Source: Candidatus Villigracilaceae bacterium
GTDB lineage: Bacteria; Chloroflexota; Anaerolineae; Anaerolineales; Villigracilaceae
Assembly (NCBI GenBank): GCA_026645935.1
Contig: JAPKMP010000013.1
Coordinates: forward strand, 62,001-126,000
Direction of reading: 5' to 3'
DNA length: 64,000 bases
Position 1 is the stretch's first letter. The number at the start of each line of letters is the position of its first letter. Shown in pieces: positions 1 to 64,000 of the stretch. The position numbers and the translations under genes are program-made. The notes under the pieces are model-generated. The model was not told the origin of the DNA, did not search any database, and saw only the letters and a list, made by a program, of their open reading frames with translations.

Positions 1-10
1 TCACGGTCAT
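1..10 (-). CDS. First codons of an unidentified gene cut by the window edge
   Basis: A minus-strand ATG at 8-10 is preceded by a textbook AGGAGG ribosome site (complement of 16-21) six bases upstream. Only three codons (M-T-V) lie in the window, so nothing can be said about function. An extended -10 promoter about 85 bases upstream fits this start. Confidence 0.55.
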
Positions 11-93
11 GTTTGCCTCCTATGGCTATGAAAAAAAAGTTGTTTGATGGGGAGATTCCGTTTTCTACCGGGATTTCCCCTACGGCAGGCGCG

Positions 94-102
94 AGTATAG
101 CA
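94..102 (-). promoter_or_regulatory. Extended -10 promoter element (TGCTATACT)
   Basis: The minus strand reads TGCTATACT, a TGn-extended -10 box, just past the 3' end of pcm. It is oriented toward the gene starting at position 10. The implied 5' leader can fold into an imperfect 12-base-pair stem (GGGGAGATTCCG with CGGGATTTCCCC, two wobble pairs). No good -35 box is visible. Confidence 0.4.
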
Positions 103-114
103 TAAAATTTCACG

Positions 115-738
115 TCATTGCGGGGTGGATCGACGTCCCCGTTTTCTCTTGATTCCGGGCCCTGTAAATGGGACAAACGCCACGCCGCCAAGGCTGCAGG
201 ACTTCAGCTCACCCCCTTCCTTAACGAATTTCCACAATTTCTGATATACCCCGGGCGGACCGATTGGGATGACAAGCCGGCCCCCTTCTGCCAATTGGTT
301 AATTAGCGGTTCGGGCAGATGATCCGGCGCGGCCGTTACAATGATCGCATCATAAGGCGCATACTCGGGCAAGCCGTAATATCTATCGCCCTGCCTGACG
401 TGTACATTAGTGTAGCCCAATTCTTTAAGCCGTGCAGCGGCGGTTTCAGCCAACTCGGGAATGATCTCGATGCTATATACCTCCCTGTAACCCAATTCAG
501 CCAGAATGGCTGCCTGATAACCGGAGCCGGTGCCGACCTCGAGAATTGTTTCCCCGGGCTTAAGGTCCAATAGTTCTGTCATCCAGCCCACAAGGAAGGG
601 TTGCGATATGGTCTGGCCATATCCGATCGGGAGCGGGTGGTCTTCGTATGCCTGATCGATATATTTTTCAGGAACGAACTTGTGACGAGGCACGGCTTGC
701 AGGGCTTTCAATATTTCCTTGTTCACAACGAATCCCAT
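115..738 (-). CDS. pcm: Protein-L-isoaspartate O-methyltransferase
   Basis: This enzyme uses S-adenosylmethionine to methylate isoaspartyl residues in aged proteins, starting their repair in the cytoplasm. The 207-residue length is normal for Pcm. The N-terminal segment contains VPRHKFVPE and the family-typical PLPIGYGQTISQP (about residues 36-48). The SAM-binding motif I is EVGTGSGYQAA (about 67-77), followed by an acidic strand end (YSIEIIPEL). The ATG has no clear ribosome site. The gene is followed by a promoter for the next minus-strand gene, so it is probably transcribed alone. Family assignment is secure. Confidence 0.95.
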   Translation of the reverse strand: MGFVVNKEILKALQAVPRHKFVPEKYIDQAYEDHPLPIGYGQTISQPFLVGWMTELLDLKPGETILEVGTGSGYQAAILAELGYREVYSIEIIPELAETAAARLKELGYTNVHVRQGDRYYGLPEYAPYDAIIVTAAPDHLPEPLINQLAEGGRLVIPIGPPGVYQKLWKFVKEGGELKSCSLGGVAFVPFTGPGIKRKRGRRSTPQ

Positions 739-845
739 GCGGCGGGGGATGAAAACGCAGTCGTCAGTGTCGTTCCCGCCCGCGGGCTTGCCTTAGTTTT
801 ACAAATGCGGCATTGGGTGGCGGGCGTGTGCCATGCTGATCTTCT

Positions 846-1463
846 TCATATGATTGGGTGCCTGGCGAGATCAATCTCCCTTTTCCAGCTCGCATTAGCC
901 GCAAATACCAGAGAGATCATCAGCAGCGGCGCGCCTATGATCAGGAATGTGCCTGCGCTTTGGATCCCATCGTCCAGAGTCCAGATCGAAAAAGCAAGCG
1001 CCGCCAGTCCAAATACGACGGCTCCAACCCACGGCCAGCGCCAGGCGAATGCCAGTACGAATCCCAGCGCGATCATCGGAAGCATGTGCATCAGGAAGGC
1101 AAGCAGCATCCCTCCCAGGGTGCGTCCTTCTTCAAATACATCGAATGCGAACAGGCTCATAAAAGCCACGAGGATCAGACAGCAAATGCGCGGACCCCAG
1201 TAAAGCCATTTTGCCAGCCGGGTATCGATACCTTCATGGCGTCGATGTCGGTCTGCCGCCAGGATCAGGATTCCGAGCAGGGAATGGAGAATGCCAAGGG
1301 GGATCGCGATCAGGATCGAATTCACCGCCAGCATCCAAAACTCAAATTCCTCGCCGCCGAGCATATAGGGACTGACGCTCATCGCCGCCAGGGATAGGGT
1401 AAAAGAAAGCGCTAACACAAGAACCAATCCCTGCCTAAATTTTCGGGACCGAACTGAGATCAT
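846..1463 (-). CDS. Six-helix membrane protein, function unknown
   Basis: The 205-residue protein has about six hydrophobic helices (roughly residues 12-33, 43-69, 88-107, 118-139, 143-160, 170-190) and a short basic loop RHRRHEG after helix 2. I do not recognise a catalytic motif. The WRWPWVGAVVFG segment resembles small uncharacterised membrane families common in Anaerolineae. A GAAAGGAC ribosome site lies upstream of the ATG at 1461-1463, and a TATACT box (complement of 1490-1495) is a plausible promoter. It is divergent from the next gene. Confidence 0.8.
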   Translation of the reverse strand: MISVRSRKFRQGLVLVLALSFTLSLAAMSVSPYMLGGEEFEFWMLAVNSILIAIPLGILHSLLGILILAADRHRRHEGIDTRLAKWLYWGPRICCLILVAFMSLFAFDVFEEGRTLGGMLLAFLMHMLPMIALGFVLAFAWRWPWVGAVVFGLAALAFSIWTLDDGIQSAGTFLIIGAPLLMISLVFAANASWKREIDLARHPII

Positions 1464-1615
1464 GATGGCCGTCCTTTCTGCCTATTTATAGTATAGCGCG
1501 TACCAGGGGCTGCGGCGCTGATGAGTTTTGATTCCGCCGGCTGATGCGCGGACCTGCGCGGAGTGCTACACTATGTTAAGGATACGCGACCCGGTTTGCC
1601 TGTCTGGAGGTGTGT

Positions 1616-2131
1616 ATGAGCAAGGTCCTTGAATCGCCCGCCAAACCCATTTATCTGGAGGAAATCTCATCTCCAAAGACCGCCTTCTTTTTCCTTATTC
1701 TCACGTTTCTGTTTCTCTTTATGGCTGTCGTTCGTTGGATCGTGACAGGCATGGATTGGCTCGCTGGGTTTCTTTGCGCGTTTTCAGCGATGTTTCTTTT
1801 CTATGTGCTGAATTTCCAGGTTCTGCTCATAATAATCACTCCCGGGGTGCTGTCCCTTCGATTCGGCATCTTCGCCTGGACCGTGCCTCTGAACAATATC
1901 GCGGATTGCCGTATTGACGATATTCCGCTGTTGATGCGAATAGGCGGCGCGGGAATCCATTTCATGTTCATCCGTAAACGCTACCGCGTCTCGTTCAATT
2001 TTTTGGAATACCCTCGGGTTGTGGTTTCACTCAAGCGGAAAGCCGGTCTCGTGAGTGATATTTCGTTTACAACGCGTCAACCCGGGAAAGTAGTCAAGAC
2101 CATTCTGGGAATTAAATCCGCATCTGGATAA
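1616..2131 (+). CDS. Small membrane protein with PH-like domain
   Basis: The 171-residue protein begins with two close transmembrane helices (about residues 23-43 and 50-70). A beta-rich soluble part follows (GVLSLRFGIFAWTVPLNNIADCRID), resembling bacterial PH (bPH) domains. I chose the ATG at 1616 because GGAGG sits at 1606-1610, five bases upstream; a GTG at 1610 in the same frame overlaps that site. The 3' end overlaps the convergent VKOR gene by about 20 bases. Function is unknown. The PH-like call is from fold pattern only. Confidence 0.75.
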   Translation: MSKVLESPAKPIYLEEISSPKTAFFFLILTFLFLFMAVVRWIVTGMDWLAGFLCAFSAMFLFYVLNFQVLLIIITPGVLSLRFGIFAWTVPLNNIADCRIDDIPLLMRIGGAGIHFMFIRKRYRVSFNFLEYPRVVVSLKRKAGLVSDISFTTRQPGKVVKTILGIKSASG

Positions 2132-3251
2132 GCGCACCTTTTGCAGGTTTGGCTGTGAGAAGAAATAGCGCAGTCATCACTATCGCCGAGGTCAGGCACC
2201 ACGCGCAGGTCGCACCGATGATAAAAGGCTCGAGGAAGGTCAGGTAAATCGAGAACAATGTGCCTGATAGAGTGAGGAAGAACAACGCCAGCGAAGCAAG
2301 TCGCGCGAGTTTCTTTCTTCCATATTGCGTGACAAGCCATGAAACGAAAATTACCAGATATCCAAACAATCCCAACACACCGATGGGAAGGATTCCGAAC
2401 AGCCGGGCATATTCGCTTTGCTGGACGGTGTTGCAATCGCCAACGGGACCGCAGACCGCAGTGGTTTGGGTCGTTTCAATGAACGCCAGGTACCCGGCAA
2501 CTCCAGCGCCAATGACGCACAGCAATGGGAAAATCCATGCGGGCATCGTTTCGGAAGTTCTGACCGGCCTTCCGTTTCTTATAAAGAATGCCGCCCAGAA
2601 AAGTGCTCCGAACATTCCCACGAGCACGACCACCGATAACGTATTTCCAACGGGGTCCTGCGCAAACCGTTCCGTCCAGTGAAGATCATGGATTCTGGTA
2701 AATGGAGTGCCTGGCGTTTCTGTCGTGGGGGAGGAAGCTGGGGATTCAGCGGCAGGCGGGAGCGCGGACTGGGGCGCCTCATCCGTGTTTTGGGGTTGGG
2801 CTTCATCCGTTGTCGAATCTCCAGCTGATGGCTGGTTTAACGCTTCAGAGAAGCCGGGTATATTCGGCAAGCCCACTCCGCCTTGAGCAAGGTAGGAATC
2901 AACCAGTGCCGGAAATTTTTCGGGGATGTCCACGGAGCCTATCAGATAAATGTCATCGATCACAAGAAAGGGAACGCCAGCCCGCTCGACATTGAATGTT
3001 CGCAGCGCACTCATGAACAAGGCATTCCCATCCTGGGTTGAAACATCCACGCCGATGATCTGCAGCTGCAAGCCGTATTCTTCCATCATGGGCAGGATGG
3101 TCTCGGAGATCACGTATTGGCAATGCCCGCAGGATGGGGAATGGAAGAACACGGCATGGACCACCGGGGTTGCGTCCTGTGCGCGAACTGACAGGGAGGG
3201 GAGGAATAGGGTTACGATGACAAGAAATATTGCAGGAAGTGTTTTTCTCAT
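2112..3251 (-). CDS. Thioredoxin-VKOR fusion, disulfide-bond formation protein
   Basis: This protein is predicted to generate disulfide bonds outside the membrane, passing electrons to quinone as DsbB does. After a signal-type helix (residues 1-24) comes a thioredoxin-fold domain with CGHC at 41-44 and the cis-Pro region GVPFLV near 92-97. A Ser/Pro/Thr/Glu-rich linker spans about 135-185. The C-terminal vitamin K epoxide reductase domain (about 200-370) has four to five helices, loop cysteines C267 and C273, and the quinone-side CAWC at 349-352. All expected redox cysteines are present. In the best-known bacterial VKOR fusions the thioredoxin domain is C-terminal, so this order is reversed. 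Two tiny ORFs precede it on the same strand. Confidence 0.93.
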   Translation of the reverse strand: MRKTLPAIFLVIVTLFLPSLSVRAQDATPVVHAVFFHSPSCGHCQYVISETILPMMEEYGLQLQIIGVDVSTQDGNALFMSALRTFNVERAGVPFLVIDDIYLIGSVDIPEKFPALVDSYLAQGGVGLPNIPGFSEALNQPSAGDSTTDEAQPQNTDEAPQSALPPAAESPASSPTTETPGTPFTRIHDLHWTERFAQDPVGNTLSVVVLVGMFGALFWAAFFIRNGRPVRTSETMPAWIFPLLCVIGAGVAGYLAFIETTQTTAVCGPVGDCNTVQQSEYARLFGILPIGVLGLFGYLVIFVSWLVTQYGRKKLARLASLALFFLTLSGTLFSIYLTFLEPFIIGATCAWCLTSAIVMTALFLLTAKPAKGALIQMRI

Positions 3252-3368
3252 GGGATGTTCCGTCGTGTTTATCAGATGGGGCGGGGATCGCAGAAATGGT
3301 TCATTTGAAAGGAATCGAAGGGCGTTTTGTGCGCTGGATGCGCGGGGTTTTGGTCGATGATATGTCTG

Positions 3369-3503
3369 TCATCGGTGATGGGTGCGATTCGTATCTGTGC
3401 CGTCTTTCCCGTTGCGGTCATGTTTGCGGTGGATCAAGATGTAGAAAATGAGCGCGAGCACCGTCAATGTAACCGGGGTGACAAGTTCAATGAGTGAAAG
3501 CAT
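3369..3503 (-). CDS. Putative 44-residue single-helix membrane peptide
   Basis: The ATG at 3501-3503 has TTGGAG five bases upstream. The product has one hydrophobic helix (VTPVTLTVLALIFYILI, about residues 8-24) and then a His/Asp/Arg-rich tail ending RTHHR. It lies about 120 bases upstream of the Trx-VKOR gene on the same strand and just behind a 15-codon leader ORF, so translation may be coupled. I do not recognise a family. It may be a small partner of the membrane redox protein, or not a gene at all. Confidence 0.45.
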   Translation of the reverse strand: MLSLIELVTPVTLTVLALIFYILIHRKHDRNGKDGTDTNRTHHR

Positions 3504-3505
3504 GT

Positions 3506-3553
3506 CTACTCCAATCTCAAGCCGATAATCTGTTTTTCGGGATACAACATCAT
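3506..3553 (-). CDS. Possible 15-codon leader peptide
   Basis: A near-perfect AGGAGG (complement of 3565-3570) lies 11 bases upstream of ATG-ATG at 3548-3553. The frame encodes MMLYPEKQIIGLRLE and then stops at TAG (3506-3508), two bases before the ATG of the 44-residue ORF. The ribosome site of that second ORF is inside the leader. This spacing is typical of translational coupling. Whether the peptide itself matters cannot be told. Confidence 0.35.
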   Translation of the reverse strand: MMLYPEKQIIGLRLE

Positions 3554-3690
3554 AATTATGGTAACCTCCTTTCTGATAATTTAATAGTAACAAGTGTCAT
3601 GAAATAGGGATAATAAACTAATTCCTGGTTCGAAGTGCAGACGCATTGACAATCTTGGTTGTGCCGCCCGAGGCAGAGGATCTCTGAAAA

Positions 3691-3725
3691 TGAAAAATGC
3701 CCGGCAGAACCCCTCCCGGGCGAAG
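3691..3725 (-). terminator. Rho-independent terminator after galT
   Basis: The stem GCCCGG (3699-3704) pairs with CCGGGC (3716-3721). On the minus strand it is followed by ATTTTTCATTTT. The plus strand also has a T-rich run after the stem (ATTTATTTTTTTG), so it could act in both directions. Confidence 0.7.
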
Positions 3726-3747
3726 GATTTATTTTTTTGTTACGCAG

Positions 3748-4821
3748 CTAACGCCGGGCGAAGCTTGCGCCTTTGGTTTTGTAATGAACGTCTGCTGTGG
3801 ATCTTAATCGTTCTGCGGCAGCTTCGGGGGTGGTATCTCTTTGCGGCATTCCCAACATCTCGTAGCCGACCATAAATTTACGTACGCTCGCCGAGCGCAG
3901 CAGCGGCGGATAGAAATGCGTGTGCAGCACCCATTCTGGGTGTGGTTGATCGTCAGAGGGAGCTTGGTGGAAACCCATGGAGTAGGGGAAGGAAATTTCG
4001 AAGAGATTGTCGTAACGGGTGGTGACCTGTTTGAAGATCTCCGCCAACGCAGAGACTTCGCTGGCGGTTAAGTCTTTCAAGCAGGCTGTGGGTCGGTGCG
4101 CAGTGACCAGTACTTCAAACGGCCACACTGCCCAGAACGGAATCATCGCCGTGAAGTGGTCATTGGCAAACAAGATGCGACCTTTCTGCTTGTGTTCCTC
4201 GTGCAAATAATCCAACAAAAGCGGACGTCCATTCCTGGCGAAATATTCCTTCTGGGTGGCGAGTTCCTTCACGATCTCATTCGGTGGCTGGGATTGCGCC
4301 CAGATCTGGCTGTGCGGATGCGGGTTCGAGCAGCCCATCATCGCGCCTTTATTCTCGAAGACCTGCGCGTAATGGATGTAATCCAACTCCATCAACCTGG
4401 CTGATTCGCTTGACCATGTGTTCAACACGTTTTCGATGGCGGGCAGGTCGAGCTCGGGCAGGGTCAGATCGTGGCGGGGTGAGAAACAAACCACCAGGCA
4501 CTGTCCCTGCTCGGGGGCGGAAACAAGCAGAGGGTGGGAAGAGGCGGACGCGCTGGGCGAAGGCGAAGCGTCCTCCGGCGCATCAGGCAGCAAGGCAGCA
4601 AAGTCGTTGGGGAATACGAAAGTCCCCGAATAATCCGGGTTGAAGACTCCGCCCGCCCGTTCGTTGCGCGGACAGAGATAGCAGGTGGGGTCATACGCGG
4701 GGAGGGTCTCCGGGGCGAGTTGCTCCACTTGCCCGAGCCACGGGCGTTTGGCGCGGTGCGGCGAGACGAGCACCCATTCGCCCGTAAGAGCGTTATAGCG
4801 GCGGTGAGGATTGTCAAGCAT
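3748..4821 (-). CDS. galT: Galactose-1-phosphate uridylyltransferase
   Basis: GalT transfers UMP from UDP-glucose to galactose-1-phosphate in the Leloir pathway. The 357-residue frame has the metal-site pair CYLC (47-50), the catalytic HPH triad at 168-170 in NPHPHSQIW, and a C-terminal half containing [10 protein letters not shown] and [12 protein letters not shown] chose the ATG at 4819-4821 because GGGAG lies just upstream and it sits two bases after the stop of the alpha-galactosidase gene. An upstream in-frame ATG would overlap that gene. It is the second gene of an alpha-galactosidase-galT operon, which ties the locus to galactose release and use. No galK or galE is in the window. Confidence 0.96.
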
Positions 4822-4823
4822 GG

Positions 4824-6995
4824 TCACTCCCTTTCGAAAAAGATTTCGACCCATTCGAGGGTTTCGTGTTGAACAAGGTTCAAAGCGAGCTGATCGGAGA
4901 ATGCCAGGCGCGATTCGCTCGACTTGCCATCAGAATAATGTTCGATACATTTTGCGAGGCGATAGGCGGTCTTAATCGTGCAACGTCCATCACCGAACGG
5001 CACAATGCCAAGATGGCGGGATGTTTCAATGGCTTCATCGTCCAGCGCGGCAATTACCAACATAATATCGGATTGAAAACCATCTTTGAAACCGGTCGGT
5101 ATAGGCCTGCCATCGAAGTGATGGGTGCGTAACGCCAGCAGAACCGTCCTGCCGTTTTCGATGCGCTCCCAGGATGGACTAAACCCTGCGCGCAAGCCGC
5201 CCTGCCATTTCGCGTGCATGGGCTTGACGGTAAAAATCGCTTCGTTCCTGACGAGGGCGTTGAGTCCGTTGAATTTGGCGATGTGCCGCGCTGATGGTTT
5301 CTCCCCGTTCTCATCGCCATCGAAGCAATGCAATGAGCCGAGGCTGCCGGAAGGGACGGCGTCGAACCAGATATCCATGGCAGAGTCCCAGTCATAACCC
5401 GATGAACTGTAGGTGGGCATGCCAAGTTCGCCGCACAGGCTGCTGAAGAAGATGCGGCGGTTGCTGTCAAGGTCGTAATCGCCAATGCAATAGACGAGAT
5501 CATCCGGGCTGTGCAGGTCGTAGTAGTCGATAAGCAGGGGGGAAAGACCGTAGTACATGATGACGAGGTCTGGATTCTCTTCTTTCATTGCGCCAACAAT
5601 GACTTCCAAACCTTTTTGCAAGAGGCGTTCACCGGCGAAGGTCATATCTTGCGGAGCGGCGACATCGAGCGATGGCAGTTCATAGCCGAAGTCAAATTTG
5701 ATCAGGTCGGGTTTGTAGCGGCGGATGAAGTCTTTGGCTCGTTCCCGCATAATTTCCTGCACTTTGGGTTGCGTCATATCGAAGATGCCGTAGCGCGCGG
5801 TTTGATGGTCGAGCCAAAGCGGTTTACCTTCAGGTGTTCGCAGCAGATGTGATTCGTCCAAGCCAAGGGCGGCGGGATTTTGACAGCGCAGGAACGCCGC
5901 CCACAAGCCGATGTTGTACCCCTGGGCGCGGATGTCGTTGAGCAGGCTTTCAAAATTGGGAAAGCGTTCGGGGTCGTGTTTGAGTTCGCCGTATACGCCT
6001 TCCCATTTGTCGTCAATGACGAAGGTTTTGGCTTTCATGCCAGAGGCTTTGTATTTGCCAAAAATATCGCGGACAAGTTCTTCGGTCAGTTGTTCTGGCG
6101 GCAGAGCCAAGGCAGATTCCACGCCCCAGGTGTTGTATTGCGGCGCAAGCAGAACTTCTTGTTTTTTGGCTGAATGTGTTTTAGGCGAGATGAACTTCTC
6201 ACGCTGCAAGACTTGGTAATACTTGCGAATGGCTTCGTGATAATTCTCTCCAAAGGTGATGAGGAAGTGAAAGCCAAATGTATCCGGCTTATGCTTCCAT
6301 AGATCGGTGCGGAGGTTGAGGATGGGACTGATTCCGATCTCGCGGATCTCCAAACGGAAGTCACCTTGCGGTAAAGCGGCAAGACCCCAGCAGGCGGCAT
6401 CACTTTGTTCAGCCTTCGCACCAATGGCATTCCAACGGTCGGAGGTGTTGAAGGTGCAGAAGTAATGAGCGGGCAAGCCCCATTGCTGGGTCAAGCCGGG
6501 TCCACGCATGGCGCCGGAGCCGAGGACAGCGGTGGTGTTAAGGCGGGAGTGCAAGTCCACGATGGGGCTGATATTTGTGTTCATACTCAAGCCAGGCACA
6601 ACAGCATAATGGCTGTACATGGATGGCTTGTAGGAGTCGCCATCGATGGCGGGGAAGTACACAATGCGGACGAGGTCTGTATCTGCGGGGAGGGTGAGGA
6701 GGAGCGGTTCGAGGGAGATGAAGTCTGGGTGGAAGTTCCAGGATACGGTCAAGGATGAGGCGGGGCTTGATCCACTGTATGTGACACGGAGTTGGTGATT
6801 CTGAATTTCGAAGCTGGTGCTTGAAAAATCCAGTTGGGTGGGGGATGTGATGGGCAAGGGTTTATGCCAGGCTTTGGCGATGAGATGCGCGTTTTTGTCG
6901 TGTAGGTAAATCTGGTCGGTGTCAGCATTCCATTCCCAGGCGTATTGCGGGGTGGAAACTCGAATTTTTGGCGGGAGGGTCTCAATTTTTACCAT
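4824..6995 (-). CDS. Alpha-galactosidase, GH36-type (clan GH-D)
   Basis: The 723-residue cytoplasmic glycosidase has an N-terminal beta-sandwich (about residues 1-280) and a TIM barrel. The barrel carries the clan-D motifs [19 protein letters not shown] and [11 protein letters not shown]; the Asp of KFDFG is the expected nucleophile strand. A C-terminal beta domain follows. Predicted activity is hydrolysis of terminal alpha-galactosyl residues, supported by the directly following galT. The preferred start is the ATG at 6993-6995; a TTG precedes it. No signal peptide is seen, so substrates must be imported, fitting the divergent ABC transporter. Transcription probably starts beside the LacI-type operator at 7054-7079. 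The precise GH36 subfamily cannot be told by eye. Confidence 0.88.
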
Positions 6996-7022
6996 CAATC
7001 TGACTCACTTTGGAACTGGCTA

Positions 7023-7051
7023 TTGACAAAGGGGCAAATTTTTTGTAGACT
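7023..7051 (+). promoter_or_regulatory. Sigma-70-type promoter of the LacI-family gene
   Basis: TTGACA (7023-7028) and TAGACT (7046-7051) are separated by 17 bases, an almost consensus promoter. Transcription would begin inside the operator pair that follows, so the regulator is likely to repress itself. Confidence 0.75.
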
Positions 7052-7053
7052 CA

Positions 7054-7079
7054 TGTTACCGCTCACGTGACCGGTCACA
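7054..7079. promoter_or_regulatory. Tandem LacI-type operators between divergent genes
   Basis: Two 14-base dyads sit end to end and share two bases: TGTTACCGCTCACG (7054-7067, imperfect) and CGTGACCGGTCACA (7066-7079). The second contains the perfect 12-base palindrome GTGACCGGTCAC (7067-7078) with the central CCGG expected of LacI/GalR-family sites. They lie just downstream of the regulator's -10 box and next to the start of the alpha-galactosidase unit. A minus-strand TATAAT (complement of 7079-7084) abuts them. Confidence 0.75.
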
Positions 7080-7088
7080 TTATATCAA

Positions 7089-8111
7089 ATGGCTCCCAAT
7101 CGCCCTACAATCCGTGATGTTGCCCGCCAGGCAGGTGTTTCACACCAGACCGTTTCGCGTGTAATCAACGGCAGTAACGATGTCCTGCCAGAGACCCGCG
7201 CAGTGGTGGAAGCCGCCATTGAAGAGTTGGGATACCGCCCCAGCGCCATTGCCCGTTCGATGGCGCGCGGGTTGACCCATACCCTCGCGATCATTTCCCC
7301 AAACCTTACAGACTATACCTTTGCCAGCATTGTGGAAGGCGCCGAGGTGGAAGCACGCCGGCACAATTATTTTGTATTGTCTTCTTCTGCTTCCGACCAG
7401 CAGGCGTTTCACGACCTTGTTGAGGAGTTGGTTGGTCATCGCCGGGTGGACGGATTGATCGTCATCAACCCGTATGCCGATGAACGTTATCAGCATGTTC
7501 CAAAGAATTTTCCTGTGGTATTTGTTGGCGCCCGCTCCCACGATGAAGATGTCTGCTCGATCTCTCTGGATGATGAAAAAGTGGCCTATGAAGCCACCCA
7601 TCATTTGATCTCGCTTGGTCATAAACGCGTCGCTTTGGTGACCGGTCCAATGGTTGAAGATTGTTCTCAAGATCGTCTGGAAGGTTTCCGCCGCGCTCTG
7701 GATGAGGCGGGAGTTTCGTTCGATGAATCGCTGGTGTTTGAAGGGGATTGGTCGGCTTCTTCGGGACGTGATGCGCTTCTGGATTTTATTAAAAAGAACA
7801 ATGTACCGACGGCTGTTTTTGCCCAGAACGACCGCATGGCAATGGGGGTGCTGCGCGCGGCGCGGGATGTGAACCTGAACGTGCCGGATCAACTCTCGGT
7901 CATCGGCGTGGACGATATGCCCTTATCCTCCTATTTCGACCCGCCTCTCACCACGATGCGGCAGGACATGCCGCTCATCGGGCAGGAGGCCATCCGCAAG
8001 TTGATGGATATCATCAAGAATAAGACCGTAGAACCAAGCGTTCTCAAATTACCGGCTCAGTTGGTTGTACGTCAATCCACGGTTAAAGGAGGTGATCGAA
8101 CCTCTCAATAG
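7089..8111 (+). CDS. LacI/GalR-family transcriptional regulator
   Basis: The 340-residue repressor has the LacI helix-turn-helix at residues 6-28 (IRDVARQAGVSHQTVSRVIN), the hinge helix around RPSAIARSMARG, and a periplasmic-binding-protein-like sugar domain to about residue 330 (SVIGVDDMPLSSYFDPPLTT is typical). It should bind the CCGG-centred operators immediately upstream and respond to a galactoside or its breakdown product. The gene lies between the divergent alpha-galactosidase/galT unit and the ABC transporter, so it probably controls both. No Shine-Dalgarno site is visible before the ATG. The leader would be only about 30 bases. Confidence 0.93.
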   Translation: MAPNRPTIRDVARQAGVSHQTVSRVINGSNDVLPETRAVVEAAIEELGYRPSAIARSMARGLTHTLAIISPNLTDYTFASIVEGAEVEARRHNYFVLSSSASDQQAFHDLVEELVGHRRVDGLIVINPYADERYQHVPKNFPVVFVGARSHDEDVCSISLDDEKVAYEATHHLISLGHKRVALVTGPMVEDCSQDRLEGFRRALDEAGVSFDESLVFEGDWSASSGRDALLDFIKKNNVPTAVFAQNDRMAMGVLRAARDVNLNVPDQLSVIGVDDMPLSSYFDPPLTTMRQDMPLIGQEAIRKLMDIIKNKTVEPSVLKLPAQLVVRQSTVKGGDRTSQ

Positions 8112-8172
8112 ACAAAGTAAAAATTTCACTGAATTAAGAAGAGTGTTTCCATTTCCTAAGGAGAAGAAAAAA

Positions 8173-9546
8173 ATGAAAAAGAATTTGCTCTTGAAGCTTC
8201 TGGGACTTTTCGTAATCGCTTCCTTTGTGCTAGCTGCGTGCGGCGCGCCTGCCGAAGAAGCCCCTGCGGAACAACCCGCTGCCACCGAAGCAGCAATGAC
8301 CGAAGCTCCCGCCGAAGGTGAAGTTGCCCTGCGCTGGCGCACCCGCCCTGACAATCAGGAAGAGATCGACGTCTACAGCCAGATCAGCACCGAACTCGAC
8401 GCCCAGCTCGAAGGCATCTCCCTCACATATGAACCCGGCGGTTCCGAAGGCACGAACTATCAGGAACAGCTCCGCGCTGAGGTCGCCGCTGGCACCGCTC
8501 CCGATGTTTTCTGGATCCCCGGAACCGATGTGGCTGACTTCGCCAGCCGCGGTTTGATCCTCAATGCTGCCGACCTCGCAGATGCAACCGAAGGCTATAC
8601 CGCTGAGAATTTCTATGAAGGTCCCATGTTCCATCTGACCTACAACCCTGAAACCGGCGCTTCCGGTGACGGCTCGGGTGCGGTCTGGGGTCTGCCCCGA
8701 GATGTTTCCACTTTTGCGCTCTACCTGAACCTGGACCTTATCAATGAAGCCGGGGCTGCGGATCCGCGCGAACTTGCCGCCAACGGTGAATGGGACTGGG
8801 ACTCCTTCCTTGAAGTTGCCCAAGCCACCCGCGCCCTCGGCTCTGATATCTATGGTTACGGCGCCTCCGCCTGGTGGGGTCCGTACGGTGTCTGGTTGAA
8901 CGCCTCCGGCGGCGGCTTCTTCACTGAGGACCGCGCTGCCTGCGCGCTCAACACCGAAGAATCACTTGCCGGTCTTGACTTCCAGCGCTCCCTCTATCAA
9001 GACTTCGATGTCGCCACCCCCTACGGCGAAGACCCCGAGCCGCCTTTCCGCGCTGGCAAGGTTGCCATGTTCCAGAACGGCCGCTGGGCTACCCCGGGCG
9101 TCCGCACTGTGGACTTCAACTGGGATGTTGTTGAACTGCCAGCCGGTCCCACGGGTACGCCGGGTAACTGGCTGTTCTGGGGCGCTTATGTGATCAACGC
9201 CAATACCGAACACCCGGAAGAAGCCTGGGCGCTCGTTCAAGCTCTGACCACCGCTGAGACCCAGGGTAAGATCTCTGCTCTAGGCGCGAATATTCCCAGC
9301 CGCGTAAGCCAGGAAGCGCTCGACGCCTTCCTGACCTTCACGCCTCCCGCCAACAACCAGGCCTTCTTGAACGGCATCGATCCTTCCGCCGCTCCGACCG
9401 CTGAAGGTCCGTTGTGGGCTGGTTCCTGGCCTGAGTTCGACAAGATCATGGGTCCCGCCATCCAGGGTGTGTTGACAGGGGCGACCACCGTCGAAGACTT
9501 TGGCGCTACGATCTGCGACGAAGCCAACAAAGCCTTCAACCCGTAA
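8173..9546 (+). CDS. ABC transporter sugar-binding lipoprotein (CUT1 type)
   Basis: The 457-residue extracytoplasmic solute-binding protein delivers an oligosaccharide to the two permeases downstream. A lipoprotein signal peptide ends in LAAC with the lipidated Cys at residue 23. It is followed by an Ala/Pro/Glu-rich linker (GAPAEEAPAEQPAATE) and a type 1 family binding fold (GTAPDVFWIPGTDV near 115-130; PFRAGKVAMFQNGRW around 295-310). AAGGAG at 8159-8164 fixes the start. A strong stem-loop between this gene and the first permease probably keeps the binding protein in excess. Substrate identity is inferred from the surrounding alpha-galactosidases. Confidence 0.93.
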   Translation: MKKNLLLKLLGLFVIASFVLAACGAPAEEAPAEQPAATEAAMTEAPAEGEVALRWRTRPDNQEEIDVYSQISTELDAQLEGISLTYEPGGSEGTNYQEQLRAEVAAGTAPDVFWIPGTDVADFASRGLILNAADLADATEGYTAENFYEGPMFHLTYNPETGASGDGSGAVWGLPRDVSTFALYLNLDLINEAGAADPRELAANGEWDWDSFLEVAQATRALGSDIYGYGASAWWGPYGVWLNASGGGFFTEDRAACALNTEESLAGLDFQRSLYQDFDVATPYGEDPEPPFRAGKVAMFQNGRWATPGVRTVDFNWDVVELPAGPTGTPGNWLFWGAYVINANTEHPEEAWALVQALTTAETQGKISALGANIPSRVSQEALDAFLTFTPPANNQAFLNGIDPSAAPTAEGPLWAGSWPEFDKIMGPAIQGVLTGATTVEDFGATICDEANKAFNP

Positions 9547-9563
9547 GGATCCCTTGCACGTCT

Positions 9564-9597
9564 GCGGGGCAGGCAAACCTTGCCTGCCCCGCTTTTC
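9564..9597 (+). terminator. Stem-loop terminator or attenuator between binding protein and permeases
   Basis: The 13-base stem GCGGGGCAGGCAA (9564-9576) pairs perfectly with TTGCCTGCCCCGC (9580-9592) over a three-base loop, followed by TTTT. Placed inside an ABC operon, it would reduce permease transcription relative to the binding protein, a well-known arrangement. Confidence 0.8.
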
Positions 9598-9693
9598 TGG
9601 GGTACAACAAAATCCCCAAGCTTCAAATCCATTTGCGGCTTCGAGATTTTTTTGTGTCACTATTCTGAAGTCCCCACCCACGGAGATGAGGAT

Positions 9694-11364
9694 ATGACTG
9701 CTCCATCACGGATAGACTCCCAGACCAGCCTGTTATTGCGCATCCACATGATATGGCGCGCCCTGTTCGCCGTTTTGGCGGCGGGCGCCATTATCATGAT
9801 ATGGACGCGTATGCCGGAAACGCCGCTATGGCAAAAAATCCTACTGACGGCGCTCGCGGCAGTCGCATCCGTGCTTAGCGCATTCGGATCTTTCCAGATT
9901 TCGAAACGTAATCATGCCGGGCGCATGGCTTCGCTCTTTCTGGACTATCTGGCATTCGTCGCCTGCTTCGTTGTCGCGTTGAACACGGGTGAATTTTTCA
10001 TCGGCATCGACGCCCTCGGTGAGAACTTTAGCAAAGGCCTTCCCTATCTGGGCATTACTGTCCTCGGCTATTTCCTCGGCATGCTGGAGGATTACTTCCC
10101 CCAAAGGAAAGTCAATTCTGAGAACAGCCTCAAGACTGTTAGTCGCTGGGTGATGATCGGCGGGTTAATTCTCTTCCTTTGGCGGGTGAATGCGCTCAAC
10201 GGGCTCAGCTATTTCCTGGGCAAACTTGCCCAGCCTGCCGGGTTGGCTGCCGTAGCGGGTCTTGCTGTCTTCGGTTTGTCGCTTTGGTCGATGAGCCGAC
10301 CGAACGTGGCGCATACCCTCAATGTCAAGACCGGGCACGAGCAGGTTATCAACGGCTGGCTGTTCCTTTCGCCCAACCTGCTGGGTTTCCTCATCTTTTT
10401 CGCCGGTCCGCTCGTCCTTTCGTTCTATTTTTCATTTACCGATTCAGACGCCTTCAACCCCCCGAACTGGGTGGGCTTCGAGAACTATGCCAAACTCCTG
10501 AACATTCGTTTTGCATTACTGGAGACTCCCACTCAACTTGCCCGCGAGGTTGTCGATATCAAAGTGTATGACGAAGTGGGGCGATTCACCCTTGGGAATA
10601 TCAGCATCCTGTTTGCCGCCGCCGACAAATTCTTCTGGCTCGCGCTTCGCAATACACTGACCTATGTGTTGTTCGCCGTTCCCATGAGCGTGATTCCTGC
10701 CCTGGTCCTTTCCAACATCCTCAACAGCAAACTGCCCGGCATGAAGTTCTTCCGCGCTGTTTATTTCATACCCAGCATTGCGGCGGTGGTGGGCATTTCC
10801 CTGGTCTGGCAGTGGTTGTACAACGCCACCATTGGCTATATCAACTACTTCATCACATTGGGGGTCGAGTCCTGGAACAATCTCTTCAACGCGGCCCTGG
10901 TGGACCCGAAGATCCAATGGGTTTCCGATGAGCGCACCGCTTTAATGTCGGTGATCATCATCGCCGCCTGGCAGACGATGGGCTTTAACACCGTGCTCTT
11001 CCTTGCCGGTTTGCAGAATATCCCCGGCGAGTTGTACGAGGCCGCCACTGTGGACGGCGCAGGCGCATGGGACAAATTCTGGGGCATCACCCTGCCCATG
11101 CTGGCGCCCACGACTTTCTACGTTGTATCCACCACCACCATTCAAGCCATGCAAGTCTTCGAGCAGGTTTTCATTCTGATGAACCCGGCGGAAGGACCGA
11201 ATAATTCCACGATCACGCTGGTCTTATATCTTTATCGAAGCGGTTTCCAGAACTTCAAGCAGGGATACGCCTCCGCCATCGCATGGATCCTGTTTATCGT
11301 CATCTTCGGCCTGACGCTCGTCCAATTCCAGCGCCAGCGCCGTTCGAGCATCTACGAAGGTTAA
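9694..11364 (+). CDS. ABC sugar permease, MalF-like, with large N-terminal membrane extension
   Basis: This inner-membrane permease subunit has 556 residues; related CUT1 permeases are usually near 300. The ordinary permease domain starts near residue 220 (NGWLFLSPNLLGFLIFFAGP) and contains the ATPase-contact EAA loop ELYEAATVDGAGAWDKFWG around residues 446-464. The first 219 residues add about six hydrophobic helices of unknown role. The ATG at 9694 follows GGAGATGAGGAT. It is 12 bases from the next permease, so the two are cotranslated. Membership is secure; the role of the extension is not known. Confidence 0.9.
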   Translation: MTAPSRIDSQTSLLLRIHMIWRALFAVLAAGAIIMIWTRMPETPLWQKILLTALAAVASVLSAFGSFQISKRNHAGRMASLFLDYLAFVACFVVALNTGEFFIGIDALGENFSKGLPYLGITVLGYFLGMLEDYFPQRKVNSENSLKTVSRWVMIGGLILFLWRVNALNGLSYFLGKLAQPAGLAAVAGLAVFGLSLWSMSRPNVAHTLNVKTGHEQVINGWLFLSPNLLGFLIFFAGPLVLSFYFSFTDSDAFNPPNWVGFENYAKLLNIRFALLETPTQLAREVVDIKVYDEVGRFTLGNISILFAAADKFFWLALRNTLTYVLFAVPMSVIPALVLSNILNSKLPGMKFFRAVYFIPSIAAVVGISLVWQWLYNATIGYINYFITLGVESWNNLFNAALVDPKIQWVSDERTALMSVIIIAAWQTMGFNTVLFLAGLQNIPGELYEAATVDGAGAWDKFWGITLPMLAPTTFYVVSTTTIQAMQVFEQVFILMNPAEGPNNSTITLVLYLYRSGFQNFKQGYASAIAWILFIVIFGLTLVQFQRQRRSSIYEG

Positions 11365-11376
11365 CAGGAGGCAGAT

Positions 11377-12600
11377 ATGAAAATCCAATCCTACCGTTTT
11401 GTCCGCTTCCTGAGCAATTTCTTCGTCTATTTCATCCTGACCTTCTTCGCGCTCATCATGCTCTTCCCGTTCATGTACATGCTGGCGACCTCGTTCAAGA
11501 TTCCCTCGGACACATTCCGCTATCCGCCGCGCATGTTCCCGCGCGATCCCATCACCATGCAGGTGGAAGGCTACGATGAGCCTCTCCCTCTTTACTTTGT
11601 GGATGTGGACGGTGTGCGCAAAGAATTTGCCCTTGCCAGGAGTAACATCAAGGTTGGAACCTATGCGCCCGCAGACGACCTGACCGCCACCGTCGAGCGC
11701 TTCATCTCCGAGGTCAAGCCGACCGGTGGCGCGATGAACCAGCAGACCATCACGGTGGACGGCAAGGAGCAAAAACTCTTCGATGTTGACGTGGACGGGC
11801 AGGTCGTTCCGATGATCCTCCTAAGCCAGACGACAGTGGGCGAGTTTATCGATCCCCAAATTCCCGGGTCTGAGCCGGTCTTTCAAAATGTGCGCTTAAG
11901 CGAACCGGTCGAAAATATCACCTGGCATCCTGAAAACTACGAGGAAGTCATCGAACTCAACAATATCGGGCGTGCGCTTACCAACACCACACTTGTAACC
12001 CTTTTGGTCGTAATCGGTCAGCTCTTCACTTCGGTATTTGGCGGCTACGCCTTCGCCCGCCTGAAATTCCCCGGACGTGACACTGTCTTCGTCTTTTATC
12101 TTGGCACCATCATGATTCCCTTCGTGATGCTGATCGTGCCGCTTTATCAACTCATGGTGCTCATTGGCTGGACCGACCGCCTCGCATCGCTCATCATCCC
12201 GTGGATCTTCACCGCTTACGGCACCTTCCTCATGCGTCAGCACTTCATCACCTTCCCCAAAGAGATCGAAGAAGCCGCAGTGCTGGACGGCGCCTCGCGC
12301 TTTGCCATTCTCAAGGATGTCATCATCCCCGCCTCGGTCCCCGCCCTGGCCACTCAGGCGACATTTACTTTTCTTTACGCCTGGAACTCGTTCATCTGGC
12401 CCCTGGTCATTATCAACGTTGGTAATGAGAAGAACCACGTGCTCACCCTTGCGCTCAATGTCTTGCGCGGACGCGCCTCCGACACTCCCAACCTCATTCT
12501 GGCGGGCGCGGCAATCGCCATCATACCGCCGTTGATCGTTTTCATCCTCGGTCAAAGATTCTTTGTGGAGAGTGTGGCAGGCAGCGGCGTAAAGGGTTAG
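11377..12600 (+). CDS. ABC sugar permease, MalG-like, with large periplasmic insert
   Basis: This second permease subunit has 407 residues against a usual length near 280. Helix 1 (about residues 15-40) is followed by an insert of roughly 130 residues (about 55-187), rich in beta-type sequence such as PLYFVDVDGVRKEFA and QTITVDGKEQKLFDVDVDG. The standard MalG core then resumes. The EAA loop is IEEAAVLDGASRFAILKDVI with its second Glu near residue 299. AGGAGG at 11367-11372 supports the start. The insert lies on the outside of the membrane and could contact the binding protein. Confidence 0.92.
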   Translation: MKIQSYRFVRFLSNFFVYFILTFFALIMLFPFMYMLATSFKIPSDTFRYPPRMFPRDPITMQVEGYDEPLPLYFVDVDGVRKEFALARSNIKVGTYAPADDLTATVERFISEVKPTGGAMNQQTITVDGKEQKLFDVDVDGQVVPMILLSQTTVGEFIDPQIPGSEPVFQNVRLSEPVENITWHPENYEEVIELNNIGRALTNTTLVTLLVVIGQLFTSVFGGYAFARLKFPGRDTVFVFYLGTIMIPFVMLIVPLYQLMVLIGWTDRLASLIIPWIFTAYGTFLMRQHFITFPKEIEEAAVLDGASRFAILKDVIIPASVPALATQATFTFLYAWNSFIWPLVIINVGNEKNHVLTLALNVLRGRASDTPNLILAGAAIAIIPPLIVFILGQRFFVESVAGSGVKG

Positions 12601-12642
12601 CAATTTTGCGCGGACGTTCATCCGCGAATGAATAGGGCATCC

Positions 12643-13413
12643 ATGTCAGACTATGTGCTTCACAACCCGCACCTTGAAGGAGATGCGTTCTTCTGGGATG
12701 CAGGCGCGACAGGGGTGCTGCTATTGCACGGTTTTACCGCCACCACTGCGGAGGTACGCATGTTCGCCAGGCGGCTTTACGAAAAAGGTTTCAGCGTAGC
12801 CGGACCTTTACTGGCAGGCCATGGCACCCGTCCCGAAGACTTGAACCGCGTCAAATGGCAGGATTGGGTCGAGAGCGGGGAAAAGGCCTATACTCAGTTG
12901 GCATCCCGATGTGAAAAGGTCATCCTCGGGGGTGAATCCATGGGCGGGCTGGTCGCTCTGATGCTGGCAATCCTGCATCCCGAAGTTCGAGGCGTGATGT
13001 TGTATGCGCCTGCCATCCAATTAACCATTTCCACTATGGACAAAGTCAAACTGTATCTTGGGGCGAACTTCATGCCATTTGCAAGGCGGGAAACCATGGA
13101 TGCTTCGGACAAGTGGCAGGGATACGACCCCGAGCTACCCACAAAAGGCATCATACAATTGCTTCAGTTTCAGGACGCAGTGAAGAAAAGATTGCCGTCC
13201 ATTACCCAGCCCGTCATTGTGTTTCAGGGGCGGAATGACACGACCGTGCACCCGCAGGCAGGGGATATAATCCTGCGCGGCATTGCTTCGACGGTGAAGG
13301 AACATCACTGGATGGAAAGATCAGGCCATCCCATTCTGATCGATGCAGAGTTGGATGCCGTCACCGACCTGTCGCTGCGGTTTATCGATAAAGTAATATC
13401 ACCCCACGAATAA
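12643..13413 (+). CDS. Alpha/beta hydrolase, carboxylesterase or monoacylglycerol-lipase type
   Basis: The 256-residue cytoplasmic hydrolase has the oxyanion segment LLLHGFTAT, the nucleophile elbow GGESMGG (Ser near residue 99), the acid in GRNDTTVHPQ, and the His in ERSGHPILID, as in Est30-like carboxylesterases. I chose the ATG at 12643 because AGGG lies eight bases upstream; an ATG at 12628 is also possible. Its place between the sugar permeases and glycoside-related genes suggests removal of acyl groups from imported sugars. That link is inference. Confidence 0.85.
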   Translation: MSDYVLHNPHLEGDAFFWDAGATGVLLLHGFTATTAEVRMFARRLYEKGFSVAGPLLAGHGTRPEDLNRVKWQDWVESGEKAYTQLASRCEKVILGGESMGGLVALMLAILHPEVRGVMLYAPAIQLTISTMDKVKLYLGANFMPFARRETMDASDKWQGYDPELPTKGIIQLLQFQDAVKKRLPSITQPVIVFQGRNDTTVHPQAGDIILRGIASTVKEHHWMERSGHPILIDAELDAVTDLSLRFIDKVISPHE

Positions 13414-13483
13414 CCTGCGGTCCGTCATCCATGGTCTGCGGTCAATTACGAAATTATTTTCATCCTCAAGGAGAGAACTCAAC

Positions 13484-15007
13484 ATGCTTCAAAAGAAGAA
13501 TGGACGCTACGAAGTGTATGGCAACCCCATCACCGAGCGTCAATCCCGCGCCGCCGATGCTTGGAAGGACATGCTCGCCAGGAAATTCAATTACGACCCG
13601 AACGAAAAATTCAACCTTACTGTTGAAGATCATCCATATGGCTCGAAAATTTTCGGGCTGAAGAATATTGTCCGCGACGGGATGGGCAAGCCCGTGGACA
13701 GAAAGAACGGCGTCATCGTCAGTACCATACGCATGGGTTTCGGTCACTATCGCATCGCGATGGCGGGCGTCTCCGCCGCCAAAGCGATGGGTTTCACTCC
13801 CTACTGGCTCGACCTGCTTGGCATTCCCGGCATCACCACCGACGTGATCAACTGGTGCAATACCAACTACAGCAAATATTCGCGCATTTCACAGCGTTAC
13901 CCGTGGTTCGACAAGTACGTGTGGGAATCTCTCACCACCGGTGATCCGACTCTACCCGGCTTGGACCAACTCTTTAATTACATGACCAGCACCTGGCCCT
14001 GGCGCTTCCTCAAGACCGAGGTCAAAGATTACAAAATGAGCGAGTTGTTCGCCAACCTGTATGCGGCGTTACCCGCGGACATGCCCACGCTCACCTCGCA
14101 TATGTGGAACTGCATGGGCGCGGTCGCAGGCGGCATGACCCACGTGGTGGACATGATGTTCGATAACTGGCCCATGGCATTCCAACTGACCGAGGGCGCC
14201 AAACACGCGGTTCAATCTCCCTCCGGTTATTACGGTTTCCGCGTCATGCGCGGCTTCGATGACAGGGGCAGGATTCTCAAACCTACCCCGTCCGACGCGC
14301 TCTTCTTCACCGGTCACCATGTGGATCATGAACTTGTCGATAACATCGAAAAGGACTGCGCCGATAGAATCCGCCGCATGAAGGCGAGGGAACCGCGCCG
14401 CTTCCTGTTGACGATGGGCGGGGCGGGCGCGCAGCGCGAACTCTTCAAAGCCATCGTCGAGCATGTCATTCCGTTGGTTAAGCAGGATAAAGTAACACTC
14501 TTTGTCAATCTCGGCGACCACAAGAACAACTGGGAATGGCTGCAAGGCGAGCTCAAAGATTACAAAGACCTCATCCAAACCCACTTCACCTGGGAAGATA
14601 CCCGCGAATTCACAGACAGCATCCGCAAGAAACCTGCCAAGGGTTTGCATGTATTCCTGCACGATAACACCTTCCACGCCGTGTATGCCACCAACTATCT
14701 CATGCGTGTGGTCGATGTGATGATCACAAAACCCAGCGAACTCGCCTTCTATCCCGTGCCCAAGATTTTCAATGCCCGTGTCGGTGGACATGAAATGTGG
14801 GGCGCCATCCGCGGCGCAGAGATCGGCGACAGCACCGTCGAAACCCGCACCATCCCGCAAACCCTGCAAGCCATCGACATGCTCACCAACTACGGCGACC
14901 TGCTCACCATGTTCTGCAACTGCATCGTCAAGAACAAGAGCATCGGCATCTACGACGGCGCGTACAAGAGTGTCGAACTTGCCACGGGCAAGAAGTTCAA
15001 ACGATAA
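13484..15007 (+). CDS. Uncharacterised GT-B-like protein
   Basis: The 507-residue soluble protein belongs to no family I can name with confidence. The segment VIVSTIRMGFGHYRIAMAGV near residues 78-97 resembles the Gly-His loop at the start of the GT-B glycosyltransferases related to MurG and MGDG synthase. RRFLLTMGGAGAQRELFKAI around residues 305-325 looks like the start of the second Rossmann half. MITKPSELAFYPVPK near 415-430 resembles a nucleotide-sugar pocket. AAGGAGAG sits eight bases before the ATG. A strong terminator follows, so it ends a transcript. In this locus it may build or phosphorolyse a galactoside; that is a guess from context. Confidence 0.8.
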   Translation: MLQKKNGRYEVYGNPITERQSRAADAWKDMLARKFNYDPNEKFNLTVEDHPYGSKIFGLKNIVRDGMGKPVDRKNGVIVSTIRMGFGHYRIAMAGVSAAKAMGFTPYWLDLLGIPGITTDVINWCNTNYSKYSRISQRYPWFDKYVWESLTTGDPTLPGLDQLFNYMTSTWPWRFLKTEVKDYKMSELFANLYAALPADMPTLTSHMWNCMGAVAGGMTHVVDMMFDNWPMAFQLTEGAKHAVQSPSGYYGFRVMRGFDDRGRILKPTPSDALFFTGHHVDHELVDNIEKDCADRIRRMKAREPRRFLLTMGGAGAQRELFKAIVEHVIPLVKQDKVTLFVNLGDHKNNWEWLQGELKDYKDLIQTHFTWEDTREFTDSIRKKPAKGLHVFLHDNTFHAVYATNYLMRVVDVMITKPSELAFYPVPKIFNARVGGHEMWGAIRGAEIGDSTVETRTIPQTLQAIDMLTNYGDLLTMFCNCIVKNKSIGIYDGAYKSVELATGKKFKR

Positions 15008-15015
15008 TCAATTCA

Positions 15016-15050
15016 GACCTGACAGGTTTTGGAAACCTGTCAGGTCTTTT
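15016..15050 (+). terminator. Rho-independent terminator, perfect 14-base stem
   Basis: GACCTGACAGGTTT (15016-15029) pairs perfectly with AAACCTGTCAGGTC (15033-15046) over a TGG loop, then TTTT. It begins eight bases after the stop of the GT-B-like gene and ends eight bases before the apparent GH31 start. Confidence 0.85.
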
Positions 15051-15057
15051 CATTTCC

Positions 15058-16890
15058 ATGATCCAACTCGAACCCACTCCCCACCCCTTCTCCATCTCCT
15101 TCAAAAAAAATAACGTTGTGATGATGACCGTGCGGCTGGATTCTGACTCCGCGCCGAATCTCCGCAGCGACGATTCATCCGTCACCGCAGAATTCCCACG
15201 CTTCACACTTAACGTGAAACTGGTCGCTGACCATTGGCATTTATCTACATCCCCAGCCGATGTCCCCGTCGAAGTTAAAATTCAACTCGACGGTCATTGG
15301 TATGGCGGCGGCGAATTCATCCACCAGCAGCATCCGCTCAACAAGTTGATGATGCACAGCGCACCCTTCCACACCTTTGACAATGGCCCCACTGGCTTGA
15401 GCGGCGTAATGAATCCCGCGTGGTTCTCGTCCAATGGCACGCTCATCATCGCGGACTCGCCCGTTGAATTCGGCATGAACCAGCCGCCCGCGGACTATCC
15501 GCGCTTCAAGTGGAGTTTCGTCACCGACGGGCGCGGCGCATTCTCGGATCGTCCTTATCTTGATAATGGCGGGCAGGGCGATGGCTTACTCACCTTCAAA
15601 GGCAATGCACTCGATCTCAAATTCCATTTTTCGGACAACGCGGTCACGTCTTACGAAAACCAAGTCAAATACTTTGGGCATCCTCATGAACTGCCGCCCG
15701 AAGATCTATTCACCAAACCCACATGGACGACCTGGGCGAGATACAAAACCGCCATTAATCAGGAAGTTGTTCTGAAATTTGCAGATGAAATTATCCAAAA
15801 CGGCTATCCCTACGGCGTGATGGAGATCGACGACCGCTGGCAGGTCTATTATGGCGACTTGGAATTTGATCCGCAGCGATTCCCAAATCCCAAAGCGATG
15901 ATCGATGAATTGCACTCAAAGGGGTTCAAAATCACTACGTGGGTGATTCCATTTTTGGATGAACGGTCAAATGCATTTGCCGAAGGGACGAAGCATGGCT
16001 GGCTCGTGCGCCGTGCTGATGGCTCTCCATATCTCGTGCCGTGGTGGCAGGGACATGGCGGCTTGCTCGATGTCACCAACCCGTCGGCGTTGGAATGGTT
16101 TTTCGGGCGGCTGAATCAGTTACAGGTCAAGACAGGAGCTGATGGGTTTAAGTTCGACGCAGGCGAAGCTTGCTTCCTTCCAGCGGATGCGGTCACGTAT
16201 CAAAAAATCCATCCCAATGAATACACAAAAATTTACGTGGATGCTGTTGCGAAACATCACCGCTTGACAGAAGTGCGCTCTGGCTGGCGCAATCAATCTG
16301 CGCCGATCTTCTTTCGCCAATGGGATAAGACCACTTCGTGGGGCTTGGACAATGGCTTACATTCGGTGTTGACCGGTGCGCTGGCGATGAGCTTGGTGGG
16401 CTACCCGTTCATTCTGCCCGATATGGTGGGTGGCAACGAATACGATGAAAAAGCGGATGCCGATATGATGATCCGCTGGACGCAGTTAAACGCGCTGCTG
16501 CCTTCGATTCAGTTCAGTTTGGTACCGTGGGATTATGGCAAAGATGGCACCGAACTCTGCCGACGCTTTGCAAACCTGCACGTGGAATTTGCACCGAAGA
16601 TCTTGGAAATTGCGAAGGCTTCCATCGCGAAGGGACAGCCCATCATCCGACCGATCTTTTGGCTTGACCCAACCGATGAACGCGCCCTGACTTGCGACGA
16701 TGAATTTTTACTTGGCGATGAATTTCTGGTTGCACCTGTGGTGACACCCAACACCGTGCAGCGCGATATTTATTTGCCAAAGGGGAAATGGCAAAACTAT
16801 TGGACGGGTGAGATTCTCACCGGCAATACCCTGCTCGAAAATTACCCAACCCCGCTCGATGCTTTGCCGATCTTCAAGCGTATTCAATAA
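15058..16890 (+). CDS. GH31 glycoside hydrolase, MYORG-like branch
   Basis: The 610-residue intracellular enzyme has an N-terminal beta-sandwich, then a TIM barrel with MEIDDRWQVYYGDLEFDP, the nucleophile strand GADGFKFDAGEACF and the second-acid region ILPDMVGGNEYDEKADADM. C-terminal beta domains follow. KFDAGE together with PDMVGGN is, from memory, typical of the GH31 branch containing human MYORG, which acts as an alpha-galactosidase. The neighbouring GH36 enzyme and galT favour that over alpha-glucosidase. The assigned ATG has no Shine-Dalgarno site and sits just behind a terminator hairpin. A start at the ATG-ATG near 15121 is an alternative but would trim the beta-sandwich. Confidence 0.88.
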   Translation: MIQLEPTPHPFSISFKKNNVVMMTVRLDSDSAPNLRSDDSSVTAEFPRFTLNVKLVADHWHLSTSPADVPVEVKIQLDGHWYGGGEFIHQQHPLNKLMMHSAPFHTFDNGPTGLSGVMNPAWFSSNGTLIIADSPVEFGMNQPPADYPRFKWSFVTDGRGAFSDRPYLDNGGQGDGLLTFKGNALDLKFHFSDNAVTSYENQVKYFGHPHELPPEDLFTKPTWTTWARYKTAINQEVVLKFADEIIQNGYPYGVMEIDDRWQVYYGDLEFDPQRFPNPKAMIDELHSKGFKITTWVIPFLDERSNAFAEGTKHGWLVRRADGSPYLVPWWQGHGGLLDVTNPSALEWFFGRLNQLQVKTGADGFKFDAGEACFLPADAVTYQKIHPNEYTKIYVDAVAKHHRLTEVRSGWRNQSAPIFFRQWDKTTSWGLDNGLHSVLTGALAMSLVGYPFILPDMVGGNEYDEKADADMMIRWTQLNALLPSIQFSLVPWDYGKDGTELCRRFANLHVEFAPKILEIAKASIAKGQPIIRPIFWLDPTDERALTCDDEFLLGDEFLVAPVVTPNTVQRDIYLPKGKWQNYWTGEILTGNTLLENYPTPLDALPIFKRIQ

Positions 16891-18225
<1,335 letters not shown>

Positions 18226-18523
18226 ATTATGCAACCATAAACATGTTGGAATGATATTTTAGAAATATGTAAAATGAGGTAGGGTCTTTTTTCGCAAAGA
18301 CCTTAATCTCTTAATTCATCGGCAATATATTTTTCACAAAGTATCCTTGGAAATGATTTTTCGTGTAATGCAAAACGGCTGAGAATTTTTTCCGCGACAT
18401 AAGCCTGTTTCTAATTTAATACCCGGAGACTGATATATGTCCCGCAGGGCGGATCAATTGTTTTTGTAAATAGTGGTGATGATAAGGTGGGATTCATCTT
18501 GCAATTATCTGGGATAATTGAGA
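18226..18523. other. Intergenic region, about 300 bases
   Basis: I see no gene here. GGTCTTT (18283-18289) can pair with AAAGACC (18296-18302), a possible weak terminator for the GH1 gene, but the T-run after it is poor. The rest is AT-rich and next to a decayed response-regulator gene. Confidence 0.5.
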
Positions 18524-18910
18524 TTAATCCTTTTTCCCCAGCCCTGCCTCTCTGGCACGGACGATGGCTTAGGCGCGGTCGACCACCTGCAATTTGGTGA
18601 GGATACTCGAAACGTAATTCTGCACGGTCTTGATGCTCAGCGATAGTTTGTTGGCAATGACCAGGTTGTTATGCCCCTGGGCGATCAAATCCAAAATCTC
18701 CAATTCTCGATCGGTCAGCCCGGCGAATTCGCTGGGCTGACTTTTCTTGGATAAAGCTGACGGCGCGGAAAAATACTTCATCATCCGCTTGGCGATGGCG
18801 GGACTGAAGATCGCCTCGCCTCTTTCCACAGCGACGATAGCCCGCACGACCTCATCCTTATCCGCATCTTTGAGCAGGTACCCGCGCGCGCCCGCACGCC
18901 TTGCAGCAAA
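18524..18910 (-). pseudogene. Decayed NarL/LuxR-type response regulator
   Basis: The minus strand encodes the end of a receiver domain (AGARGYLLKDADKDEVVRAI) and a LuxR helix-turn-helix (LTDRELEILDLIAQGHNN through SILTKLQVVDRA). A TAA at 18569-18571 then interrupts it. In the same frame the next residues are AIVRAREAGLGKKD and a natural stop at 18524-18526, exactly the expected C-terminus if the TAA were a Gln codon. The 5' two thirds of the receiver domain, including the phospho-acceptor Asp, is absent and replaced by unrelated sequence. It is therefore a truncated gene with a nonsense mutation. Confidence 0.8.
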
Positions 18911-19073
18911 GTGGGTACAGGGCGGGCAGGTGGAAAATCCGCTGTTGTGTGCAATGCGGTATTTTGTTATGAAAATCACTCCCGCGGGGTAATGCGGAAA
19001 AATCTGCATCAGGCGGCGGGATATGATGTGACGCAAATAAAACGCATCCTCTCCAGAGATGGGAGAATGAAGG

Positions 19074-21632
19074 TTACTGGTTTCGTTTTTCTTCCAATAC
19101 TTTTCTGGCAACCTCTTCAAAATGGTCATCTGTTTCGATGAGAGGAACAGTTTTCATTTCATGGGAAGATGTTTTGCCTTTGAGTTCCTCTGCAAGTTTT
19201 TCGGCACGGGCTTTGGTCTTCAACAAGGCAGAGGAATTGGCAAGGCAATAAAGTGATAACTGAAGAGCGAAGAACAGATTCCCGCGTTTCGCCTGGAGGT
19301 CTGCAATATCAACGAGCACATCCAGCGCTGTGAGCGGACCTTGCGTATCGAGCGAAAGCCGCAAGGATTCATGCCAGAGACGTTCGGCTTCAATGTCGTT
19401 TCCCAAGGCAAATTTACTTCGTCCCATCTCCGAAAGCAGACGTGCAATATCCCAGCGTGCGCCAAGTTCAGTGAAATAATCCAGGCTTTTTTGAAATGCT
19501 TCATATGCCTCGGCATGTTTTTCTTGTGCCTGCTCTAAAAGCCCTAAACTACGGTAGGCATTTCCCAACCCCATGCGGTCTCCGATCGCGGTGTTGATGG
19601 CAATGCTTTCTTCCAATGCAACATGAGCTTCATCATATTTTTGAGCATCCTTGGCGCTAAGGCTGAGGGAAGTCAACCCGAATGCGGTAAATCGTAAGTC
19701 ACCAGTCTTTCGCCATGCATCCACGGCGGCTTGAAACTGCTCGTGCATCGTTTCCGTTTTGCCAAGCAGCATATCCACGCCGACCAGTTCCGTCAGGCAG
19801 AGAGCCTCATACCAAGGGTCGTTGATACTGCGGGCGGTTTGCAATCCCGCTTCGAAGAGTCTCAATGCTTCAGCAAGATCGCCCATAATGATCTTGGTAA
19901 TGCCGAGGAAAGTCAGAGCCTCTTCCAATGTCTTTGGGTCATGGACAGACTTCAATAACTCAAGGCTTTGTTCAAGCATGAGTTGGGTTTCTTCATGTTG
20001 TGACGTTCGCAGGGCAAACAAAGAACGAGCGGTCAGTACATGTGACAGGGCTTTCTTTTCTTCATCGTTTAATGATCGATCTGCCAAGGCATCTTGAACA
20101 CGCTTGAGATAATCCAATCCTTCCTGATACCAGCCCAATGCGTCATATAACGTTGAGTAAGCACGCAAACCTGTTTCGATGAGCACAAATTCTTGATGCG
20201 CCAACGCCCATTCCAACGCAGTGCGGAGGTTGTCAATATCCGCGACAAGTTTGGCAAGCGACTCGCGCTGTGTGAAACTTCGTAATGGCAGATCTTCCTG
20301 ACTCAGGAATTTGATGAAGAATCGCCCATGAAATGCTTGCGCCTCTTCCTTGACCTTGAGCTGGTCTGTCAACCGTTCAGCCGCGTACTGTCTGATGATT
20401 TCGTGCAGATCGTAGCGCCCCGTTCCACTTCTGCGGATTAACGACTTTGCGACCAACGCCGAGAGGATGGGGAGACTCGCGCCCGCGATTTCTCCCGCTG
20501 CTTCCCGCGAGAATCCACCCTGGAAGATGGCAAGCCGAAGCAAGACGTTTTGTTCTTCTTCAGTTAGCAGCTTCCATGAATGGTCAAAGACTGCGCGAAT
20601 GGAACGGTGGCGGGTTGGCACATCCTTTGCAGAGATGGAGAGGAAATCCAGTCCGCGCTCGATCTCGCTGGCGATCTCAAGGCAGGAGAGAGTCCGCACC
20701 CAGGCGGCGGCAAGCTCGATGCCAAGCGGCATGCCGTTGACCAAGTTGCAAATGCGGACGATGGCTGGATAGTCTTCTGTCGTGGCGTCGAAGCTGACGT
20801 GGGCGCGGCGGGCGCGTTGTAGGAATAGTTCCACTGACGTGCCTTCGATATCCGTCCCTTCGGGGATGGGCAGACCCTGGGCTTCGAAGATCCATTCGCC
20901 TTGCAATCCTACCGATTCGCGCGAAGTGACCAGAAGTTTGAGGTTGGATGTTTTTTCTAATAGTTCTGCAAAGAATTCAGGGACGGTGGCATCGCTGAGG
21001 AGATGCTCGAGATTATCAACCAATAGCAGGATGTGTTTCTCTTTGAGGTAGTTGAATAACTGTTCCTTGGGCTCATGTTCTCCTTGAAGCGTAAAGCCCA
21101 TCGAATCGGCGATGACGGGGATGAGGAAACGCGAAGATTGAATCGGCGCGAGAGGGACGAAATAGGCGCCATCTTCAAAATCGGTTTGAGAACGCGAAGC
21201 GGTTTCGAGCGCGAGACGGGTCTTGCCCATGCCGCCCGTGCCTACGATGGTCAACATGCGGCAATGCGGGTCGCGGAGAAGTTTGCAGAGTTCGTCCACT
21301 TCGTGCTGCCGCCCGATGAGGGGCGTGGGCAGGATGGGGAGGTTGGTGGATAAAGTTTGGGCTGGGGGAAGGTTCGAAGGTTGAACCCGCTTCGATACGG
21401 GCGGGAGGCGGTCTGTTGTCCATTCACCGCGGGCTACTTTGGTGAAGGACTCCCGATCAGCAATTTCCAAAACATTGGCGATCAATTCAGCGATCTGGGC
21501 GGAAGGACGGCGTTCGTCGTCTTCGATCTTGCGCAGCATGGCGACCGAACAACCGACGCGACTGGCAAACTCCTCGCGCGTCAGCCTGCGTGCCGTGCGT
21601 TGTTCACGAAGCCATTCGCCAAATGTTTTCAT
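19074..21632 (-). CDS. XRE-family regulator with NB-ARC ATPase and TPR repeats
   Basis: This 852-residue STAND-type protein has an XRE helix-turn-helix (residues 4-60, LTREEFASRVGCSVAMLRKI), an NB-ARC ATPase with Walker A GTGGMGKT (131-138) and Walker B LLLVDNLEHLL, and a winged-helix region ending in YDLHEIIRQYAAERL. TPR repeats run from about residue 470 to the end. Such proteins act as ATP-switched transcription regulators that sense a ligand through the TPRs. The ATG at 21630-21632 is preferred. It has no ribosome site, but a TACAAT box lies eight bases upstream, suggesting a leaderless message. A close paralogue lies at 56152-58737. It is divergent from the cupin-hydrolase run, its likely target. 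Confidence 0.9.
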   Translation of the reverse strand: MKTFGEWLREQRTARRLTREEFASRVGCSVAMLRKIEDDERRPSAQIAELIANVLEIADRESFTKVARGEWTTDRLPPVSKRVQPSNLPPAQTLSTNLPILPTPLIGRQHEVDELCKLLRDPHCRMLTIVGTGGMGKTRLALETASRSQTDFEDGAYFVPLAPIQSSRFLIPVIADSMGFTLQGEHEPKEQLFNYLKEKHILLLVDNLEHLLSDATVPEFFAELLEKTSNLKLLVTSRESVGLQGEWIFEAQGLPIPEGTDIEGTSVELFLQRARRAHVSFDATTEDYPAIVRICNLVNGMPLGIELAAAWVRTLSCLEIASEIERGLDFLSISAKDVPTRHRSIRAVFDHSWKLLTEEEQNVLLRLAIFQGGFSREAAGEIAGASLPILSALVAKSLIRRSGTGRYDLHEIIRQYAAERLTDQLKVKEEAQAFHGRFFIKFLSQEDLPLRSFTQRESLAKLVADIDNLRTALEWALAHQEFVLIETGLRAYSTLYDALGWYQEGLDYLKRVQDALADRSLNDEEKKALSHVLTARSLFALRTSQHEETQLMLEQSLELLKSVHDPKTLEEALTFLGITKIIMGDLAEALRLFEAGLQTARSINDPWYEALCLTELVGVDMLLGKTETMHEQFQAAVDAWRKTGDLRFTAFGLTSLSLSAKDAQKYDEAHVALEESIAINTAIGDRMGLGNAYRSLGLLEQAQEKHAEAYEAFQKSLDYFTELGARWDIARLLSEMGRSKFALGNDIEAERLWHESLRLSLDTQGPLTALDVLVDIADLQAKRGNLFFALQLSLYCLANSSALLKTKARAEKLAEELKGKTSSHEMKTVPLIETDDHFEEVARKVLEEKRNQ

Positions 21633-21640
21633 GCGAAAAA

Positions 21641-21661
21641 ATTGTAACACTTTTTGTCACA
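21641..21661 (-). promoter_or_regulatory. TACAAT -10 box and overlapping dyad for the XRE-NB-ARC gene
   Basis: On the minus strand TACAAT ends eight bases before the ATG. The same bases form an imperfect dyad, TGTAAC then GTCACA (on the plus strand, 21643-21648 and 21656-21661), that could be an autoregulatory site. A -35 box is not clear. Confidence 0.4.
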
Positions 21662-21706
21662 CTCAATTGACACCCAAAGGAGGGCTTGAAAGCGTTTAAT
21701 GCAGGC

Positions 21707-22186
21707 ATGTCAAATTTATCACTTCAAACAAAACCTTATTCGTCAGATGATGACTGCCAGCGATTTGAGTCGCTGGGTGCGTTCGTCTGCATCAAGGCGG
21801 GCGCGGAACAGACTGGAGGTGCGTTCAATTTATTCGATGTGTTGTGCCCGGTTGGATATGAAACGCCGCTGCATATCCATTACTCGGAAGATGTGGCGAT
21901 CTATGTTTTGGAAGGTGTGCTCGATATTTTTTGGGGCGAAGAAAGCAAACGGGCAAAACCCGGCTCATACTTTTTTCAGCCGCGCGGCACGCCGCATGGA
22001 TTTCGCGTGAGCGGGACGAAACCTGTGCGCATGTTGTATCTGACCGTCCCGGCGGGCTTCGATGCCTTTGTGTTGGAGCGAGCCAAGCCCTTCACGGACT
22101 TCGATGCCATGATGCTGGAAGCCCGTCACAAGATCGAGATTTTGGGTTCATTACCCGCTTTGGAAAAAGGAGAAGATGATGAGTAA
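21707..22186 (+). CDS. Cupin-domain protein
   Basis: The protein, about 159 residues, is a single-domain beta-barrel cupin. It has the first metal-site motif PLHIHYSEDVAIYVLEG and the second PRGTPHGFRV. It is likely a small-molecule binding or oxygenase-like protein; the substrate is unknown. The start is uncertain. A strong AAGGAGGG at 21677-21684 lies too close to an in-frame TTG at 21686 and somewhat far from the ATG at 21707. Its end overlaps the next gene by 11 bases, so the two are translationally coupled. Confidence 0.85.
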   Translation: MSNLSLQTKPYSSDDDCQRFESLGAFVCIKAGAEQTGGAFNLFDVLCPVGYETPLHIHYSEDVAIYVLEGVLDIFWGEESKRAKPGSYFFQPRGTPHGFRVSGTKPVRMLYLTVPAGFDAFVLERAKPFTDFDAMMLEARHKIEILGSLPALEKGEDDE

Positions 22187-23171
22187 ATTTTTGAAATGGA
22201 CGAAAAAAATGTTGACTGGTTTGTTGATCTTCGTTTTTGTTCTGACTGCGTTGACCTGGATTGCTGGCAGCATCGCAAAGAACAGACTCGCCGCGCAATA
22301 TCCCGCGCCGGGCAAATTGGTGGATGTCGGTGGCTATCGCATGCACATCCATTGCATTGGCGAAGGCAGCCCCACTGTGGTGATGGAAGCAGGCTTGAAC
22401 GATTTTTCATTGCAATGGTCTGCGGTGCAGACGGAGATCGGTCAATTCGCGAGAGTCTGTGTGTATGACCGCGCAGGATTCGGGTGGAGTGATGCGAGTC
22501 CACATCCGCGCACTGTGGCGATGATGGTGAATGAGTTGCACACCTTACTTCAAATTGCCGAAGTGGAAGCTCCGTATGTGATGGTTGGGCATTCCTTTGG
22601 CGGCATCCTCGTGCGGGAGTTCACGTATCAATACCCAGATGAAGTGAGCGGCATGGTGCTGGTGGACTCGGCGCATGAACAGCACTTTGTGCGCATCCCT
22701 GCCTTTGCCACGTTGACAGAAGCGATGGCGAGTCAGTTCAAGTTGTTTGCCACACTCAATTCGTTTGGCATCATGGCTTTATCTCCCGCGCAAATCCCAG
22801 CACGTGGGTTGGAAGGTGAAGCGTTAGAGCAATATCGTGCCTTGCTCGCGACCACGGATTACTTCAACGCGGCTGTGATCGAGTCTTCATCTTTCCTCGC
22901 AGAGTATGGCAATGGTTCGACACGAAAACTGAAAAGCCTCGATGACTTGCCATTGATCGTGTTGACGCGCGGTTTGCCTGACTCATTGCCCATCCTTTCG
23001 GAGCAGGAGAACGCTCAATACGACACGACCTGGCATGAATTGCAGAGTGAATTGGTTGGCTTGTCTACGAATGGCAAGCAGATCATTGCACAAAATAGTG
23101 GTCATTACATTCAGTTGGACGAGCCGAATTTGGTCATCGAAGCGGTTCGTGAATTAATCAAAAACAAATAA
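22176..23171 (+). CDS. Membrane-anchored alpha/beta hydrolase
   Basis: The 331-residue protein has one N-terminal helix (about residues 12-31), then PGKLVDVGGYRMHIH, the nucleophile elbow GHSFGG (Ser140), and a C-terminal His in NSGHYIQLDEP. This is a complete hydrolase fold anchored to the membrane. It is one of three paralogues in the window (also at 43625 and 45258) sharing the DVGGYR and DRAGxGWSD motifs. AAGGAGAAG precedes the ATG, which overlaps the cupin gene. The substrate is unknown; an esterase or lipase-like role is most probable. Confidence 0.9.
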   Translation: MMSKFLKWTKKMLTGLLIFVFVLTALTWIAGSIAKNRLAAQYPAPGKLVDVGGYRMHIHCIGEGSPTVVMEAGLNDFSLQWSAVQTEIGQFARVCVYDRAGFGWSDASPHPRTVAMMVNELHTLLQIAEVEAPYVMVGHSFGGILVREFTYQYPDEVSGMVLVDSAHEQHFVRIPAFATLTEAMASQFKLFATLNSFGIMALSPAQIPARGLEGEALEQYRALLATTDYFNAAVIESSSFLAEYGNGSTRKLKSLDDLPLIVLTRGLPDSLPILSEQENAQYDTTWHELQSELVGLSTNGKQIIAQNSGHYIQLDEPNLVIEAVRELIKNK

Positions 23172-23182
23172 AGGAGTCTCAT

Positions 23183-23689
23183 ATGTTTGCTGGACATTTA
23201 GCTGCTGGTTTGGTTCTTAAGAAAATGGAACGACGCATCAATTTAGGCTGGTTGTTCTTCGCCGCCCTGTTCCATGATTTTCTGCTCGGAATTCTCGTGC
23301 TGCTGGGATTGGAGCAAATCCATATCCCTGCGAACTTCGCGCAGACGCATTATCTGACCTTTACCTTCCCATATTCCCACGGGCTGACTGCTTCGATCAT
23401 CTGGTCTTTGCTAGGTTTCGGAATCACGTATGCCGTCCTGCCGCGTTGGTCAACCAAGGAACGCAAGCAAGCAGGCTTGGCGATTGCCCTGGCTGTGTTC
23501 TCGCATTTTGTTCTGGATTGGTTCGTCCACATCCCTGAGATGCCTTTGCTTGGTGAGAACTCTCCAAAGCTTGGATTGAGCCTGTGGAATAACACCCGCA
23601 ACTGGAGCCGCCATGTCCTGGATTTTCCAACCCTTTTTGATCTGCGGACTGGCATATTGGTTCGACCGAAAGGAGAAGTGACCCGATAA
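23183..23689 (+). CDS. Small membrane protein, probable frameshift near its C-terminus
   Basis: The frame encodes 168 residues beginning FAGHLAAGLVLKK, with helices near 22-45, 68-88 and 97-113. It ends in a hydrophilic tail after LGLSLWNNT. It resembles a common Anaerolineae family of four-helix proteins that keep PLLGENSPKLGLxLWNN and then a final helix. In the +1 frame the sequence after that point reads PATGAAMSWIFQPFLICG and LAYWFDRKEK before a stop at 23679-23681, which is just such a helix. A one-base insertion near 23590-23600 is therefore likely. AAAGGAG precedes the start. Function is unknown. Confidence 0.7.
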   Translation: MFAGHLAAGLVLKKMERRINLGWLFFAALFHDFLLGILVLLGLEQIHIPANFAQTHYLTFTFPYSHGLTASIIWSLLGFGITYAVLPRWSTKERKQAGLAIALAVFSHFVLDWFVHIPEMPLLGENSPKLGLSLWNNTRNWSRHVLDFPTLFDLRTGILVRPKGEVTR

Positions 23690-23751
23690 GGGATATGTGC
23701 TCCACCTGTCCATTAATCGTATTCAAATAACTTTAGAAAAGGAAAAACATC

Positions 23752-24630
23752 ATGTCTACTTCAATTCTGACAACTAATACAACCAGTCCCAACTCGCTGG
23801 CATCAAAGTATCCGATCCTCCTGTTTATCTTTCTCGTGTACGCGCTGACCTGGCCCTTTTTCATCGTGGAAGTGCTGGCATCGTATGAGATGCTGCCTTT
23901 CGAACTACCCATGCCGATCATGATCTTGCAGGGATTTATGCCAGGCTTGGCAGCCGTGATCGTCACGGGCTTGATCTCTGGGAAGGTAGGTATTCGCGCC
24001 TTGCTCAGTAAACTCCTTATCATTCGAGTGGGTTTTCGGTGGTACGCCTTTGCGCTTTTTAGCCTGGCTTTGGTCTGTGTGACGGCGATTGCACTAAACA
24101 ACCTTTTTGGTACATCTACCGTCCCCTTTCTCTCGACCAAAATGCCGCCTTTTTCCGGAGCGATCGAACTCTTGGTCAACATCGTAGTTCTCTTGATCTT
24201 CTCAGCCATCTTCAACAGTGAAGAACTCGGTTGGCGTGGGTTTGTTCTGCCACGGTTACAGTCAAAATATAACGCCCTAACCTCCAGCCTGATCCTCAGC
24301 ATTCCCTGGCTATTTTTCCACCTGCCGCTCTTCTTCAAGCTGGGCTCATCGCAAGCGGATTCCTCCTTCATCGCTTATGGAATTGGCATCATGGCTCAGA
24401 CTGTGATCTTTACCTGGATGTACAACAATACACGCGGAAGTGTCCTGCTTGCAACCTTGCTTCATGCCTCTTCTAATACATGGACACAGATCTTTTCAAT
24501 CAACAGTGAAGCCACCAATCAATTTCTTGCCTGGATGATGCCCCTTGTGCTTGTTGTTATTGCAGTGATTGTCACTCTAACATCTGGCGCTGAAAACCTT
24601 TCGCGGACGAATCAAAGGATTCAGGAATAA
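23752..24630 (+). CDS. CPBP-family intramembrane metalloprotease
   Basis: The 292-residue membrane protein has about eight helices. It has the CPBP/CAAX-protease motif EELGWRGF (Glu157-Glu158 and Arg162) and, in the next conserved helix, PWLFFHLPLF with the expected His. Family members cleave prenylated or membrane peptides or act in immunity-type functions. The substrate here is unknown. AAAAGGAAAAAC precedes the ATG. It is the fourth gene of a plus-strand run beginning with the cupin. Confidence 0.88.
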   Translation: MSTSILTTNTTSPNSLASKYPILLFIFLVYALTWPFFIVEVLASYEMLPFELPMPIMILQGFMPGLAAVIVTGLISGKVGIRALLSKLLIIRVGFRWYAFALFSLALVCVTAIALNNLFGTSTVPFLSTKMPPFSGAIELLVNIVVLLIFSAIFNSEELGWRGFVLPRLQSKYNALTSSLILSIPWLFFHLPLFFKLGSSQADSSFIAYGIGIMAQTVIFTWMYNNTRGSVLLATLLHASSNTWTQIFSINSEATNQFLAWMMPLVLVVIAVIVTLTSGAENLSRTNQRIQE

Positions 24631-24642
24631 AAGATATAAAAA

Positions 24643-24675
24643 AGGTGACAGTCATGCCAAACGTGACTGTCACCT
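24643..24675. repeat. Inverted repeat between CPBP protease and serine hydrolase genes
   Basis: AGGTGACAGTCA (24643-24654) pairs perfectly with TGACTGTCACCT (24664-24675) over a nine-base loop. No T-run follows, so it is not a standard terminator. It may be a REP-like palindromic element or an mRNA-stabilising stem. Confidence 0.7.
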
Positions 24676-24692
24676 GGCTTGAAAGGTAAAAG

Positions 24693-25880
24693 ATGAAAAG
24701 GAAAGCTATGTTGATCTTCTTTATTGTTCTTCTTCTCGGTTTCGCTTTATATGCCTTTGCCCCTCACGTCCCGCCTGTCCCAAGGAAGGTCGAAAGCGTG
24801 ACTGAATTAGAAGCATACCTAAATCAATTGACCGCTTCTGGTAACCCGCCCGGTTTATCCGTAGTCGTAGTCAAGGATGGCGAAATTGTTTACAACAATG
24901 CCTTTGGGCTTGCGGATGGTCCGCGCAAGATCAAAGCCACACCTGAAACGATCTATCACTGGTGGTCGATGACCAAGATTCCCACCGCCATTGCCATCAT
25001 GCAATTGCAGGAACAAGGAAAACTGAGTCTCGACGATGAAGTCACCAAACACCTGCCCTGGTTCGAAGTGAACTATCCAGCCAGTAACAGCCCAGCCATC
25101 ACCATCCGTCACTTGTTGCAGCATACATCCGGGCTGCCAAACCCAGTCCCAGCCATGATCGGTTGGGTTCACTACGATGAAGTCACACCAAATCAAACCA
25201 ACGTGTTGAAAAAATATTTACCGGAATTCAACACGGTGAAATTCGAACCCGGTTCAAAGGCGGTGTATGGCAACCTCAATTACATGGTCTTGGGCGCGGT
25301 GATCGAAGCGGTCTCTGGGCAAACCTATGAAGAATATGTCGTTGAGCACATTTTGAATCTGCTCGGCATGGATCAAACCAACTTCGTCTACACACCCGAA
25401 ATGTCCATGCATGAAGCGGCGGGCAGCATCCCACTTGTCCATTTCTTTACGCCGCTGCTCCCAACCCTGCTGGATACGAACGCGCTCGTCCGCGAACGGG
25501 ATGGCAAACTGCTTTGGATGAATCGCGTCTACATCGAAGCGACACCCTCCACCGGCTTGATCGGATCCGCGCCGGATGCGGCGAAGTTGATGATGGCATA
25601 TCTCAACCGCGGCACGCTTAACGGACAGTTGATCCTGTCTCCTGAATCCATTGCCACGCTGACGAATACCCCGCCCATCAGCGGGCGCGGACTCGGCTGG
25701 GCAGTGGGCGAATCAGATGATGAGGCATACCTCGAACACGGCGGAGGCGGTCCCGGCTTTGCGACGACCATGAGGTTATACCCTGAGCATGCTATGGGAA
25801 TCGTGGTACTTGCAAATGGAACAGATTTGAATCGTGAGGGTATTGCTGAAATGCTTTTTAATTTGTTTTCTAAACAGTGA
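24693..25880 (+). CDS. Secreted or membrane-anchored serine hydrolase, class C beta-lactamase family
   Basis: The 395-residue protein has an N-terminal membrane helix (residues 5-24) and a penicillin-binding-protein/class C fold. The nucleophile motif is SMTK (Ser92, Lys95), then YGNLNY as the Tyr-x-Asn motif, and a late EHGGGGPGF in place of the usual KTG/HTG. Such proteins are mostly esterases or peptidases rather than antibiotic-resistance enzymes. Start codon support is modest (GAAAGG upstream). It closes the plus-strand run; the next genes are convergent. Confidence 0.9.
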   Translation: MKRKAMLIFFIVLLLGFALYAFAPHVPPVPRKVESVTELEAYLNQLTASGNPPGLSVVVVKDGEIVYNNAFGLADGPRKIKATPETIYHWWSMTKIPTAIAIMQLQEQGKLSLDDEVTKHLPWFEVNYPASNSPAITIRHLLQHTSGLPNPVPAMIGWVHYDEVTPNQTNVLKKYLPEFNTVKFEPGSKAVYGNLNYMVLGAVIEAVSGQTYEEYVVEHILNLLGMDQTNFVYTPEMSMHEAAGSIPLVHFFTPLLPTLLDTNALVRERDGKLLWMNRVYIEATPSTGLIGSAPDAAKLMMAYLNRGTLNGQLILSPESIATLTNTPPISGRGLGWAVGESDDEAYLEHGGGGPGFATTMRLYPEHAMGIVVLANGTDLNREGIAEMLFNLFSKQ

Positions 25881-25896
25881 ATCTAAGATTTCTTTT

Positions 25897-26394
25897 TTAT
25901 ACCAGCCAATTGATCAGCAATCCAAAAAAGTAAATGCCAAATCCGAATGCTGCATGATTCATCACACTTCGGAATCTTACTTGCATTGATTTCGTAGTTT
26001 TGGATGCTGCAACTCCAAGTCCAAATGCAGGCTGCATGATGAAGAATGGCGCAGAGACGGTGATTAAGCCAAATAGGAGAGCAGGAATCAGCGAAGGGTG
26101 TTGAAGCCATTTGTTGTCTACGATTGCCACAAAAGTGACTGCAAATGTGATGCCAATCATGTAATGTGTTATCCATCCTATTATGCATTCCGCACTCTTT
26201 TGTGGCGCAGAGCTAATATTGGAATGTTTGAAAACTCCTTCTGGCATATATAGAACCCAACGCCCGACAAGACAAAAGTTCGAGGGGGCGATTTTGAAGG
26301 CGTGTTTGAGAAACAGCCCCCACAGATCAAAGGTCAACGTTGCGCCTATTCCGATAATGATGGGATTGAGAAAGAAAAGAATTGAATTATCCAT
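25897..26394 (-). CDS. DUF2938-type membrane protein
   Basis: The 165-residue protein has four helices. It has the conserved features I associate with DUF2938: IGIGATLTFDLWGLFL at the start, GRWVLYMPEGVF, GWITHYMIGITFA, and FFIMQPAFGLGVAASKT with NHAAFGFGIYFFG near the end. Function is unknown. It is separated by only three bases from the upstream CPBP gene and is the last gene of a long minus-strand run. Confidence 0.85.
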   Translation of the reverse strand: MDNSILFFLNPIIIGIGATLTFDLWGLFLKHAFKIAPSNFCLVGRWVLYMPEGVFKHSNISSAPQKSAECIIGWITHYMIGITFAVTFVAIVDNKWLQHPSLIPALLFGLITVSAPFFIMQPAFGLGVAASKTTKSMQVRFRSVMNHAAFGFGIYFFGLLINWLV

Positions 26395-26397
26395 AAG

Positions 26398-27228
26398 TTA
26401 CCATTTAGTATTTCCAGTTTTCAAATAGAACATGAACAGCGCAATTACAATACATATCAATCCGGGCAGGCTGGCTTCAAGTCCAAACTGACCACCTGTC
26501 AACCATACAGGTGATTTTCCAAAAGCAGGTATTAATAAACCCGGTTGTTCCGTGCCACTCACGCCAAACCCAAGCATACTGCCTTGCACCCAATTCGCCA
26601 TCCAATGCAGTCCAAGAGGCATTGCCAGGCTTTTGGTTTGGATAAATGCCAGTCCGAATAGGATCGATGCGAGAAAAATATTCAAACTCGCCAGCACTTT
26701 GATGCTGCCGTTTATGCCCGGATTGTTCAAGTGTGTCAGCAGAAAAAAAGCGGCTATGATCAATTGGGCTGGCCACTGGCCCAGACCGGCGATGAGACGT
26801 TGAAAGACAAATCCTCGGAACAGAAGTTCCTCTGCCATTGCAACTCCGGCGAAAAGCAATAAACTCGGCAAGAGGATTAATATGCCTTCAGGATTCCATT
26901 GCAAGCGTACCCGACCGAACATCCCCAAAATCAGTGCAGGGACCAACATGAGCATGGAACCGATCAAGCCGCCTACACATAATTCTTTGAGCCAACGCCA
27001 ATTCAACGTGCCAAACAGTTCAGCTAATGGTCTTTGTCGTAGCAGTTGACCGGTTAATGAGGCGATCAATACGATCAGGACTTGCAAGCCAATGGAGACT
27101 TCCATATTGTTTTGCTGTGCTGAGATCATCGCCGGTACAAGCAAGGTAGCAAGCACGACGAAAAATATCAGGATCCACCAGCCATTACGAAGCCGCCGGT
27201 CAGAATTCAGAAATGGGTTGAAGGTCAT
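26398..27228 (-). CDS. CPBP-family intramembrane endopeptidase
   Basis: The 276-residue membrane protein has about eight helices. The active-site motif is AEELLFRGFVF (Glu133-Glu134, Arg138), followed by FFLLTHLNNPG with the second-site His, and a late LGLHWMANW. This is the standard Abi/CPBP arrangement. It lies between a hydrolase and a DUF2938 protein in the minus-strand run. The target is unknown. Confidence 0.9.
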   Translation of the reverse strand: MTFNPFLNSDRRLRNGWWILIFFVVLATLLVPAMISAQQNNMEVSIGLQVLIVLIASLTGQLLRQRPLAELFGTLNWRWLKELCVGGLIGSMLMLVPALILGMFGRVRLQWNPEGILILLPSLLLFAGVAMAEELLFRGFVFQRLIAGLGQWPAQLIIAAFFLLTHLNNPGINGSIKVLASLNIFLASILFGLAFIQTKSLAMPLGLHWMANWVQGSMLGFGVSGTEQPGLLIPAFGKSPVWLTGGQFGLEASLPGLICIVIALFMFYLKTGNTKW

Positions 27229-27286
27229 GGACGATCCCTTCTGTTCACGAATTGATTGAAATCAAACATTGAAATGGACGCATGTT

Positions 27287-28309
27287 TTATGGCTGCTTCA
27301 TAATTTCCTTAAAGAACATGATGATGCTGGCATTCATGTCCGTATGAAAAACCTTCCTGTCGAATTGCCCCTCGTCTGAGCATATTGCAGATGGTGCGAG
27401 AAAGCTACAGGGCGTGAGGAATGAAAAATGACCTGCGCCAGGAACTGAATGAAATTCAACCCATGAACCAAGCGCCTCCCTTACCAACCTGGTGTTCGTT
27501 TCATAAGGAACGTTGATATCGTTCTCGGCACTCCAAAGTTGAATTGGCACATGTACATTATCAAGTCCATTTGGAACCATAGTGAATCCAAGTCCTGGCG
27601 CTGCCACAACCGCCGCTTTAATTCTCAAGTCAGGTAGAAAAGCATCTTCCATCGTCGGCGTATCGGCATTCAGGTAAGGGGAATTGACGGAACGCAATAG
27701 ATCGCAAATGACTTCAGGCGACTCGGCGCAGTGGTTGGCTATGATGCGAAGGTCTGGCTGAGCGCCGACAGCGGTCAGGACCGTGAATCCGCCTGCTGAC
27801 AATCCATAAGCGCCGATACGTTCGGGGTCGATGCGGTCGCGACCTTCCCAATTCTTGAGCATATAGTCGATGGTAGCGTGGAGTTCTTTGGTACGTCCGC
27901 TTAACCAGGTTACTGAACCGACAGCGCTTTGATCTGCATAGTTATCACCACTATGCATGGGCGCTACAACCACATAACCAGCGTTCGCAAGTGCTAGTGC
28001 CAGGTCGGCGTGACTTGCGGGTCCACCGCCATTTCCATGTGAGATGACTACCAATGGCAAAGCGTCACCTGAAATCGGGGCATTGTGAGCCACATTCATC
28101 AGGATGATACTCAACAATGTCGGCCTTGGTTGCGCCTGAGTTGGATACCACACACCGGCGGGAAAGGAATGTCCATCGACAGCGGATATTTGGATGATTT
28201 CGAATCCCACAGGGTTCTCGGTTCTTAACGCTGTTGACATGGCATAATGTACAAGCCCATAAGCCAGTATTGCGATAACAATGAATATCCCGGCAATCCA
28301 TTTCATCAT
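27287..28309 (-). CDS. Alpha/beta hydrolase, dienelactone-hydrolase or PAF-acetylhydrolase type
   Basis: The 340-residue protein has one N-terminal helix (residues 4-23). It has the oxyanion segment LVVISHGNGGGP (86-97), the nucleophile elbow AYGLSAGGFT (Ser171), an Asp-containing strand WSAENDINVPYETN, and the His of GAGHFSFLTP. It belongs to the group often annotated as predicted dienelactone hydrolases. The ATG overlaps the stop of the upstream 102-residue gene (ATGA type), so the two are translated together. The substrate is unknown. Confidence 0.88.
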   Translation of the reverse strand: MMKWIAGIFIVIAILAYGLVHYAMSTALRTENPVGFEIIQISAVDGHSFPAGVWYPTQAQPRPTLLSIILMNVAHNAPISGDALPLVVISHGNGGGPASHADLALALANAGYVVVAPMHSGDNYADQSAVGSVTWLSGRTKELHATIDYMLKNWEGRDRIDPERIGAYGLSAGGFTVLTAVGAQPDLRIIANHCAESPEVICDLLRSVNSPYLNADTPTMEDAFLPDLRIKAAVVAAPGLGFTMVPNGLDNVHVPIQLWSAENDINVPYETNTRLVREALGSWVEFHSVPGAGHFSFLTPCSFLAPSAICSDEGQFDRKVFHTDMNASIIMFFKEIMKQP

Positions 28310-28614
28310 TTTTTTCTCCTTTTTGAACGTTTCTGGCTTACTACACTGGTTGATATTTTCTTCTCAATGTCTTTGGGTTCAACCTGGCTTACTGCAAGCA
28401 GTGGCATTCCCAAGTCGCGTATCTTTTTCAAAATTCCATGCAGCGCGGACTGATCGATCACTGGTCCACTCAGAAGGGTGTTGCCATCCTCTTCCAAAGT
28501 GACCGTTAATCCAACAAACCAATCCATCCGCTGTTGACCCAGATGGCCTTTGATCCTGAATTCATAGACCGTCTGTTGATTCGCATCGGGATTTGGTCTT
28601 TGTTCATTTGTCAT
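28306..28614 (-). CDS. Conserved 102-residue protein, function unknown
   Basis: The sequence pattern EFRIKGHLGQQRMDWFVGLT then GPVIDQSALHGILKKIRDLG is one I have seen repeatedly in small proteins of Anaerolineae and Actinobacteria, but it has no known function. It is probably cytoplasmic, with an alpha/beta character and a basic tail RSKRRKK. It overlaps its neighbours on both sides (TAATG with the oxidoreductase, ATGA with the hydrolase), showing tight coupling in an operon. Confidence 0.8.
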   Translation of the reverse strand: MTNEQRPNPDANQQTVYEFRIKGHLGQQRMDWFVGLTVTLEEDGNTLLSGPVIDQSALHGILKKIRDLGMPLLAVSQVEPKDIEKKISTSVVSQKRSKRRKK

Positions 28615-29531
28615 TATTTTTCCCCCACTTTGATGGCGACATTTCCCTTTTTGTGTCCTGCGTCAACATAGCGGTGCGCCTCTACAATGTTTTCCAGCGG
28701 ATAGCACCGGTCAATGACTGCCTTGATCTCGCCCTTCTCGATCAACTCTTTGATAAAGATCAGGTTGTCCATGTGTTCTTTTGTGTCCAGTTTTGCCATT
28801 GATACAAAGGTCCCGTTTGGGGCGAGAACCTGCGAGTATTGTGATTTGGGGAACTTCGCCAACGTGTCAAAGATGACATCGTAGCGTTCTTCTGTTGCTG
28901 TGAAATCCTCTTTTGTGTAATCGATGACGTGATCGGCGCCCAGGGATTTCACCATCTCCAGGTTGGCGGTGCTGCACACCCCGGTCACCTCTGCGCCGAA
29001 ATACTTTGCCAGCTGGATGGCATACGTGCCGACACTTCCCGATGCGCCGTAGATGAGGACCTTTTGTCCGCGCTGGATATTTCCTTTGCGGAGTAGGCGC
29101 AGCGCAGTAGTCGCACCGATCGGAAGGGCAGCTGCTTCTTCATAGGATATGTTGGCAGGTTTGATTGCCATCATCGCTTTTTCGGGCAGACACTTATACT
29201 CGGCATAGCCGCCAAAATTCTCCGTTAAGGTGGAGGCGAAGACCTGGTCACCGACCTTGAAGCGGGTCACATTTTTACCAACTGCTTCCACTACGCCCGC
29301 AAGTTCAGAGCCGAAGATCGGTTGTCTGGGTTTTGTGATGCCCAACGCGAGGCGGGCGGGGATCCATACTGCAGCAGGGACGGTAAAACTTCGCATTCGA
29401 AAATCCGCGGCGGTGACTGTAGTTGCGTGGACTTTGACCAGAATCTCATTATCTTTCGGTGTCGGTTTCCGAACCTCTTCGAGTTGAAGAACTTCGGGAC
29501 CACCATATTGGCTTGCTACGATTGCTTTCAT
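28614..29531 (-). CDS. Zinc-free MDR oxidoreductase (quinone reductase-like)
   Basis: The 305-residue NAD(P)H-dependent medium-chain dehydrogenase has the GroES-like half starting [20 protein letters not shown]. The Rossmann motif is [20 protein letters not shown], and NADP-binding context is seen in [20 protein letters not shown]. The catalytic zinc ligands of true alcohol dehydrogenases are missing, as in quinone oxidoreductases. AAGGAG upstream of the ATG at 29529-29531 fixes the start. It begins a tightly overlapping set with the 102-residue protein and the hydrolase. Confidence 0.92.
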
Positions 29532-29585
29532 TTTAGACTCCTTGTTTTTGAAATTATTAAGTGAACCTGATATCAATATTTAAAT

Positions 29586-30269
29586 CTATGCTGTACGGGT
29601 TTGCCTGGTTGTGCCCTTGCGGATGCTCCATTCCGCCACGGCAAGATTGATCACCCAGGCAGCGCCATTCAACAACGCATTTTGAAATTCATTGGGCGTG
29701 CCGAAGATCAGTGCGCCGACCATACCCGTGAATACTTGCGTACCGGCACCAAGACCAAGTGCGTAAGCGCGTGTCATCCAGGCCAGGTGCTGATCAACAT
29801 CCTTCCGCAGAATGGCGAGGTATCCCAAGACGATCGAGAGGACCATGCCAGTTCCGAACAGGAGCCGAAAGGCATATAGCAGGTTGCTTGCGCCTTCATG
29901 ACGGGGATAGAACACGGTCATCCATACCCCTGAAAGCCCAACGAGAAGTCCAACGGGAACCAGAAACCTGCCAACCCAACGATGCCATTTACTTCCGCGC
30001 TGCCAAAGGCGGCCCACGAACTGGAGCGCGCCAAGCAGGGCATAGACCGCAGAGGCAATAATGTGAATAACCACCGGCGATGGCGAAGCAAAGAAGCGCG
30101 CGTTGTCTGCTGTGATCTCTGCGCCGCTTGCCAATTCGTTCAAGCGTAACGCGCCAAAGATTAGGGGAATGATGCTGAGGAGGATCAGCCCGACGGGCAC
30201 CCACCACGATGTTTGAGTTTTTCTTGCAGGTGATTTGATTTGACTTGTATTTTGAATGATCGCTTTCAT
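29586..30269 (-). CDS. DUF2306-type membrane protein
   Basis: The 227-residue protein has about six helices, with SPVVIHIIASAVYALLGALQF, the conserved KWHRWVGRFLVPVGL and DVDQHLAWMTRAYAL. These His-containing helices are the hallmark of DUF2306 and may bind heme or metal, though that is unproven. AAGGAG lies before the ATG. It is part of the minus-strand run. Confidence 0.88.
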   Translation of the reverse strand: MKAIIQNTSQIKSPARKTQTSWWVPVGLILLSIIPLIFGALRLNELASGAEITADNARFFASPSPVVIHIIASAVYALLGALQFVGRLWQRGSKWHRWVGRFLVPVGLLVGLSGVWMTVFYPRHEGASNLLYAFRLLFGTGMVLSIVLGYLAILRKDVDQHLAWMTRAYALGLGAGTQVFTGMVGALIFGTPNEFQNALLNGAAWVINLAVAEWSIRKGTTRQTRTA

Positions 30270-30299
30270 CTTAAACTCCTTGGAAAGATTTGTTGGTAC

Positions 30300-30977
30300 T
30301 CAGGCGACACTGCCTGATTCCTGTGAAACGACACCCTGATCAAGCAGGGATTCGGACGGTTTCTCCCGTCGTTCGGAAAAGAGGGCGTATCCCAGCCAGA
30401 CCATAGCGGCTCCAATCGGTATCGATGTCAACTGGACGAGCTGATAGGGGAGCAGCGTGAACATGGTGCCCGCCAAAGGACCTGATACCGCAAACAGGGC
30501 AGCCGCCCCGCGCGGCAGGATGCGAGCGCGGAACGTAGCCATGCCAAATAGCAGAGAGCCGAGGACATACAGTATCGATGCGATGGAATAGATTGTTGTG
30601 AGACTGCCAAGGTTCGTTGGGGCACCAACTCCACTCGACAACTGCAACATGCTTTCTACAAATGTTGGAGCTATGGTTGTCAACAGAGGCAGGACGGTGG
30701 GTTCGATGAATGAAATACACATCTGAACTGCATAATAGATGGTCAGCAGAAGATAGCCAGCCAAACCCTGCCAACCGGTTTCTTCGACTTGTCTGGCGTA
30801 GAGCCCTGTAATACCGAGCAGACCGAAGATGGATATGGAAGTCTTGAAGGAGGTGATGATGATGAAGATGCTGGAATTGACCGGTAGATTGACCGCCTGA
30901 ATAGCCGTGAAAATAATCCCTGCCACCACGGCGGATAAGCCTGCCCAACGGATAAGTTTCGGGGTTGTCACTTTCAT
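30300..30977 (-). CDS. DUF4386-like integral membrane protein, paralogue 1
   Basis: The 225-residue protein has six to seven helices. It shares with the next upstream gene the motifs LGITGLYARQVEETGWQGLAG, FIEPTVLPLL, FGMATFRARILPRGAA and AMVWLGYALFSERRE. I do not know its function; the overall pattern is like DUF4386 proteins. The start at the ATG 30975-30977 is set by AAGGAGAAAA. Its promoter region (30982-31117) is a near-copy of the one before 31992-32408. Confidence 0.82.
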   Translation of the reverse strand: MKVTTPKLIRWAGLSAVVAGIIFTAIQAVNLPVNSSIFIIITSFKTSISIFGLLGITGLYARQVEETGWQGLAGYLLLTIYYAVQMCISFIEPTVLPLLTTIAPTFVESMLQLSSGVGAPTNLGSLTTIYSIASILYVLGSLLFGMATFRARILPRGAAALFAVSGPLAGTMFTLLPYQLVQLTSIPIGAAMVWLGYALFSERREKPSESLLDQGVVSQESGSVA

Positions 30978-30981
30978 TTTT

Positions 30982-31117
30982 TCTCCTTTTTGAACCGATA
31001 AGATAAGTGTCAGTGGTGACACCCGGCATCGCTGCCTGTTTGGATTTGATTGATGACAATATACAAATCAATGGGGGGAGATGTCTTCCCCAGATGTGGG
31101 GATTCCGGGTGGGGATT
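30982..31117 (-). promoter_or_regulatory. Duplicated promoter region, copy 1
   Basis: About 135 bases are almost identical to 32415-32549. The shared part covers the ribosome site, a leader with the GACACCCGGCATCGCTGCC segment, a minus-strand TATATT box, and boxes of type GTGGGGA/TCCCCAC. In this copy the boxes have drifted (GGGGGGA, CCCCAGATGTGGGG, GGGTGGGGA). Several differences from copy 2 fall in the boxes while the leader is conserved. Confidence 0.75.
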
Positions 31118-31155
31118 TATGGAGGATGGGAATGATCGATTAGGTGGAAATTAAG

Positions 31156-31198
31156 TACGCAATGGACAAGCAATCCTACGGTGCTTGTCCATTGCGTA
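31156..31198. repeat. Perfect 17-base inverted repeat
   Basis: TACGCAATGGACAAGCA (31156-31172) pairs with TGCTTGTCCATTGCGTA (31182-31198) over a nine-base loop. It lies 16 bases downstream of a minus-strand gene, so it may serve as a terminator, though no strong T-run follows (minus strand CTTAATTTCC). Confidence 0.75.
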
Positions 31199-31213
31199 AA
31201 GTCTCTCGCGAAT

Positions 31214-31942
31214 TTACTTGGCTTCGGTTTGGCTAAGCTGCGAGCCTACCTTTCCCGGCACGACTTCCGATGATCTCTGGCGGCGTTCGGAAAAGAGGGC
31301 GTATCCCAGCCAAACCATCGCCAGTCCAACGGGTATCATGGCGATCTTCGCCTGGTATTCGTGCGGAAACATTCCGCCGATGGGGATCAACACGGCTGCG
31401 AGTGTGAGCAAACCACCTGCCCAGCGCGGCAGGACACCAGCACGGAACGTAGCGATGCCAAACAGCATGGGTCCCAAGATATACATGGGTCCCGATAAAT
31501 TCCACAACGTTGGGAGGACTCCAAGGTCAACTGTGGCTGGGATTCCAGTTAACATCCCGAGAAGACTTTCCACAAATGCAGGCGACTCAATTGCCAGGTG
31601 CGGCAGGATAAACGCTTCGACAAATGAAAAACCTGCAACAAGAAAGAACCATATGCTAAACAGGAGGAAGCCGATCAGACCCAGCCATCCGGACTTTTCC
31701 ACCTGCCGGGCATAGAGCCCTGCAATGCCGAACATTCCAAAAAAGCCCAGGGCAGTCGCAGCGATATGAACGTTCACCCATGTGGCAGTGGTGACGGACG
31801 CAGGAACATTCTCTTGATGGAACATTCCGATAATGATGAAGCAAAGCCCTGCCAACATGGCAGACACACCTGCCCACCGCATGAGAGCGGATGCGGTCAT
31901 AATTGCCTTGCTCTTTTTGATCGAATTTCCTTTGGCGTTCAT
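31214..31942 (-). CDS. DUF4386-like integral membrane protein, paralogue 2
   Basis: The 242-residue protein is clearly homologous to the product of 30300-30977. It has MRWAGVSAMLAGLCFI, IAGLYARQVEKSGWLGLIGF, FGIATFRAGVLPRWAGG and AMVWLGYALFSERRQ in the same order, with six to seven helices. The N-terminus MNAKGNSIKKSKAIM is basic and an internal ATG is possible; AAAAGGAGAAAACA supports the longer start. The duplication of gene and promoter in this run suggests tandem amplification. Confidence 0.82.
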   Translation of the reverse strand: MNAKGNSIKKSKAIMTASALMRWAGVSAMLAGLCFIIIGMFHQENVPASVTTATWVNVHIAATALGFFGMFGIAGLYARQVEKSGWLGLIGFLLFSIWFFLVAGFSFVEAFILPHLAIESPAFVESLLGMLTGIPATVDLGVLPTLWNLSGPMYILGPMLFGIATFRAGVLPRWAGGLLTLAAVLIPIGGMFPHEYQAKIAMIPVGLAMVWLGYALFSERRQRSSEVVPGKVGSQLSQTEAK

Positions 31943-31991
31943 TTGTTTTCTCCTTTTGAATTCATAAAATAGGTTTTGGGTTTTGGGATAT

Positions 31992-32408
31992 CTACTTCTT
32001 CCACGGATCGCCGGGCGACTTCACAAACTGATCGAAGACATAACCCCAGGGCATCACAAGTGGAACCAACACAATACCCACGAGGTTGTTGATCAGCACC
32101 TCTTGAACGTCCGGAGCTAACTGCCCGGCAGACCATTGGGGGAGCGCGAACGCCAGAACCCAGACAGCCTTCCACAGAAACTCGAAGAACAGCAGTGGCA
32201 GCATCTTGAGCGGGCGATGAATTCCTACTCCTGCCAGGAGCGCCAACCCAGCGAGCACACTGAGCACAACGCTGCCCATGGTCGACAAGTTTGCAGGAGG
32301 ATTGAAAATCGCGGGCAATTTATAGATTGCCAGCCCGGTAGCCATGAACGCATACATGGCTCTCAGTAAATAAAGCCTGAAAATCGAAACCTCGGACCTG
32401 GAATTCAT
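31992..32408 (-). CDS. Four-helix membrane protein, function unknown
   Basis: The 138-residue protein has helices near residues 8-28, 42-60, 68-88 and 105-125, with YLLRAMYAFMATGLAIYKLP at the start. It resembles DoxX-sized small membrane proteins, but I cannot assign a family. AAGGAGACAAATAT precedes the ATG at 32406-32408. It is the first gene after the MalT-like regulator and is led by the duplicated promoter, so it probably belongs to that regulator's regulon. Confidence 0.78.
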   Translation of the reverse strand: MNSRSEVSIFRLYLLRAMYAFMATGLAIYKLPAIFNPPANLSTMGSVVLSVLAGLALLAGVGIHRPLKMLPLLFFEFLWKAVWVLAFALPQWSAGQLAPDVQEVLINNLVGIVLVPLVMPWGYVFDQFVKSPGDPWKK

Positions 32409-32414
32409 ATATTT

Positions 32415-32549
32415 GTCTCCTTTTTGAACCAATAAGATAAGCGTCAGTTGACACCCGGCATCGCTGCCTGTTTGGATTTGATTGATGACAATATACAAAT
32501 CAATGTGGGGAGATGTCTTCCCCACATGTGGGGATTTCATGTGGGGAGA
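32415..32549 (-). promoter_or_regulatory. Duplicated promoter region with GTGGGGA boxes, copy 2
   Basis: Reading toward the gene, TCTCCCCACATG, ATCCCCACATGTGGGGA and TCTCCCCACATT follow one another, giving four GTGGGGA half-sites. Two of these form the perfect palindrome CCCCACATGTGGGG. The TATATT -10 box (minus strand GTATATTG) comes next, without a -35 consensus. Boxes in place of a -35 region are what a MalT-type activator uses, and such a regulator is encoded directly upstream. Confidence 0.75.
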
Positions 32550-32552
32550 ATC

Positions 32553-32580
32553 AAAAAACCCCGCCACAATTGGCGGGGCT
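32553..32580 (-). terminator. Rho-independent terminator of the MalT-like gene
   Basis: On the minus strand GCCCCGCCA, the loop ATTG, TGGCGGGG and then TTTTTT form a classical terminator (plus-strand arms 32559-32566 and 32571-32578). It separates the regulator transcript from the promoter region downstream. Confidence 0.92.
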
Positions 32581-32601
32581 TGGGAATTTGTGTGTTTCAG
32601 G

Positions 32602-35316
32602 CTAAATCAAGCCTAATTCAATTGCCTTTATTACAGCTGCTCGACGGCTATTCACATTGAGTTTGTTGTAAATGCTCTTGGTATGAGTCCGAACCGTGCT
32701 CAAAGCGATGACAAGCTCCTGTGCGATCTCGGGACCCGAAAGCTCGGTCTTGAACAGCCGCAGGATGTCCAACTCCCGCTGACTGAGCGCCTCGACCAGC
32801 GACCCCAAAACTGGTGCGGCGGAAGGAGGCGTTTCCTCCCCGAAACCTTCAAACGCCGACAACAGCCTGTCTGTATAGTCTGGCAGGATCTTGTGTGTGG
32901 CAGCTTCACGGAGCAGTCTTTCCATATCTGCGCCTTCGTCCACGAACATGCGGATATACCCTTCCGGTTCAGCCAACTTCAGGGCGCGTTCCAGCGCGGA
33001 CAGAGCAGCAGGGGCATCCTTTTGCATTTGGTGGGCATGCGCCTGCAAGATCAGGATTTCGATGGCGCTTTCCACCCTGCCGCCTTCTTCTGCTGCTTTC
33101 AAAAGGCGCTCCAGCAATCCTATTGCGTCATTCAGCGAAGGTTCTCTATGGCTGCTTTGATATTGCGACATCAATATTCTGGCGAACGTGATTTTCTCGA
33201 ACTCCCGCAAGTAGCCGGGTTCTTCCTCAACTGATAACTTCCGTTCACCCGCCCAGGCAAGCGCCTTCTCCAACTCACCCTGCTTGACCCATACCCGTGC
33301 TTTCAATGCCCTGATGGGTCGAACATTCGGGGCGAAATCACTGAGATACAGGGGCTCTGCCTCATTGAGAAGATCAAAAGCCTCTTCAAGATCGGTCTGG
33401 GCTTCACGGATTCGTGCCATCGTAACGCGCCAACGGTACGGATTTTTCGGCAACCCATTAAGTTCGCCAAGTTCCCTGCTTTTTAATAGGTGCTGTTCCG
33501 CGGCAATCAGATCGTTGCGTTCAAGATAAAGTCCGCTCATTCCGACATGCATGTCTGCCGCGCCGCGCAAAGCTGGCGTACCCTGCCTTGTCGCAAGCTG
33601 TAATCCGCGTTCGTAGATGCCCATCGCCTCCCGCAAACGACCTTGCGTAATCCTTATGTCCGCCAGAGTCAAAGAGCCGCCAATCACATCTGAGATGTAA
33701 CCAACGTTCTGCAAATGAGACATACCTTTGGCGAACATCTGATAGGCAGCCTCAAGGTCACCGCTCGTCCAGGACGCGAGCCCTACCAGTGAGGATGCCG
33801 CACCACGGGGAAAATCATCGTCCTCACGGGCAAGTTCAAGCACTTTGCTTGCATGGCTTGTGGCGTTCGTCACATCGCCTTTCGCAAGGGCAATTGCGGC
33901 ACGGTACAGATGGACTGAACTGGGCAGGCGCTGAAAATCCTCCTGATCCACGTATACAGGTTGTCCCCGAATTTCTTCAGGGGTCACGAGCCACTGTTCG
34001 ATATCCCGTAGTCGGGACTCAACACCATCAAACTGCCCATTCTGCATTAGCGTACCGACATAGTTAACATTAAGTACGGGATGATTCTGAAACAGTTTGT
34101 CGGGGAGTGCCTTAAACCAACCAAGCAAGGTGGACTCCTGCCTGCTCTGGCGCATGAATGGTATGGCTTTTTCGATCAGTTCCGCTGCGCGCTCAAAGTC
34201 CTTGGCAGATAATGAATGGCGGATCGCATCCGCTGTCAGGTTATTATTCTCAAACCACTCGCTTGCACGATAGTGCAGAGTAGGAACCAGATCAGGCTGT
34301 TCTGTGAGTAAGTGCATATGAAGCACATCGGCAAAAAGATGGTGATAGCGATACCAATCACGCTTATCATCCAATGGAATAAGGAAAAGGTTTCCCCGTT
34401 GAAGTTGTTCCAATTTGGATGCGCTTCCCGCTTGAGCAGTCACAGCATCGCAGAGGGAACCATTCAGACGTTCAAGAATGGATGTTTGCAACAGTAAGTT
34501 TCGAACGGGTTCAGGCTGACGCCGCAAAACCTCTTCAGCGAGATAATCCACAATATAGCGATGATCTCCCGCAAATGCCTGAATGAAACCATGGACATCC
34601 TGTTGTCCCTTCATCGAAAGTGCGGCAAGCTGCAGACCGGCGATCCAGCCTTCGGTGCGAGCCTCCAGTGTGGCGACTTCTTCCGCGGCAAGGTCGAGGC
34701 TCATCACCTGATTGAGAAACTCAGCGGCTTCGGATGGGGTAAAACGCAGGTCCGCGGCACGGATTTCGGTCAATTGATTTCGGGCGCGTAACCGCGGAAT
34801 GGGGACGGATGGGTCTTCGCGGGTGGTGATGACCAAATGCAATTGAGGCGGTAAATGGTCGATCAAAAAAGTGAGAGCATCATCGACCGGTCTGGCGTCC
34901 GTGAGGTGGTAGTCATCGAGAACGAGGATGAAATTATTTGAGAGGCTGGTGATCTCATTGAGTAATGCTGTTAATACTGTTTGAATGGGTGGTGATTGCG
35001 GCGATTGGAGTGCATCCAGCAATCCCGCCCCCAGATTCGGGGAAATTTTCTGCAATGCACTTATGACATAGATCAGGAAACGCACAGGGTCATTGTCGTT
35101 TTCATCCAGCGATAGCCATGCAGCCTGCTGCCCGCAATTCACAACCCAATCGCTTGCCAACGTGCTTTTTCCAAAGCCGGCAGGGGCGGAGATAAGGGTT
35201 AGTTTATGACCCGTGGTTAGTCCATCAGATAGTTGTTTAACTAATCGGGAACGGGCTACTACTTTTGGAGGAAGCAGTGGGATGAAGAACTTGGTGGCTA
35301 GAACTGAAGCAGCCAT
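32602..35316 (-). CDS. MalT-like LuxR-family ATPase regulator
   Basis: This 904-residue STAND regulator has the Walker A motif APAGFGKST (44-52) and FILVLDDYHL as Walker B. The MalT-typical RNQLTEIRAADLRF segment follows, then a long TPR-like helical region (about 400-820). A C-terminal LuxR helix-turn-helix (LSQRELDILRLFKTELSGPE through NVNSRRAAVIKAIELGLI) completes it. Such proteins are ATP- and ligand-dependent activators. The ATG at 35314-35316 has no ribosome site. TATAAT boxes lie six and eleven bases upstream, one of them extended (TGCTATAAT), suggesting a leaderless message. A decayed copy of its 5' end lies at 38667-38831. Confidence 0.93.
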   Translation of the reverse strand: MAASVLATKFFIPLLPPKVVARSRLVKQLSDGLTTGHKLTLISAPAGFGKSTLASDWVVNCGQQAAWLSLDENDNDPVRFLIYVISALQKISPNLGAGLLDALQSPQSPPIQTVLTALLNEITSLSNNFILVLDDYHLTDARPVDDALTFLIDHLPPQLHLVITTREDPSVPIPRLRARNQLTEIRAADLRFTPSEAAEFLNQVMSLDLAAEEVATLEARTEGWIAGLQLAALSMKGQQDVHGFIQAFAGDHRYIVDYLAEEVLRRQPEPVRNLLLQTSILERLNGSLCDAVTAQAGSASKLEQLQRGNLFLIPLDDKRDWYRYHHLFADVLHMHLLTEQPDLVPTLHYRASEWFENNNLTADAIRHSLSAKDFERAAELIEKAIPFMRQSRQESTLLGWFKALPDKLFQNHPVLNVNYVGTLMQNGQFDGVESRLRDIEQWLVTPEEIRGQPVYVDQEDFQRLPSSVHLYRAAIALAKGDVTNATSHASKVLELAREDDDFPRGAASSLVGLASWTSGDLEAAYQMFAKGMSHLQNVGYISDVIGGSLTLADIRITQGRLREAMGIYERGLQLATRQGTPALRGAADMHVGMSGLYLERNDLIAAEQHLLKSRELGELNGLPKNPYRWRVTMARIREAQTDLEEAFDLLNEAEPLYLSDFAPNVRPIRALKARVWVKQGELEKALAWAGERKLSVEEEPGYLREFEKITFARILMSQYQSSHREPSLNDAIGLLERLLKAAEEGGRVESAIEILILQAHAHQMQKDAPAALSALERALKLAEPEGYIRMFVDEGADMERLLREAATHKILPDYTDRLLSAFEGFGEETPPSAAPVLGSLVEALSQRELDILRLFKTELSGPEIAQELVIALSTVRTHTKSIYNKLNVNSRRAAVIKAIELGLI

Positions 35317-35322
35317 AGATTC

Positions 35323-35336
35323 ATTATATTATAGCA
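35323..35336 (-). promoter_or_regulatory. Extended -10 promoter of the MalT-like gene
   Basis: The minus strand reads TGCTATAATATAAT, that is an extended -10 TGCTATAAT (35328-35336) overlapping a second TATAAT (35323-35328). The coding ATG starts six bases beyond the second box, so the transcript has almost no leader. Confidence 0.6.
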
Positions 35337-35491
35337 ACCCATCCTCAAGATAAAGGTTGTCTGTAATAACCAACAAAGAAGGTTGCATTTTGCCAAATTC
35401 GGGAGCAGAGATGCTGGATGTACTTCAGGTTTCGATCTTGAGACAGTAAACCTTACGAAGATCATGTGATATTCCACATTCCTAAATGCAT

Positions 35492-35863
35492 TCACTTGGA
35501 GATTCGAGCGGATTTTCGGATCGCATCCATCAATTCTCCATTTGGTTTCTTTTTGCTGATAAAGGCAGATGCCCCGGCTTTTATGGCGCGTTCATGATTT
35601 GATTGATCATCATACAAACTGAGAATAATCACAGCACAGCTTGGAAAGTCACGGTGCAGGCGTTCGGTCAGGGCAATGCCATCCATGCCTGGGAGTTGGA
35701 TATCCGTCACGACCACATCGGGTTGGAGGTCACGAACCAATTGCATGGCCTCCCAACCATCAGCTGTTTCACCCGCGACAATGAAATCCGCTTCAGTGCT
35801 GAGCCACATCCGAAGCCCTTTGCGAGTGCCGGCTTCTTCGTCGACAATCAGGATTTTGATCAT
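35492..35863 (-). CDS. Single-domain response regulator
   Basis: The 123-residue protein is a stand-alone CheY-like receiver: acidic pocket DEE (8-10), phospho-acceptor Asp54 in VVVTDIQLPGMDG, the switch Ser in ILSLYDD, and the conserved Lys in AFISKKK. It has no output domain, so it may act as a phosphate shuttle for the kinases at 36655 and 38950. The ATG at 35861-35863 lacks a ribosome site and is six bases from a TATACT box. It diverges from the next response regulator across a palindrome. Confidence 0.88.
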   Translation of the reverse strand: MIKILIVDEEAGTRKGLRMWLSTEADFIVAGETADGWEAMQLVRDLQPDVVVTDIQLPGMDGIALTERLHRDFPSCAVIILSLYDDQSNHERAIKAGASAFISKKKPNGELMDAIRKSARISK

Positions 35864-35920
35864 GCCCACAGTATATAAAGAGAGGATGCAATCCGCATCG
35901 GGAGAAGGTCTGTTTCCCAA

Positions 35921-35938
35921 CTCAGACTTAAGTCTGAG
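35921..35938. promoter_or_regulatory. Perfect 18-base palindrome between divergent response regulators
   Basis: CTCAGACTTAAGTCTGAG is a perfect palindrome with no loop, typical of a dimeric DNA-binding protein's site. It covers the place of the -35 box of the rightward promoter (TATAAT at 35956-35961, 17-base spacing). It lies about 58 bases before the leftward gene. Confidence 0.75.
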
Positions 35939-35955
35939 ACCCATGAAATGAAGGT

Positions 35956-35961
35956 TATAAT
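35956..35961 (+). promoter_or_regulatory. -10 box of the rightward two-component operon
   Basis: TATAAT lies 25 bases before the ATG of the response regulator, with GGGAGG between them as ribosome site. The -35 position (TCTGAG) is non-consensus and sits inside the 18-base palindrome, suggesting activation by a bound regulator. Confidence 0.6.
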
Positions 35962-35986
35962 GACTATGTAACCGGGAGGGCTGCTT

Positions 35987-36631
35987 ATGAGCATTTGCAT
36001 TTTGATAGCAGATGATCATGCTGTCGTGCGCCAGGGGTTGCGGATGTTTCTGGAAATGGATGCCGATTTTGAGGTGGTCGGGGAAGCAGAGAATGGGGAG
36101 GATGCCGTCCGGCTGGCTGGCGAACTTCAGCCGGATATCGTCCTGATGGATTTGATCATGCCGGTCATGGACGGTATCACAGCCACGTCCAGGATCCGGC
36201 GGCAATACCCGGATGTGGAAGTAATCGCTTTAACCAGTGTCCTGGATGATGGCTCTATTTTTGGAGCGATCCGGGCGGGAGCGATCGGGTATTTATTAAA
36301 AGATACAAAAGCAGATAATTTGATCTATGCAGTTAAATCAGCTGTTGCAGGACAGGTTCAATTCTCGCCCCAGGTTGCAAAACGATTGTTGAAGGAGGTT
36401 GATTTTCCGGAGGCGCCGGAACCTCTGACAGATCGGGAAAGCGATATCCTTCGAATGCTTGCATCAGGGTACTCAAATAAGGGAATTGCCCAAGATCTGA
36501 ATATCGGAGAAAAGACCGTCAAAACGCACGTCAGCAGTATCCTTTCAAAATTGGGAGTAACCAGCAGGACCCAGGCTGTTATCTATGCTTTACGAACTGG
36601 ACTGGTCATGTTGCCTCCCGGACAATCGTAA
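35987..36631 (+). CDS. NarL-type response regulator
   Basis: The 214-residue protein has a receiver domain with the acidic pair DD (9-10), phospho-acceptor Asp55 in IVLMDLIMPVMDG and Lys105 in YLLKDTKAD. The LuxR-type helix-turn-helix reads LTDRESDILRMLASGYSNKG and KTVKTHVSSILSKLGV. All key residues are present. It is 23 bases from the following histidine kinase, its probable partner. GGGAGG supports the ATG. Confidence 0.95.
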   Translation: MSICILIADDHAVVRQGLRMFLEMDADFEVVGEAENGEDAVRLAGELQPDIVLMDLIMPVMDGITATSRIRRQYPDVEVIALTSVLDDGSIFGAIRAGAIGYLLKDTKADNLIYAVKSAVAGQVQFSPQVAKRLLKEVDFPEAPEPLTDRESDILRMLASGYSNKGIAQDLNIGEKTVKTHVSSILSKLGVTSRTQAVIYALRTGLVMLPPGQS

Positions 36632-36654
36632 ACCAGTCGGGAGGGTCTCCTTTT

Positions 36655-38610
36655 ATGTCGGTTGATGAGAATTCAACTGGGAATGAATGGCTGCAGTGGA
36701 TTCAGGCATTTGAGCATGCCGAATGGGGAATAGTCATCAATCGGGCCGACGTCACTACACTGGAGATCATGAACGCAGCCTTTGCAAGGATGCATGGATG
36801 TTCAATTGGTGAATTGAGAGGTCAGCCCATCGAATCCGTTTTTGCTCCGGAGGAAAGGGCAAATCTGCCAGATTGGATCGAGGAAGCTCACCGGAAAGGT
36901 CACATCAGTATTGAAAGCAGACACCTGCGCAAAGACGGCTCTGTTTTCCCTGTAAGTATCGATGTAACAGCTGTGAAAGATAAACAGGGCAAGGTTTTAT
37001 ACAGGGTGGTTAACGTTCAGGATATCTCGCAAAGGAAAGCAGCGGAAAATGCCCTTCGAGATAGTGAACAAAGGAGTGCTGCGATTATCGCGACCCTGAC
37101 GGAAGGCATCGTCTTTCACAACGCGGACGGTATGATCACGCTTTGTAATGCTGCGGCGGAGCGAATCCTGGGGCTTTCCGTCGACCAGATCCTGGGCCGC
37201 ACCTCCATCGACCCTCGCTGGAGAACGATCCATGAAGATGGCTCTCCATTTCCAGGAGAAACGCATCCTGCGATGGTGACTCTACAAACGGGCACTTCTC
37301 TATCCAACGTTGTCATGGGTATTTACAAGCCGGACGACTCACTGACATGGATTTCCATCAGCACCCACGCATTGTTTTTTTCAGAAAATGACAAACCTTA
37401 TGGGGTTGTCGTCTCGTTTACAGATATCACCAATCAGAAATCGATGTACGAATTGCTTGAACAGCGCGTGGCAGTACGGACGCGCGAATTGAAAGCGATC
37501 CTGGAAGTATCCCAGATCGTCAGCTCGAACCTGGAGCTGGGTTCGCTGCTCACGATCATCCTGGAACAACTTAAGCAAGTGATCGATTATACGGGTGCTG
37601 GAATTGCAAAATTGGATGGAGACGATTTCGTCATTGTCGAATACTTGGGTCCTATTTCCCGCGAAATCATGCTTGGATTTCGCGCGTCCGTGAACCAGGA
37701 TACTGGTTATCGAAAAGTGGCAGAGTCAAAGCAGCCGGTCATCATTGATGATATATGGGGTAATGAGCCGTGGCTGAACATGTTGCGGAATATAACCGAT
37801 AAGGAGATGCTAGCCAAATTTCAGGACATCCACTCCTGGATGGGAATACCGCTGATTAGCCACGATCAGTTGATCGGTGTACTGAGGCTCGATCACCACG
37901 AGCCCGGGCACTTCACCAGCGCACATGCCGATTTGGGGTTGGCATTTGCGAATCAAGCTGCCATTGCCATCGAGAATGCCAGATTCCATGAGCAGGCACA
38001 GCGATTTGCCGCCTTTCAGGAACGACAAAGATTGGCGCGTGAACTTCATGATTCTGTCTCTCAGGCGTTGTATGGGATCGCGCTCGGCGCGCGAACGGCT
38101 CAGATGAGGCTGGAAACTGAACCTGAAAAGCTGGCGGAGCCTCTGGACTATATCCTTTCCCTCGCCGAGGCGGGTGTCTCCGAAATGCGTGCGCTGATTT
38201 TCGAACTGCGCCCCGAGTCGCTACAAAATGAAGGATTGGTGGCTGCAATTGCCAAGCAATCGGATGCGTTGCATGCGCGTTATAACCTGCAAGTAATCAC
38301 AGATTTCGGACCTGAGCCTGATATTTCTCTCGATTGGAAGGAAGCGCTCTATCGGGTTACTCAGGAGGCGATGCAGAACATTGCCAGGCATGCGCATGCA
38401 ACGAAAGCAGAAGTTCGACTCCATCAAAATGACAGTTGCCTCGTATTGGAGATTCGTGATAACGGAATGGGTTTCGATCCAGGCCGTGAACATCCGGGCC
38501 ATCTTGGGCTGCAATCCATGCAGGAGCGTGTCGCTCAGATCGGCGGTACGTTTGCTGTTGTCAGTCAACCCGGGATGGGGACTACGATCTCTGTCTCTTT
38601 ACTGCTCTAA
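36655..38610 (+). CDS. Cytoplasmic PAS-PAS-GAF sensor histidine kinase (HisKA_3)
   Basis: The 651-residue kinase has no transmembrane helix, so it senses an internal signal. It has two PAS domains (about residues 10-130 and 135-265), a short coiled coil (VAVRTRELKAILEVSQIVS), and a GAF domain (about 290-445). The HisKA_3 dimerisation helix carries phospho-acceptor His465 in ARELHDSVSQALYG. The ATPase domain has N-box NIARHAHATKAEV, DNGMGFDP and GHLGLQSMQERV. It should phosphorylate the upstream NarL-type regulator. No heme or cysteine motif is seen in the sensory part. Confidence 0.93.
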   Translation: MSVDENSTGNEWLQWIQAFEHAEWGIVINRADVTTLEIMNAAFARMHGCSIGELRGQPIESVFAPEERANLPDWIEEAHRKGHISIESRHLRKDGSVFPVSIDVTAVKDKQGKVLYRVVNVQDISQRKAAENALRDSEQRSAAIIATLTEGIVFHNADGMITLCNAAAERILGLSVDQILGRTSIDPRWRTIHEDGSPFPGETHPAMVTLQTGTSLSNVVMGIYKPDDSLTWISISTHALFFSENDKPYGVVVSFTDITNQKSMYELLEQRVAVRTRELKAILEVSQIVSSNLELGSLLTIILEQLKQVIDYTGAGIAKLDGDDFVIVEYLGPISREIMLGFRASVNQDTGYRKVAESKQPVIIDDIWGNEPWLNMLRNITDKEMLAKFQDIHSWMGIPLISHDQLIGVLRLDHHEPGHFTSAHADLGLAFANQAAIAIENARFHEQAQRFAAFQERQRLARELHDSVSQALYGIALGARTAQMRLETEPEKLAEPLDYILSLAEAGVSEMRALIFELRPESLQNEGLVAAIAKQSDALHARYNLQVITDFGPEPDISLDWKEALYRVTQEAMQNIARHAHATKAEVRLHQNDSCLVLEIRDNGMGFDPGREHPGHLGLQSMQERVAQIGGTFAVVSQPGMGTTISVSLLL

Positions 38611-38630
38611 ATGATATTGAATATAAGAGA

Positions 38631-38676
38631 ATCGTTCCGCCCATCTCGAAAAATTTGTCGAGCCATATCCGGCAAT
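38631..38676 (+). pseudogene. Fragment of a flavin-monooxygenase-like gene
   Basis: These 46 bases match 42523-42568, inside the flavoprotein gene, at 38 of 46 positions. They translate as IVPPISKNLSSHIRQ, against IVPPVSQNLSSRVRQ in the intact protein. The match ends at 38676, within the start of the next fragment. Confidence 0.6.
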
Positions 38677-38831
38677 CCTTCCCCCAGATTTAGAGAAATT
38701 TTCAGCATTGCACTGATGACATCGATCAGGAAATGGATAGGGTCATAAGTTGTTTGACCAAACGTGACCGGACTACTATTTTGGAAGGTGGTGGTGGGGG
38801 ATAAAGTATAGTAGCTAGGATTGAGATAACC
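38667..38831 (-). pseudogene. Fragment of a MalT-like regulator gene
   Basis: Bases 38667-38746 match 35014-35093 in the MalT-like gene at 67 of 80 positions. Bases 38748-38831 match its 5' end from 35231 onward less closely. About 137 bases between them are missing. The fragment lies on the minus strand like its relative and has no open frame of useful length. It is the remnant of a former second MalT-type gene. Confidence 0.7.
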
Positions 38832-38935
38832 TTAAATTAATTATATACCATCTACCTGCAATTCAATTTGCAAGGAGCGTATGCAAAGGCTTTATTAAAT
38901 TCGAGAGAGGAGGGCAAAACCAGAGCAAGTCAGAG

Positions 38936-38941
38936 TATAAT
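38936..38941 (+). promoter_or_regulatory. -10 box placed for a leaderless transcript
   Basis: TATAAT ends eight bases before the ATG at 38950. There is no ribosome site in between, so transcription would begin at or next to the start codon. No -35 box is evident. Confidence 0.6.
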
Positions 38942-38949
38942 GCCACGCT

Positions 38950-40008
38950 ATGTCAGTCAAAATGCAACCGTCAACGATTGAGTCTGAACTTACGCCCAGG
39001 CCTTTCCTCTCCGACGAAGAAAAACTTCAGCTCATCGCGAAAGTCTCTGCCGATGCCATTTACGATTGGGATATCGTGGTTGGTGAAACGCGCTGGAACC
39101 ACGGGTTGCAGACTTTGTTCGGTTACGCGGATAAAGATGTGATGACGCACACCTGGTGGGAAGATCACGTCCACCCTGACGACCGCGCAGGTGCGATTGC
39201 AAGCGTGGCAGAGGCGATCCAAAATCAAGCTAAATACTGGTCCATGGAATATCGTTACCTGCGAGCCGATGGCAGTTATGCCCATGTCATCGACCGCGGG
39301 TATTTTATTTATGATAAGAACGGCAAGGCGCTGCGCATGATCGGTGCAATGGTGGATGTGACCGCCCGCGTCAATCTGGCGGAGTCGCAAATGCAGGCGG
39401 CAATCGAGGAACGTCAACGCCTCGCACGTGATTTGCACGATACCGTCGCCCAAACCTTGTACAGTCTGACGCTTCTTTCGGAGGCGGTGCGCCGTCTTGC
39501 GAACAGCGGAGATCTGGATCAGGTTCAGGCGTATGCCGGACGTTTGGGAGAGACCGCCCAGCAATCGTTAAGAGAGATGCGTCTGCTCGTTTATGAGATG
39601 CGTTCACAGGCGTTGGAACAGGACGGGCTGGTGAAGACGCTCCAGAATCGTCTCGATGCCGTCGAAAAACGTTCGGGGATCCAGGTCGATTTTCAAGCGG
39701 ATGTCAAATCGAAAATGCCGGTGTTGGTGAAAGAGGGTTTGTTTTATATCGCCAGTGAAGGGTTGAATAATTCACTTAAACATGCCATGGCAAGTTCGTT
39801 GACCATTAATTTGAAGTCCGATGAGGCTGGAGTGGAATTGGAGATCCGCGATAACGGTCGCGGCTTCGATGTGAAAACGCTGGGCAATGAAGGCGGATTC
39901 GGGCTTTCCAACATGCGCGAACGGACAGAAAAACTTGGCGGGATGATTCAAGTTGAGTCATCGGATGGAGCGGGGACAAAAATTTCGGTGAAGATTCCTT
40001 TTGAGTAG
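38950..40008 (+). CDS. PAS-domain sensor histidine kinase (HisKA_3)
   Basis: This 352-residue soluble kinase has one PAS domain of the PAS_3 type (about residues 25-140, with WWEDHVHPDDR and MEYRYLRADGSYAHV). The HisKA_3 helix carries His163 in ARDLHDTVAQTLYS, and an ATPase domain follows (NNSLKHAMASSLTIN, DNGRGFD, GFGLSNMRERTEKLGG). It overlaps no gene but sits eight bases before the ATG of its cognate response regulator. The message appears leaderless. It resembles the kinase half of the operon to the left. Confidence 0.93.
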   Translation: MSVKMQPSTIESELTPRPFLSDEEKLQLIAKVSADAIYDWDIVVGETRWNHGLQTLFGYADKDVMTHTWWEDHVHPDDRAGAIASVAEAIQNQAKYWSMEYRYLRADGSYAHVIDRGYFIYDKNGKALRMIGAMVDVTARVNLAESQMQAAIEERQRLARDLHDTVAQTLYSLTLLSEAVRRLANSGDLDQVQAYAGRLGETAQQSLREMRLLVYEMRSQALEQDGLVKTLQNRLDAVEKRSGIQVDFQADVKSKMPVLVKEGLFYIASEGLNNSLKHAMASSLTINLKSDEAGVELEIRDNGRGFDVKTLGNEGGFGLSNMRERTEKLGGMIQVESSDGAGTKISVKIPFE

Positions 40009-40015
40009 AGGTGCC

Positions 40016-40666
40016 ATGAGTGAAACGATTCGAATTTTGATCGCAGACGACCATGCCATTGTGCGCGAAGGACTGCGTGCGTTGATCGCCACCGAGCCGG
40101 GGCTTGAATTGGTGGCTGAAGCCATTGATGGATTGGAAGCTGTGTACAAGGTAAATGCCTTGAAGCCCGATGTTATTTTGCTGGACATGATGATGCCGCG
40201 GTTGGATGGCATTGGCGCCATCACAGAGATCAAAAAGCAATTTCCCGAAGCAAAGATTCTGGTGTTGACCTCTTTCGTGGACGATGAAAAGGTTTTTGCG
40301 GCGCTCAAAGCAGGCGCATTGGGTTACCTGCTCAAAGATTCATCGCCGCAGGACTTATTGAACGCGGTTCGCAATACGAATAACGGTGAATCATCTTTAC
40401 ATCCCAGCATTGCCAGAAAGTTGATTCGCGAGTTGAAACAGCCTCCAGCCGATAAACCTAAAACGGAAAGTCCGCTCACGGAGCGTGAAGTGGAAATTTT
40501 GCAATTCGTTGCGCAGGGCATGACCAACGACGAGATTGCCGAAAAACTTGTCGTAAGCGAAAGAACTGTCCGTACGCATGTCAGTAATATTCTGGCGAAA
40601 TTGCAACTGGCGAACCGTACCCAAGCCGCGCTCTATGCGTTGAAAGAAGGTTTGGCTTCTTTGTAA
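40016..40666 (+). CDS. NarL-type response regulator
   Basis: The 216-residue protein has a receiver with DD (11-12), phospho-acceptor Asp57 in VILLDMMMPRLDG, and Lys in YLLKDSSPQD. The LuxR helix-turn-helix reads LTEREVEILQFVAQGMTNDE and RTVRTHVSNILAKLQL. The ATG at 40016 follows GAGGTG. It is paired with the kinase just upstream, forming a complete two-component system. A terminator inside a repeated element follows 54 bases after the stop. Confidence 0.95.
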   Translation: MSETIRILIADDHAIVREGLRALIATEPGLELVAEAIDGLEAVYKVNALKPDVILLDMMMPRLDGIGAITEIKKQFPEAKILVLTSFVDDEKVFAALKAGALGYLLKDSSPQDLLNAVRNTNNGESSLHPSIARKLIRELKQPPADKPKTESPLTEREVEILQFVAQGMTNDEIAEKLVVSERTVRTHVSNILAKLQLANRTQAALYALKEGLASL

Positions 40667-40700
40667 ATAACGCTCAAAGCGCCGTCCTCGGCGCCGGTGA

Positions 40701-40775
40701 TACGTCATTTGTCTTATCCAGACCGCCGAAAAGGCGGTCTTTTGTTTTATAGGGTTCGGGTCACTCCGCCGATGG
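40701..40775 (+). repeat. Terminator-carrying intergenic repeat, copy 1
   Basis: The element starts TACGTCATTTG (40701-40711) and ends ACTCCGCCGATG. In its middle GACCGCC (40721-40727) pairs with GGCGGTC (40733-40739) over GAAAA, followed by TTTTGTTTT, an effective terminator for the response-regulator gene. Related copies lie at 41498, 43179 and 45125. Confidence 0.75.
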
Positions 40776-40831
40776 CATGGCCGCGCAGGCGTTGTATCGT
40801 TGTTTAACTTTAACTACAGGAGTGTACTGAC

Positions 40832-41494
40832 ATGACGTTCACAATTCCCTTACTTAAATTCAGCCCCAAACAAAAGACGGCGCTTCCGATCCTTATTGGC
40901 GTTGCTGCAATCTCCTTTCTCGCCATTATTAATATTGGAAGCCTATCGGACATGCTCAAAGGACTGTTCACACAGATTCCCTGGAAATCATTGGGCGGCG
41001 CGTTATTGATCTTCGGTCTGCGCCTCCTGGACGTTCCCATTGGAACCCTGAAGACTGTTCTCATGGTACGCGGTCTGCGGACGTGGGCTACGCTGCTTGG
41101 CTTGCTTGAAGTCACGGTTTGGATCACGGCGATGGGGAAGGTCATGGGACAGTTGGATAACCCGTGGAATATTGCGGGGTATGCGCTGGGGTACACCGCA
41201 GGCACCTGGCTGGGGATGTGGATCGAAAACCGCCTGGCATTCGGCTCGGTGGAAGTGCATACGATTTCCCTGCACAATAGCACGGAACTGGCAGAGTCCA
41301 TGCGCTTGGCTGGATTTGGCGTGACGCAGTTTCAAGGCTTCGGTGAATCGGGACCCGTGTGCATTGTCGGCACCATCGTCGAACGCAAACACCTGGACGT
41401 TTTATTGAAGCGCATTCATAAAGTTGACCCAGCTGCCTTTATCACCGTGGACGATACGCGCAGGGTGATCGGCGGATATCGCCCCGCGAAATAA
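40832..41494 (+). CDS. UPF0316/DUF2179-type membrane protein
   Basis: The 220-residue protein has three to four helices and the family-specific segment LRLLDVPIGTLKTVLMVRGL followed by GLLEVTVWITAMGKVM. A soluble C-terminal domain (about 135-215) contains HTISLHNSTELAESMRLAGF and TIVERKHLDVLLKRIHKVDP, as in DUF2179. Function is unknown. AGGAG precedes the ATG. It is flanked on both sides by copies of the terminator-carrying repeat, so it is a single-gene unit. Confidence 0.88.
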   Translation: MTFTIPLLKFSPKQKTALPILIGVAAISFLAIINIGSLSDMLKGLFTQIPWKSLGGALLIFGLRLLDVPIGTLKTVLMVRGLRTWATLLGLLEVTVWITAMGKVMGQLDNPWNIAGYALGYTAGTWLGMWIENRLAFGSVEVHTISLHNSTELAESMRLAGFGVTQFQGFGESGPVCIVGTIVERKHLDVLLKRIHKVDPAAFITVDDTRRVIGGYRPAK

Positions 41495-41497
41495 CCT

Positions 41498-41575
41498 TAC
41501 GTCATTTGCCGTACCCGGGACCGCTGAAAAGGCGGTCTTTTGTTTGAGGCGGCTCCAGACACTCCGCCGATGTGG
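41498..41575 (+). repeat. Terminator-carrying intergenic repeat, copy 2
   Basis: It starts TACGTCATTTG four bases after a stop codon. GACCGC (41519-41524) pairs with GCGGTC (41532-41537), followed by TTTTGTTT. It ends CACTCCGCCGATGTGG, as in copy 1. Confidence 0.75.
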
Positions 41576-41626
41576 AAATGGATGTCAACCCGTACACTCG
41601 AAATATCAAACCAAAGGAGATAAAAA

Positions 41627-42055
41627 ATGAATACCAAATTCACCACCCTGTTCATCCTCTTGATCATTGCCGTGCTCGTTACGGCGTGCGGCGGCGCACC
41701 TGCCAGCGCTGGCGAAGTCACCTCGGCTCTCACCGAAGCCGAAGCCATTGCCATCGCGGAGAATGCCCTGAACGCACTCAACACCGGCGACTATGCCGCC
41801 TGGAGCCGCGATTGGGACGACGACCTGAAAGGCGCCATCAACGAAGAAGCCTTCCTGCAGTATCGCGAGCAGGCGCTTGGGCAGGTCGGGCAATTCCAAT
41901 CCATCCTTTCGGCTGAAATGGCTCCCAGCCCCCGCGCCGACTCCGTCCGTTGGGTCTTCACCTGCCAGTTCGAAAAAGCCAAGATTCGTTTCATCATGGC
42001 GTTCCCGAAAGATGGCAAGTTAGCCAACACTGTGATGACCGAACCTGCCGAGTAG
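41627..42055 (+). CDS. Small lipoprotein, DUF3887-like
   Basis: The 142-residue secreted lipoprotein has a signal peptide ending VTAC with Cys21 lipidated. A short Gly/Ala linker leads to a domain (about residues 35-140) with ALTEAEAIAIAENALNALNT and DYAAWSRDWDDDLKGAI, which matches the DUF3887/NTF2-like pattern. No enzyme motif is seen. AAGGAG precedes the ATG and a strong terminator follows. Function is unknown. Confidence 0.85.
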   Translation: MNTKFTTLFILLIIAVLVTACGGAPASAGEVTSALTEAEAIAIAENALNALNTGDYAAWSRDWDDDLKGAINEEAFLQYREQALGQVGQFQSILSAEMAPSPRADSVRWVFTCQFEKAKIRFIMAFPKDGKLANTVMTEPAE

Positions 42056-42068
42056 TTTTCAATTCGCA

Positions 42069-42108
42069 ACATTCAACGCCGTTCTGAAAGCGGCGTTGAA
42101 TGTTTTTC
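42069..42108 (+). terminator. Rho-independent terminator after the lipoprotein
   Basis: CATTCAACGCCG (42070-42081) pairs perfectly with CGGCGTTGAATG (42091-42102), followed by TTTTT. The ribosome site of the next gene (AAGGAGA) starts directly after the T-run. Confidence 0.9.
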
Positions 42109-42120
42109 AAGGAGACTGCC

Positions 42121-43173
42121 ATGAACTCAATTGACGTTCTAGTGATTGGCGCAGGGCAGGCGGGGTTGGCGATGGGTTATCACCTGCGGAAGACTTCGTT
42201 TCGCTTCCTGCTCGTGGACGGCGGGGTGCGCGTTGGAGATAGTTGGCGCCGTCGATACGACTCGCTCACGCTCTTCACACCGCGCGCGATGAGCGCCCTG
42301 CCAGGGCTGTCTTTGCAGGGCGACCCGCAAGGCTATGCCAGCCGCGATGAATTTGCCGATTATCTTGAAACCTATGCCGATCATTTCGGATTTCCACTCG
42401 AGATGAACATGGGAATCAAAAGGCTCGAGCGTGTGAACAGCCATTTTCGCGCGACCAGTTTCAACGGTCAGGAAGTGGAGGCGGAGGTTGTCATCCTTGC
42501 CAATGGCGGCTTTCAAACGCCCATCGTCCCGCCTGTCTCGCAGAATTTGTCGAGCCGCGTCCGGCAATTTTCTGCTGAGAGTTACAAGAACCCTTCACAG
42601 ATCCCCGCTGGGAATGTGGTGGTTGTGGGGGACGGCGCAACGGGGCGCGATATTGCCAGCGAATTGGCGGCGTCAATCACGGTTTACCTTGCCACGGGCA
42701 AGCCGCGCCGACTCGTCCCTGAAAGGATTTTGGGAATCAGCACTTGGTGGTGGCTGGAAAAACTTGGCATTCTCAGCGCGCCTTCTGAAAGTTTCGTCGG
42801 CAAAAAACTGCGCGAGGCAGACGCTTTCCCCAACCGAGAAAGAAGCCTCGACGACTTGCGCCGCAAAGGGATTCAGATCCTGCCAAAGTTGACCCATGCA
42901 GACGGCGACACGGTGACATTTGCAAATGGCGCCAATGTTTCGGTCAATTCGGTGGTGTGGGCGGTTGGCTATCGTGATGATTCGGATTGGGTGAACATCC
43001 CCGAAGTGAAAGATGCGCAGGGAAATTTTGTGCATGAACACGGCGTTTCGCCTGTGCGAAATTTATTCTTCATCGGTCACCCCTGGCAGACCTCGCGCGC
43101 GTCTGCGATCATTCACGGCGTGGGCAGGGACGCGGAAGAGATCACGAACGTGATCACACGGTCAATGTGGTGA
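42121..43173 (+). CDS. Flavin-containing monooxygenase-like NAD(P)/FAD protein
   Basis: The 350-residue oxidoreductase has the FAD-binding motif VIGAGQAGLAMGY near the N-terminus. A second nucleotide-binding motif VVVGDGATGRDIASELA near residue 165 is for NAD(P)H, and VVWAVGYRDDSDWVNIPE is the late FAD-contact region. It belongs to the CzcO/TrkA-like group of flavoproteins; the substrate is unknown. The ATG at 42121 follows AAGGAGACTGCC directly behind a terminator. A fragment similar to codons near residue 140 is stranded at 38631-38676. Confidence 0.9.
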   Translation: MNSIDVLVIGAGQAGLAMGYHLRKTSFRFLLVDGGVRVGDSWRRRYDSLTLFTPRAMSALPGLSLQGDPQGYASRDEFADYLETYADHFGFPLEMNMGIKRLERVNSHFRATSFNGQEVEAEVVILANGGFQTPIVPPVSQNLSSRVRQFSAESYKNPSQIPAGNVVVVGDGATGRDIASELAASITVYLATGKPRRLVPERILGISTWWWLEKLGILSAPSESFVGKKLREADAFPNRERSLDDLRRKGIQILPKLTHADGDTVTFANGANVSVNSVVWAVGYRDDSDWVNIPEVKDAQGNFVHEHGVSPVRNLFFIGHPWQTSRASAIIHGVGRDAEEITNVITRSMW

Positions 43174-43178
43174 CCGAA

Positions 43179-43222
43179 TACGTCATTTGTCGCAGGGCAA
43201 ATCTGCACATCCGCCGATGTGT
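43179..43222 (+). repeat. Intergenic repeat, copy 3, lacking the terminator stem
   Basis: It starts TACGTCATTTG six bases after a stop codon and ends CATCCGCCGATGTG, matching the ends of copies 1 and 2. The GACCGC/GCGGTC stem and T-run between them are missing, so this is an internally deleted copy. Confidence 0.6.
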
Positions 43223-43245
43223 CAATGAAACAAAACGAATATCCT

Positions 43246-43620
43246 ATGAACATGGAACAACACCTTGCGCTCATCGTCACCCGCTCGACCCCGCTCGAAG
43301 ATGGTCTGAGCGCTTTATTGAAAGCCATGCCGCAGATCACAGAAGTGGAGATTGTTCGAAGCATGGAACAGGCGCTCACTCAGATCGAAGCCAGAAGCCA
43401 TCACCTCGCTCTGATCGACATGATTCTGCTAGGCAGTCAGCCCGAAATTTTGCTCGAACGAATCCACCAACTTTCGCCGCATACCAGGCGTGTGTTGCTC
43501 GTCGACGAAGTGCAAGCCTGGAAATTCATTCACCAATACTCTGAAGCCATACTCATCAAAGGAATGCCGCCATCCAACGTGACTGGAATTTTGTCCGCCC
43601 TATTACAAGACAAGGAATAA
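43246..43620 (+). CDS. Receiver-like small regulator
   Basis: The product, about 124 residues, has the layout of a CheY-like receiver: LALIVTRSTPLEDGLSALL, then the Asp of LALIDMILLG, TRRVLLVDEVQ, and Lys in EAILIKGMPPSNV. The acidic pair at the start of the fold is replaced (TRS), so normal metal-dependent phosphorylation is doubtful. The start is uncertain (GTG 43219, ATG 43225 or ATG 43246). It is four bases upstream of the hydrolase gene. It could be a degenerate response regulator acting by protein contact. Confidence 0.65.
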   Translation: MNMEQHLALIVTRSTPLEDGLSALLKAMPQITEVEIVRSMEQALTQIEARSHHLALIDMILLGSQPEILLERIHQLSPHTRRVLLVDEVQAWKFIHQYSEAILIKGMPPSNVTGILSALLQDKE

Positions 43621-43624
43621 TGAC

Positions 43625-44668
43625 ATGAACCCCATGCCTCTTTTCTGGACTCTAAGCCTGCTGGCTGTTGCCCTGACTTTTATCTTCGCCTTGGGCTTTT
43701 TCACCAAACGCCGTCTCACAAAAAAATATCCACCCATCGGGCAAATGATCGATATCGGCGGCTACCGCCTGCACATGCAGGTAGAAGGCGCAGGGACGCC
43801 CACCGTCGTCTTCGACTCTGGCGCTGGGGGAATCGGTCTTCACTGGGAACTTGTCCGCCCTGCGATTGCCAAAGTGGCTCGCGTTGTCACTTACGACCGC
43901 GCCGGACTCGGCTGGAGCGACCACAGTCCCAAACCGCGCCGCGCCGATGTGATGGCGGAGGAATTACACACCTTGTTGAAGAAAGCGAACATCGAAGCTC
44001 CCTTTATTCTGGTGGGACATTCCCTTGGCGGAGTCGTTGCCCGTCAATTCGCGGCTAAATATCCGAATGAAGTGGCTGGTATGGTCATGGTGGACTCTGC
44101 GCATGAACAGCAGGTCAAACATTTCCCTGAAGCTCTGGTGAAGATGGTCAATTCGATGAAAGGCATGATGGGCGTAATGAAATTGATGGGCAGGCTCGGT
44201 ATCTTTGCGCTCAAACCAGACCTTGTCCAGATCGGCGATAACGGCAAACTCTCGAAAGTACTCGTCGCAAACATGCAGGGTGTGATGGCATCCAGCAGTA
44301 GCCATGCCGAAGCGATGATTGCTGAATCCGAAAGCGTCTTTGCGGCGGAGACTCAACCCGTTTCGGCTCTCGGAGATCTGCCACTAAACGTCATCCGTCA
44401 TGGGCAACTCGATGAGAACGCTGTACCGCCATCTCTCGGTCAGCAGGTGCGGGATGATTACGAAGCCGCGTGGCAAACCCTTCAGGCGAAGATAATGTCC
44501 CTGTCAACGCGGGGCAGGCTGATCGTCGCAGAAAGAAGCGGGCACAACATCATGTTCGAGCAGCCTGAGATCGTGATCGAATCCATTTTGGAAATGATGG
44601 GTAAAATTCAAAATGAGGAATCTTTATCCATCAGAAAAGAGGAGATGAGCCATGTTCAAGTTGGTTGA
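43625..44668 (+). CDS. Membrane-anchored alpha/beta hydrolase, paralogue
   Basis: The 347-residue protein has an N-terminal helix (residues 6-26), then PPIGQMIDIGGYRLHMQ, DRAGLGWSDHSPKPR, the nucleophile elbow GHSLGG (Ser133) and the late ERSGHNIMFEQPE with the catalytic His. It is close to the products of 22176-23171 and 45258-46295. The 3' end overlaps the next gene by 17 bases. The substrate is unknown. Confidence 0.9.
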   Translation: MNPMPLFWTLSLLAVALTFIFALGFFTKRRLTKKYPPIGQMIDIGGYRLHMQVEGAGTPTVVFDSGAGGIGLHWELVRPAIAKVARVVTYDRAGLGWSDHSPKPRRADVMAEELHTLLKKANIEAPFILVGHSLGGVVARQFAAKYPNEVAGMVMVDSAHEQQVKHFPEALVKMVNSMKGMMGVMKLMGRLGIFALKPDLVQIGDNGKLSKVLVANMQGVMASSSSHAEAMIAESESVFAAETQPVSALGDLPLNVIRHGQLDENAVPPSLGQQVRDDYEAAWQTLQAKIMSLSTRGRLIVAERSGHNIMFEQPEIVIESILEMMGKIQNEESLSIRKEEMSHVQVG

Positions 44669-45122
44669 GCCATATCAAAAACGCCCGATCCGCTTTTTGG
44701 AGTTATGGGAAAAGAATGGCTGGCGATTGAAAGTGTACAGCCTTGCTTATCAAATGCCGTTGGCGCGACCGCATGTAGTGGAGACGTCGAAGCCTATATT
44801 GTGGAAGCACCTGCAAGAGGTTGCGAAAGATAAACCTCATTACAACGTGGGTTTTATCGGAATCAACGACGGGCGCGGCGCGATCTTCTCCTTTGTGGAT
44901 TTCTGGGCGGACGAGAATGAACTTCATCATCACGTCTTTGTCTCGCTCAAAGAGGAAGTGGAAAAGCTTGAATACAAAACGCCGACGGGTCTCACCGCCT
45001 GTGTGTGGGATGCGGCGCTGCTTGCCTTTGAACGTCAGGCGTGGGTGGATACGATGTTGAACAATCCGACCGGACCCAGTCTGGAACAATATCTTTCGAC
45101 GCAGATGAATCAGGATGTTTGA
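44652..45122 (+). CDS. Conserved protein of unknown function
   Basis: The 156-residue soluble protein has the pattern NGWRLKVYSLAYQMPLARP, YNVGFIGINDGRGAIFSFVD, FWADENELHHHVFVS and TGLTACVWDAALLAFERQAW. I recognise this as a recurring bacterial hypothetical family but know no function. The acidic-His cluster DENELHHH could bind metal. GAGGAG lies before the ATG, inside the hydrolase gene, so the pair is cotranslated. A repeat copy with a terminator begins three bases after its stop. Confidence 0.8.
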   Translation: MFKLVEPYQKRPIRFLELWEKNGWRLKVYSLAYQMPLARPHVVETSKPILWKHLQEVAKDKPHYNVGFIGINDGRGAIFSFVDFWADENELHHHVFVSLKEEVEKLEYKTPTGLTACVWDAALLAFERQAWVDTMLNNPTGPSLEQYLSTQMNQDV

Positions 45123-45124
45123 CC

Positions 45125-45200
45125 TACGTCATTTGAAGGATAAAGACCGCTGTAAAAGGCGGTCTTTTGTATTAAGTGATTCGCGCCAATGCTCCGATAC
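45125..45200 (+). repeat. Terminator-carrying intergenic repeat, copy 4
   Basis: It starts TACGTCATTTG (45125-45135). GACCGC (45145-45150) pairs with GCGGTC (45159-45164), then TTTTGT. The right end (AATGCTCCGATACGC) has diverged from copies 1 to 3, so that border is approximate. Confidence 0.7.
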
Positions 45201-45257
45201 GCTTCGAAGATGAAATTTATACAATGCTCCTAATCAAATCAATAGAGGAGAATCAAA

Positions 45258-46295
45258 ATGAAAACAACTCGAACGAACAAAAAGCGTGTCTTCCATTTCT
45301 GGCTGGGAAGAATATTCCTTGTCCTTCTGGCATTGATCGTTTTGTTTGTCAGCGCAGCGCTGGCTGCCGGCGCAAAGAACAAACGTGATTTTGCCAAGAA
45401 TTATCCGCCCATTGGGCAGATGGTGGATGTGGGCGGCTATCGTTTGCACTTGTATTGCACAGGCGAATTGCAATCTGGCGAGCCGACCGTGATCGTGGAA
45501 GCAGGCTCAGGCAGCGTGGGTCTGATGTGGACATTGGTGCAGGATGAAGTAGCGAAGTCTGCCCGCATTTGTACTTATGATCGCGCCGGGCTTGGCTGGA
45601 GTGAATCCAGCCCCAAGCCACGCACTGCGGAAGTGATCACGGATGAATTGCATACCTTGCTGATCAATGCCGGAATCGAAGCTCCATACATTCTCGTTGG
45701 TCATTCGCTGGGTGGAATTTTCGTCCGCGAGTATCAGTACAAATATCCAGATGATGTCGCTGGAATCATCCTGGTCGATTCGGGAGATGGGAAACTGGCG
45801 ACCTACATGGAGGGAACGGCTTACATGCAGATGATGTACCAATTTATTGAAGCCAGCAAAACATTGACTGACACTGGACTCATCAAAGTCGTGACGGGTC
45901 TCAGTGCCTTGTTTCCATCTGAGCCGATGTATCAGACATTGCCAGCGGGAATCCCTGAAACCATTCAGGTGATGATGGTCAAAACGACCGAAGCGGGAGC
46001 CGTTGAAGTGGCTGCCTTGCCGATCATTTGGGAGGAAAACCGCGCCCATCAAACCTCCCTTGGGGATCTGCCCCTCACGGTCATTGTCCACGGGTATTGC
46101 AACAGTTGCAGCAAAAACCCCGCGGAATTGGCAAAGGAAGAGGCAGGCTGGCTGGAAATGCAGAAATATCTTGCTTCGTTATCGTCTACTAGCGAATTGA
46201 TTGTCGCAAGCCCGCAGACGGGTCACGATATTCAGGTGGATGAACCCGGCCTGGTTGTAGAGGCAATTCAAAACTTGATCGAGGCGGTGCGATAA
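45258..46295 (+). CDS. Membrane-anchored alpha/beta hydrolase, paralogue
   Basis: The 345-residue protein has a long N-terminal helix (about residues 13-38), YPPIGQMVDVGGYRLHLYC, DRAGLGWSESSPKPR, the nucleophile elbow GHSLGG (Ser150) and the late PQTGHDIQVDEPG with the His. It is most similar to the 43625 hydrolase and probably arose by local duplication. GAGGAG precedes the ATG. The pair CNSCS near residue 280 is unusual and not shared by the paralogues. Confidence 0.9.
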   Translation: MKTTRTNKKRVFHFWLGRIFLVLLALIVLFVSAALAAGAKNKRDFAKNYPPIGQMVDVGGYRLHLYCTGELQSGEPTVIVEAGSGSVGLMWTLVQDEVAKSARICTYDRAGLGWSESSPKPRTAEVITDELHTLLINAGIEAPYILVGHSLGGIFVREYQYKYPDDVAGIILVDSGDGKLATYMEGTAYMQMMYQFIEASKTLTDTGLIKVVTGLSALFPSEPMYQTLPAGIPETIQVMMVKTTEAGAVEVAALPIIWEENRAHQTSLGDLPLTVIVHGYCNSCSKNPAELAKEEAGWLEMQKYLASLSSTSELIVASPQTGHDIQVDEPGLVVEAIQNLIEAVR

Positions 46296-46731
46296 TCAAT
46301 CCCATCTAAATGCATTTCAAACCTGGCAACCCATATAGGGTGATCTCGCCAATAAATCCGGTTCAGAAAACGACAACGGGGCACTCAATTTCGAGTTGCC
46401 CTGTTGCAATAAGCGCCCACTCCCCGGCTTCAGAGCAGGGGAGTAGGGCATGATCGTTTATGAGAGTGAAATCGAATACTTATAGATGAGCAATTCTCAT
46501 CATAGAGATAATTATCCTTATTTTGTTGTTTCATCCCATATTTGGTTGTTACGCTGGTTATATAGTGAAGTAGGAAGAAATTCTTGCCTGCATACCGATA
46601 TGTTCCCCGTTGTACATATCCGATTGTGGTTGTGAGATGAAAGCGATGATAATGGGCTACTTTGGAATGCTTGGCATGAATATCATAACGCCTTCACAAA
46701 TCAAGGCGTTATGATATTCGAACAACTACAC
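46296..46731. other. Intergenic region with several hairpins
   Basis: No gene is apparent in these 436 bases. Two plus-strand stems lie at 46374-46406 (CAACGGGGCA with TGCCCTGTTG) and 46415-46449 (GCCCACTCCCC with GGGGAGTAGGGC, one bulge). They may end the hydrolase transcript, though neither has a good T-run. The segment 46450-46670 is AT-rich and featureless. A long inverted repeat follows (listed separately). Confidence 0.55.
46678..46719. repeat. Perfect 17-base inverted repeat
   Basis: GAATATCATAACGCCTT (46678-46694) pairs with AAGGCGTTATGATATTC (46703-46719) over eight bases. It begins 13 bases past the stop of a minus-strand gene and may protect or end that message. There is no T-run. 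Confidence 0.75.
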
Positions 46732-47463
46732 CTATTGAATCTCAATTATGGTGTGATCATCCACATCCGGCGCGCCGTAACTGACATCCACCATGAAGGA
46801 ACGACCATCTTCCAACATACCTTCGGCTTTGAACTGGATTAAAGGCTGCGGATTCGATTGACCGGGATGCAGCAATTCTGTGTAGGTTGCCGCTTCGCCC
46901 TTCAGCAGGGAGGGTAATACCGCGAGCTCACCGATAGTCACGACACCATCTGCCAATGCCGCCTCAATCTCCGTCTGGGCGATAAACCAAACAGGCACAG
47001 CCCCCCGCCCCATCATTTCTGCAATGAGAGGGGCAGGATCGGTTTGCGGACCATTCGCCCAATACTCGATGGAGGTGGTAGTGGGCGGAGTACAGGCAAA
47101 TGCTCCCGGACCGTCATTGCCCGGAAAATGGAAGAACTGGTTCAGGTTGAACTCGGCTGGGATGCAATCCGGGGAGCGATAGAAGACGATGACTGTCCAT
47201 TCGCCGTTGGAGAATGTCTCATTTTCGCCAAAACGGGCATAGAAGGGAACCTCTCCATTCGCCTCAATGCGAACGGGATCTTTTGCTTCGGCAGGGACGG
47301 GCGCTTTGGTTTCAACCGCAGCCGACTCGGTTGGTTGCACTTGGGTGTTATCAGAGATGGAGGAAACGATTTCCCTCGTGTTCAATATCGCGCGCACAGT
47401 GAAAATTCCCACAACGAGCAGGGCGACCACGGCTGCAACTTTCATTAAACGACTGGCGTTCAT
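46732..47463 (-). CDS. Membrane-anchored extracytoplasmic protein, function unknown
   Basis: The 243-residue protein has a single N-terminal helix (MKVAAVVALLVVGIFTVRAIL, residues 7-27) and a low-complexity Pro/Glu/Thr linker. A soluble domain starts near residue 65 (DPVRIEANGEVPFYARFGEN). Two cysteines, in SPDCIPAEF and FACTPP, could form a disulfide. I recognise no family. AAAGGAG precedes the ATG. It is divergent from the giant BTAD-STAND-WD40 gene and could share its regulation. Confidence 0.78.
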   Translation of the reverse strand: MNASRLMKVAAVVALLVVGIFTVRAILNTREIVSSISDNTQVQPTESAAVETKAPVPAEAKDPVRIEANGEVPFYARFGENETFSNGEWTVIVFYRSPDCIPAEFNLNQFFHFPGNDGPGAFACTPPTTTSIEYWANGPQTDPAPLIAEMMGRGAVPVWFIAQTEIEAALADGVVTIGELAVLPSLLKGEAATYTELLHPGQSNPQPLIQFKAEGMLEDGRSFMVDVSYGAPDVDDHTIIEIQ

Positions 47464-47649
47464 TTTATTAATCTCCTTTGATTATTTTTAAGGCGTTTTG
47501 AATTTCAATCTTGTCTTGAGGGAATATAACTTACTTCATGGGCGCCTCCAAATATCGTTATTTTGAAAACCTGCTCGAAGTGTAGAACTTGTGCGTTTTT
47601 CAAGTGTATTCAGAGCCGTTAATTTAGCATTTATCGAGAATACACATGC

Positions 47650-47658
47650 TGATATAAT
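47650..47658 (+). promoter_or_regulatory. Extended -10 promoter (TGATATAAT)
   Basis: TGATATAAT is a TGn-extended -10 box about 70 bases upstream of the giant gene's GTG start. No clear -35 element is seen, as expected for an extended -10 promoter. Confidence 0.55.
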
Positions 47659-47727
47659 GACCAAACCGACCTGATTTGACATTATTTCCTTATCATCCAC
47701 CGCTTTCAAGTCAAGAAAAGATGCCGA

Positions 47728-50700
47728 GTGCTTGAAGTCAGACTGTTAGGGCAATTTACAATTAAGTTGGATGGGGTTCCCATTCAAATAAATTCGCGTC
47801 CAGCGCAATCCCTTCTTGCGTATTTGCTTATAAACGCAGGCAGAGCAGTTCGGCGTGAGAAACTGGCGGGTTTGTTTTGGCCCGATGCCTCTGATGAAAA
47901 TGCGCGGAATAATCTCCGCCAGGCTTTGTGGCGGGTCCGGAAAAGCCTGGATGCTGATGGGACCTATGATCCATCCCTGCTTTTGGTGGATGACATTACG
48001 GTTTCGGTCAACGCCTCTTCCGAATATCGCCTGGATGTAATCGAACTGGAAACACAGATACATGAAGATACGCCGCTTCCCCGGTTGATCGAGATCGTCT
48101 CCTTGTATGAGGGCGAATTGTTGCCGGGGTTTTATGATGATTGGGTGGTTCTCGAACGTGAGAGATTGGGGGCAATATTTGAAGCGCGGATGGGGGCGCT
48201 GATAAACCGCCTGATGGAACTGCAATACTGGTCGGAAACGGTCGAATGGAGCGAGCGATGGATCTCACTGGGCGGTGTGCCCGAGCCTGCCTACCGCGGA
48301 TTGATGCTGGCGCACGCAGTTCAAGGTGATCTGAGCAAAATGGCGGCGGCGTATCATCGTTGTGAAGAAGCGATGCAGAACGAGTTGGGACTAGCGCCTT
48401 CCGACACCACTCAATCCCTTTATGAACAATTAAAGGCAGGAGGAGTGGCAAATAGCAATTTGATGAAGCGCGAAACAATTCAAAACGCTTCGCCATTCAC
48501 AGACGAGAACCCAGCGCCCGGCGCACCGCCTTATATGGGTTTACAGCACTACAATGAAACCGATGCTGATTATTTCTTTGGTCGGGAGCCATTGATCAAT
48601 TTGATTTACAGCCGCCTAACCGGGGGATATCCCTTCATTGCGGTTGTAGGCGCCTCTGGAAGCGGGAAATCATCTCTCGTCCGCGCAGGTTTGATCCCGA
48701 CCCTTAATTCGCAGGGATTCAAGAAAAAACACACCGATACTCAAGTTGATGATGGGCATGTTTGGAAAATCGTCCTCGTTAACCCAACCATGCACCCGCT
48801 TGAAGCGCTGTTAATGGGACTAAATCAACATCTGCAAACGGAGATTCGATCCGCCGATCTCAGGAAGGATGTCCATTATCTTCGCAGGCATTTGTCCGGG
48901 ATGAGGCAGGACGGGGAAAAGATGCCTTCCCAGAGCTCAGATAGACAGGGCGTTTCCAAGCTTTTAATCGTCATTGATCAATTTGAGGAACTCTTTACGT
49001 TATGTGCCGATGAACCTGAACGACGGGCATTCATTGACGTGTTAATGTCCATTGCTGATGCGGAGTTTGAAGAACATGTCCATGTGCTCATCACTTTGCG
49101 GGCGGATTTCTACTCGCACTGCGGACAGTATCCGAACCTTCGGGAGGCATTGACCCGCGCCCAGATATACATTGGACCAATGAGTGCGGAGGAGGTTCGC
49201 CGGGTGATCGAAGAGCCGGCGCGTCATGGCGGATGGGATTTCGAGCACGGTCTGGTGGAGTTGATCCTGCGCGATGTGAACCGGGAGCCCGGCATGTTAC
49301 CCCTGCTTTCACATGCCTTGTTGGAAACCTGGTGCAGACGGCAGGGACGAACACTTACTCTGCAGGGATATGTTAAGTCCGGAGGCGTACGCGGCGCAAT
49401 TGCGAGGACAGCAGAGACCGTCTTCAATCTCCAACTTTCATCCGAACAACAGCAGATCGCCAAAAACATCTTTTTGAGGCTTACTAATTTAGGAGAAGGA
49501 GTCGAGGGAACCCGCAGGCGCGTGATGTTGGCGGAGCTCATTCCCGCCGCGCGGGATGCGTCCGCCGTTCAATCGGTTTTGAACATACTGTCAGATGCCC
49601 GCCTGATCACCATTGGCGAAGATTCAGCGGAAGTCGCGCATGAGGCGTTGATCACGGAATGGCCCACGCTCCACAACTGGCTGGTCGAAGATCGGGAAGG
49701 TCTCAGGCTGCATCGTCATCTCACCGAAGCCGCGCAGGCATGGTTGGAGTCGGATCGTGATCCCAGTGAACTTTATCAAAGAACCAGGTTGGGTCAGGCA
49801 GTCGAATGGAGTGAAACGTACGCATCAGACCTGAGCTTATTGGAGCAGGAATTCCTAACCGCTTCAAGGGAACAAGCCGAACAAGTGGAGTCCGAGCGAA
49901 AGGCTCAACAGGAGCGCGAATTGCGCGCCGCCCGGGAATTGGCGAAAGCCCAGCAGGAACGAGCGGAAACTGAAAAGCAACTGTCTGAAAGTCAGACCCA
50001 TGCCTTGGCGCAATTACGACGGCGCGCCATCTACCTCACGGCTGCGCTATTCTTTGCGCTTGGCATGGCGGGCATCGCCTTGTTTCTGGGGGAGCGGGTG
50101 CGGCAGGTTGCGCTGACAGCACAAGCCAATGCTGAACGGGCGGAGGACGAACGCCGAATTGCCTTTTCGCGTGAACTAGCCGCCGCATCTGTCTCGAACT
50201 TGGGCTTGGATCCGGAACTCAGCATTTTACTCGCCCTGGCTGCTGTATCCGAGGCGCAATCGGCTGGTTTGCCTGTCCCGCGTGAGGCGGAAGAGGCGTT
50301 GCATGGATCTGTCCTGGCGTCGCGATTACGGATGACCCTGCCGGGAGGTTATGGGGTGGATTTTGATCCGAGAGGATCCTTAATCGCATCCAGTGGAGCG
50401 AACAGTTCTGTGGTCATCCGGGAATTTCCATCCGGGCAAGAGAGGCTTGTTTTACAGGGGCTTTCCGGCGATCTTTACGGTGTGGGGGTAAGTTTCAGCC
50501 CTGATGGTAGAAGGGTACTCACCGCCAGTGCGGACGGGACAGCCAAAGTTTGGGACATCCCCATGGGGAATGAGTTGTTAACACTACAGGGGCATACCGC
50601 ATCGGTCAATGCCGGGATATTCAGCACGGATGGAATACATATTGCAACAACATCCGGTGATGGAACGGTGCGGGTTTGGGACTCGAAAACGGGGGATGAA

Positions 50701-52197
50701 CTGCTCATGTTGACGCTTCCCGCTCCTTCAGGCATTGCCTTTGACTCCAAAGGAGAATATCTTGCAATTGCCAATGATCTCGAATCCAATGGCTCAGTGA
50801 CGATTTGGGACATCACATCCGGAGAAAACACACTGACATTGCCTGGTCATCCTCGTGGTTCGCTGGCTGTGGTTTATAGCAGGGATGGAATGCATATCAT
50901 TACTGCCGGACGGGATGCGAAGATTCGAGTATGGAATCTGGAAGACGGGGAGGAAACAACTGTATTGAATGAAACCATCCCAATCTATTCGCTGGCTGTG
51001 AGCCCGAATGGCAGGCAAATTGCGGCGGGCGGCATTGATGGAACTGTCAAAGTTTGGGATTTGGAAACTGCTCGTTTGCTGTTCGAGCTCACCGGGCACA
51101 CCGATGTGGTAAGTTCTCTGGCGTTCAGCCCCGATGCAAAGTATCTGGCATCCAGCAGCGTGGATGGTTCCAGCAGAGTATGGGATGTGTCGGCAAATGG
51201 AATGACCGAATGGTTGACTCTTTCAGGACACACAGAGGTGGTTTACAGCCTGAACTATAACCCCGATGGTCGAAAAATTGCCACTTCCAGTTGGGACGAA
51301 ACCGCTGTCATCTGGGATGCATTTACCGGGAATAGATTGTTTGCCTTTCAAGATTTTACAGCGGAGGTGGGGCGCATCACATTCAATGATGATGGATCGA
51401 GGATCGCTACAGCGGATTACGGCGGGGTATTAAAACTTTGGGAGGCTGATACAGGTAAATTGGTTTTTTCTGTTCCAGCGCATAGTCCGGGCGATATTGA
51501 CGCCATGTTCAGCCCGGATGGAAACTTTATCGCCACGGGCGGCGCAGATGGAACGGCAAAATTGTGGGATGTTAATACGGGTGAAATGATTCGAATGTTT
51601 GCAGGTCATACCGATGTCATTCATCGTATTTCATTCAACCCTGATGGAAGCCTGTTGGCTACAGCAAGCTGGGACGATACGGCGAAAATCTGGAAGGTAT
51701 CCTCGGGCGAAATGCTTCATACATTTTCCGCAGGAGGCGGGGATGTAAAAAGTGTTGCATTCAGCCCTGATGGACAACGCCTGACGACGGCACATGAAGA
51801 TGGGATTGCCAGAATATGGGATGTTTCAATGGTTGGAACGGAACCGCAAAACGAAGTGCGGATTGTGCAAACGTTGGTAGGGCACAACTCCACGGTTTGG
51901 GATGCTACCTTTAGCCCAGATGGTAAACGTCTGGGAACCATCAGTTTTGATGGTACTGCAAGGCTTTGGGACGCGGAATCTGGGAGTGAGTTACTGGCAT
52001 GGTCGGGCAATAATAATGGTCCAGACTTGGAATTCAGTCCGGATGGAAGACATCTGGCAGTCACCAGCGGCGATGGAAACGTGAGGGTGTTAATCCTCTC
52101 GCTCGAAGAATTAATAAGCGTGGCAAAATCCCGGCTGACTCGATCCTTTACTCTGGCAGAGTGCCAAAAATACCTGCATCGCGATTCCTGTCCGTAA
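47728..52197 (+). CDS. Membrane-anchored BTAD-STAND-WD40 regulator
   Basis: The 1489-residue protein starts with an OmpR-like winged helix (about 1-90: VRLLGQFTIKLDGVPIQ, SLLAYLLINAGRAVRREKLA) and a BTAD helical domain (about 95-245), as in SARP regulators. A STAND NTPase follows with PYMGLQHYNETDADYFFGRE, Walker A GASGSGKSS (308-316) and Walker B LLIVIDQFEE (Asp417). A charged coiled coil (about 710-762) leads to one transmembrane helix (about 767-787, preceded by RRR). Thirteen or so WD40 repeats fill residues 880 to about 1470. By the positive-inside rule the DNA-binding half is cytoplasmic and the propellers are outside. The start is GTG with a weak ribosome site. Ligand and target genes are unknown. 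Confidence 0.92.
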   Translation: MLEVRLLGQFTIKLDGVPIQINSRPAQSLLAYLLINAGRAVRREKLAGLFWPDASDENARNNLRQALWRVRKSLDADGTYDPSLLLVDDITVSVNASSEYRLDVIELETQIHEDTPLPRLIEIVSLYEGELLPGFYDDWVVLERERLGAIFEARMGALINRLMELQYWSETVEWSERWISLGGVPEPAYRGLMLAHAVQGDLSKMAAAYHRCEEAMQNELGLAPSDTTQSLYEQLKAGGVANSNLMKRETIQNASPFTDENPAPGAPPYMGLQHYNETDADYFFGREPLINLIYSRLTGGYPFIAVVGASGSGKSSLVRAGLIPTLNSQGFKKKHTDTQVDDGHVWKIVLVNPTMHPLEALLMGLNQHLQTEIRSADLRKDVHYLRRHLSGMRQDGEKMPSQSSDRQGVSKLLIVIDQFEELFTLCADEPERRAFIDVLMSIADAEFEEHVHVLITLRADFYSHCGQYPNLREALTRAQIYIGPMSAEEVRRVIEEPARHGGWDFEHGLVELILRDVNREPGMLPLLSHALLETWCRRQGRTLTLQGYVKSGGVRGAIARTAETVFNLQLSSEQQQIAKNIFLRLTNLGEGVEGTRRRVMLAELIPAARDASAVQSVLNILSDARLITIGEDSAEVAHEALITEWPTLHNWLVEDREGLRLHRHLTEAAQAWLESDRDPSELYQRTRLGQAVEWSETYASDLSLLEQEFLTASREQAEQVESERKAQQERELRAARELAKAQQERAETEKQLSESQTHALAQLRRRAIYLTAALFFALGMAGIALFLGERVRQVALTAQANAERAEDERRIAFSRELAAASVSNLGLDPELSILLALAAVSEAQSAGLPVPREAEEALHGSVLASRLRMTLPGGYGVDFDPRGSLIASSGANSSVVIREFPSGQERLVLQGLSGDLYGVGVSFSPDGRRVLTASADGTAKVWDIPMGNELLTLQGHTASVNAGIFSTDGIHIATTSGDGTVRVWDSKTGDELLMLTLPAPSGIAFDSKGEYLAIANDLESNGSVTIWDITSGENTLTLPGHPRGSLAVVYSRDGMHIITAGRDAKIRVWNLEDGEETTVLNETIPIYSLAVSPNGRQIAAGGIDGTVKVWDLETARLLFELTGHTDVVSSLAFSPDAKYLASSSVDGSSRVWDVSANGMTEWLTLSGHTEVVYSLNYNPDGRKIATSSWDETAVIWDAFTGNRLFAFQDFTAEVGRITFNDDGSRIATADYGGVLKLWEADTGKLVFSVPAHSPGDIDAMFSPDGNFIATGGADGTAKLWDVNTGEMIRMFAGHTDVIHRISFNPDGSLLATASWDDTAKIWKVSSGEMLHTFSAGGGDVKSVAFSPDGQRLTTAHEDGIARIWDVSMVGTEPQNEVRIVQTLVGHNSTVWDATFSPDGKRLGTISFDGTARLWDAESGSELLAWSGNNNGPDLEFSPDGRHLAVTSGDGNVRVLILSLEELISVAKSRLTRSFTLAECQKYLHRDSCP

Positions 52198-53114
52198 GAA
52201 GCTGTGATGAGTGCCTGGTCGGGAATTCATTGGGGTGTTTACGATAGAGGTGTTGTCATCGGTCCATGACCACCACTACTACCCAAACGAGTCACAATAT
52301 CGCCTTCGCCATATTGTCATAATTGAATACGATATACGACCATGGTTAGGCTGGTTTTACCCATCGACAAGAAAAATTACTGCAAACAACTGCGCTACTT
52401 TTACAAAGGTAGCGTAGATTTATCGACTGCCGGTACATTATGTGAGGCGCTGGATGCTGTTTGCAGTGATCCTACTCTATCACTTCAAAACCCGCGTTCC
52501 TATGGGCAGATCCTGCGGTTTCGACCAGTTGACCAGATAATCGGTATCCCGTTCACCATTGATGGTATAGGTATTGTTCTTGCCGCGTCGACAGGCTAAC
52601 CACCCAAGAAGGTGGCGAGTGGACGACAGTCGCATCCGAAAGGATGACAATGATGCAATCACCGAGTTCGAGGATGGATAACCATGCACGTTGAAAGTCT
52701 GCCAGGCAAAGCTCCTCAGGCTCGGTTTGGACAGAGGAGCGAAAATACATCCCCGGCTCGGTACTGCCCCGATTGGGCGATGCTTTCCCGCTTGTCATAC
52801 AGGGCGCTGGCACGGATGATATCCTCCAGTATCCGGTCAGCCCTTTGAGCCAGGCTGACGGCGTAGTTTTTGATGGTAGCAAGCCATCAAGTTTGAATAT
52901 CGTATACAGAAGACCCCATGGCGCAAAGCGCCAGGGGAAACGTGGATGGTATGGATTACACCCGAGGGGTAAACGTAACGTTTATTAATTCATTGAATTT
53001 TATGGTTTTTGATAACGAGAGAATCAGGACTTTTTTCAGTTACATTTGCAGGAAAAAAGGGATATATATTAAGATGAATTATCGGATGAATAGCAAAAAA
53101 TAGAAAGGATCGGT
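52198..53114. other. Region without a clear gene, probable coding relics
   Basis: I find no convincing gene in 917 bases. The minus strand of about 52700-52890 reads NYAVSLAQRADRILEDIIRA then SALYDKRESIAQSGQYRAGD, which looks protein-like but lacks a start and is soon stopped. Another minus frame near 52490-52590 gives NNTYTINGERDTDYLVNWSK. Together they suggest a decayed gene I cannot identify. A short stem (TGGCGC with GCGCCA) is near 52920. From 52980 the sequence is AT-rich and should hold the kor promoter. Confidence 0.5.
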
Positions 53115-53369
53115 ATGACCGAACTTGTCCCTGCTGAAAACCAAGCTGCTGAAAAGCCCCGCCGAAGAGGGCCGCGTGGCGAGGTCAAGATTTTTGCAAC
53201 TTGGTGTAAGGGTTGCAATATTTGTGTTGTGCTCTGTCCGACCCAGGTTTTGGCAATGCACCCCAGCGGAAACCATCCCATTGTGGTCGAACCTGAAAAC
53301 TGCACCGCCTGCCATTTCTGTGACACCCACTGTCCCGATCTGGCGATTGTGGTCAAAAAGATGGGTTAG
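53115..53369 (+). CDS. korD: 2-oxoacid:ferredoxin oxidoreductase, delta (ferredoxin) subunit
   Basis: The 84-residue electron-transfer subunit has two 4Fe-4S clusters: CKGCNICVVLC (Cys31, 34, 37, 41) and CTACHFCDTHC (Cys63, 66, 69, 73), each with the usual Pro after the last Cys. A basic N-terminus (KPRRRGPRGEVK) is typical. It heads the korDABC operon and moves electrons between the thiamine-diphosphate site and ferredoxin. GAAAGGAT precedes the ATG. Confidence 0.93.
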   Translation: MTELVPAENQAAEKPRRRGPRGEVKIFATWCKGCNICVVLCPTQVLAMHPSGNHPIVVEPENCTACHFCDTHCPDLAIVVKKMG

Positions 53370-53386
53370 AGTATGAGGAGGCTGCT

Positions 53387-54499
53387 TTGACAATTCAACT
53401 GATGCAAGGCAACGAGGCGATTGCCATGGGTGCGATTGCCGCCGGTTGCCGATTCTATGCAGGATACCCCATCACCCCTTCCACAGAGGTTGCGGAGGTC
53501 ATGTCACGCGTACTCCCCAAGGTGGGCGGAAAATTCATTCAAATGGAAGACGAAATCGCCAGCATGGCTGCCATCATCGGCGGGCGTGTCGGCGGACTCA
53601 AATCCATGACCGCCACCAGCGGACCGGGCTTCTCGCTCATGCAGGAAAACATCGGCTACGCGGCAATGGCGGAAATCCCCTGTGTTGTAGTCAACGTCCA
53701 ACGTCTTGGACCTTCCACCGGTCAGCCTACAGCGGCGTCACAAGGCGATGTGATGCAGGCACGTTGGGGCACGCACGGCGACCATCAGATCATTGTCCTT
53801 TGTCCCATCTCGGTGGCGCAATCCTTCGACCTGACGGTGAAGGCGTTCAACCTTTCGGAGAAATATCGCACCCCCGTAATTTTGCTCACCGATGAAATCA
53901 TCGGTCACATGCGCGAGCCAATCGAACTGCCCGATTTCGACATAGTGGAAAAGTTCGAACGCCTCGTAACCGACACCCCCGACAACTACAAAGCCTACCG
54001 CAACGACCGCGGCGATGTGCCGGCGTTGGCAGGTTTTGGGCTTGGCTACCGCTACCACATCACCGGCTTGTTCCACGATGAGGTCGGATTCCCGACCCAG
54101 CGGCTCGATGAAATTGACCCCTGGCTGGAGCGCGTCAGCCGCAAGATTGAAACTGCCGACGACATTCTGCTCTACCAGACCGATTACGAAGCCGGGGCGC
54201 GAACCGCCATTTTGAGTTATGGTGCATCGGCGCGTACTGCCCGCCACGCCACGAAACAGATGCGCGCCAAAGGCGAAAAGGTCAGCCTGTTTACCACGCA
54301 AACGCTGTGGCCCTTCCCCGAAAAGGCAGTGGAAGAACTGGCGGATTCGGTGGATAAAATCGTCGTTCCTGAAATGAATTTGGGACAACTGGCGCTGGAG
54401 GTGGAGCGTGTTGTCGGGCGGAAGAAGGTCGTGCGCGTCAACCGCGCCAACGGTGATATGATCACCCCCAATATGGTTTTGGAAGCAGCGGAGGCTTAG
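53387..54499 (+). CDS. korA: 2-oxoacid:ferredoxin oxidoreductase, alpha subunit
   Basis: The 370-residue subunit has LMQGNEAIAMGAIAAGCRFY and AGYPITPSTEVAEVMS at the start. The pyrimidine-binding EDEIASMAAIIGGRVGGLKS and SGPGFSLMQENIGYAAM follow. The C-terminal domain has LSYGASARTARHA. It binds CoA and part of thiamine diphosphate. I take the TTG at 53387 as start because GAGGAGG lies about seven bases upstream; an ATG at 53402 is the alternative. It is most like 2-oxoglutarate enzymes, but other branched 2-oxoacids cannot be excluded. Confidence 0.93.
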   Translation: MTIQLMQGNEAIAMGAIAAGCRFYAGYPITPSTEVAEVMSRVLPKVGGKFIQMEDEIASMAAIIGGRVGGLKSMTATSGPGFSLMQENIGYAAMAEIPCVVVNVQRLGPSTGQPTAASQGDVMQARWGTHGDHQIIVLCPISVAQSFDLTVKAFNLSEKYRTPVILLTDEIIGHMREPIELPDFDIVEKFERLVTDTPDNYKAYRNDRGDVPALAGFGLGYRYHITGLFHDEVGFPTQRLDEIDPWLERVSRKIETADDILLYQTDYEAGARTAILSYGASARTARHATKQMRAKGEKVSLFTTQTLWPFPEKAVEELADSVDKIVVPEMNLGQLALEVERVVGRKKVVRVNRANGDMITPNMVLEAAEA

Positions 54500-54501
54500 A
54501 C

Positions 54502-55428
54502 ATGTCGGAGCATATTCTTTCCGTCCACGATCTGGATGTCGGTGAAGGGCAAATTCCGCGCGAGGATTGGTTTGAAGCCAGTTCCACCCTGCACAACCTG
54601 CGGAAAAACAAGAAATTTCCAACCATCTGGTGCGCGGGCTGCGGGCTGGGTGTGATCATGGGGTCGCTCATCCGCGCCATCGAAAGCCTGGGCCTCAAAA
54701 ACGACCAGGTGGCTCTGGTGGCTGGCATTGGCTGCACCGCGCGCATGCCCGTCTACATGGATTACAACACCATGCACACCACGCACGGGCGCGCCCTGGC
54801 GTTTGCCACCGGTTTGAAGATTGCCCGCTCCGACATGAAGGTCATCGCCATCATGGGCGACGGCGACGCGCTGGCGATTGGGGGCAATCACTTCATCCAC
54901 GCCGCACGCCGTAATATCGGCATCACCGCGCTGGTGGTGAACAATTCCACCTACGGCATGACCGGCGGACAGTACAGCCCCACCACGCCCGAAGGGATGC
55001 GCGCCACAACTGCCCCGTATGGAAACGTCGAGCCGCCCTTTCCCGTCTGCGATTTGGCGGCGGCGGCGGGAGCGACCTTTGTCGCCCGCAGTACGGCATA
55101 TCACCCACTTGAACTGGACAAGCACCTCTCGGAAGCCATCTCGAACGAAGGATTCAGCCTTGTGGAAGCCGTCAGTTATTGTCACACCACCTACGGGCGG
55201 ATCAACAAACTCGGCTCGGCGGCAGACATGATGCGGATGCTCAAAGACAACAGTATTTCGAAATCTGCCTATGAAAAACTCGGTGAAGATGAGCGCGAAA
55301 CAAACACGAAGATCGTGCGCGGCGTGCTATATAGGAAGAAACGCCCGGAGTACACAAAAACCTATGACTCCCTCGTGGAACGCAAACACGAGGAGGAAGT
55401 AAAACTGCGGAATACGGGGAGGCGCTGA
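54502..55428 (+). CDS. korB: 2-oxoacid:ferredoxin oxidoreductase, beta subunit
   Basis: The 308-residue thiamine-diphosphate subunit has the cysteine-containing TIWCAGCGLGVIMGS and GIGCTARMPVYMDYNTMHTT. The ThDP-binding motif is GDGDALAIGGNHF, then VNNSTYGMTGGQYSPTTPEG. It completes the active site with KorA. It starts two bases after korA and its TGA stop overlaps the ATG of the gamma subunit, so the operon is tightly coupled. Confidence 0.95.
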   Translation: MSEHILSVHDLDVGEGQIPREDWFEASSTLHNLRKNKKFPTIWCAGCGLGVIMGSLIRAIESLGLKNDQVALVAGIGCTARMPVYMDYNTMHTTHGRALAFATGLKIARSDMKVIAIMGDGDALAIGGNHFIHAARRNIGITALVVNNSTYGMTGGQYSPTTPEGMRATTAPYGNVEPPFPVCDLAAAAGATFVARSTAYHPLELDKHLSEAISNEGFSLVEAVSYCHTTYGRINKLGSAADMMRMLKDNSISKSAYEKLGEDERETNTKIVRGVLYRKKRPEYTKTYDSLVERKHEEEVKLRNTGRR

Positions 55429-55976
55429 TGGAAAAGCGAACCGAAATTCGATTGGCTGGGGAAGGTGGTCAGGGCATGATCTTGGCGGGGATCATCCTGG
55501 CCGAAGCCGCCGCCATCTACGACGGCAAACAAGCCACCCAGACCCAAAGTTACGGACCCGAAGCGCGAGGCGGTGCCAGCCGATCGGAGGTGGTCATCTC
55601 GGATGTTGAAATAGACCACCCTGAGGTCCTCTCTGCTGATGTGGTGGTGGCGCTCAGCCAGGAGGCGTACCAGAAATTTGCCAAGACCGTCCATTCCGGC
55701 GGTTTGTTGATTGTGGATGAAGACCACGTGGCGGTCCGTGCCGATTTTGCAGGCGTCAAAGTTCCCATTGCCCGGATTGCGCAGGAAGCGACAGGCAAAC
55801 CCATCACCGCCAATACGGTTGCGCTTGGCGTGCTGGTAGGTATGACGGGTATGGTTTCGAAGGAGGCGCTCGAAAAGGCTGTCATCGCTCGCGCCCCCAA
55901 AGGTACCGAAGAAATGAACCGCAAAGCGCTGGCGGCAGGTTTTGCAGCGGCAGGAGGGCGAAAAGCCGCTGCATGA
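55428..55976 (+). CDS. korC: 2-oxoacid:ferredoxin oxidoreductase, gamma subunit
   Basis: The 182-residue subunit opens with EIRLAGEGGQGMILAGIILA, the family signature, then QTQSYGPEARGGASRSEVVI and DVVVALSQEAYQKFAKTV. It completes a four-gene enzyme that makes or splits 2-oxoglutarate or a related 2-oxoacid with CoA and ferredoxin. The gene order is D-A-B-C. The downstream neighbour is convergent. Confidence 0.94.
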   Translation: MEKRTEIRLAGEGGQGMILAGIILAEAAAIYDGKQATQTQSYGPEARGGASRSEVVISDVEIDHPEVLSADVVVALSQEAYQKFAKTVHSGGLLIVDEDHVAVRADFAGVKVPIARIAQEATGKPITANTVALGVLVGMTGMVSKEALEKAVIARAPKGTEEMNRKALAAGFAAAGGRKAAA

Positions 55977-56151
55977 GCGCAGTCAGGCCATGTCCGTCTC
56001 CCTGACATTTGCTGTTTTGGCGTCGTATATGTCCAGATACGATATCCAGTTATGAATCGGCTGCGTCAATCGTATTCATATCATAAAAAATTCAGGCAGG
56101 GGTTCGTCAAAGTAGCCTTTGGACGTTCTGCAGGGAAACCAGCCAGAGAGT

Positions 56152-58737
56152 TTATCCCAAAACCAATGCATTGACGATTGACGCCAAAGATTCATTTGAT
56201 TTCCCCTTTCGAATCGCCTGTAATTTGTCGGCACTGAAACATCCTTCCACATCCCGCAACAATTGGCAGGCGCGGTCTTTTACATCCCGCTTCGCGGCGG
56301 GATGTTCCTTGATCAGTATAAGCCAGTCAACGATCCATTCGGGGTTGCGGCGCGCTTCGAGGGAAGCGAGACCCGCCAGGGCTTCCAGCATGAGCGGGGC
56401 GGAGTGGATGTCACGCGCGAGGCGCAGGGCGGTCAGGAATAGTTCCCTGGCCTTGGGGTGGTTGCCCGTGAGAGCAACCGTCTCGCCGAGGACGATGAGG
56501 GTTTGGGAAATGTCCCAGCCAATGATGTAGTCGCCGAAAGTTTCCAGGCTTTTATGGAGGAATGATTGGGCTTCCTCGAGTCTGCCCTGCGCCTTCGCCG
56601 CCCAGCCGAGGTGACGGTATGCAGTGCCCATCCCCCAGCGGTTATTCGACGCCTGGCATAACTCGAGACTTTCCTGCAAATACGCACGGGCTTCATCGAA
56701 ACTTCCGAGCGTGATCAGTGTGGGGATGAGGTAATTCAAGCCGAGCGCGATGGAGTGTGGATCGCCAAGCCTGCGCCAGATGGCCAAGCCTTCCATCATT
56801 TGTTCCCGCCCCCGTGTGTAATTTCCCCTAAGGCTGGCGATATAGCCGAGGTTATAGGTGGCATAGGCGGCAAACCATTCATACTTTGGATCCTGCGCGT
56901 AAGACAAGCCTTCCTTCATCAGCGCCTGCGAGCGGTCAATATCGCCGTTGAGGTGCATGATGATGCCCAGATATACGAGCGCATCCACCAGCAACCCCGT
57001 ATCGCCAAGCGGGCGGAGCAGGAGGACGCTCTCCTCCATCAAGGAAACTGCGCGTTCGTAAAGTCCCTTGCGAAAGCACAGGATGCCCTGCTGTGTGCAG
57101 GCTTCACCAAGCACGCGTTGCAGGGCGGGGGAGGCGGGTTTTGCTTTGAGCGTTCGGACGAGAGGTTCGAAATGGTCAATGCCTTCGTTAATCAGACCAC
57201 TCACCTCGAAGAACCATCCCAAACTGCGGATGGCTTTGCATCCCTTATCGAACGTTTCGCGTTGGAACATCCATGACCAAGCCGCGCGGAGGTTATCCAT
57301 CTCACCGAGGATCTCCTGGACGGCAAGACGCTGGCGCGCGCTCTTCAATGACATTTCGCGCTCCGCAGCAAAATTCAGATAATACGAACTGTGCGCGTCG
57401 CGAGTCTCGAGATATTTCTTTGATTCCTTTTCCAAATGGGTCAGTGCATATTGACGGATGACCTCATGCAGGTCATAGCGCCCGTCTTCTGTGCGCCTCA
57501 CCAGTGACTTGGAGACCAACAACGCCAAAAGGGGCAGCGTCGCGCCTGCGATCTTTTCCGCGGCAAGACGGTCGAAGCCGCCATGAAAAACGGAGAGGCG
57601 GCTCAACGTGGAGCGTTCCTCGTGCGAGAGCAATCGCCAGGAATGATCGAAGGTGGCCTTGAGCGAGCGATGGCGCTCGGGAATGTCGCGCATGGAGGTG
57701 GTCAGGAAATCGATGTTCCTCTCGATCTCCTGCGCGATCTCGCGGCAGGAGAGCACGCCCACCCATGCGGCAGCAAGTTCGAGCGCGAGCGGAATCCCTT
57801 CGACCAGATGGCAGATGCGCGCCAATGCGGTTTTGTCCGCTTCGGTCAGTTCAAATTCAGCATGGATCTGGCGGGCGCGCTGGAGGAAGAGTTCCGCCGC
57901 GCTGTAGTCCTCGAGTTTGTCGAGGAATTCGTATGGCGGGATGGGCAGGCCGTGGAGTTCATACGTCCATTCGCCGTGCAGGTTCAGGCGCTCGCGCGAG
58001 GTGCAGAGGATTTTGATGTTCGGGAAGCGTTTGAGGATCTCTGCCACCAGTTCCGCCGCGGCAGACGACTGTGCCAACAGGTGTTCGAGATTATCCAAAA
58101 CCAACAGCGTGGACTGTTTCCTCTCATGCGATATGTGATCGAACAACTGCTCCTGCGGGTCGACGGGACCTGAAAACGAGAACTCGAACGCCTCCGCAAT
58201 CGCAGGGACGATTGATTCCGCGGAATTGACCGAGGCCAGCGGGACGTAATGGACTCCACCAGGAAACTTGCTTTGCTGTCGTGAGGCGAATTCAAGCGCG
58301 AGCCGCGTCTTGCCGATACCGCCCATGCCTGTCAGAGTGAGCAGACGGCAGGGAGGTTCGTTGAAGATGCGGTCCATTGCGGCGAGTTCGGGTTCGCGGC
58401 CCAGTAACGGGGTAGGAGGCAAAGGCAGATGGTGAGGAACAGGCTTGGATGAGTCAGGGGCGGGTTTTGAGTCAGGGATGGAGACAACGCGGTCGAGTGT
58501 CAAATCCCCGCGGGCGATACGGATGAACGTCGGCCTGTCGTCTTCAGAAATTTGAAGCGCATCTGCGAGCAATGCTGCAAGTTGTTTGGAGGGGCGGCGT
58601 TCCCCCGATTCGATCTTGCGCAAGGCAAAGACGGAACAGCCAGCGCGCGTCGACAATTCCTCCTGTGTGAGGTCGAGCGCTTTGCGGCGTGATTTTAGCC
58701 AATCGCCAAATGAACCTGGAATTTCCAAGTTGCTCAT
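56152..58737 (-). CDS. XRE-family regulator with NB-ARC ATPase and TPR repeats, paralogue
   Basis: The 861-residue protein has the same design as the product of 19074-21632: XRE helix-turn-helix (residues 10-68, LTQEELSTRAGCSVFALRKI), Walker A GMGGIGKT (137-144), Walker B LLVLDNLEHLL, YDLHEVIRQYALTHL at the end of the winged region, and TPR repeats to the C-terminus. It is probably a ligand-sensing, ATP-switched regulator. AGGAAAG precedes the ATG. A TGCTACAAT promoter lies about 70 bases upstream. It is divergent from a set of small membrane and enzyme genes that may be its targets. Confidence 0.9.
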   Translation of the reverse strand: MSNLEIPGSFGDWLKSRRKALDLTQEELSTRAGCSVFALRKIESGERRPSKQLAALLADALQISEDDRPTFIRIARGDLTLDRVVSIPDSKPAPDSSKPVPHHLPLPPTPLLGREPELAAMDRIFNEPPCRLLTLTGMGGIGKTRLALEFASRQQSKFPGGVHYVPLASVNSAESIVPAIAEAFEFSFSGPVDPQEQLFDHISHERKQSTLLVLDNLEHLLAQSSAAAELVAEILKRFPNIKILCTSRERLNLHGEWTYELHGLPIPPYEFLDKLEDYSAAELFLQRARQIHAEFELTEADKTALARICHLVEGIPLALELAAAWVGVLSCREIAQEIERNIDFLTTSMRDIPERHRSLKATFDHSWRLLSHEERSTLSRLSVFHGGFDRLAAEKIAGATLPLLALLVSKSLVRRTEDGRYDLHEVIRQYALTHLEKESKKYLETRDAHSSYYLNFAAEREMSLKSARQRLAVQEILGEMDNLRAAWSWMFQRETFDKGCKAIRSLGWFFEVSGLINEGIDHFEPLVRTLKAKPASPALQRVLGEACTQQGILCFRKGLYERAVSLMEESVLLLRPLGDTGLLVDALVYLGIIMHLNGDIDRSQALMKEGLSYAQDPKYEWFAAYATYNLGYIASLRGNYTRGREQMMEGLAIWRRLGDPHSIALGLNYLIPTLITLGSFDEARAYLQESLELCQASNNRWGMGTAYRHLGWAAKAQGRLEEAQSFLHKSLETFGDYIIGWDISQTLIVLGETVALTGNHPKARELFLTALRLARDIHSAPLMLEALAGLASLEARRNPEWIVDWLILIKEHPAAKRDVKDRACQLLRDVEGCFSADKLQAIRKGKSNESLASIVNALVLG

Positions 58738-58808
58738 TATGCTTTCCTGTTTGCGTGCTTGTCAGAAAAGATGTCCGCTCGAATCACCGATAAAGGGGAA
58801 GACTAAAA

Positions 58809-58817
58809 ATTGTAGCA
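58809..58817 (-). promoter_or_regulatory. Extended -10 promoter (TGCTACAAT)
   Basis: The minus strand reads TGCTACAATTTTTAG upstream of the XRE-NB-ARC gene. The same TACAATTTTT is found at the paralogous gene (21641-21646), although there it is almost adjacent to the start codon. Confidence 0.55.
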
Positions 58818-58914
58818 TATTTTGGGTGAATTTTCGGGTAATTGAATGACCCCACAGCGCATTCGGGTTGTCGTTTAATGGCAGCGATCAAACATTTGGA
58901 AAAGGAGAAAGACC

Positions 58915-59439
58915 ATGAACATCTTATTCAACCTGTATGTCATCCTTATTTTGCGCATCCTGCATATTGCAGGCGGCATCCTGTGGGTGGGAACGGCGAC
59001 CTTCTACCTGTTCCTGCTCGTTCCTGCCGCGAGGGCTTCCGAAATTTCGGGGCAGAAGTTCATGCAGAATCTCGGTCCGCGCATGGGACCTTTCATGGGA
59101 ATCGTCACGACAGTGACCGTGCTTTCGGGCGCGCTGTTGTATGTGCGCTTCTTCAGCGACGGGATCAGTTTCATCTGGAAGACCGGCGCGGGACTTGCCT
59201 TCACGGTCGGCGCCATCGCCGCGCTGGCTTCCTACGTGATCGGTTCGACCGTCTTCGGCAAAACCCAGGAGAAGATCAGCGCTTTGGACGCGGCAATGGC
59301 TGCTGCTGGCGGTCCGCTCAAGCCGGAGCAGGCGGCGGAAATGAATCGGTTGCAGACCTTCCTGATGAAAGCGTATCGCCTCGACTTCGTCCTGCTGGTG
59401 GTGGCGATGCTGGCGATGGCAGTGGCGAGGTATTTGTAG
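58915..59439 (+). CDS. Membrane protein of the CopD/DUF2269-like type
   Basis: The 174-residue protein has four helices: about residues 8-33 with LRILHIAGGILWVGTATFYL, 60-80, 90-112 and 155-173. The His in the first helix and the overall plan are like CopD or DUF2269 proteins, some of which bind heme or copper. AAAGGAGAAAGACC precedes the ATG. It is the first gene of a rightward set divergent from the XRE-NB-ARC regulator. Confidence 0.8.
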   Translation: MNILFNLYVILILRILHIAGGILWVGTATFYLFLLVPAARASEISGQKFMQNLGPRMGPFMGIVTTVTVLSGALLYVRFFSDGISFIWKTGAGLAFTVGAIAALASYVIGSTVFGKTQEKISALDAAMAAAGGPLKPEQAAEMNRLQTFLMKAYRLDFVLLVVAMLAMAVARYL

Positions 59440-59513
59440 AACAGGCGTGTCCATTCTCGGCATAGGATTGGCGGCACTCGCGTTAACCAGCCTTCAGGAA
59501 TTAAGGAAACATA

Positions 59514-60065
59514 ATGAAACAACCATCTTTCCCTTCCATCACTCTGAAAACATCAGCCGTACACGTTGTCACCTATTTCATTGTCGGGATTCTGTCGTTC
59601 CTGTTCCTGGATTATGCCGACAAATATGCCGATCCTGCTGTGGCGAACTTCATGCGCCAGACGGATCATCCGTTGGTCATGGCGGGTCCGTTCTTTCAAA
59701 TCCTGCGCGGATTTCTCTTTGGGATCGTTTTCTACGCCTTGCGTAAAAGCGTCTTTCGGTATGGACGCGGCTGGCTGACCCTGTGGCTGACGCTTGTCAT
59801 CGTCGGCATTCTCTCCCCGTTCAGCGCCGCGCCCAGTTCCATCGAAGGGATGATCTACTCCGGGTTGCCTGCGCGGTTTCACCTGCTGAATTTCCCCGAA
59901 GTCTTCGTTCAATCAGGTCTGCTTGCTTTCCTGACGCACTATTGGGTGAATCACCCCGAAAAAAGATGGCTGAACTGGTCGCTTGGCATCATCTCCATTC
60001 TTGTGTTTCTGTTGTCGCTGTTGGGAGCATTGTCCGCTTTTGGCTTGCTTCCGCCAGCCGGTTGA
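59514..60065 (+). CDS. Membrane protein, function unknown
   Basis: The 183-residue protein has five to six helices, with TSAVHVVTYFIVGILSFLFL, the loop FMRQTDHPLVMAGPFFQILR and WLTLWLTLVIVGILSPFSAA. The charged loop sequence suggests a conserved family, but I cannot name it. AAGGAA precedes the ATG. It lies 13 bases before an NTF2-like gene. Confidence 0.78.
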   Translation: MKQPSFPSITLKTSAVHVVTYFIVGILSFLFLDYADKYADPAVANFMRQTDHPLVMAGPFFQILRGFLFGIVFYALRKSVFRYGRGWLTLWLTLVIVGILSPFSAAPSSIEGMIYSGLPARFHLLNFPEVFVQSGLLAFLTHYWVNHPEKRWLNWSLGIISILVFLLSLLGALSAFGLLPPAG

Positions 60066-60078
60066 GGACGAGCGATAC

Positions 60079-60468
60079 ATGCGCACACTGACTCACGAGC
60101 ATTTCCGCCGCTGGCTCGCCGTCTATGACAAAGCCAGCGAAGAGAACGACCCGCAAGCCTCGGCAGACCTCTTCGCAGAAGATGCCCGCTATTACGAAAA
60201 TCCATTCGACGAGCTGATGATCGGGCGGGATGCCATTTATGAATATTGGAACAAGGGCGCTCATACACTCAAGGACAAAATATCCTGCCATGAGATTCTG
60301 GCGATAAAAGAAAATATGGGCATTGCAAGCTGGCGGTGCAGATTCACCGTCATCGAATCGGGAAAACGCCTCGCACTGGATTGTCTGTTCGTGGTCGAGT
60401 TCAATGGAGCAGGCTTATGCCAGACCTTCCGCGAGTGGTGGCACATCCGCGAAAACATCACCACGTAG
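60079..60468 (+). CDS. NTF2/SnoaL-like protein
   Basis: The 129-residue single-domain protein has the cone-shaped NTF2 plan: an N-terminal helix WLAVYDKASEENDPQASADL, then FAEDARYYENPFDELMIG and GRDAIYEYWNKGAHT. Strands follow, including RCRFTVIESGKRLALDCLFV and EFNGAGLCQTFREWWH. Such proteins are small-molecule isomerases, cyclases or binding partners. No clear ribosome site is present, so it may be coupled to the gene before it. Confidence 0.85.
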   Translation: MRTLTHEHFRRWLAVYDKASEENDPQASADLFAEDARYYENPFDELMIGRDAIYEYWNKGAHTLKDKISCHEILAIKENMGIASWRCRFTVIESGKRLALDCLFVVEFNGAGLCQTFREWWHIRENITT

Positions 60469-60502
60469 GCGGACTTCTCAAACGTTCGACCGAGGGTCGA
60501 AA

Positions 60503-61462
60503 ATGAAAATTCTGGAATACGACAACGTTGATCCGTTGCAAGTCTTGAACCTCACCCTGCTGCCGCCGGATCTTCCGCTTACGCCCGAATACACCGCGCA
60601 TCTCCGCCGCACCGACCCGCGCCTGTTTCCTTGCTTCACGGTCAATGCGAAGGAAGGCGATGAGGTGGTGGGAGTTGTGGGAATCCTTCGCCTGCCGATG
60701 ATCTCCACGGAGGGACGGGAGGATGTGGGCGGAGTTTGGGCGGTGACCACTCATCCGCATCATGCGGGACGGGGAGTTGCCTCTGCTTTACTGGAAGAGG
60801 CTCATACCCGAATGCGGGACGCAGGCTTGCGCTTTTCCATGCTTCTTACGGAGCGCCACCTCAAAGCGTACAGACTTTATCAGCAACATGGATATGTCGA
60901 GATGAAGGTGTGGGCAAAGGCATTGGCGCGCTGGGAGACGGCGCACCAGCCTACTCGCCTGCGCGCACAGCCTGCAAGCACCGCCCTTAGCGAGTCGAAG
61001 GGTCAGAGCGGATACGATTTTATCGAAAAGATATTCGAGGACATCGCGAAGCATTATCTCGGTTTCGCATGGAGACACAAGCTTTTCGTCCGCATGCGCG
61101 ACAAGATGAGCCTCGACGATATCTGGATCGTGCGGGAGAGCAACACGTCTGTGGGATACATTTATGCACGCAAAGAGGGACCGTTGTTGGAAACCCAGAT
61201 CCAGGTGCTGCGCCCCGACATTGACGCAGTGGAAGCCGTTGCAGCGATTGCTTCGAAATTGCAGGCACCTTATGTGCAGGTTGGCATGAGCCGCCCCGGG
61301 GACGCCGCCAGATTTCAGCATGCAGGCTGGCAGGTGACTTACCCGAACTGGGCGTCATTCATGGTCAAGCCGCTCCTCCCCGAAGTGACCACCGGCGATG
61401 CCCGCCGACTCTTCGGCATTGGCACGGACCGCTTCCTCATCTCATTGCTGGACGTGGCGTAG
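60503..61462 (+). CDS. GNAT-family acetyltransferase, probably two-domain
   Basis: The 319-residue protein has an N-terminal GNAT domain with the acetyl-CoA motif AVTTHPHHAGRGVASALLEE (about residues 79-98) and KAYRLYQQHGYVEM. A linker near 150-175 leads to a C-terminal half (IWIVRESNTSVGYIYA) that looks like a second, more diverged GNAT fold. The layout recalls Eis-type acetyltransferases without the sterol-carrier domain. The substrate is unknown. The start is the ATG at 60503; a weak GAGGGT lies upstream. Confidence 0.87.
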   Translation: MKILEYDNVDPLQVLNLTLLPPDLPLTPEYTAHLRRTDPRLFPCFTVNAKEGDEVVGVVGILRLPMISTEGREDVGGVWAVTTHPHHAGRGVASALLEEAHTRMRDAGLRFSMLLTERHLKAYRLYQQHGYVEMKVWAKALARWETAHQPTRLRAQPASTALSESKGQSGYDFIEKIFEDIAKHYLGFAWRHKLFVRMRDKMSLDDIWIVRESNTSVGYIYARKEGPLLETQIQVLRPDIDAVEAVAAIASKLQAPYVQVGMSRPGDAARFQHAGWQVTYPNWASFMVKPLLPEVTTGDARRLFGIGTDRFLISLLDVA

Positions 61463-61480
61463 TAGAAGCCGCGAGGAGAG

Positions 61481-61945
61481 TTGGTTGGCATTGAACGTTT
61501 TCCCGAGCAAGCAAAGCAGCGCGAAGGGATGGCGGCATACATGGACGAAACCTTGAGCGAGCTTCCCGGTGTGCGTGTTGAAACGTGACCCGCGTCATAC
61601 TACTCCCTCGTTCTTTCGCTACATTTTTGCGATTGATCCAAAAGAATTCGGCGTGGAGCACGATGTTCTAAGCGCCGCGCTGGGTGCACAGGGAATCGGT
61701 TGCTGGGTGGGCTATGAAGCCATGCACAACTGTGAATTGTTCCAACCGCAGAAATCGAAACTGGCAGTACCAAATGCCTTTCCACAATATTTCGATTTCA
61801 ATAAAATGAACCTGCCCGAAGCCCCCGCGCTTGTGAGCATGAAGCGGTGTGACTGGATGAAGCGGTCTTCCGCGCAGGATCGAAAGGCGTGGATGATGCC
61901 GTAGCGGCGATCAAGAAGATACAAAGGAATGCCGCAGACTCGAAC
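61481..61945 (+). pseudogene. Broken DegT/DnrJ/EryC1-type aminotransferase, 3' fragment
   Basis: Three frames must be joined. The first reads IERFPEQAKQREGMAAYMDE and TLSELPGVRV. After a one-base shift near 61575 come LKRDPRHTTPSFFRYIFAID, GIGCWVGYEAMHNCELFQPQ and AFPQYFDFNKMNLPEAPA. After another shift near 61825 come ACEHEAV, an in-frame TGA, LDEAVFRAGSKGVDD and AVAAIKKIQRNAAD. This is the C-terminal half of a PLP-dependent sugar aminotransferase. The 5' half with the PLP lysine is absent. It abuts the GNAT gene and is a decayed remnant. Confidence 0.85.
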
Positions 61946-62356
61946 GCGTGCAAAAAAGCCCTGATCATCAATCCCGCCAACATGTTGCGCGCGCTGCGTG
62001 GCGAGACGAGACCCATTTTGGGCATTGATCCGGAAACCTATTTTCCCCTCCCTCCAATCCACCTTTGGGAAGCCTGGCAGATCGCCAGGCTTTTTTGATA
62101 TCCTTCCAGGTAAAAACCGATTGTTTTATCCCAGTTTTAAACGATTATTAATCCACCTCTGTGTCCAATTATTTGTCCTATTTTTTGTACAGGTTTTCCG
62201 GAGCCGTACAGGAACATTTTTCCGCAAAGTTTCGTTATCCGCTAGTCCAAAAGAAAGAAGCCCTATGAGTTAAGAATAAGATGGTTGTTTTTTCTGCGGA
62301 CACCCTGCCAACCCAACGGGCATAAACATCCCTATTATCGCTTGCAAGGAGACAAA
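61946..62356. other. Intergenic region with terminator and AT-rich leader
   Basis: No gene is evident. A strong terminator is at 62071-62097. The following 250 bases are AT-rich and contain two GTACAGG direct repeats near 62188 and 62205; they probably hold the promoter of the lipoprotein gene. Confidence 0.55.
62071..62097 (+). terminator. Rho-independent terminator
   Basis: AGCCTGGC pairs with GCCAGGCT (core arms 62072-62078 and 62084-62090) over AGATC, followed by TTTTTT. It ends the transcript that carries the broken aminotransferase. Confidence 0.92.
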
Positions 62357-63730
62357 ATGAAAATCAAAACCCTACCATTCCTTTTATTGAGCCTGGTTCT
62401 GCTGCTTGGCGCCTGTTCGCCGCTCACCACCGTTGTAAGTTCCTCCGGCGAACAACCGACGCCCCTCGAATCGTACGACCCGGCTCCGGCTGGCTATCAG
62501 CCTATTACGGTGGAGCAGGTTGTGGTGGAAGTCGGAGTCGGCTCACCGATCCCCGTCTTTGTCCATTTAAGCGGCAATCTGCCCGATCCCTGCTCGCAGG
62601 TCGAGTTCGTTCAAGTCCTGCAGGACAAATCGAACTTCGACATCGCACTTTTCGCGACCCCCGATGTGGGCGGTCCGGCAACGGATGGCTGCATCAAAGA
62701 CCCGCTTCCATTCAAGATGAGCATCCCGTTGAACGTGATCGGCTTGCCCGCGGGCGACTACACAGTGACGGTTAACGGCTCACGCGCCGACTTTAGTTTG
62801 GATACTGAACCCTCAGCCTTCTCCCTGCCGACGGTTGATTCTGCCTTCTACAAAGACGACGTTCAAGTGGACAGCGTGGACGTCGGGATCGGGCAAGGCT
62901 CACCGCTGCCGGTTCATGCCGTCGTCAGCCTGAACCTGCCGGATTCCTGCGCGCAGCTTGGTGAGATTCGCATCCACCGCGATGGAACCACATTCTTTGT
63001 GCGGCTGGTCTCGTACGTCATCGAAGGTGACAATTGCCAGGCGGACAGCATCCCCTTCCGCGCGGAGATTCCGCTCAACATCGAGAACCTGCCCGAAGGA
63101 CCGTATGAGGTCAACGTCAACGGCGTGACCGCGAGTTTCGATCCCCTCGCAGTCCCGGCTGAGTCCGGTGAGGCGTCGCTTCCCGTGGGGTGGGCGACCT
63201 ACACCAGCGCCAGCCAGCAATGCGGATATGCGATCGGTTATCCGCCGGAAATGCAAGTCAGCGAGCAGACCCCGTACAGCCAGCTCTTCTCTTTCAATTT
63301 GCCTGAGTCGGATGCGGGCGCGCGCAATTTTGTCTACGTATCCGTGATTACCCCGGAAATCCAAAAAGCGGTCAAGGATGGTCTCTACAATCACGAGGTT
63401 TACAACTATGACCCGGCGGCAACGGAAATCCTGCTGAATATGCAGGTCGGCGAGAGTAAATCGGTGCATCAGTCGCCCAGCGTTGAATCGGGGTTTACCT
63501 TCGAGCGCAAGCCGGATTCGCAGATCAGCGGTCACGCCGCCCTCACCTTTGAAAACCTCCAGCCGTGGGAGTTCCCCAACGGGACGAAGGAGATCCGCCA
63601 TTACCTGTCAATGGATGGGTGTATCTACCTGATCGGCGGTTACATTGATACGACCCAATCGAATCAACCGAGCGCGATTACCGAGGCGCTCTTCAACCAG
63701 GTCGTTGCCGTGTTCAAAGTGACGCCGTAG
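62357..63730 (+). CDS. Lipoprotein with a duplicated beta-type domain
   Basis: The 457-residue secreted lipoprotein has a signal peptide ending LGAC, with Cys20 lipidated. Two repeats of about 100 residues follow (roughly 50-155 and 170-275). Each has a GSPxPV strand, NLPDxC with a cysteine, a second C, then PFxxxIPLN and LPxGxYxVxVNG. The paired cysteines in each repeat could form a disulfide. A different C-terminal domain (about 290-457) includes YASQQCGYAIGYPPEMQ-like sequence and one late Cys. AAGGAGACAAA precedes the ATG. I know no named family. Confidence 0.82.
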   Translation: MKIKTLPFLLLSLVLLLGACSPLTTVVSSSGEQPTPLESYDPAPAGYQPITVEQVVVEVGVGSPIPVFVHLSGNLPDPCSQVEFVQVLQDKSNFDIALFATPDVGGPATDGCIKDPLPFKMSIPLNVIGLPAGDYTVTVNGSRADFSLDTEPSAFSLPTVDSAFYKDDVQVDSVDVGIGQGSPLPVHAVVSLNLPDSCAQLGEIRIHRDGTTFFVRLVSYVIEGDNCQADSIPFRAEIPLNIENLPEGPYEVNVNGVTASFDPLAVPAESGEASLPVGWATYTSASQQCGYAIGYPPEMQVSEQTPYSQLFSFNLPESDAGARNFVYVSVITPEIQKAVKDGLYNHEVYNYDPAATEILLNMQVGESKSVHQSPSVESGFTFERKPDSQISGHAALTFENLQPWEFPNGTKEIRHYLSMDGCIYLIGGYIDTTQSNQPSAITEALFNQVVAVFKVTP

Positions 63731-63769
63731 ATGTTGGCTGATTAACGCCAACTTGAAAAAGAGGAAAAC

Positions 63770-64000
63770 ATGAACTGGTTAAAACGCAATGGGCAAACAA
63801 TACTGCTCCTCCTGACATTTGCAGTTTTTGTGAATGTATCCCCTGCAAGTTCCGCCGGTTTGCAACCAGATACCCTGTCTGTGAATACTGTCGAGCGGAT
63901 CGATGCCTTTGTCTCCGAACAAATGCAGCGCCATGCGCTTCCCGGTCTGGCGTTGGCTTTGGTGGAGGGGGACCAGGTCATCTTTATGCAGGGTTACGGG
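63770..64000 (+). CDS. Secreted serine hydrolase, beta-lactamase class C family, truncated by window end
   Basis: The first 77 codons are present: a signal peptide or anchor (ILLLLTFAVFVNVSPASSAG, about residues 10-29), then VERIDAFVSEQMQRHALPGL and ALALVEGDQVIFMQGYG. These are the usual opening strands of class C beta-lactamase-like serine hydrolases. The SxxK motif would lie just beyond the window. GAGGAAAAC precedes the ATG. It resembles the protein at 24693-25880 in family only. Confidence 0.82.
   Translation, partial: MNWLKRNGQTILLLLTFAVFVNVSPASSAGLQPDTLSVNTVERIDAFVSEQMQRHALPGLALALVEGDQVIFMQGYG

Follow-up and report, generated by a model that had tools for sequence, protein, structure and literature searches.

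A predicted membrane-spanning STAND regulator with WD40 propellers and its divergent exported-protein gene in Anaerolineae-type Chloroflexota

The divergent gene pair and its shared region

The window (the whole stretch of 64,000 nucleotides analysed here, from a genome of 4.33 Mb) carries two divergent genes between positions 46732 and 52197. The larger gene (47728..52197, plus strand) begins with a GTG start codon and encodes a protein of 1489 residues which, according to the ORF call and profile matches, has a BTAD-nSTAND1-TM-WD40 architecture. Its DNA-binding head (residues 1-245, 47728..48462) consists of a Trans_reg_C winged helix (PF00486, residues 27-78, 27.5 bits against a Pfam cut-off of 26.2) and a BTAD domain (PF03704, residues 124-235, 47.7 bits against a cut-off of 22.1). 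The OmpR-type winged helix is followed by BTAD, as in BTAD/SARP-type proteins. The nSTAND1 ATPase occupies residues 268-679 (48529..49764) and matches PF20703 with an E-value of 7e-128 over profile positions 1-378 of 379. A Walker A motif (GASGSGKS) lies at residue 308 and a Walker B-like motif (LIVIDQFEE) at residue 413. With a full-length PF20703 match and both motifs, the protein belongs by its sequence to the nSTAND1 clade, and its head places it in the BTAD family. A single hydrophobic helix follows, with the best hydropathy window at residues 770-788 (50035..50091, plus strand; mean hydropathy 2.15), preceded by RRR.

The C-terminal part is made of WD40 repeats (PF00400, E 6.5e-103, 11 repeats scored). 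Fourteen blade motifs were counted between about residues 866 and 1460 (50323..52107). As their spacing is mostly 40-50 residues, they probably form two seven-bladed propellers, predicted to lie outside the cell. A structure model of residues 789-1489 has a mean pLDDT of 86 and a pTM of 0.58, so that the single propellers are credible and their mutual placement is not. The top-ranking PDB match of this model is 2ymu, a highly repetitive WD40 propeller, and Apaf-1 chains are also among the matches. The C-terminal ECQKYLHRDSCP (52159..52194, plus strand) holds the sole two cysteines located C-terminal to the transmembrane helix, which may form a disulfide. The first-pass annotation had described the same succession of winged helix, BTAD, ATPase, single membrane helix and WD40 repeats; only its count of about 13 repeats was slightly low.

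The smaller gene (46732..47463, minus strand) encodes a protein of 243 residues with a hydrophobic helix at its N-terminus; hydropathy and alignment indicate that it is exported and membrane-anchored. It had no match in Pfam, PADLOC or NCBIfam, and a Foldseek search against the PDB returned nothing at an E-value of 0.001 or better (best 0.14). Its model is all-beta and of middling quality (pLDDT 70, pTM 0.62). A likeness to DUF3237 was considered and rejected, since the best VIA-align Z-score of 4.8 (88 residues, rmsd 4.0) is below the match level. By its sequence it is an anchored protein outside the known families, and we make no claim of a new fold. The lipobox cysteine kept at the other nine loci of its family is missing in the window copy and in that of a second species of the genus (locus L192); these two copies may stay anchored via the N-terminal helix. 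C100 and C124 are invariant among eight aligned family members. At locus L069 the exported protein is followed by a Fasciclin domain (PF02469), from which a surface-binding or adhesive role may be guessed. Among its named relatives are proteins of Anaerolineales, Anaerolineae, Promineifilum and further Chloroflexi genomes from metagenomes, which suggests a Chloroflexota host of the Anaerolineae kind.

In L192 both genes are present as an intact divergent pair. The STAND gene differs between the two species with a dN of 0.075 and a dS of 0.519, and the divergent gene with a dN of 0.063 and a dS of 0.308. Conservation of the divergent gene with its regulator, on which the first reading of the locus depended, is thus found in part: among 57 genomes of the genus three have the divergent gene, and only two of these have a BTAD-nSTAND1-TM-WD40 regulator beside it. 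Outside the genus, the divergent-gene family accompanies other STAND regulators.

The two genes share an intergenic region of 264 bases (47464..47727), presumed to contain the operator and two promoters. It differs from its L192 counterpart by 17 mismatches in 263 positions (JC 0.068). Seven other non-coding stretches gave values of 0.055-0.179, one of them lower, and special conservation of the region was discarded as evidence. BTAD/SARP-type regulators recognise direct repeats in their promoter regions. A repeat search found the direct repeat AAGTGTA (47578..47608, plus strand), with copies 24 bases apart and kept in L192, as a weak candidate for the head-binding site; short two-copy repeats often arise by chance. 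No operator word shared by the 5′ regions of eight BTAD-headed genes rose above shuffled sequences. In 12 kinase-LuxR regions, 9-letter words occurred in up to 10 of 12, the maximum in shuffles being 7. In an XRE-headed clade the direct repeat TTGMCAAWWYTTGMCAAAATTCCCC is kept ahead of a TATACT-like box in 7 of 7 regions, and little else of the 5′ regions is conserved; an exported divergent partner is present in five of the seven. Since two of these loci (L107 and L108) are nearly identical, the independent weight of this repeat is less than seven.

Pairing of STAND regulators with exported-protein genes

Relatives of the regulator were found at E 1e-60 in 17 of 100 genomes of the family and at E 1e-100 in 117 of 396 genomes of the class, with at most three candidates scored per genome. 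We examined 80 proteins, on 77 of 78 loci; the 60 class-wide loci were hand-picked among the matches listed, for rank and contig room, and are not a random sample. Simple scripts were used throughout: genes were called from codon use, export was scored by signal-helix and lipobox rules, and heads were assigned by comparison with sequences gathered in this analysis. To include a lipoprotein gene at L053, the final count was made with a lower score threshold for gene calls and a wider search for starts, and the same rules were applied to background and controls. Neighbour counts use 73 of the 80 proteins: six were dropped for a truncated protein or for a start or 5′ gene beyond the contig end, and one (L106) is a second copy of L071.

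A divergent exported 5′ neighbour was present for 25 of 43 relatives with a BTAD, XRE or LuxR head, the other 18 having none, and for 0 of 26 relatives without such a head (p 2e-7). These counts omit the window, L069, L071 and L072, which entered the sample through the exported protein or the finding itself; including them gives 29 of 47. In this larger set the pairing was seen in 6/7 BTAD, 11/14 XRE, 7/12 kinase-LuxR, 3/6 kinase-BTAD, 2/7 kinase-XRE and 0/1 cyclase-BTAD proteins. Without a DNA-binding head it was seen in none of 15 proteins with a kinase alone, two with a cyclase and nine with none of these domains. Moreover, divergent neighbours were exported in 25 of 30 cases, compared to 24 of 92 partners in other divergent pairs at the same loci (p 4e-8). 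Among TPR-type STAND controls (20 genes from four genomes), 2/20 had a divergent exported neighbour; 5/20 had a weak hydrophobic stretch, and their DNA-binding part was taken for the group and not gene by gene. The link between regulator and divergent gene proposed at the outset is supported by these comparisons.

Sorted by sequence, the 29 partners form 14 groups, some only loosely linked. Half of the 20 partners scanned matched a Pfam family, and the types include SnoaL-like, DctP (L059) and Peripla_BP_2 (L134) solute-binding, trypsin-like, NHL and PD40 proteins. A tree built from the ATPase domain requires at least 10 changes of head and at least 13 of the pairing. Four independent pairs have full support, of which the pairing follows the head in one to three and goes against it in none, a result that is not significant. 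This tree-corrected association test lacked power. Altogether, the survey suggests that the pairing of a membrane STAND regulator with a divergent exported gene is a repeated design among the relatives.

The family of the exported protein was located at 11 distinct loci: the window, L192, L040, L041, L042, L066, L068, L069, L070, L071 and L072 (L067 was merged with L040, and L046 with L072). Two weak matches, G080 (E 7e-4) and G434 (E 2e-4), lie in frames with stops and are outside this set. At nine of the 11 loci a STAND-type regulator is the nearest convincing 5′ gene, in six designs: BTAD-nSTAND1-TM-WD40 (window and L192); kinase-LuxR-nSTAND1 with transmembrane helix and WD40 (L071 and L072, and L069, which runs off its contig inside the ATPase); MalT-LuxR (L040); XRE-ATPase-TPR (L041); BTAD-NB-ARC-TPR (L042); and ATPase-TPR-BTAD (L070). 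Six of the nine pairs are divergent, and in L041, L042 and L070 the exported gene lies downstream of the regulator on the same strand. Four of the nine regulators (L040, L041, L042 and L070) have no convincing transmembrane helix, one borderline window being present in L041. No STAND gene was found on the 5′ side of the exported gene in L066 and L068. A peptidase-like lipoprotein gene follows the exported gene in these two loci and in L040 and L041, and a PDZ histidine kinase and a response regulator also follow in L040, L041 and L068 (Pfam was run on L041 only). In four genomes, three STAND-linked families gave 25-50 matches per genome, some genes being counted repeatedly, and we estimate that about one gene in a hundred is of STAND type. 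At this frequency, nine loci out of 11 are far from chance even with the three kinase cases counted once. The window region is richer in STAND genes than this estimate, which weakens the chance argument for the window alone.

A second feature recurs upstream of the exported gene. The shared region of the window contains GGAGGCGCCCATGAAGTAA (47531..47549, minus strand), an element that motif comparison found to be common to five other exported-protein loci and that is a possible two-codon minigene. Written as GGAGGYGCCYATGNNNTAA, the element precedes the exported-protein gene at six of the 11 loci, its stop lying 53-68 bases upstream of the start of that gene. Its middle codon is AAG in the window and L192, GAG in L041, TCT in L042, TTC in L066 and CTC in L068. 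No such element was seen at L069-L072, and L040 has lost it. The search pattern, drawn up from five of the six carrying loci, occurred six times in 152 genomes of the family, always before an exported-protein gene, and the pattern read backwards occurred once. Furthermore, the window and L042 have an exact 16-letter word in common, whereas 300 shuffles reached 12 letters at most. The specificity is limited to the longer element: the looser GGAGG-N4-7-ATG-NNN-stop is no rarity, with 24 matches across 1.84 Mb of partly overlapping loci. The element accompanies the exported gene beside three different kinds of STAND regulator and also in the absence of any. It could be translated, as a Shine-Dalgarno sequence followed by a minigene of two codons, or it could serve as a binding site whose three-base spacer is free to vary. 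A minigene of this kind is reported for the axe-txe operon (PMC8708949).

The first-pass annotation had left open whether the divergent protein is the ligand, an inhibitor or the first target of the regulator. The arrangements described above favour the target and make a ligand role less favoured. The same family lies beside regulators without a convincing transmembrane helix, whose sensors the exported protein could not meet, so that a target is the role allowed by all nine arrangements. In addition, the partners of other membrane-bound regulators are many different exported proteins. We therefore consider it reasonably probable that the 47728-52197 product would be a transmembrane one-component transcription regulator controlling the divergent gene, with the exported protein as its output and not its ligand. 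The strongest competing explanation gives the exported protein a role as co-sensor, ligand or inhibitor in contact with the propellers on the cell exterior, and takes the gene pairing as the sign of a complex, as for VtrC and VtrA. The close pairing of partner and regulator agrees with it, as do the DctP and Peripla_BP_2 partners, since solute-binding proteins often act as co-receptors. However, it accounts poorly for the family members beside regulators without a membrane helix, for the 14 sequence groups among the partners and for the exported genes of L066 and L068, which stand without an adjoining STAND gene. We regard it as unlikely, although deserving of consideration.

Membrane topology and the question of defence

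A helix beyond residue 350 is kept in 78 of the 80 relatives, the remaining two proteins being cut short; the single membrane helix placed by the first-pass annotation at residues 767-787, after RRR, is thus upheld with a small shift. The net flanking charge is higher on the N-terminal side in 67 of these 78 proteins, lower in five and equal in six. Among 71 complete proteins, the number of cysteines after the helix is even in 55 and odd in 16, compared to an even number before the helix in 30 (Fisher p 3e-5), and a C-terminal cysteine pair is found in 42. In L057, L063 and L065, a Bmp substrate-binding domain (PF02608, E 8e-37 to 4e-46), of a kind known from outside the membrane, is located behind the propeller. 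Between the window and L192 the helix is identical at 24 of 24 positions, the propellers being 82% identical. Helix conservation, flanking charges, paired cysteines and Bmp fusions agree, and support a predicted topology in which the head and ATPase are inside and the propellers outside. As in ToxR/CadC-type proteins, the winged helix would be inside, followed by one transmembrane helix and a sensor outside. The notion of a one-protein device leading from the cell exterior to DNA is supported to the same extent.

Alternatively, the helix might be merely a membrane attachment or be buried in the protein, with the propellers in the cytosol. The known WD40-STAND protein Apaf-1 is cytosolic, the N-terminus carries no signal peptide, and hydropathy by itself is a weak predictor. 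However, the charge asymmetry, the cysteine pairing and the Bmp fusions all argue against cytosolic propellers, and we judge this arrangement improbable. A defence or cell-death device sensing phage or rivals, which the first-pass annotation had entertained because of STAND-WD40 proteins in bacterial defence, is very improbable and finds no support here: nSTAND1 is named as part of conflict systems in passages of two papers (PMC8195603, PMC10907252), but the PADLOC match to HEAT-ARM_XIII (E 2e-23) is confined to WD40 repeats (residues 1065-1198), the ATPase is touched only by marginal matches to mad3 (E 5e-4) and mad8 (E 5e-3) and matched no PADLOC defence STAND model strongly, nine neighbouring proteins gave just HTH- and TPR-type cross-hits, the head is DNA-binding with no effector domain seen, and the divergent protein had no relative among the viral contigs of one scan.

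Relation to known systems and proposed mechanism

The layout predicted for the regulator, with a winged-helix head in the cytoplasm, a single transmembrane helix and a sensor outside, is that of ToxR and CadC. In CadC a regulatory disulfide lies outside the membrane (PMC3096576). The regulator is not a strict ToxR/CadC protein, because the head is not joined directly to the helix: the STAND ATPase of about 400 residues intervenes. The winged helix is also followed by BTAD, and two WD40 propellers make up the sensor. As in Apaf-1 and other STAND-WD40 proteins, a STAND ATPase precedes two propellers. However, Apaf-1 is cytosolic and has a CARD in place of the DNA-binding head, whereas here a transmembrane helix separates ATPase and propellers and the ATPase is of the nSTAND1 type. 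By analogy, the protein resembles CadC and ToxR in its logic, and Apaf-1 in its ATPase and propellers. The combination of a STAND ATPase with a DNA-binding head or tail is also that of AfsR/SARP- and MalT-type regulators, relatives of which adjoin the same exported-protein family (L042 and L040), although these types have TPR sensors and no convincing transmembrane helix. Finally, a membrane regulator and an adjacent exported-protein gene also occur together in VtrA/VtrC systems (PMC9214523), but there the two genes partly overlap and VtrC is part of the receptor. By comparison, the window genes are divergent and 264 bases apart, and the partners of different regulators differ in sequence. VtrA/VtrC systems have a lipocalin-like partner; the model of the divergent protein is all-beta, of middling quality and without a clear PDB match.

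STAND proteins generally exchange ADP for ATP and assemble. In the proposed mechanism, a ligand outside the cell would bind the WD40 propellers, and the resulting change would travel through the transmembrane helix. The STAND domain would then swap ADP for ATP and assemble, and the clustered heads would bind the shared region. This would switch on the divergent gene and perhaps the STAND gene itself, the exported protein being the output of the switch.

The domain families involved are already known. Their combination, and the rule that a head means a divergent exported gene, appear to be undescribed within the open-licence literature searched, where neither head-STAND-TM-WD40 regulators nor this gene pairing came up. 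More tentatively, and with somewhat less confidence than for the window pair, the relatives may form a signalling class of Anaerolineae-type Chloroflexota, in which a membrane-spanning STAND ATPase would carry exchangeable heads inside (BTAD, XRE or kinase-LuxR) and exchangeable sensors outside (WD40, or WD40 plus Bmp), each regulator having as its dedicated target the exported-protein gene on the other side of its promoter.

Most STAND ATPases described so far are switches of the cytosol, serving immunity, cell death and transcription, and their assembly has been described for apoptosomes and immune receptors. In the present protein such a switch seems to sense the cell exterior and to act on DNA through one chain. 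The link between head and exported gene offers dozens of orphan regulators a first testable target apiece, and the reshuffling of heads and sensors lends itself to domain-swap tests. If the relatives do form such a signalling class, STAND assembly would occur on promoter DNA at the membrane, triggered from outside.

A conserved element in the leader of the exported-protein gene

The gene of the divergent membrane-anchored protein (the exported protein; window 46732-47463, minus strand) is preceded on its 5′ side by a conserved element, GGAGGYGCCYATGNNNTAA, at window 47531-47549 on the minus strand. The same element precedes the exported gene in L192, which carries the divergent pair in a second species of the window's genus, and in four further comparison loci (L041, L042, L066 and L068). 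Its middle codon is free. A scan of 152 family genomes returned six occurrences, all of them before an exported-protein gene. The element may represent a minigene of two codons within the exported gene's leader.

Exported-protein loci and the hydrolase cluster

At L069:1785-2984 a Fasciclin domain is fused to the exported protein. In L041, and also in L040 and L068, the exported gene is followed by genes for an S41-type peptidase lipoprotein, a PDZ histidine kinase and a LuxR response regulator; in L041 these lie at 10897-15180.

At window 43625-46295, two similar α/β hydrolases, both with N-terminal hydrophobic stretches, flank a 156 aa protein without a Pfam match. This hydrolase/156 aa protein/hydrolase order is also kept in L192.

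STAND relatives and a repeat upstream of XRE-headed genes

Further STAND-TPR regulator genes lie in the window at about 19485-21305, 32896-33915 and 56152-58737, the last encoding an XRE-NB-ARC-TPR protein. Elsewhere in the window's own genome (L178:2560-6107), a lipoprotein gene, by eye SnoaL-like in its product, diverges from an XRE-STAND gene, a layout as in XRE-headed TM members.

Other domain architectures were observed among the STAND-TM relatives. XRE-headed STAND-TM-WD40 proteins of L057, L063 and L065 end C-terminally in a Bmp substrate-binding domain, with small lipoproteins nearby. The nSTAND1-TM-TPR proteins of L052, L061 and L062 lack a DNA-binding head; each gene has a 127-128 aa gene immediately upstream and a lipoprotein gene downstream, in what looks like a conserved three-gene cassette. 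STAND-TM proteins of L109 and L120 carry an N-terminal GTVTFLFTDIEGS-like stretch, putatively of a kind known from class III nucleotide cyclases.

The 5′ regions of seven loci (L055, L056, L103, L104, L105, L107 and L108) carry a direct repeat, TTGMCAAWWYTTGMCAAAATTCCCC, followed by a TATACT-like box oriented toward the XRE-headed STAND gene. The repeat is a candidate operator.
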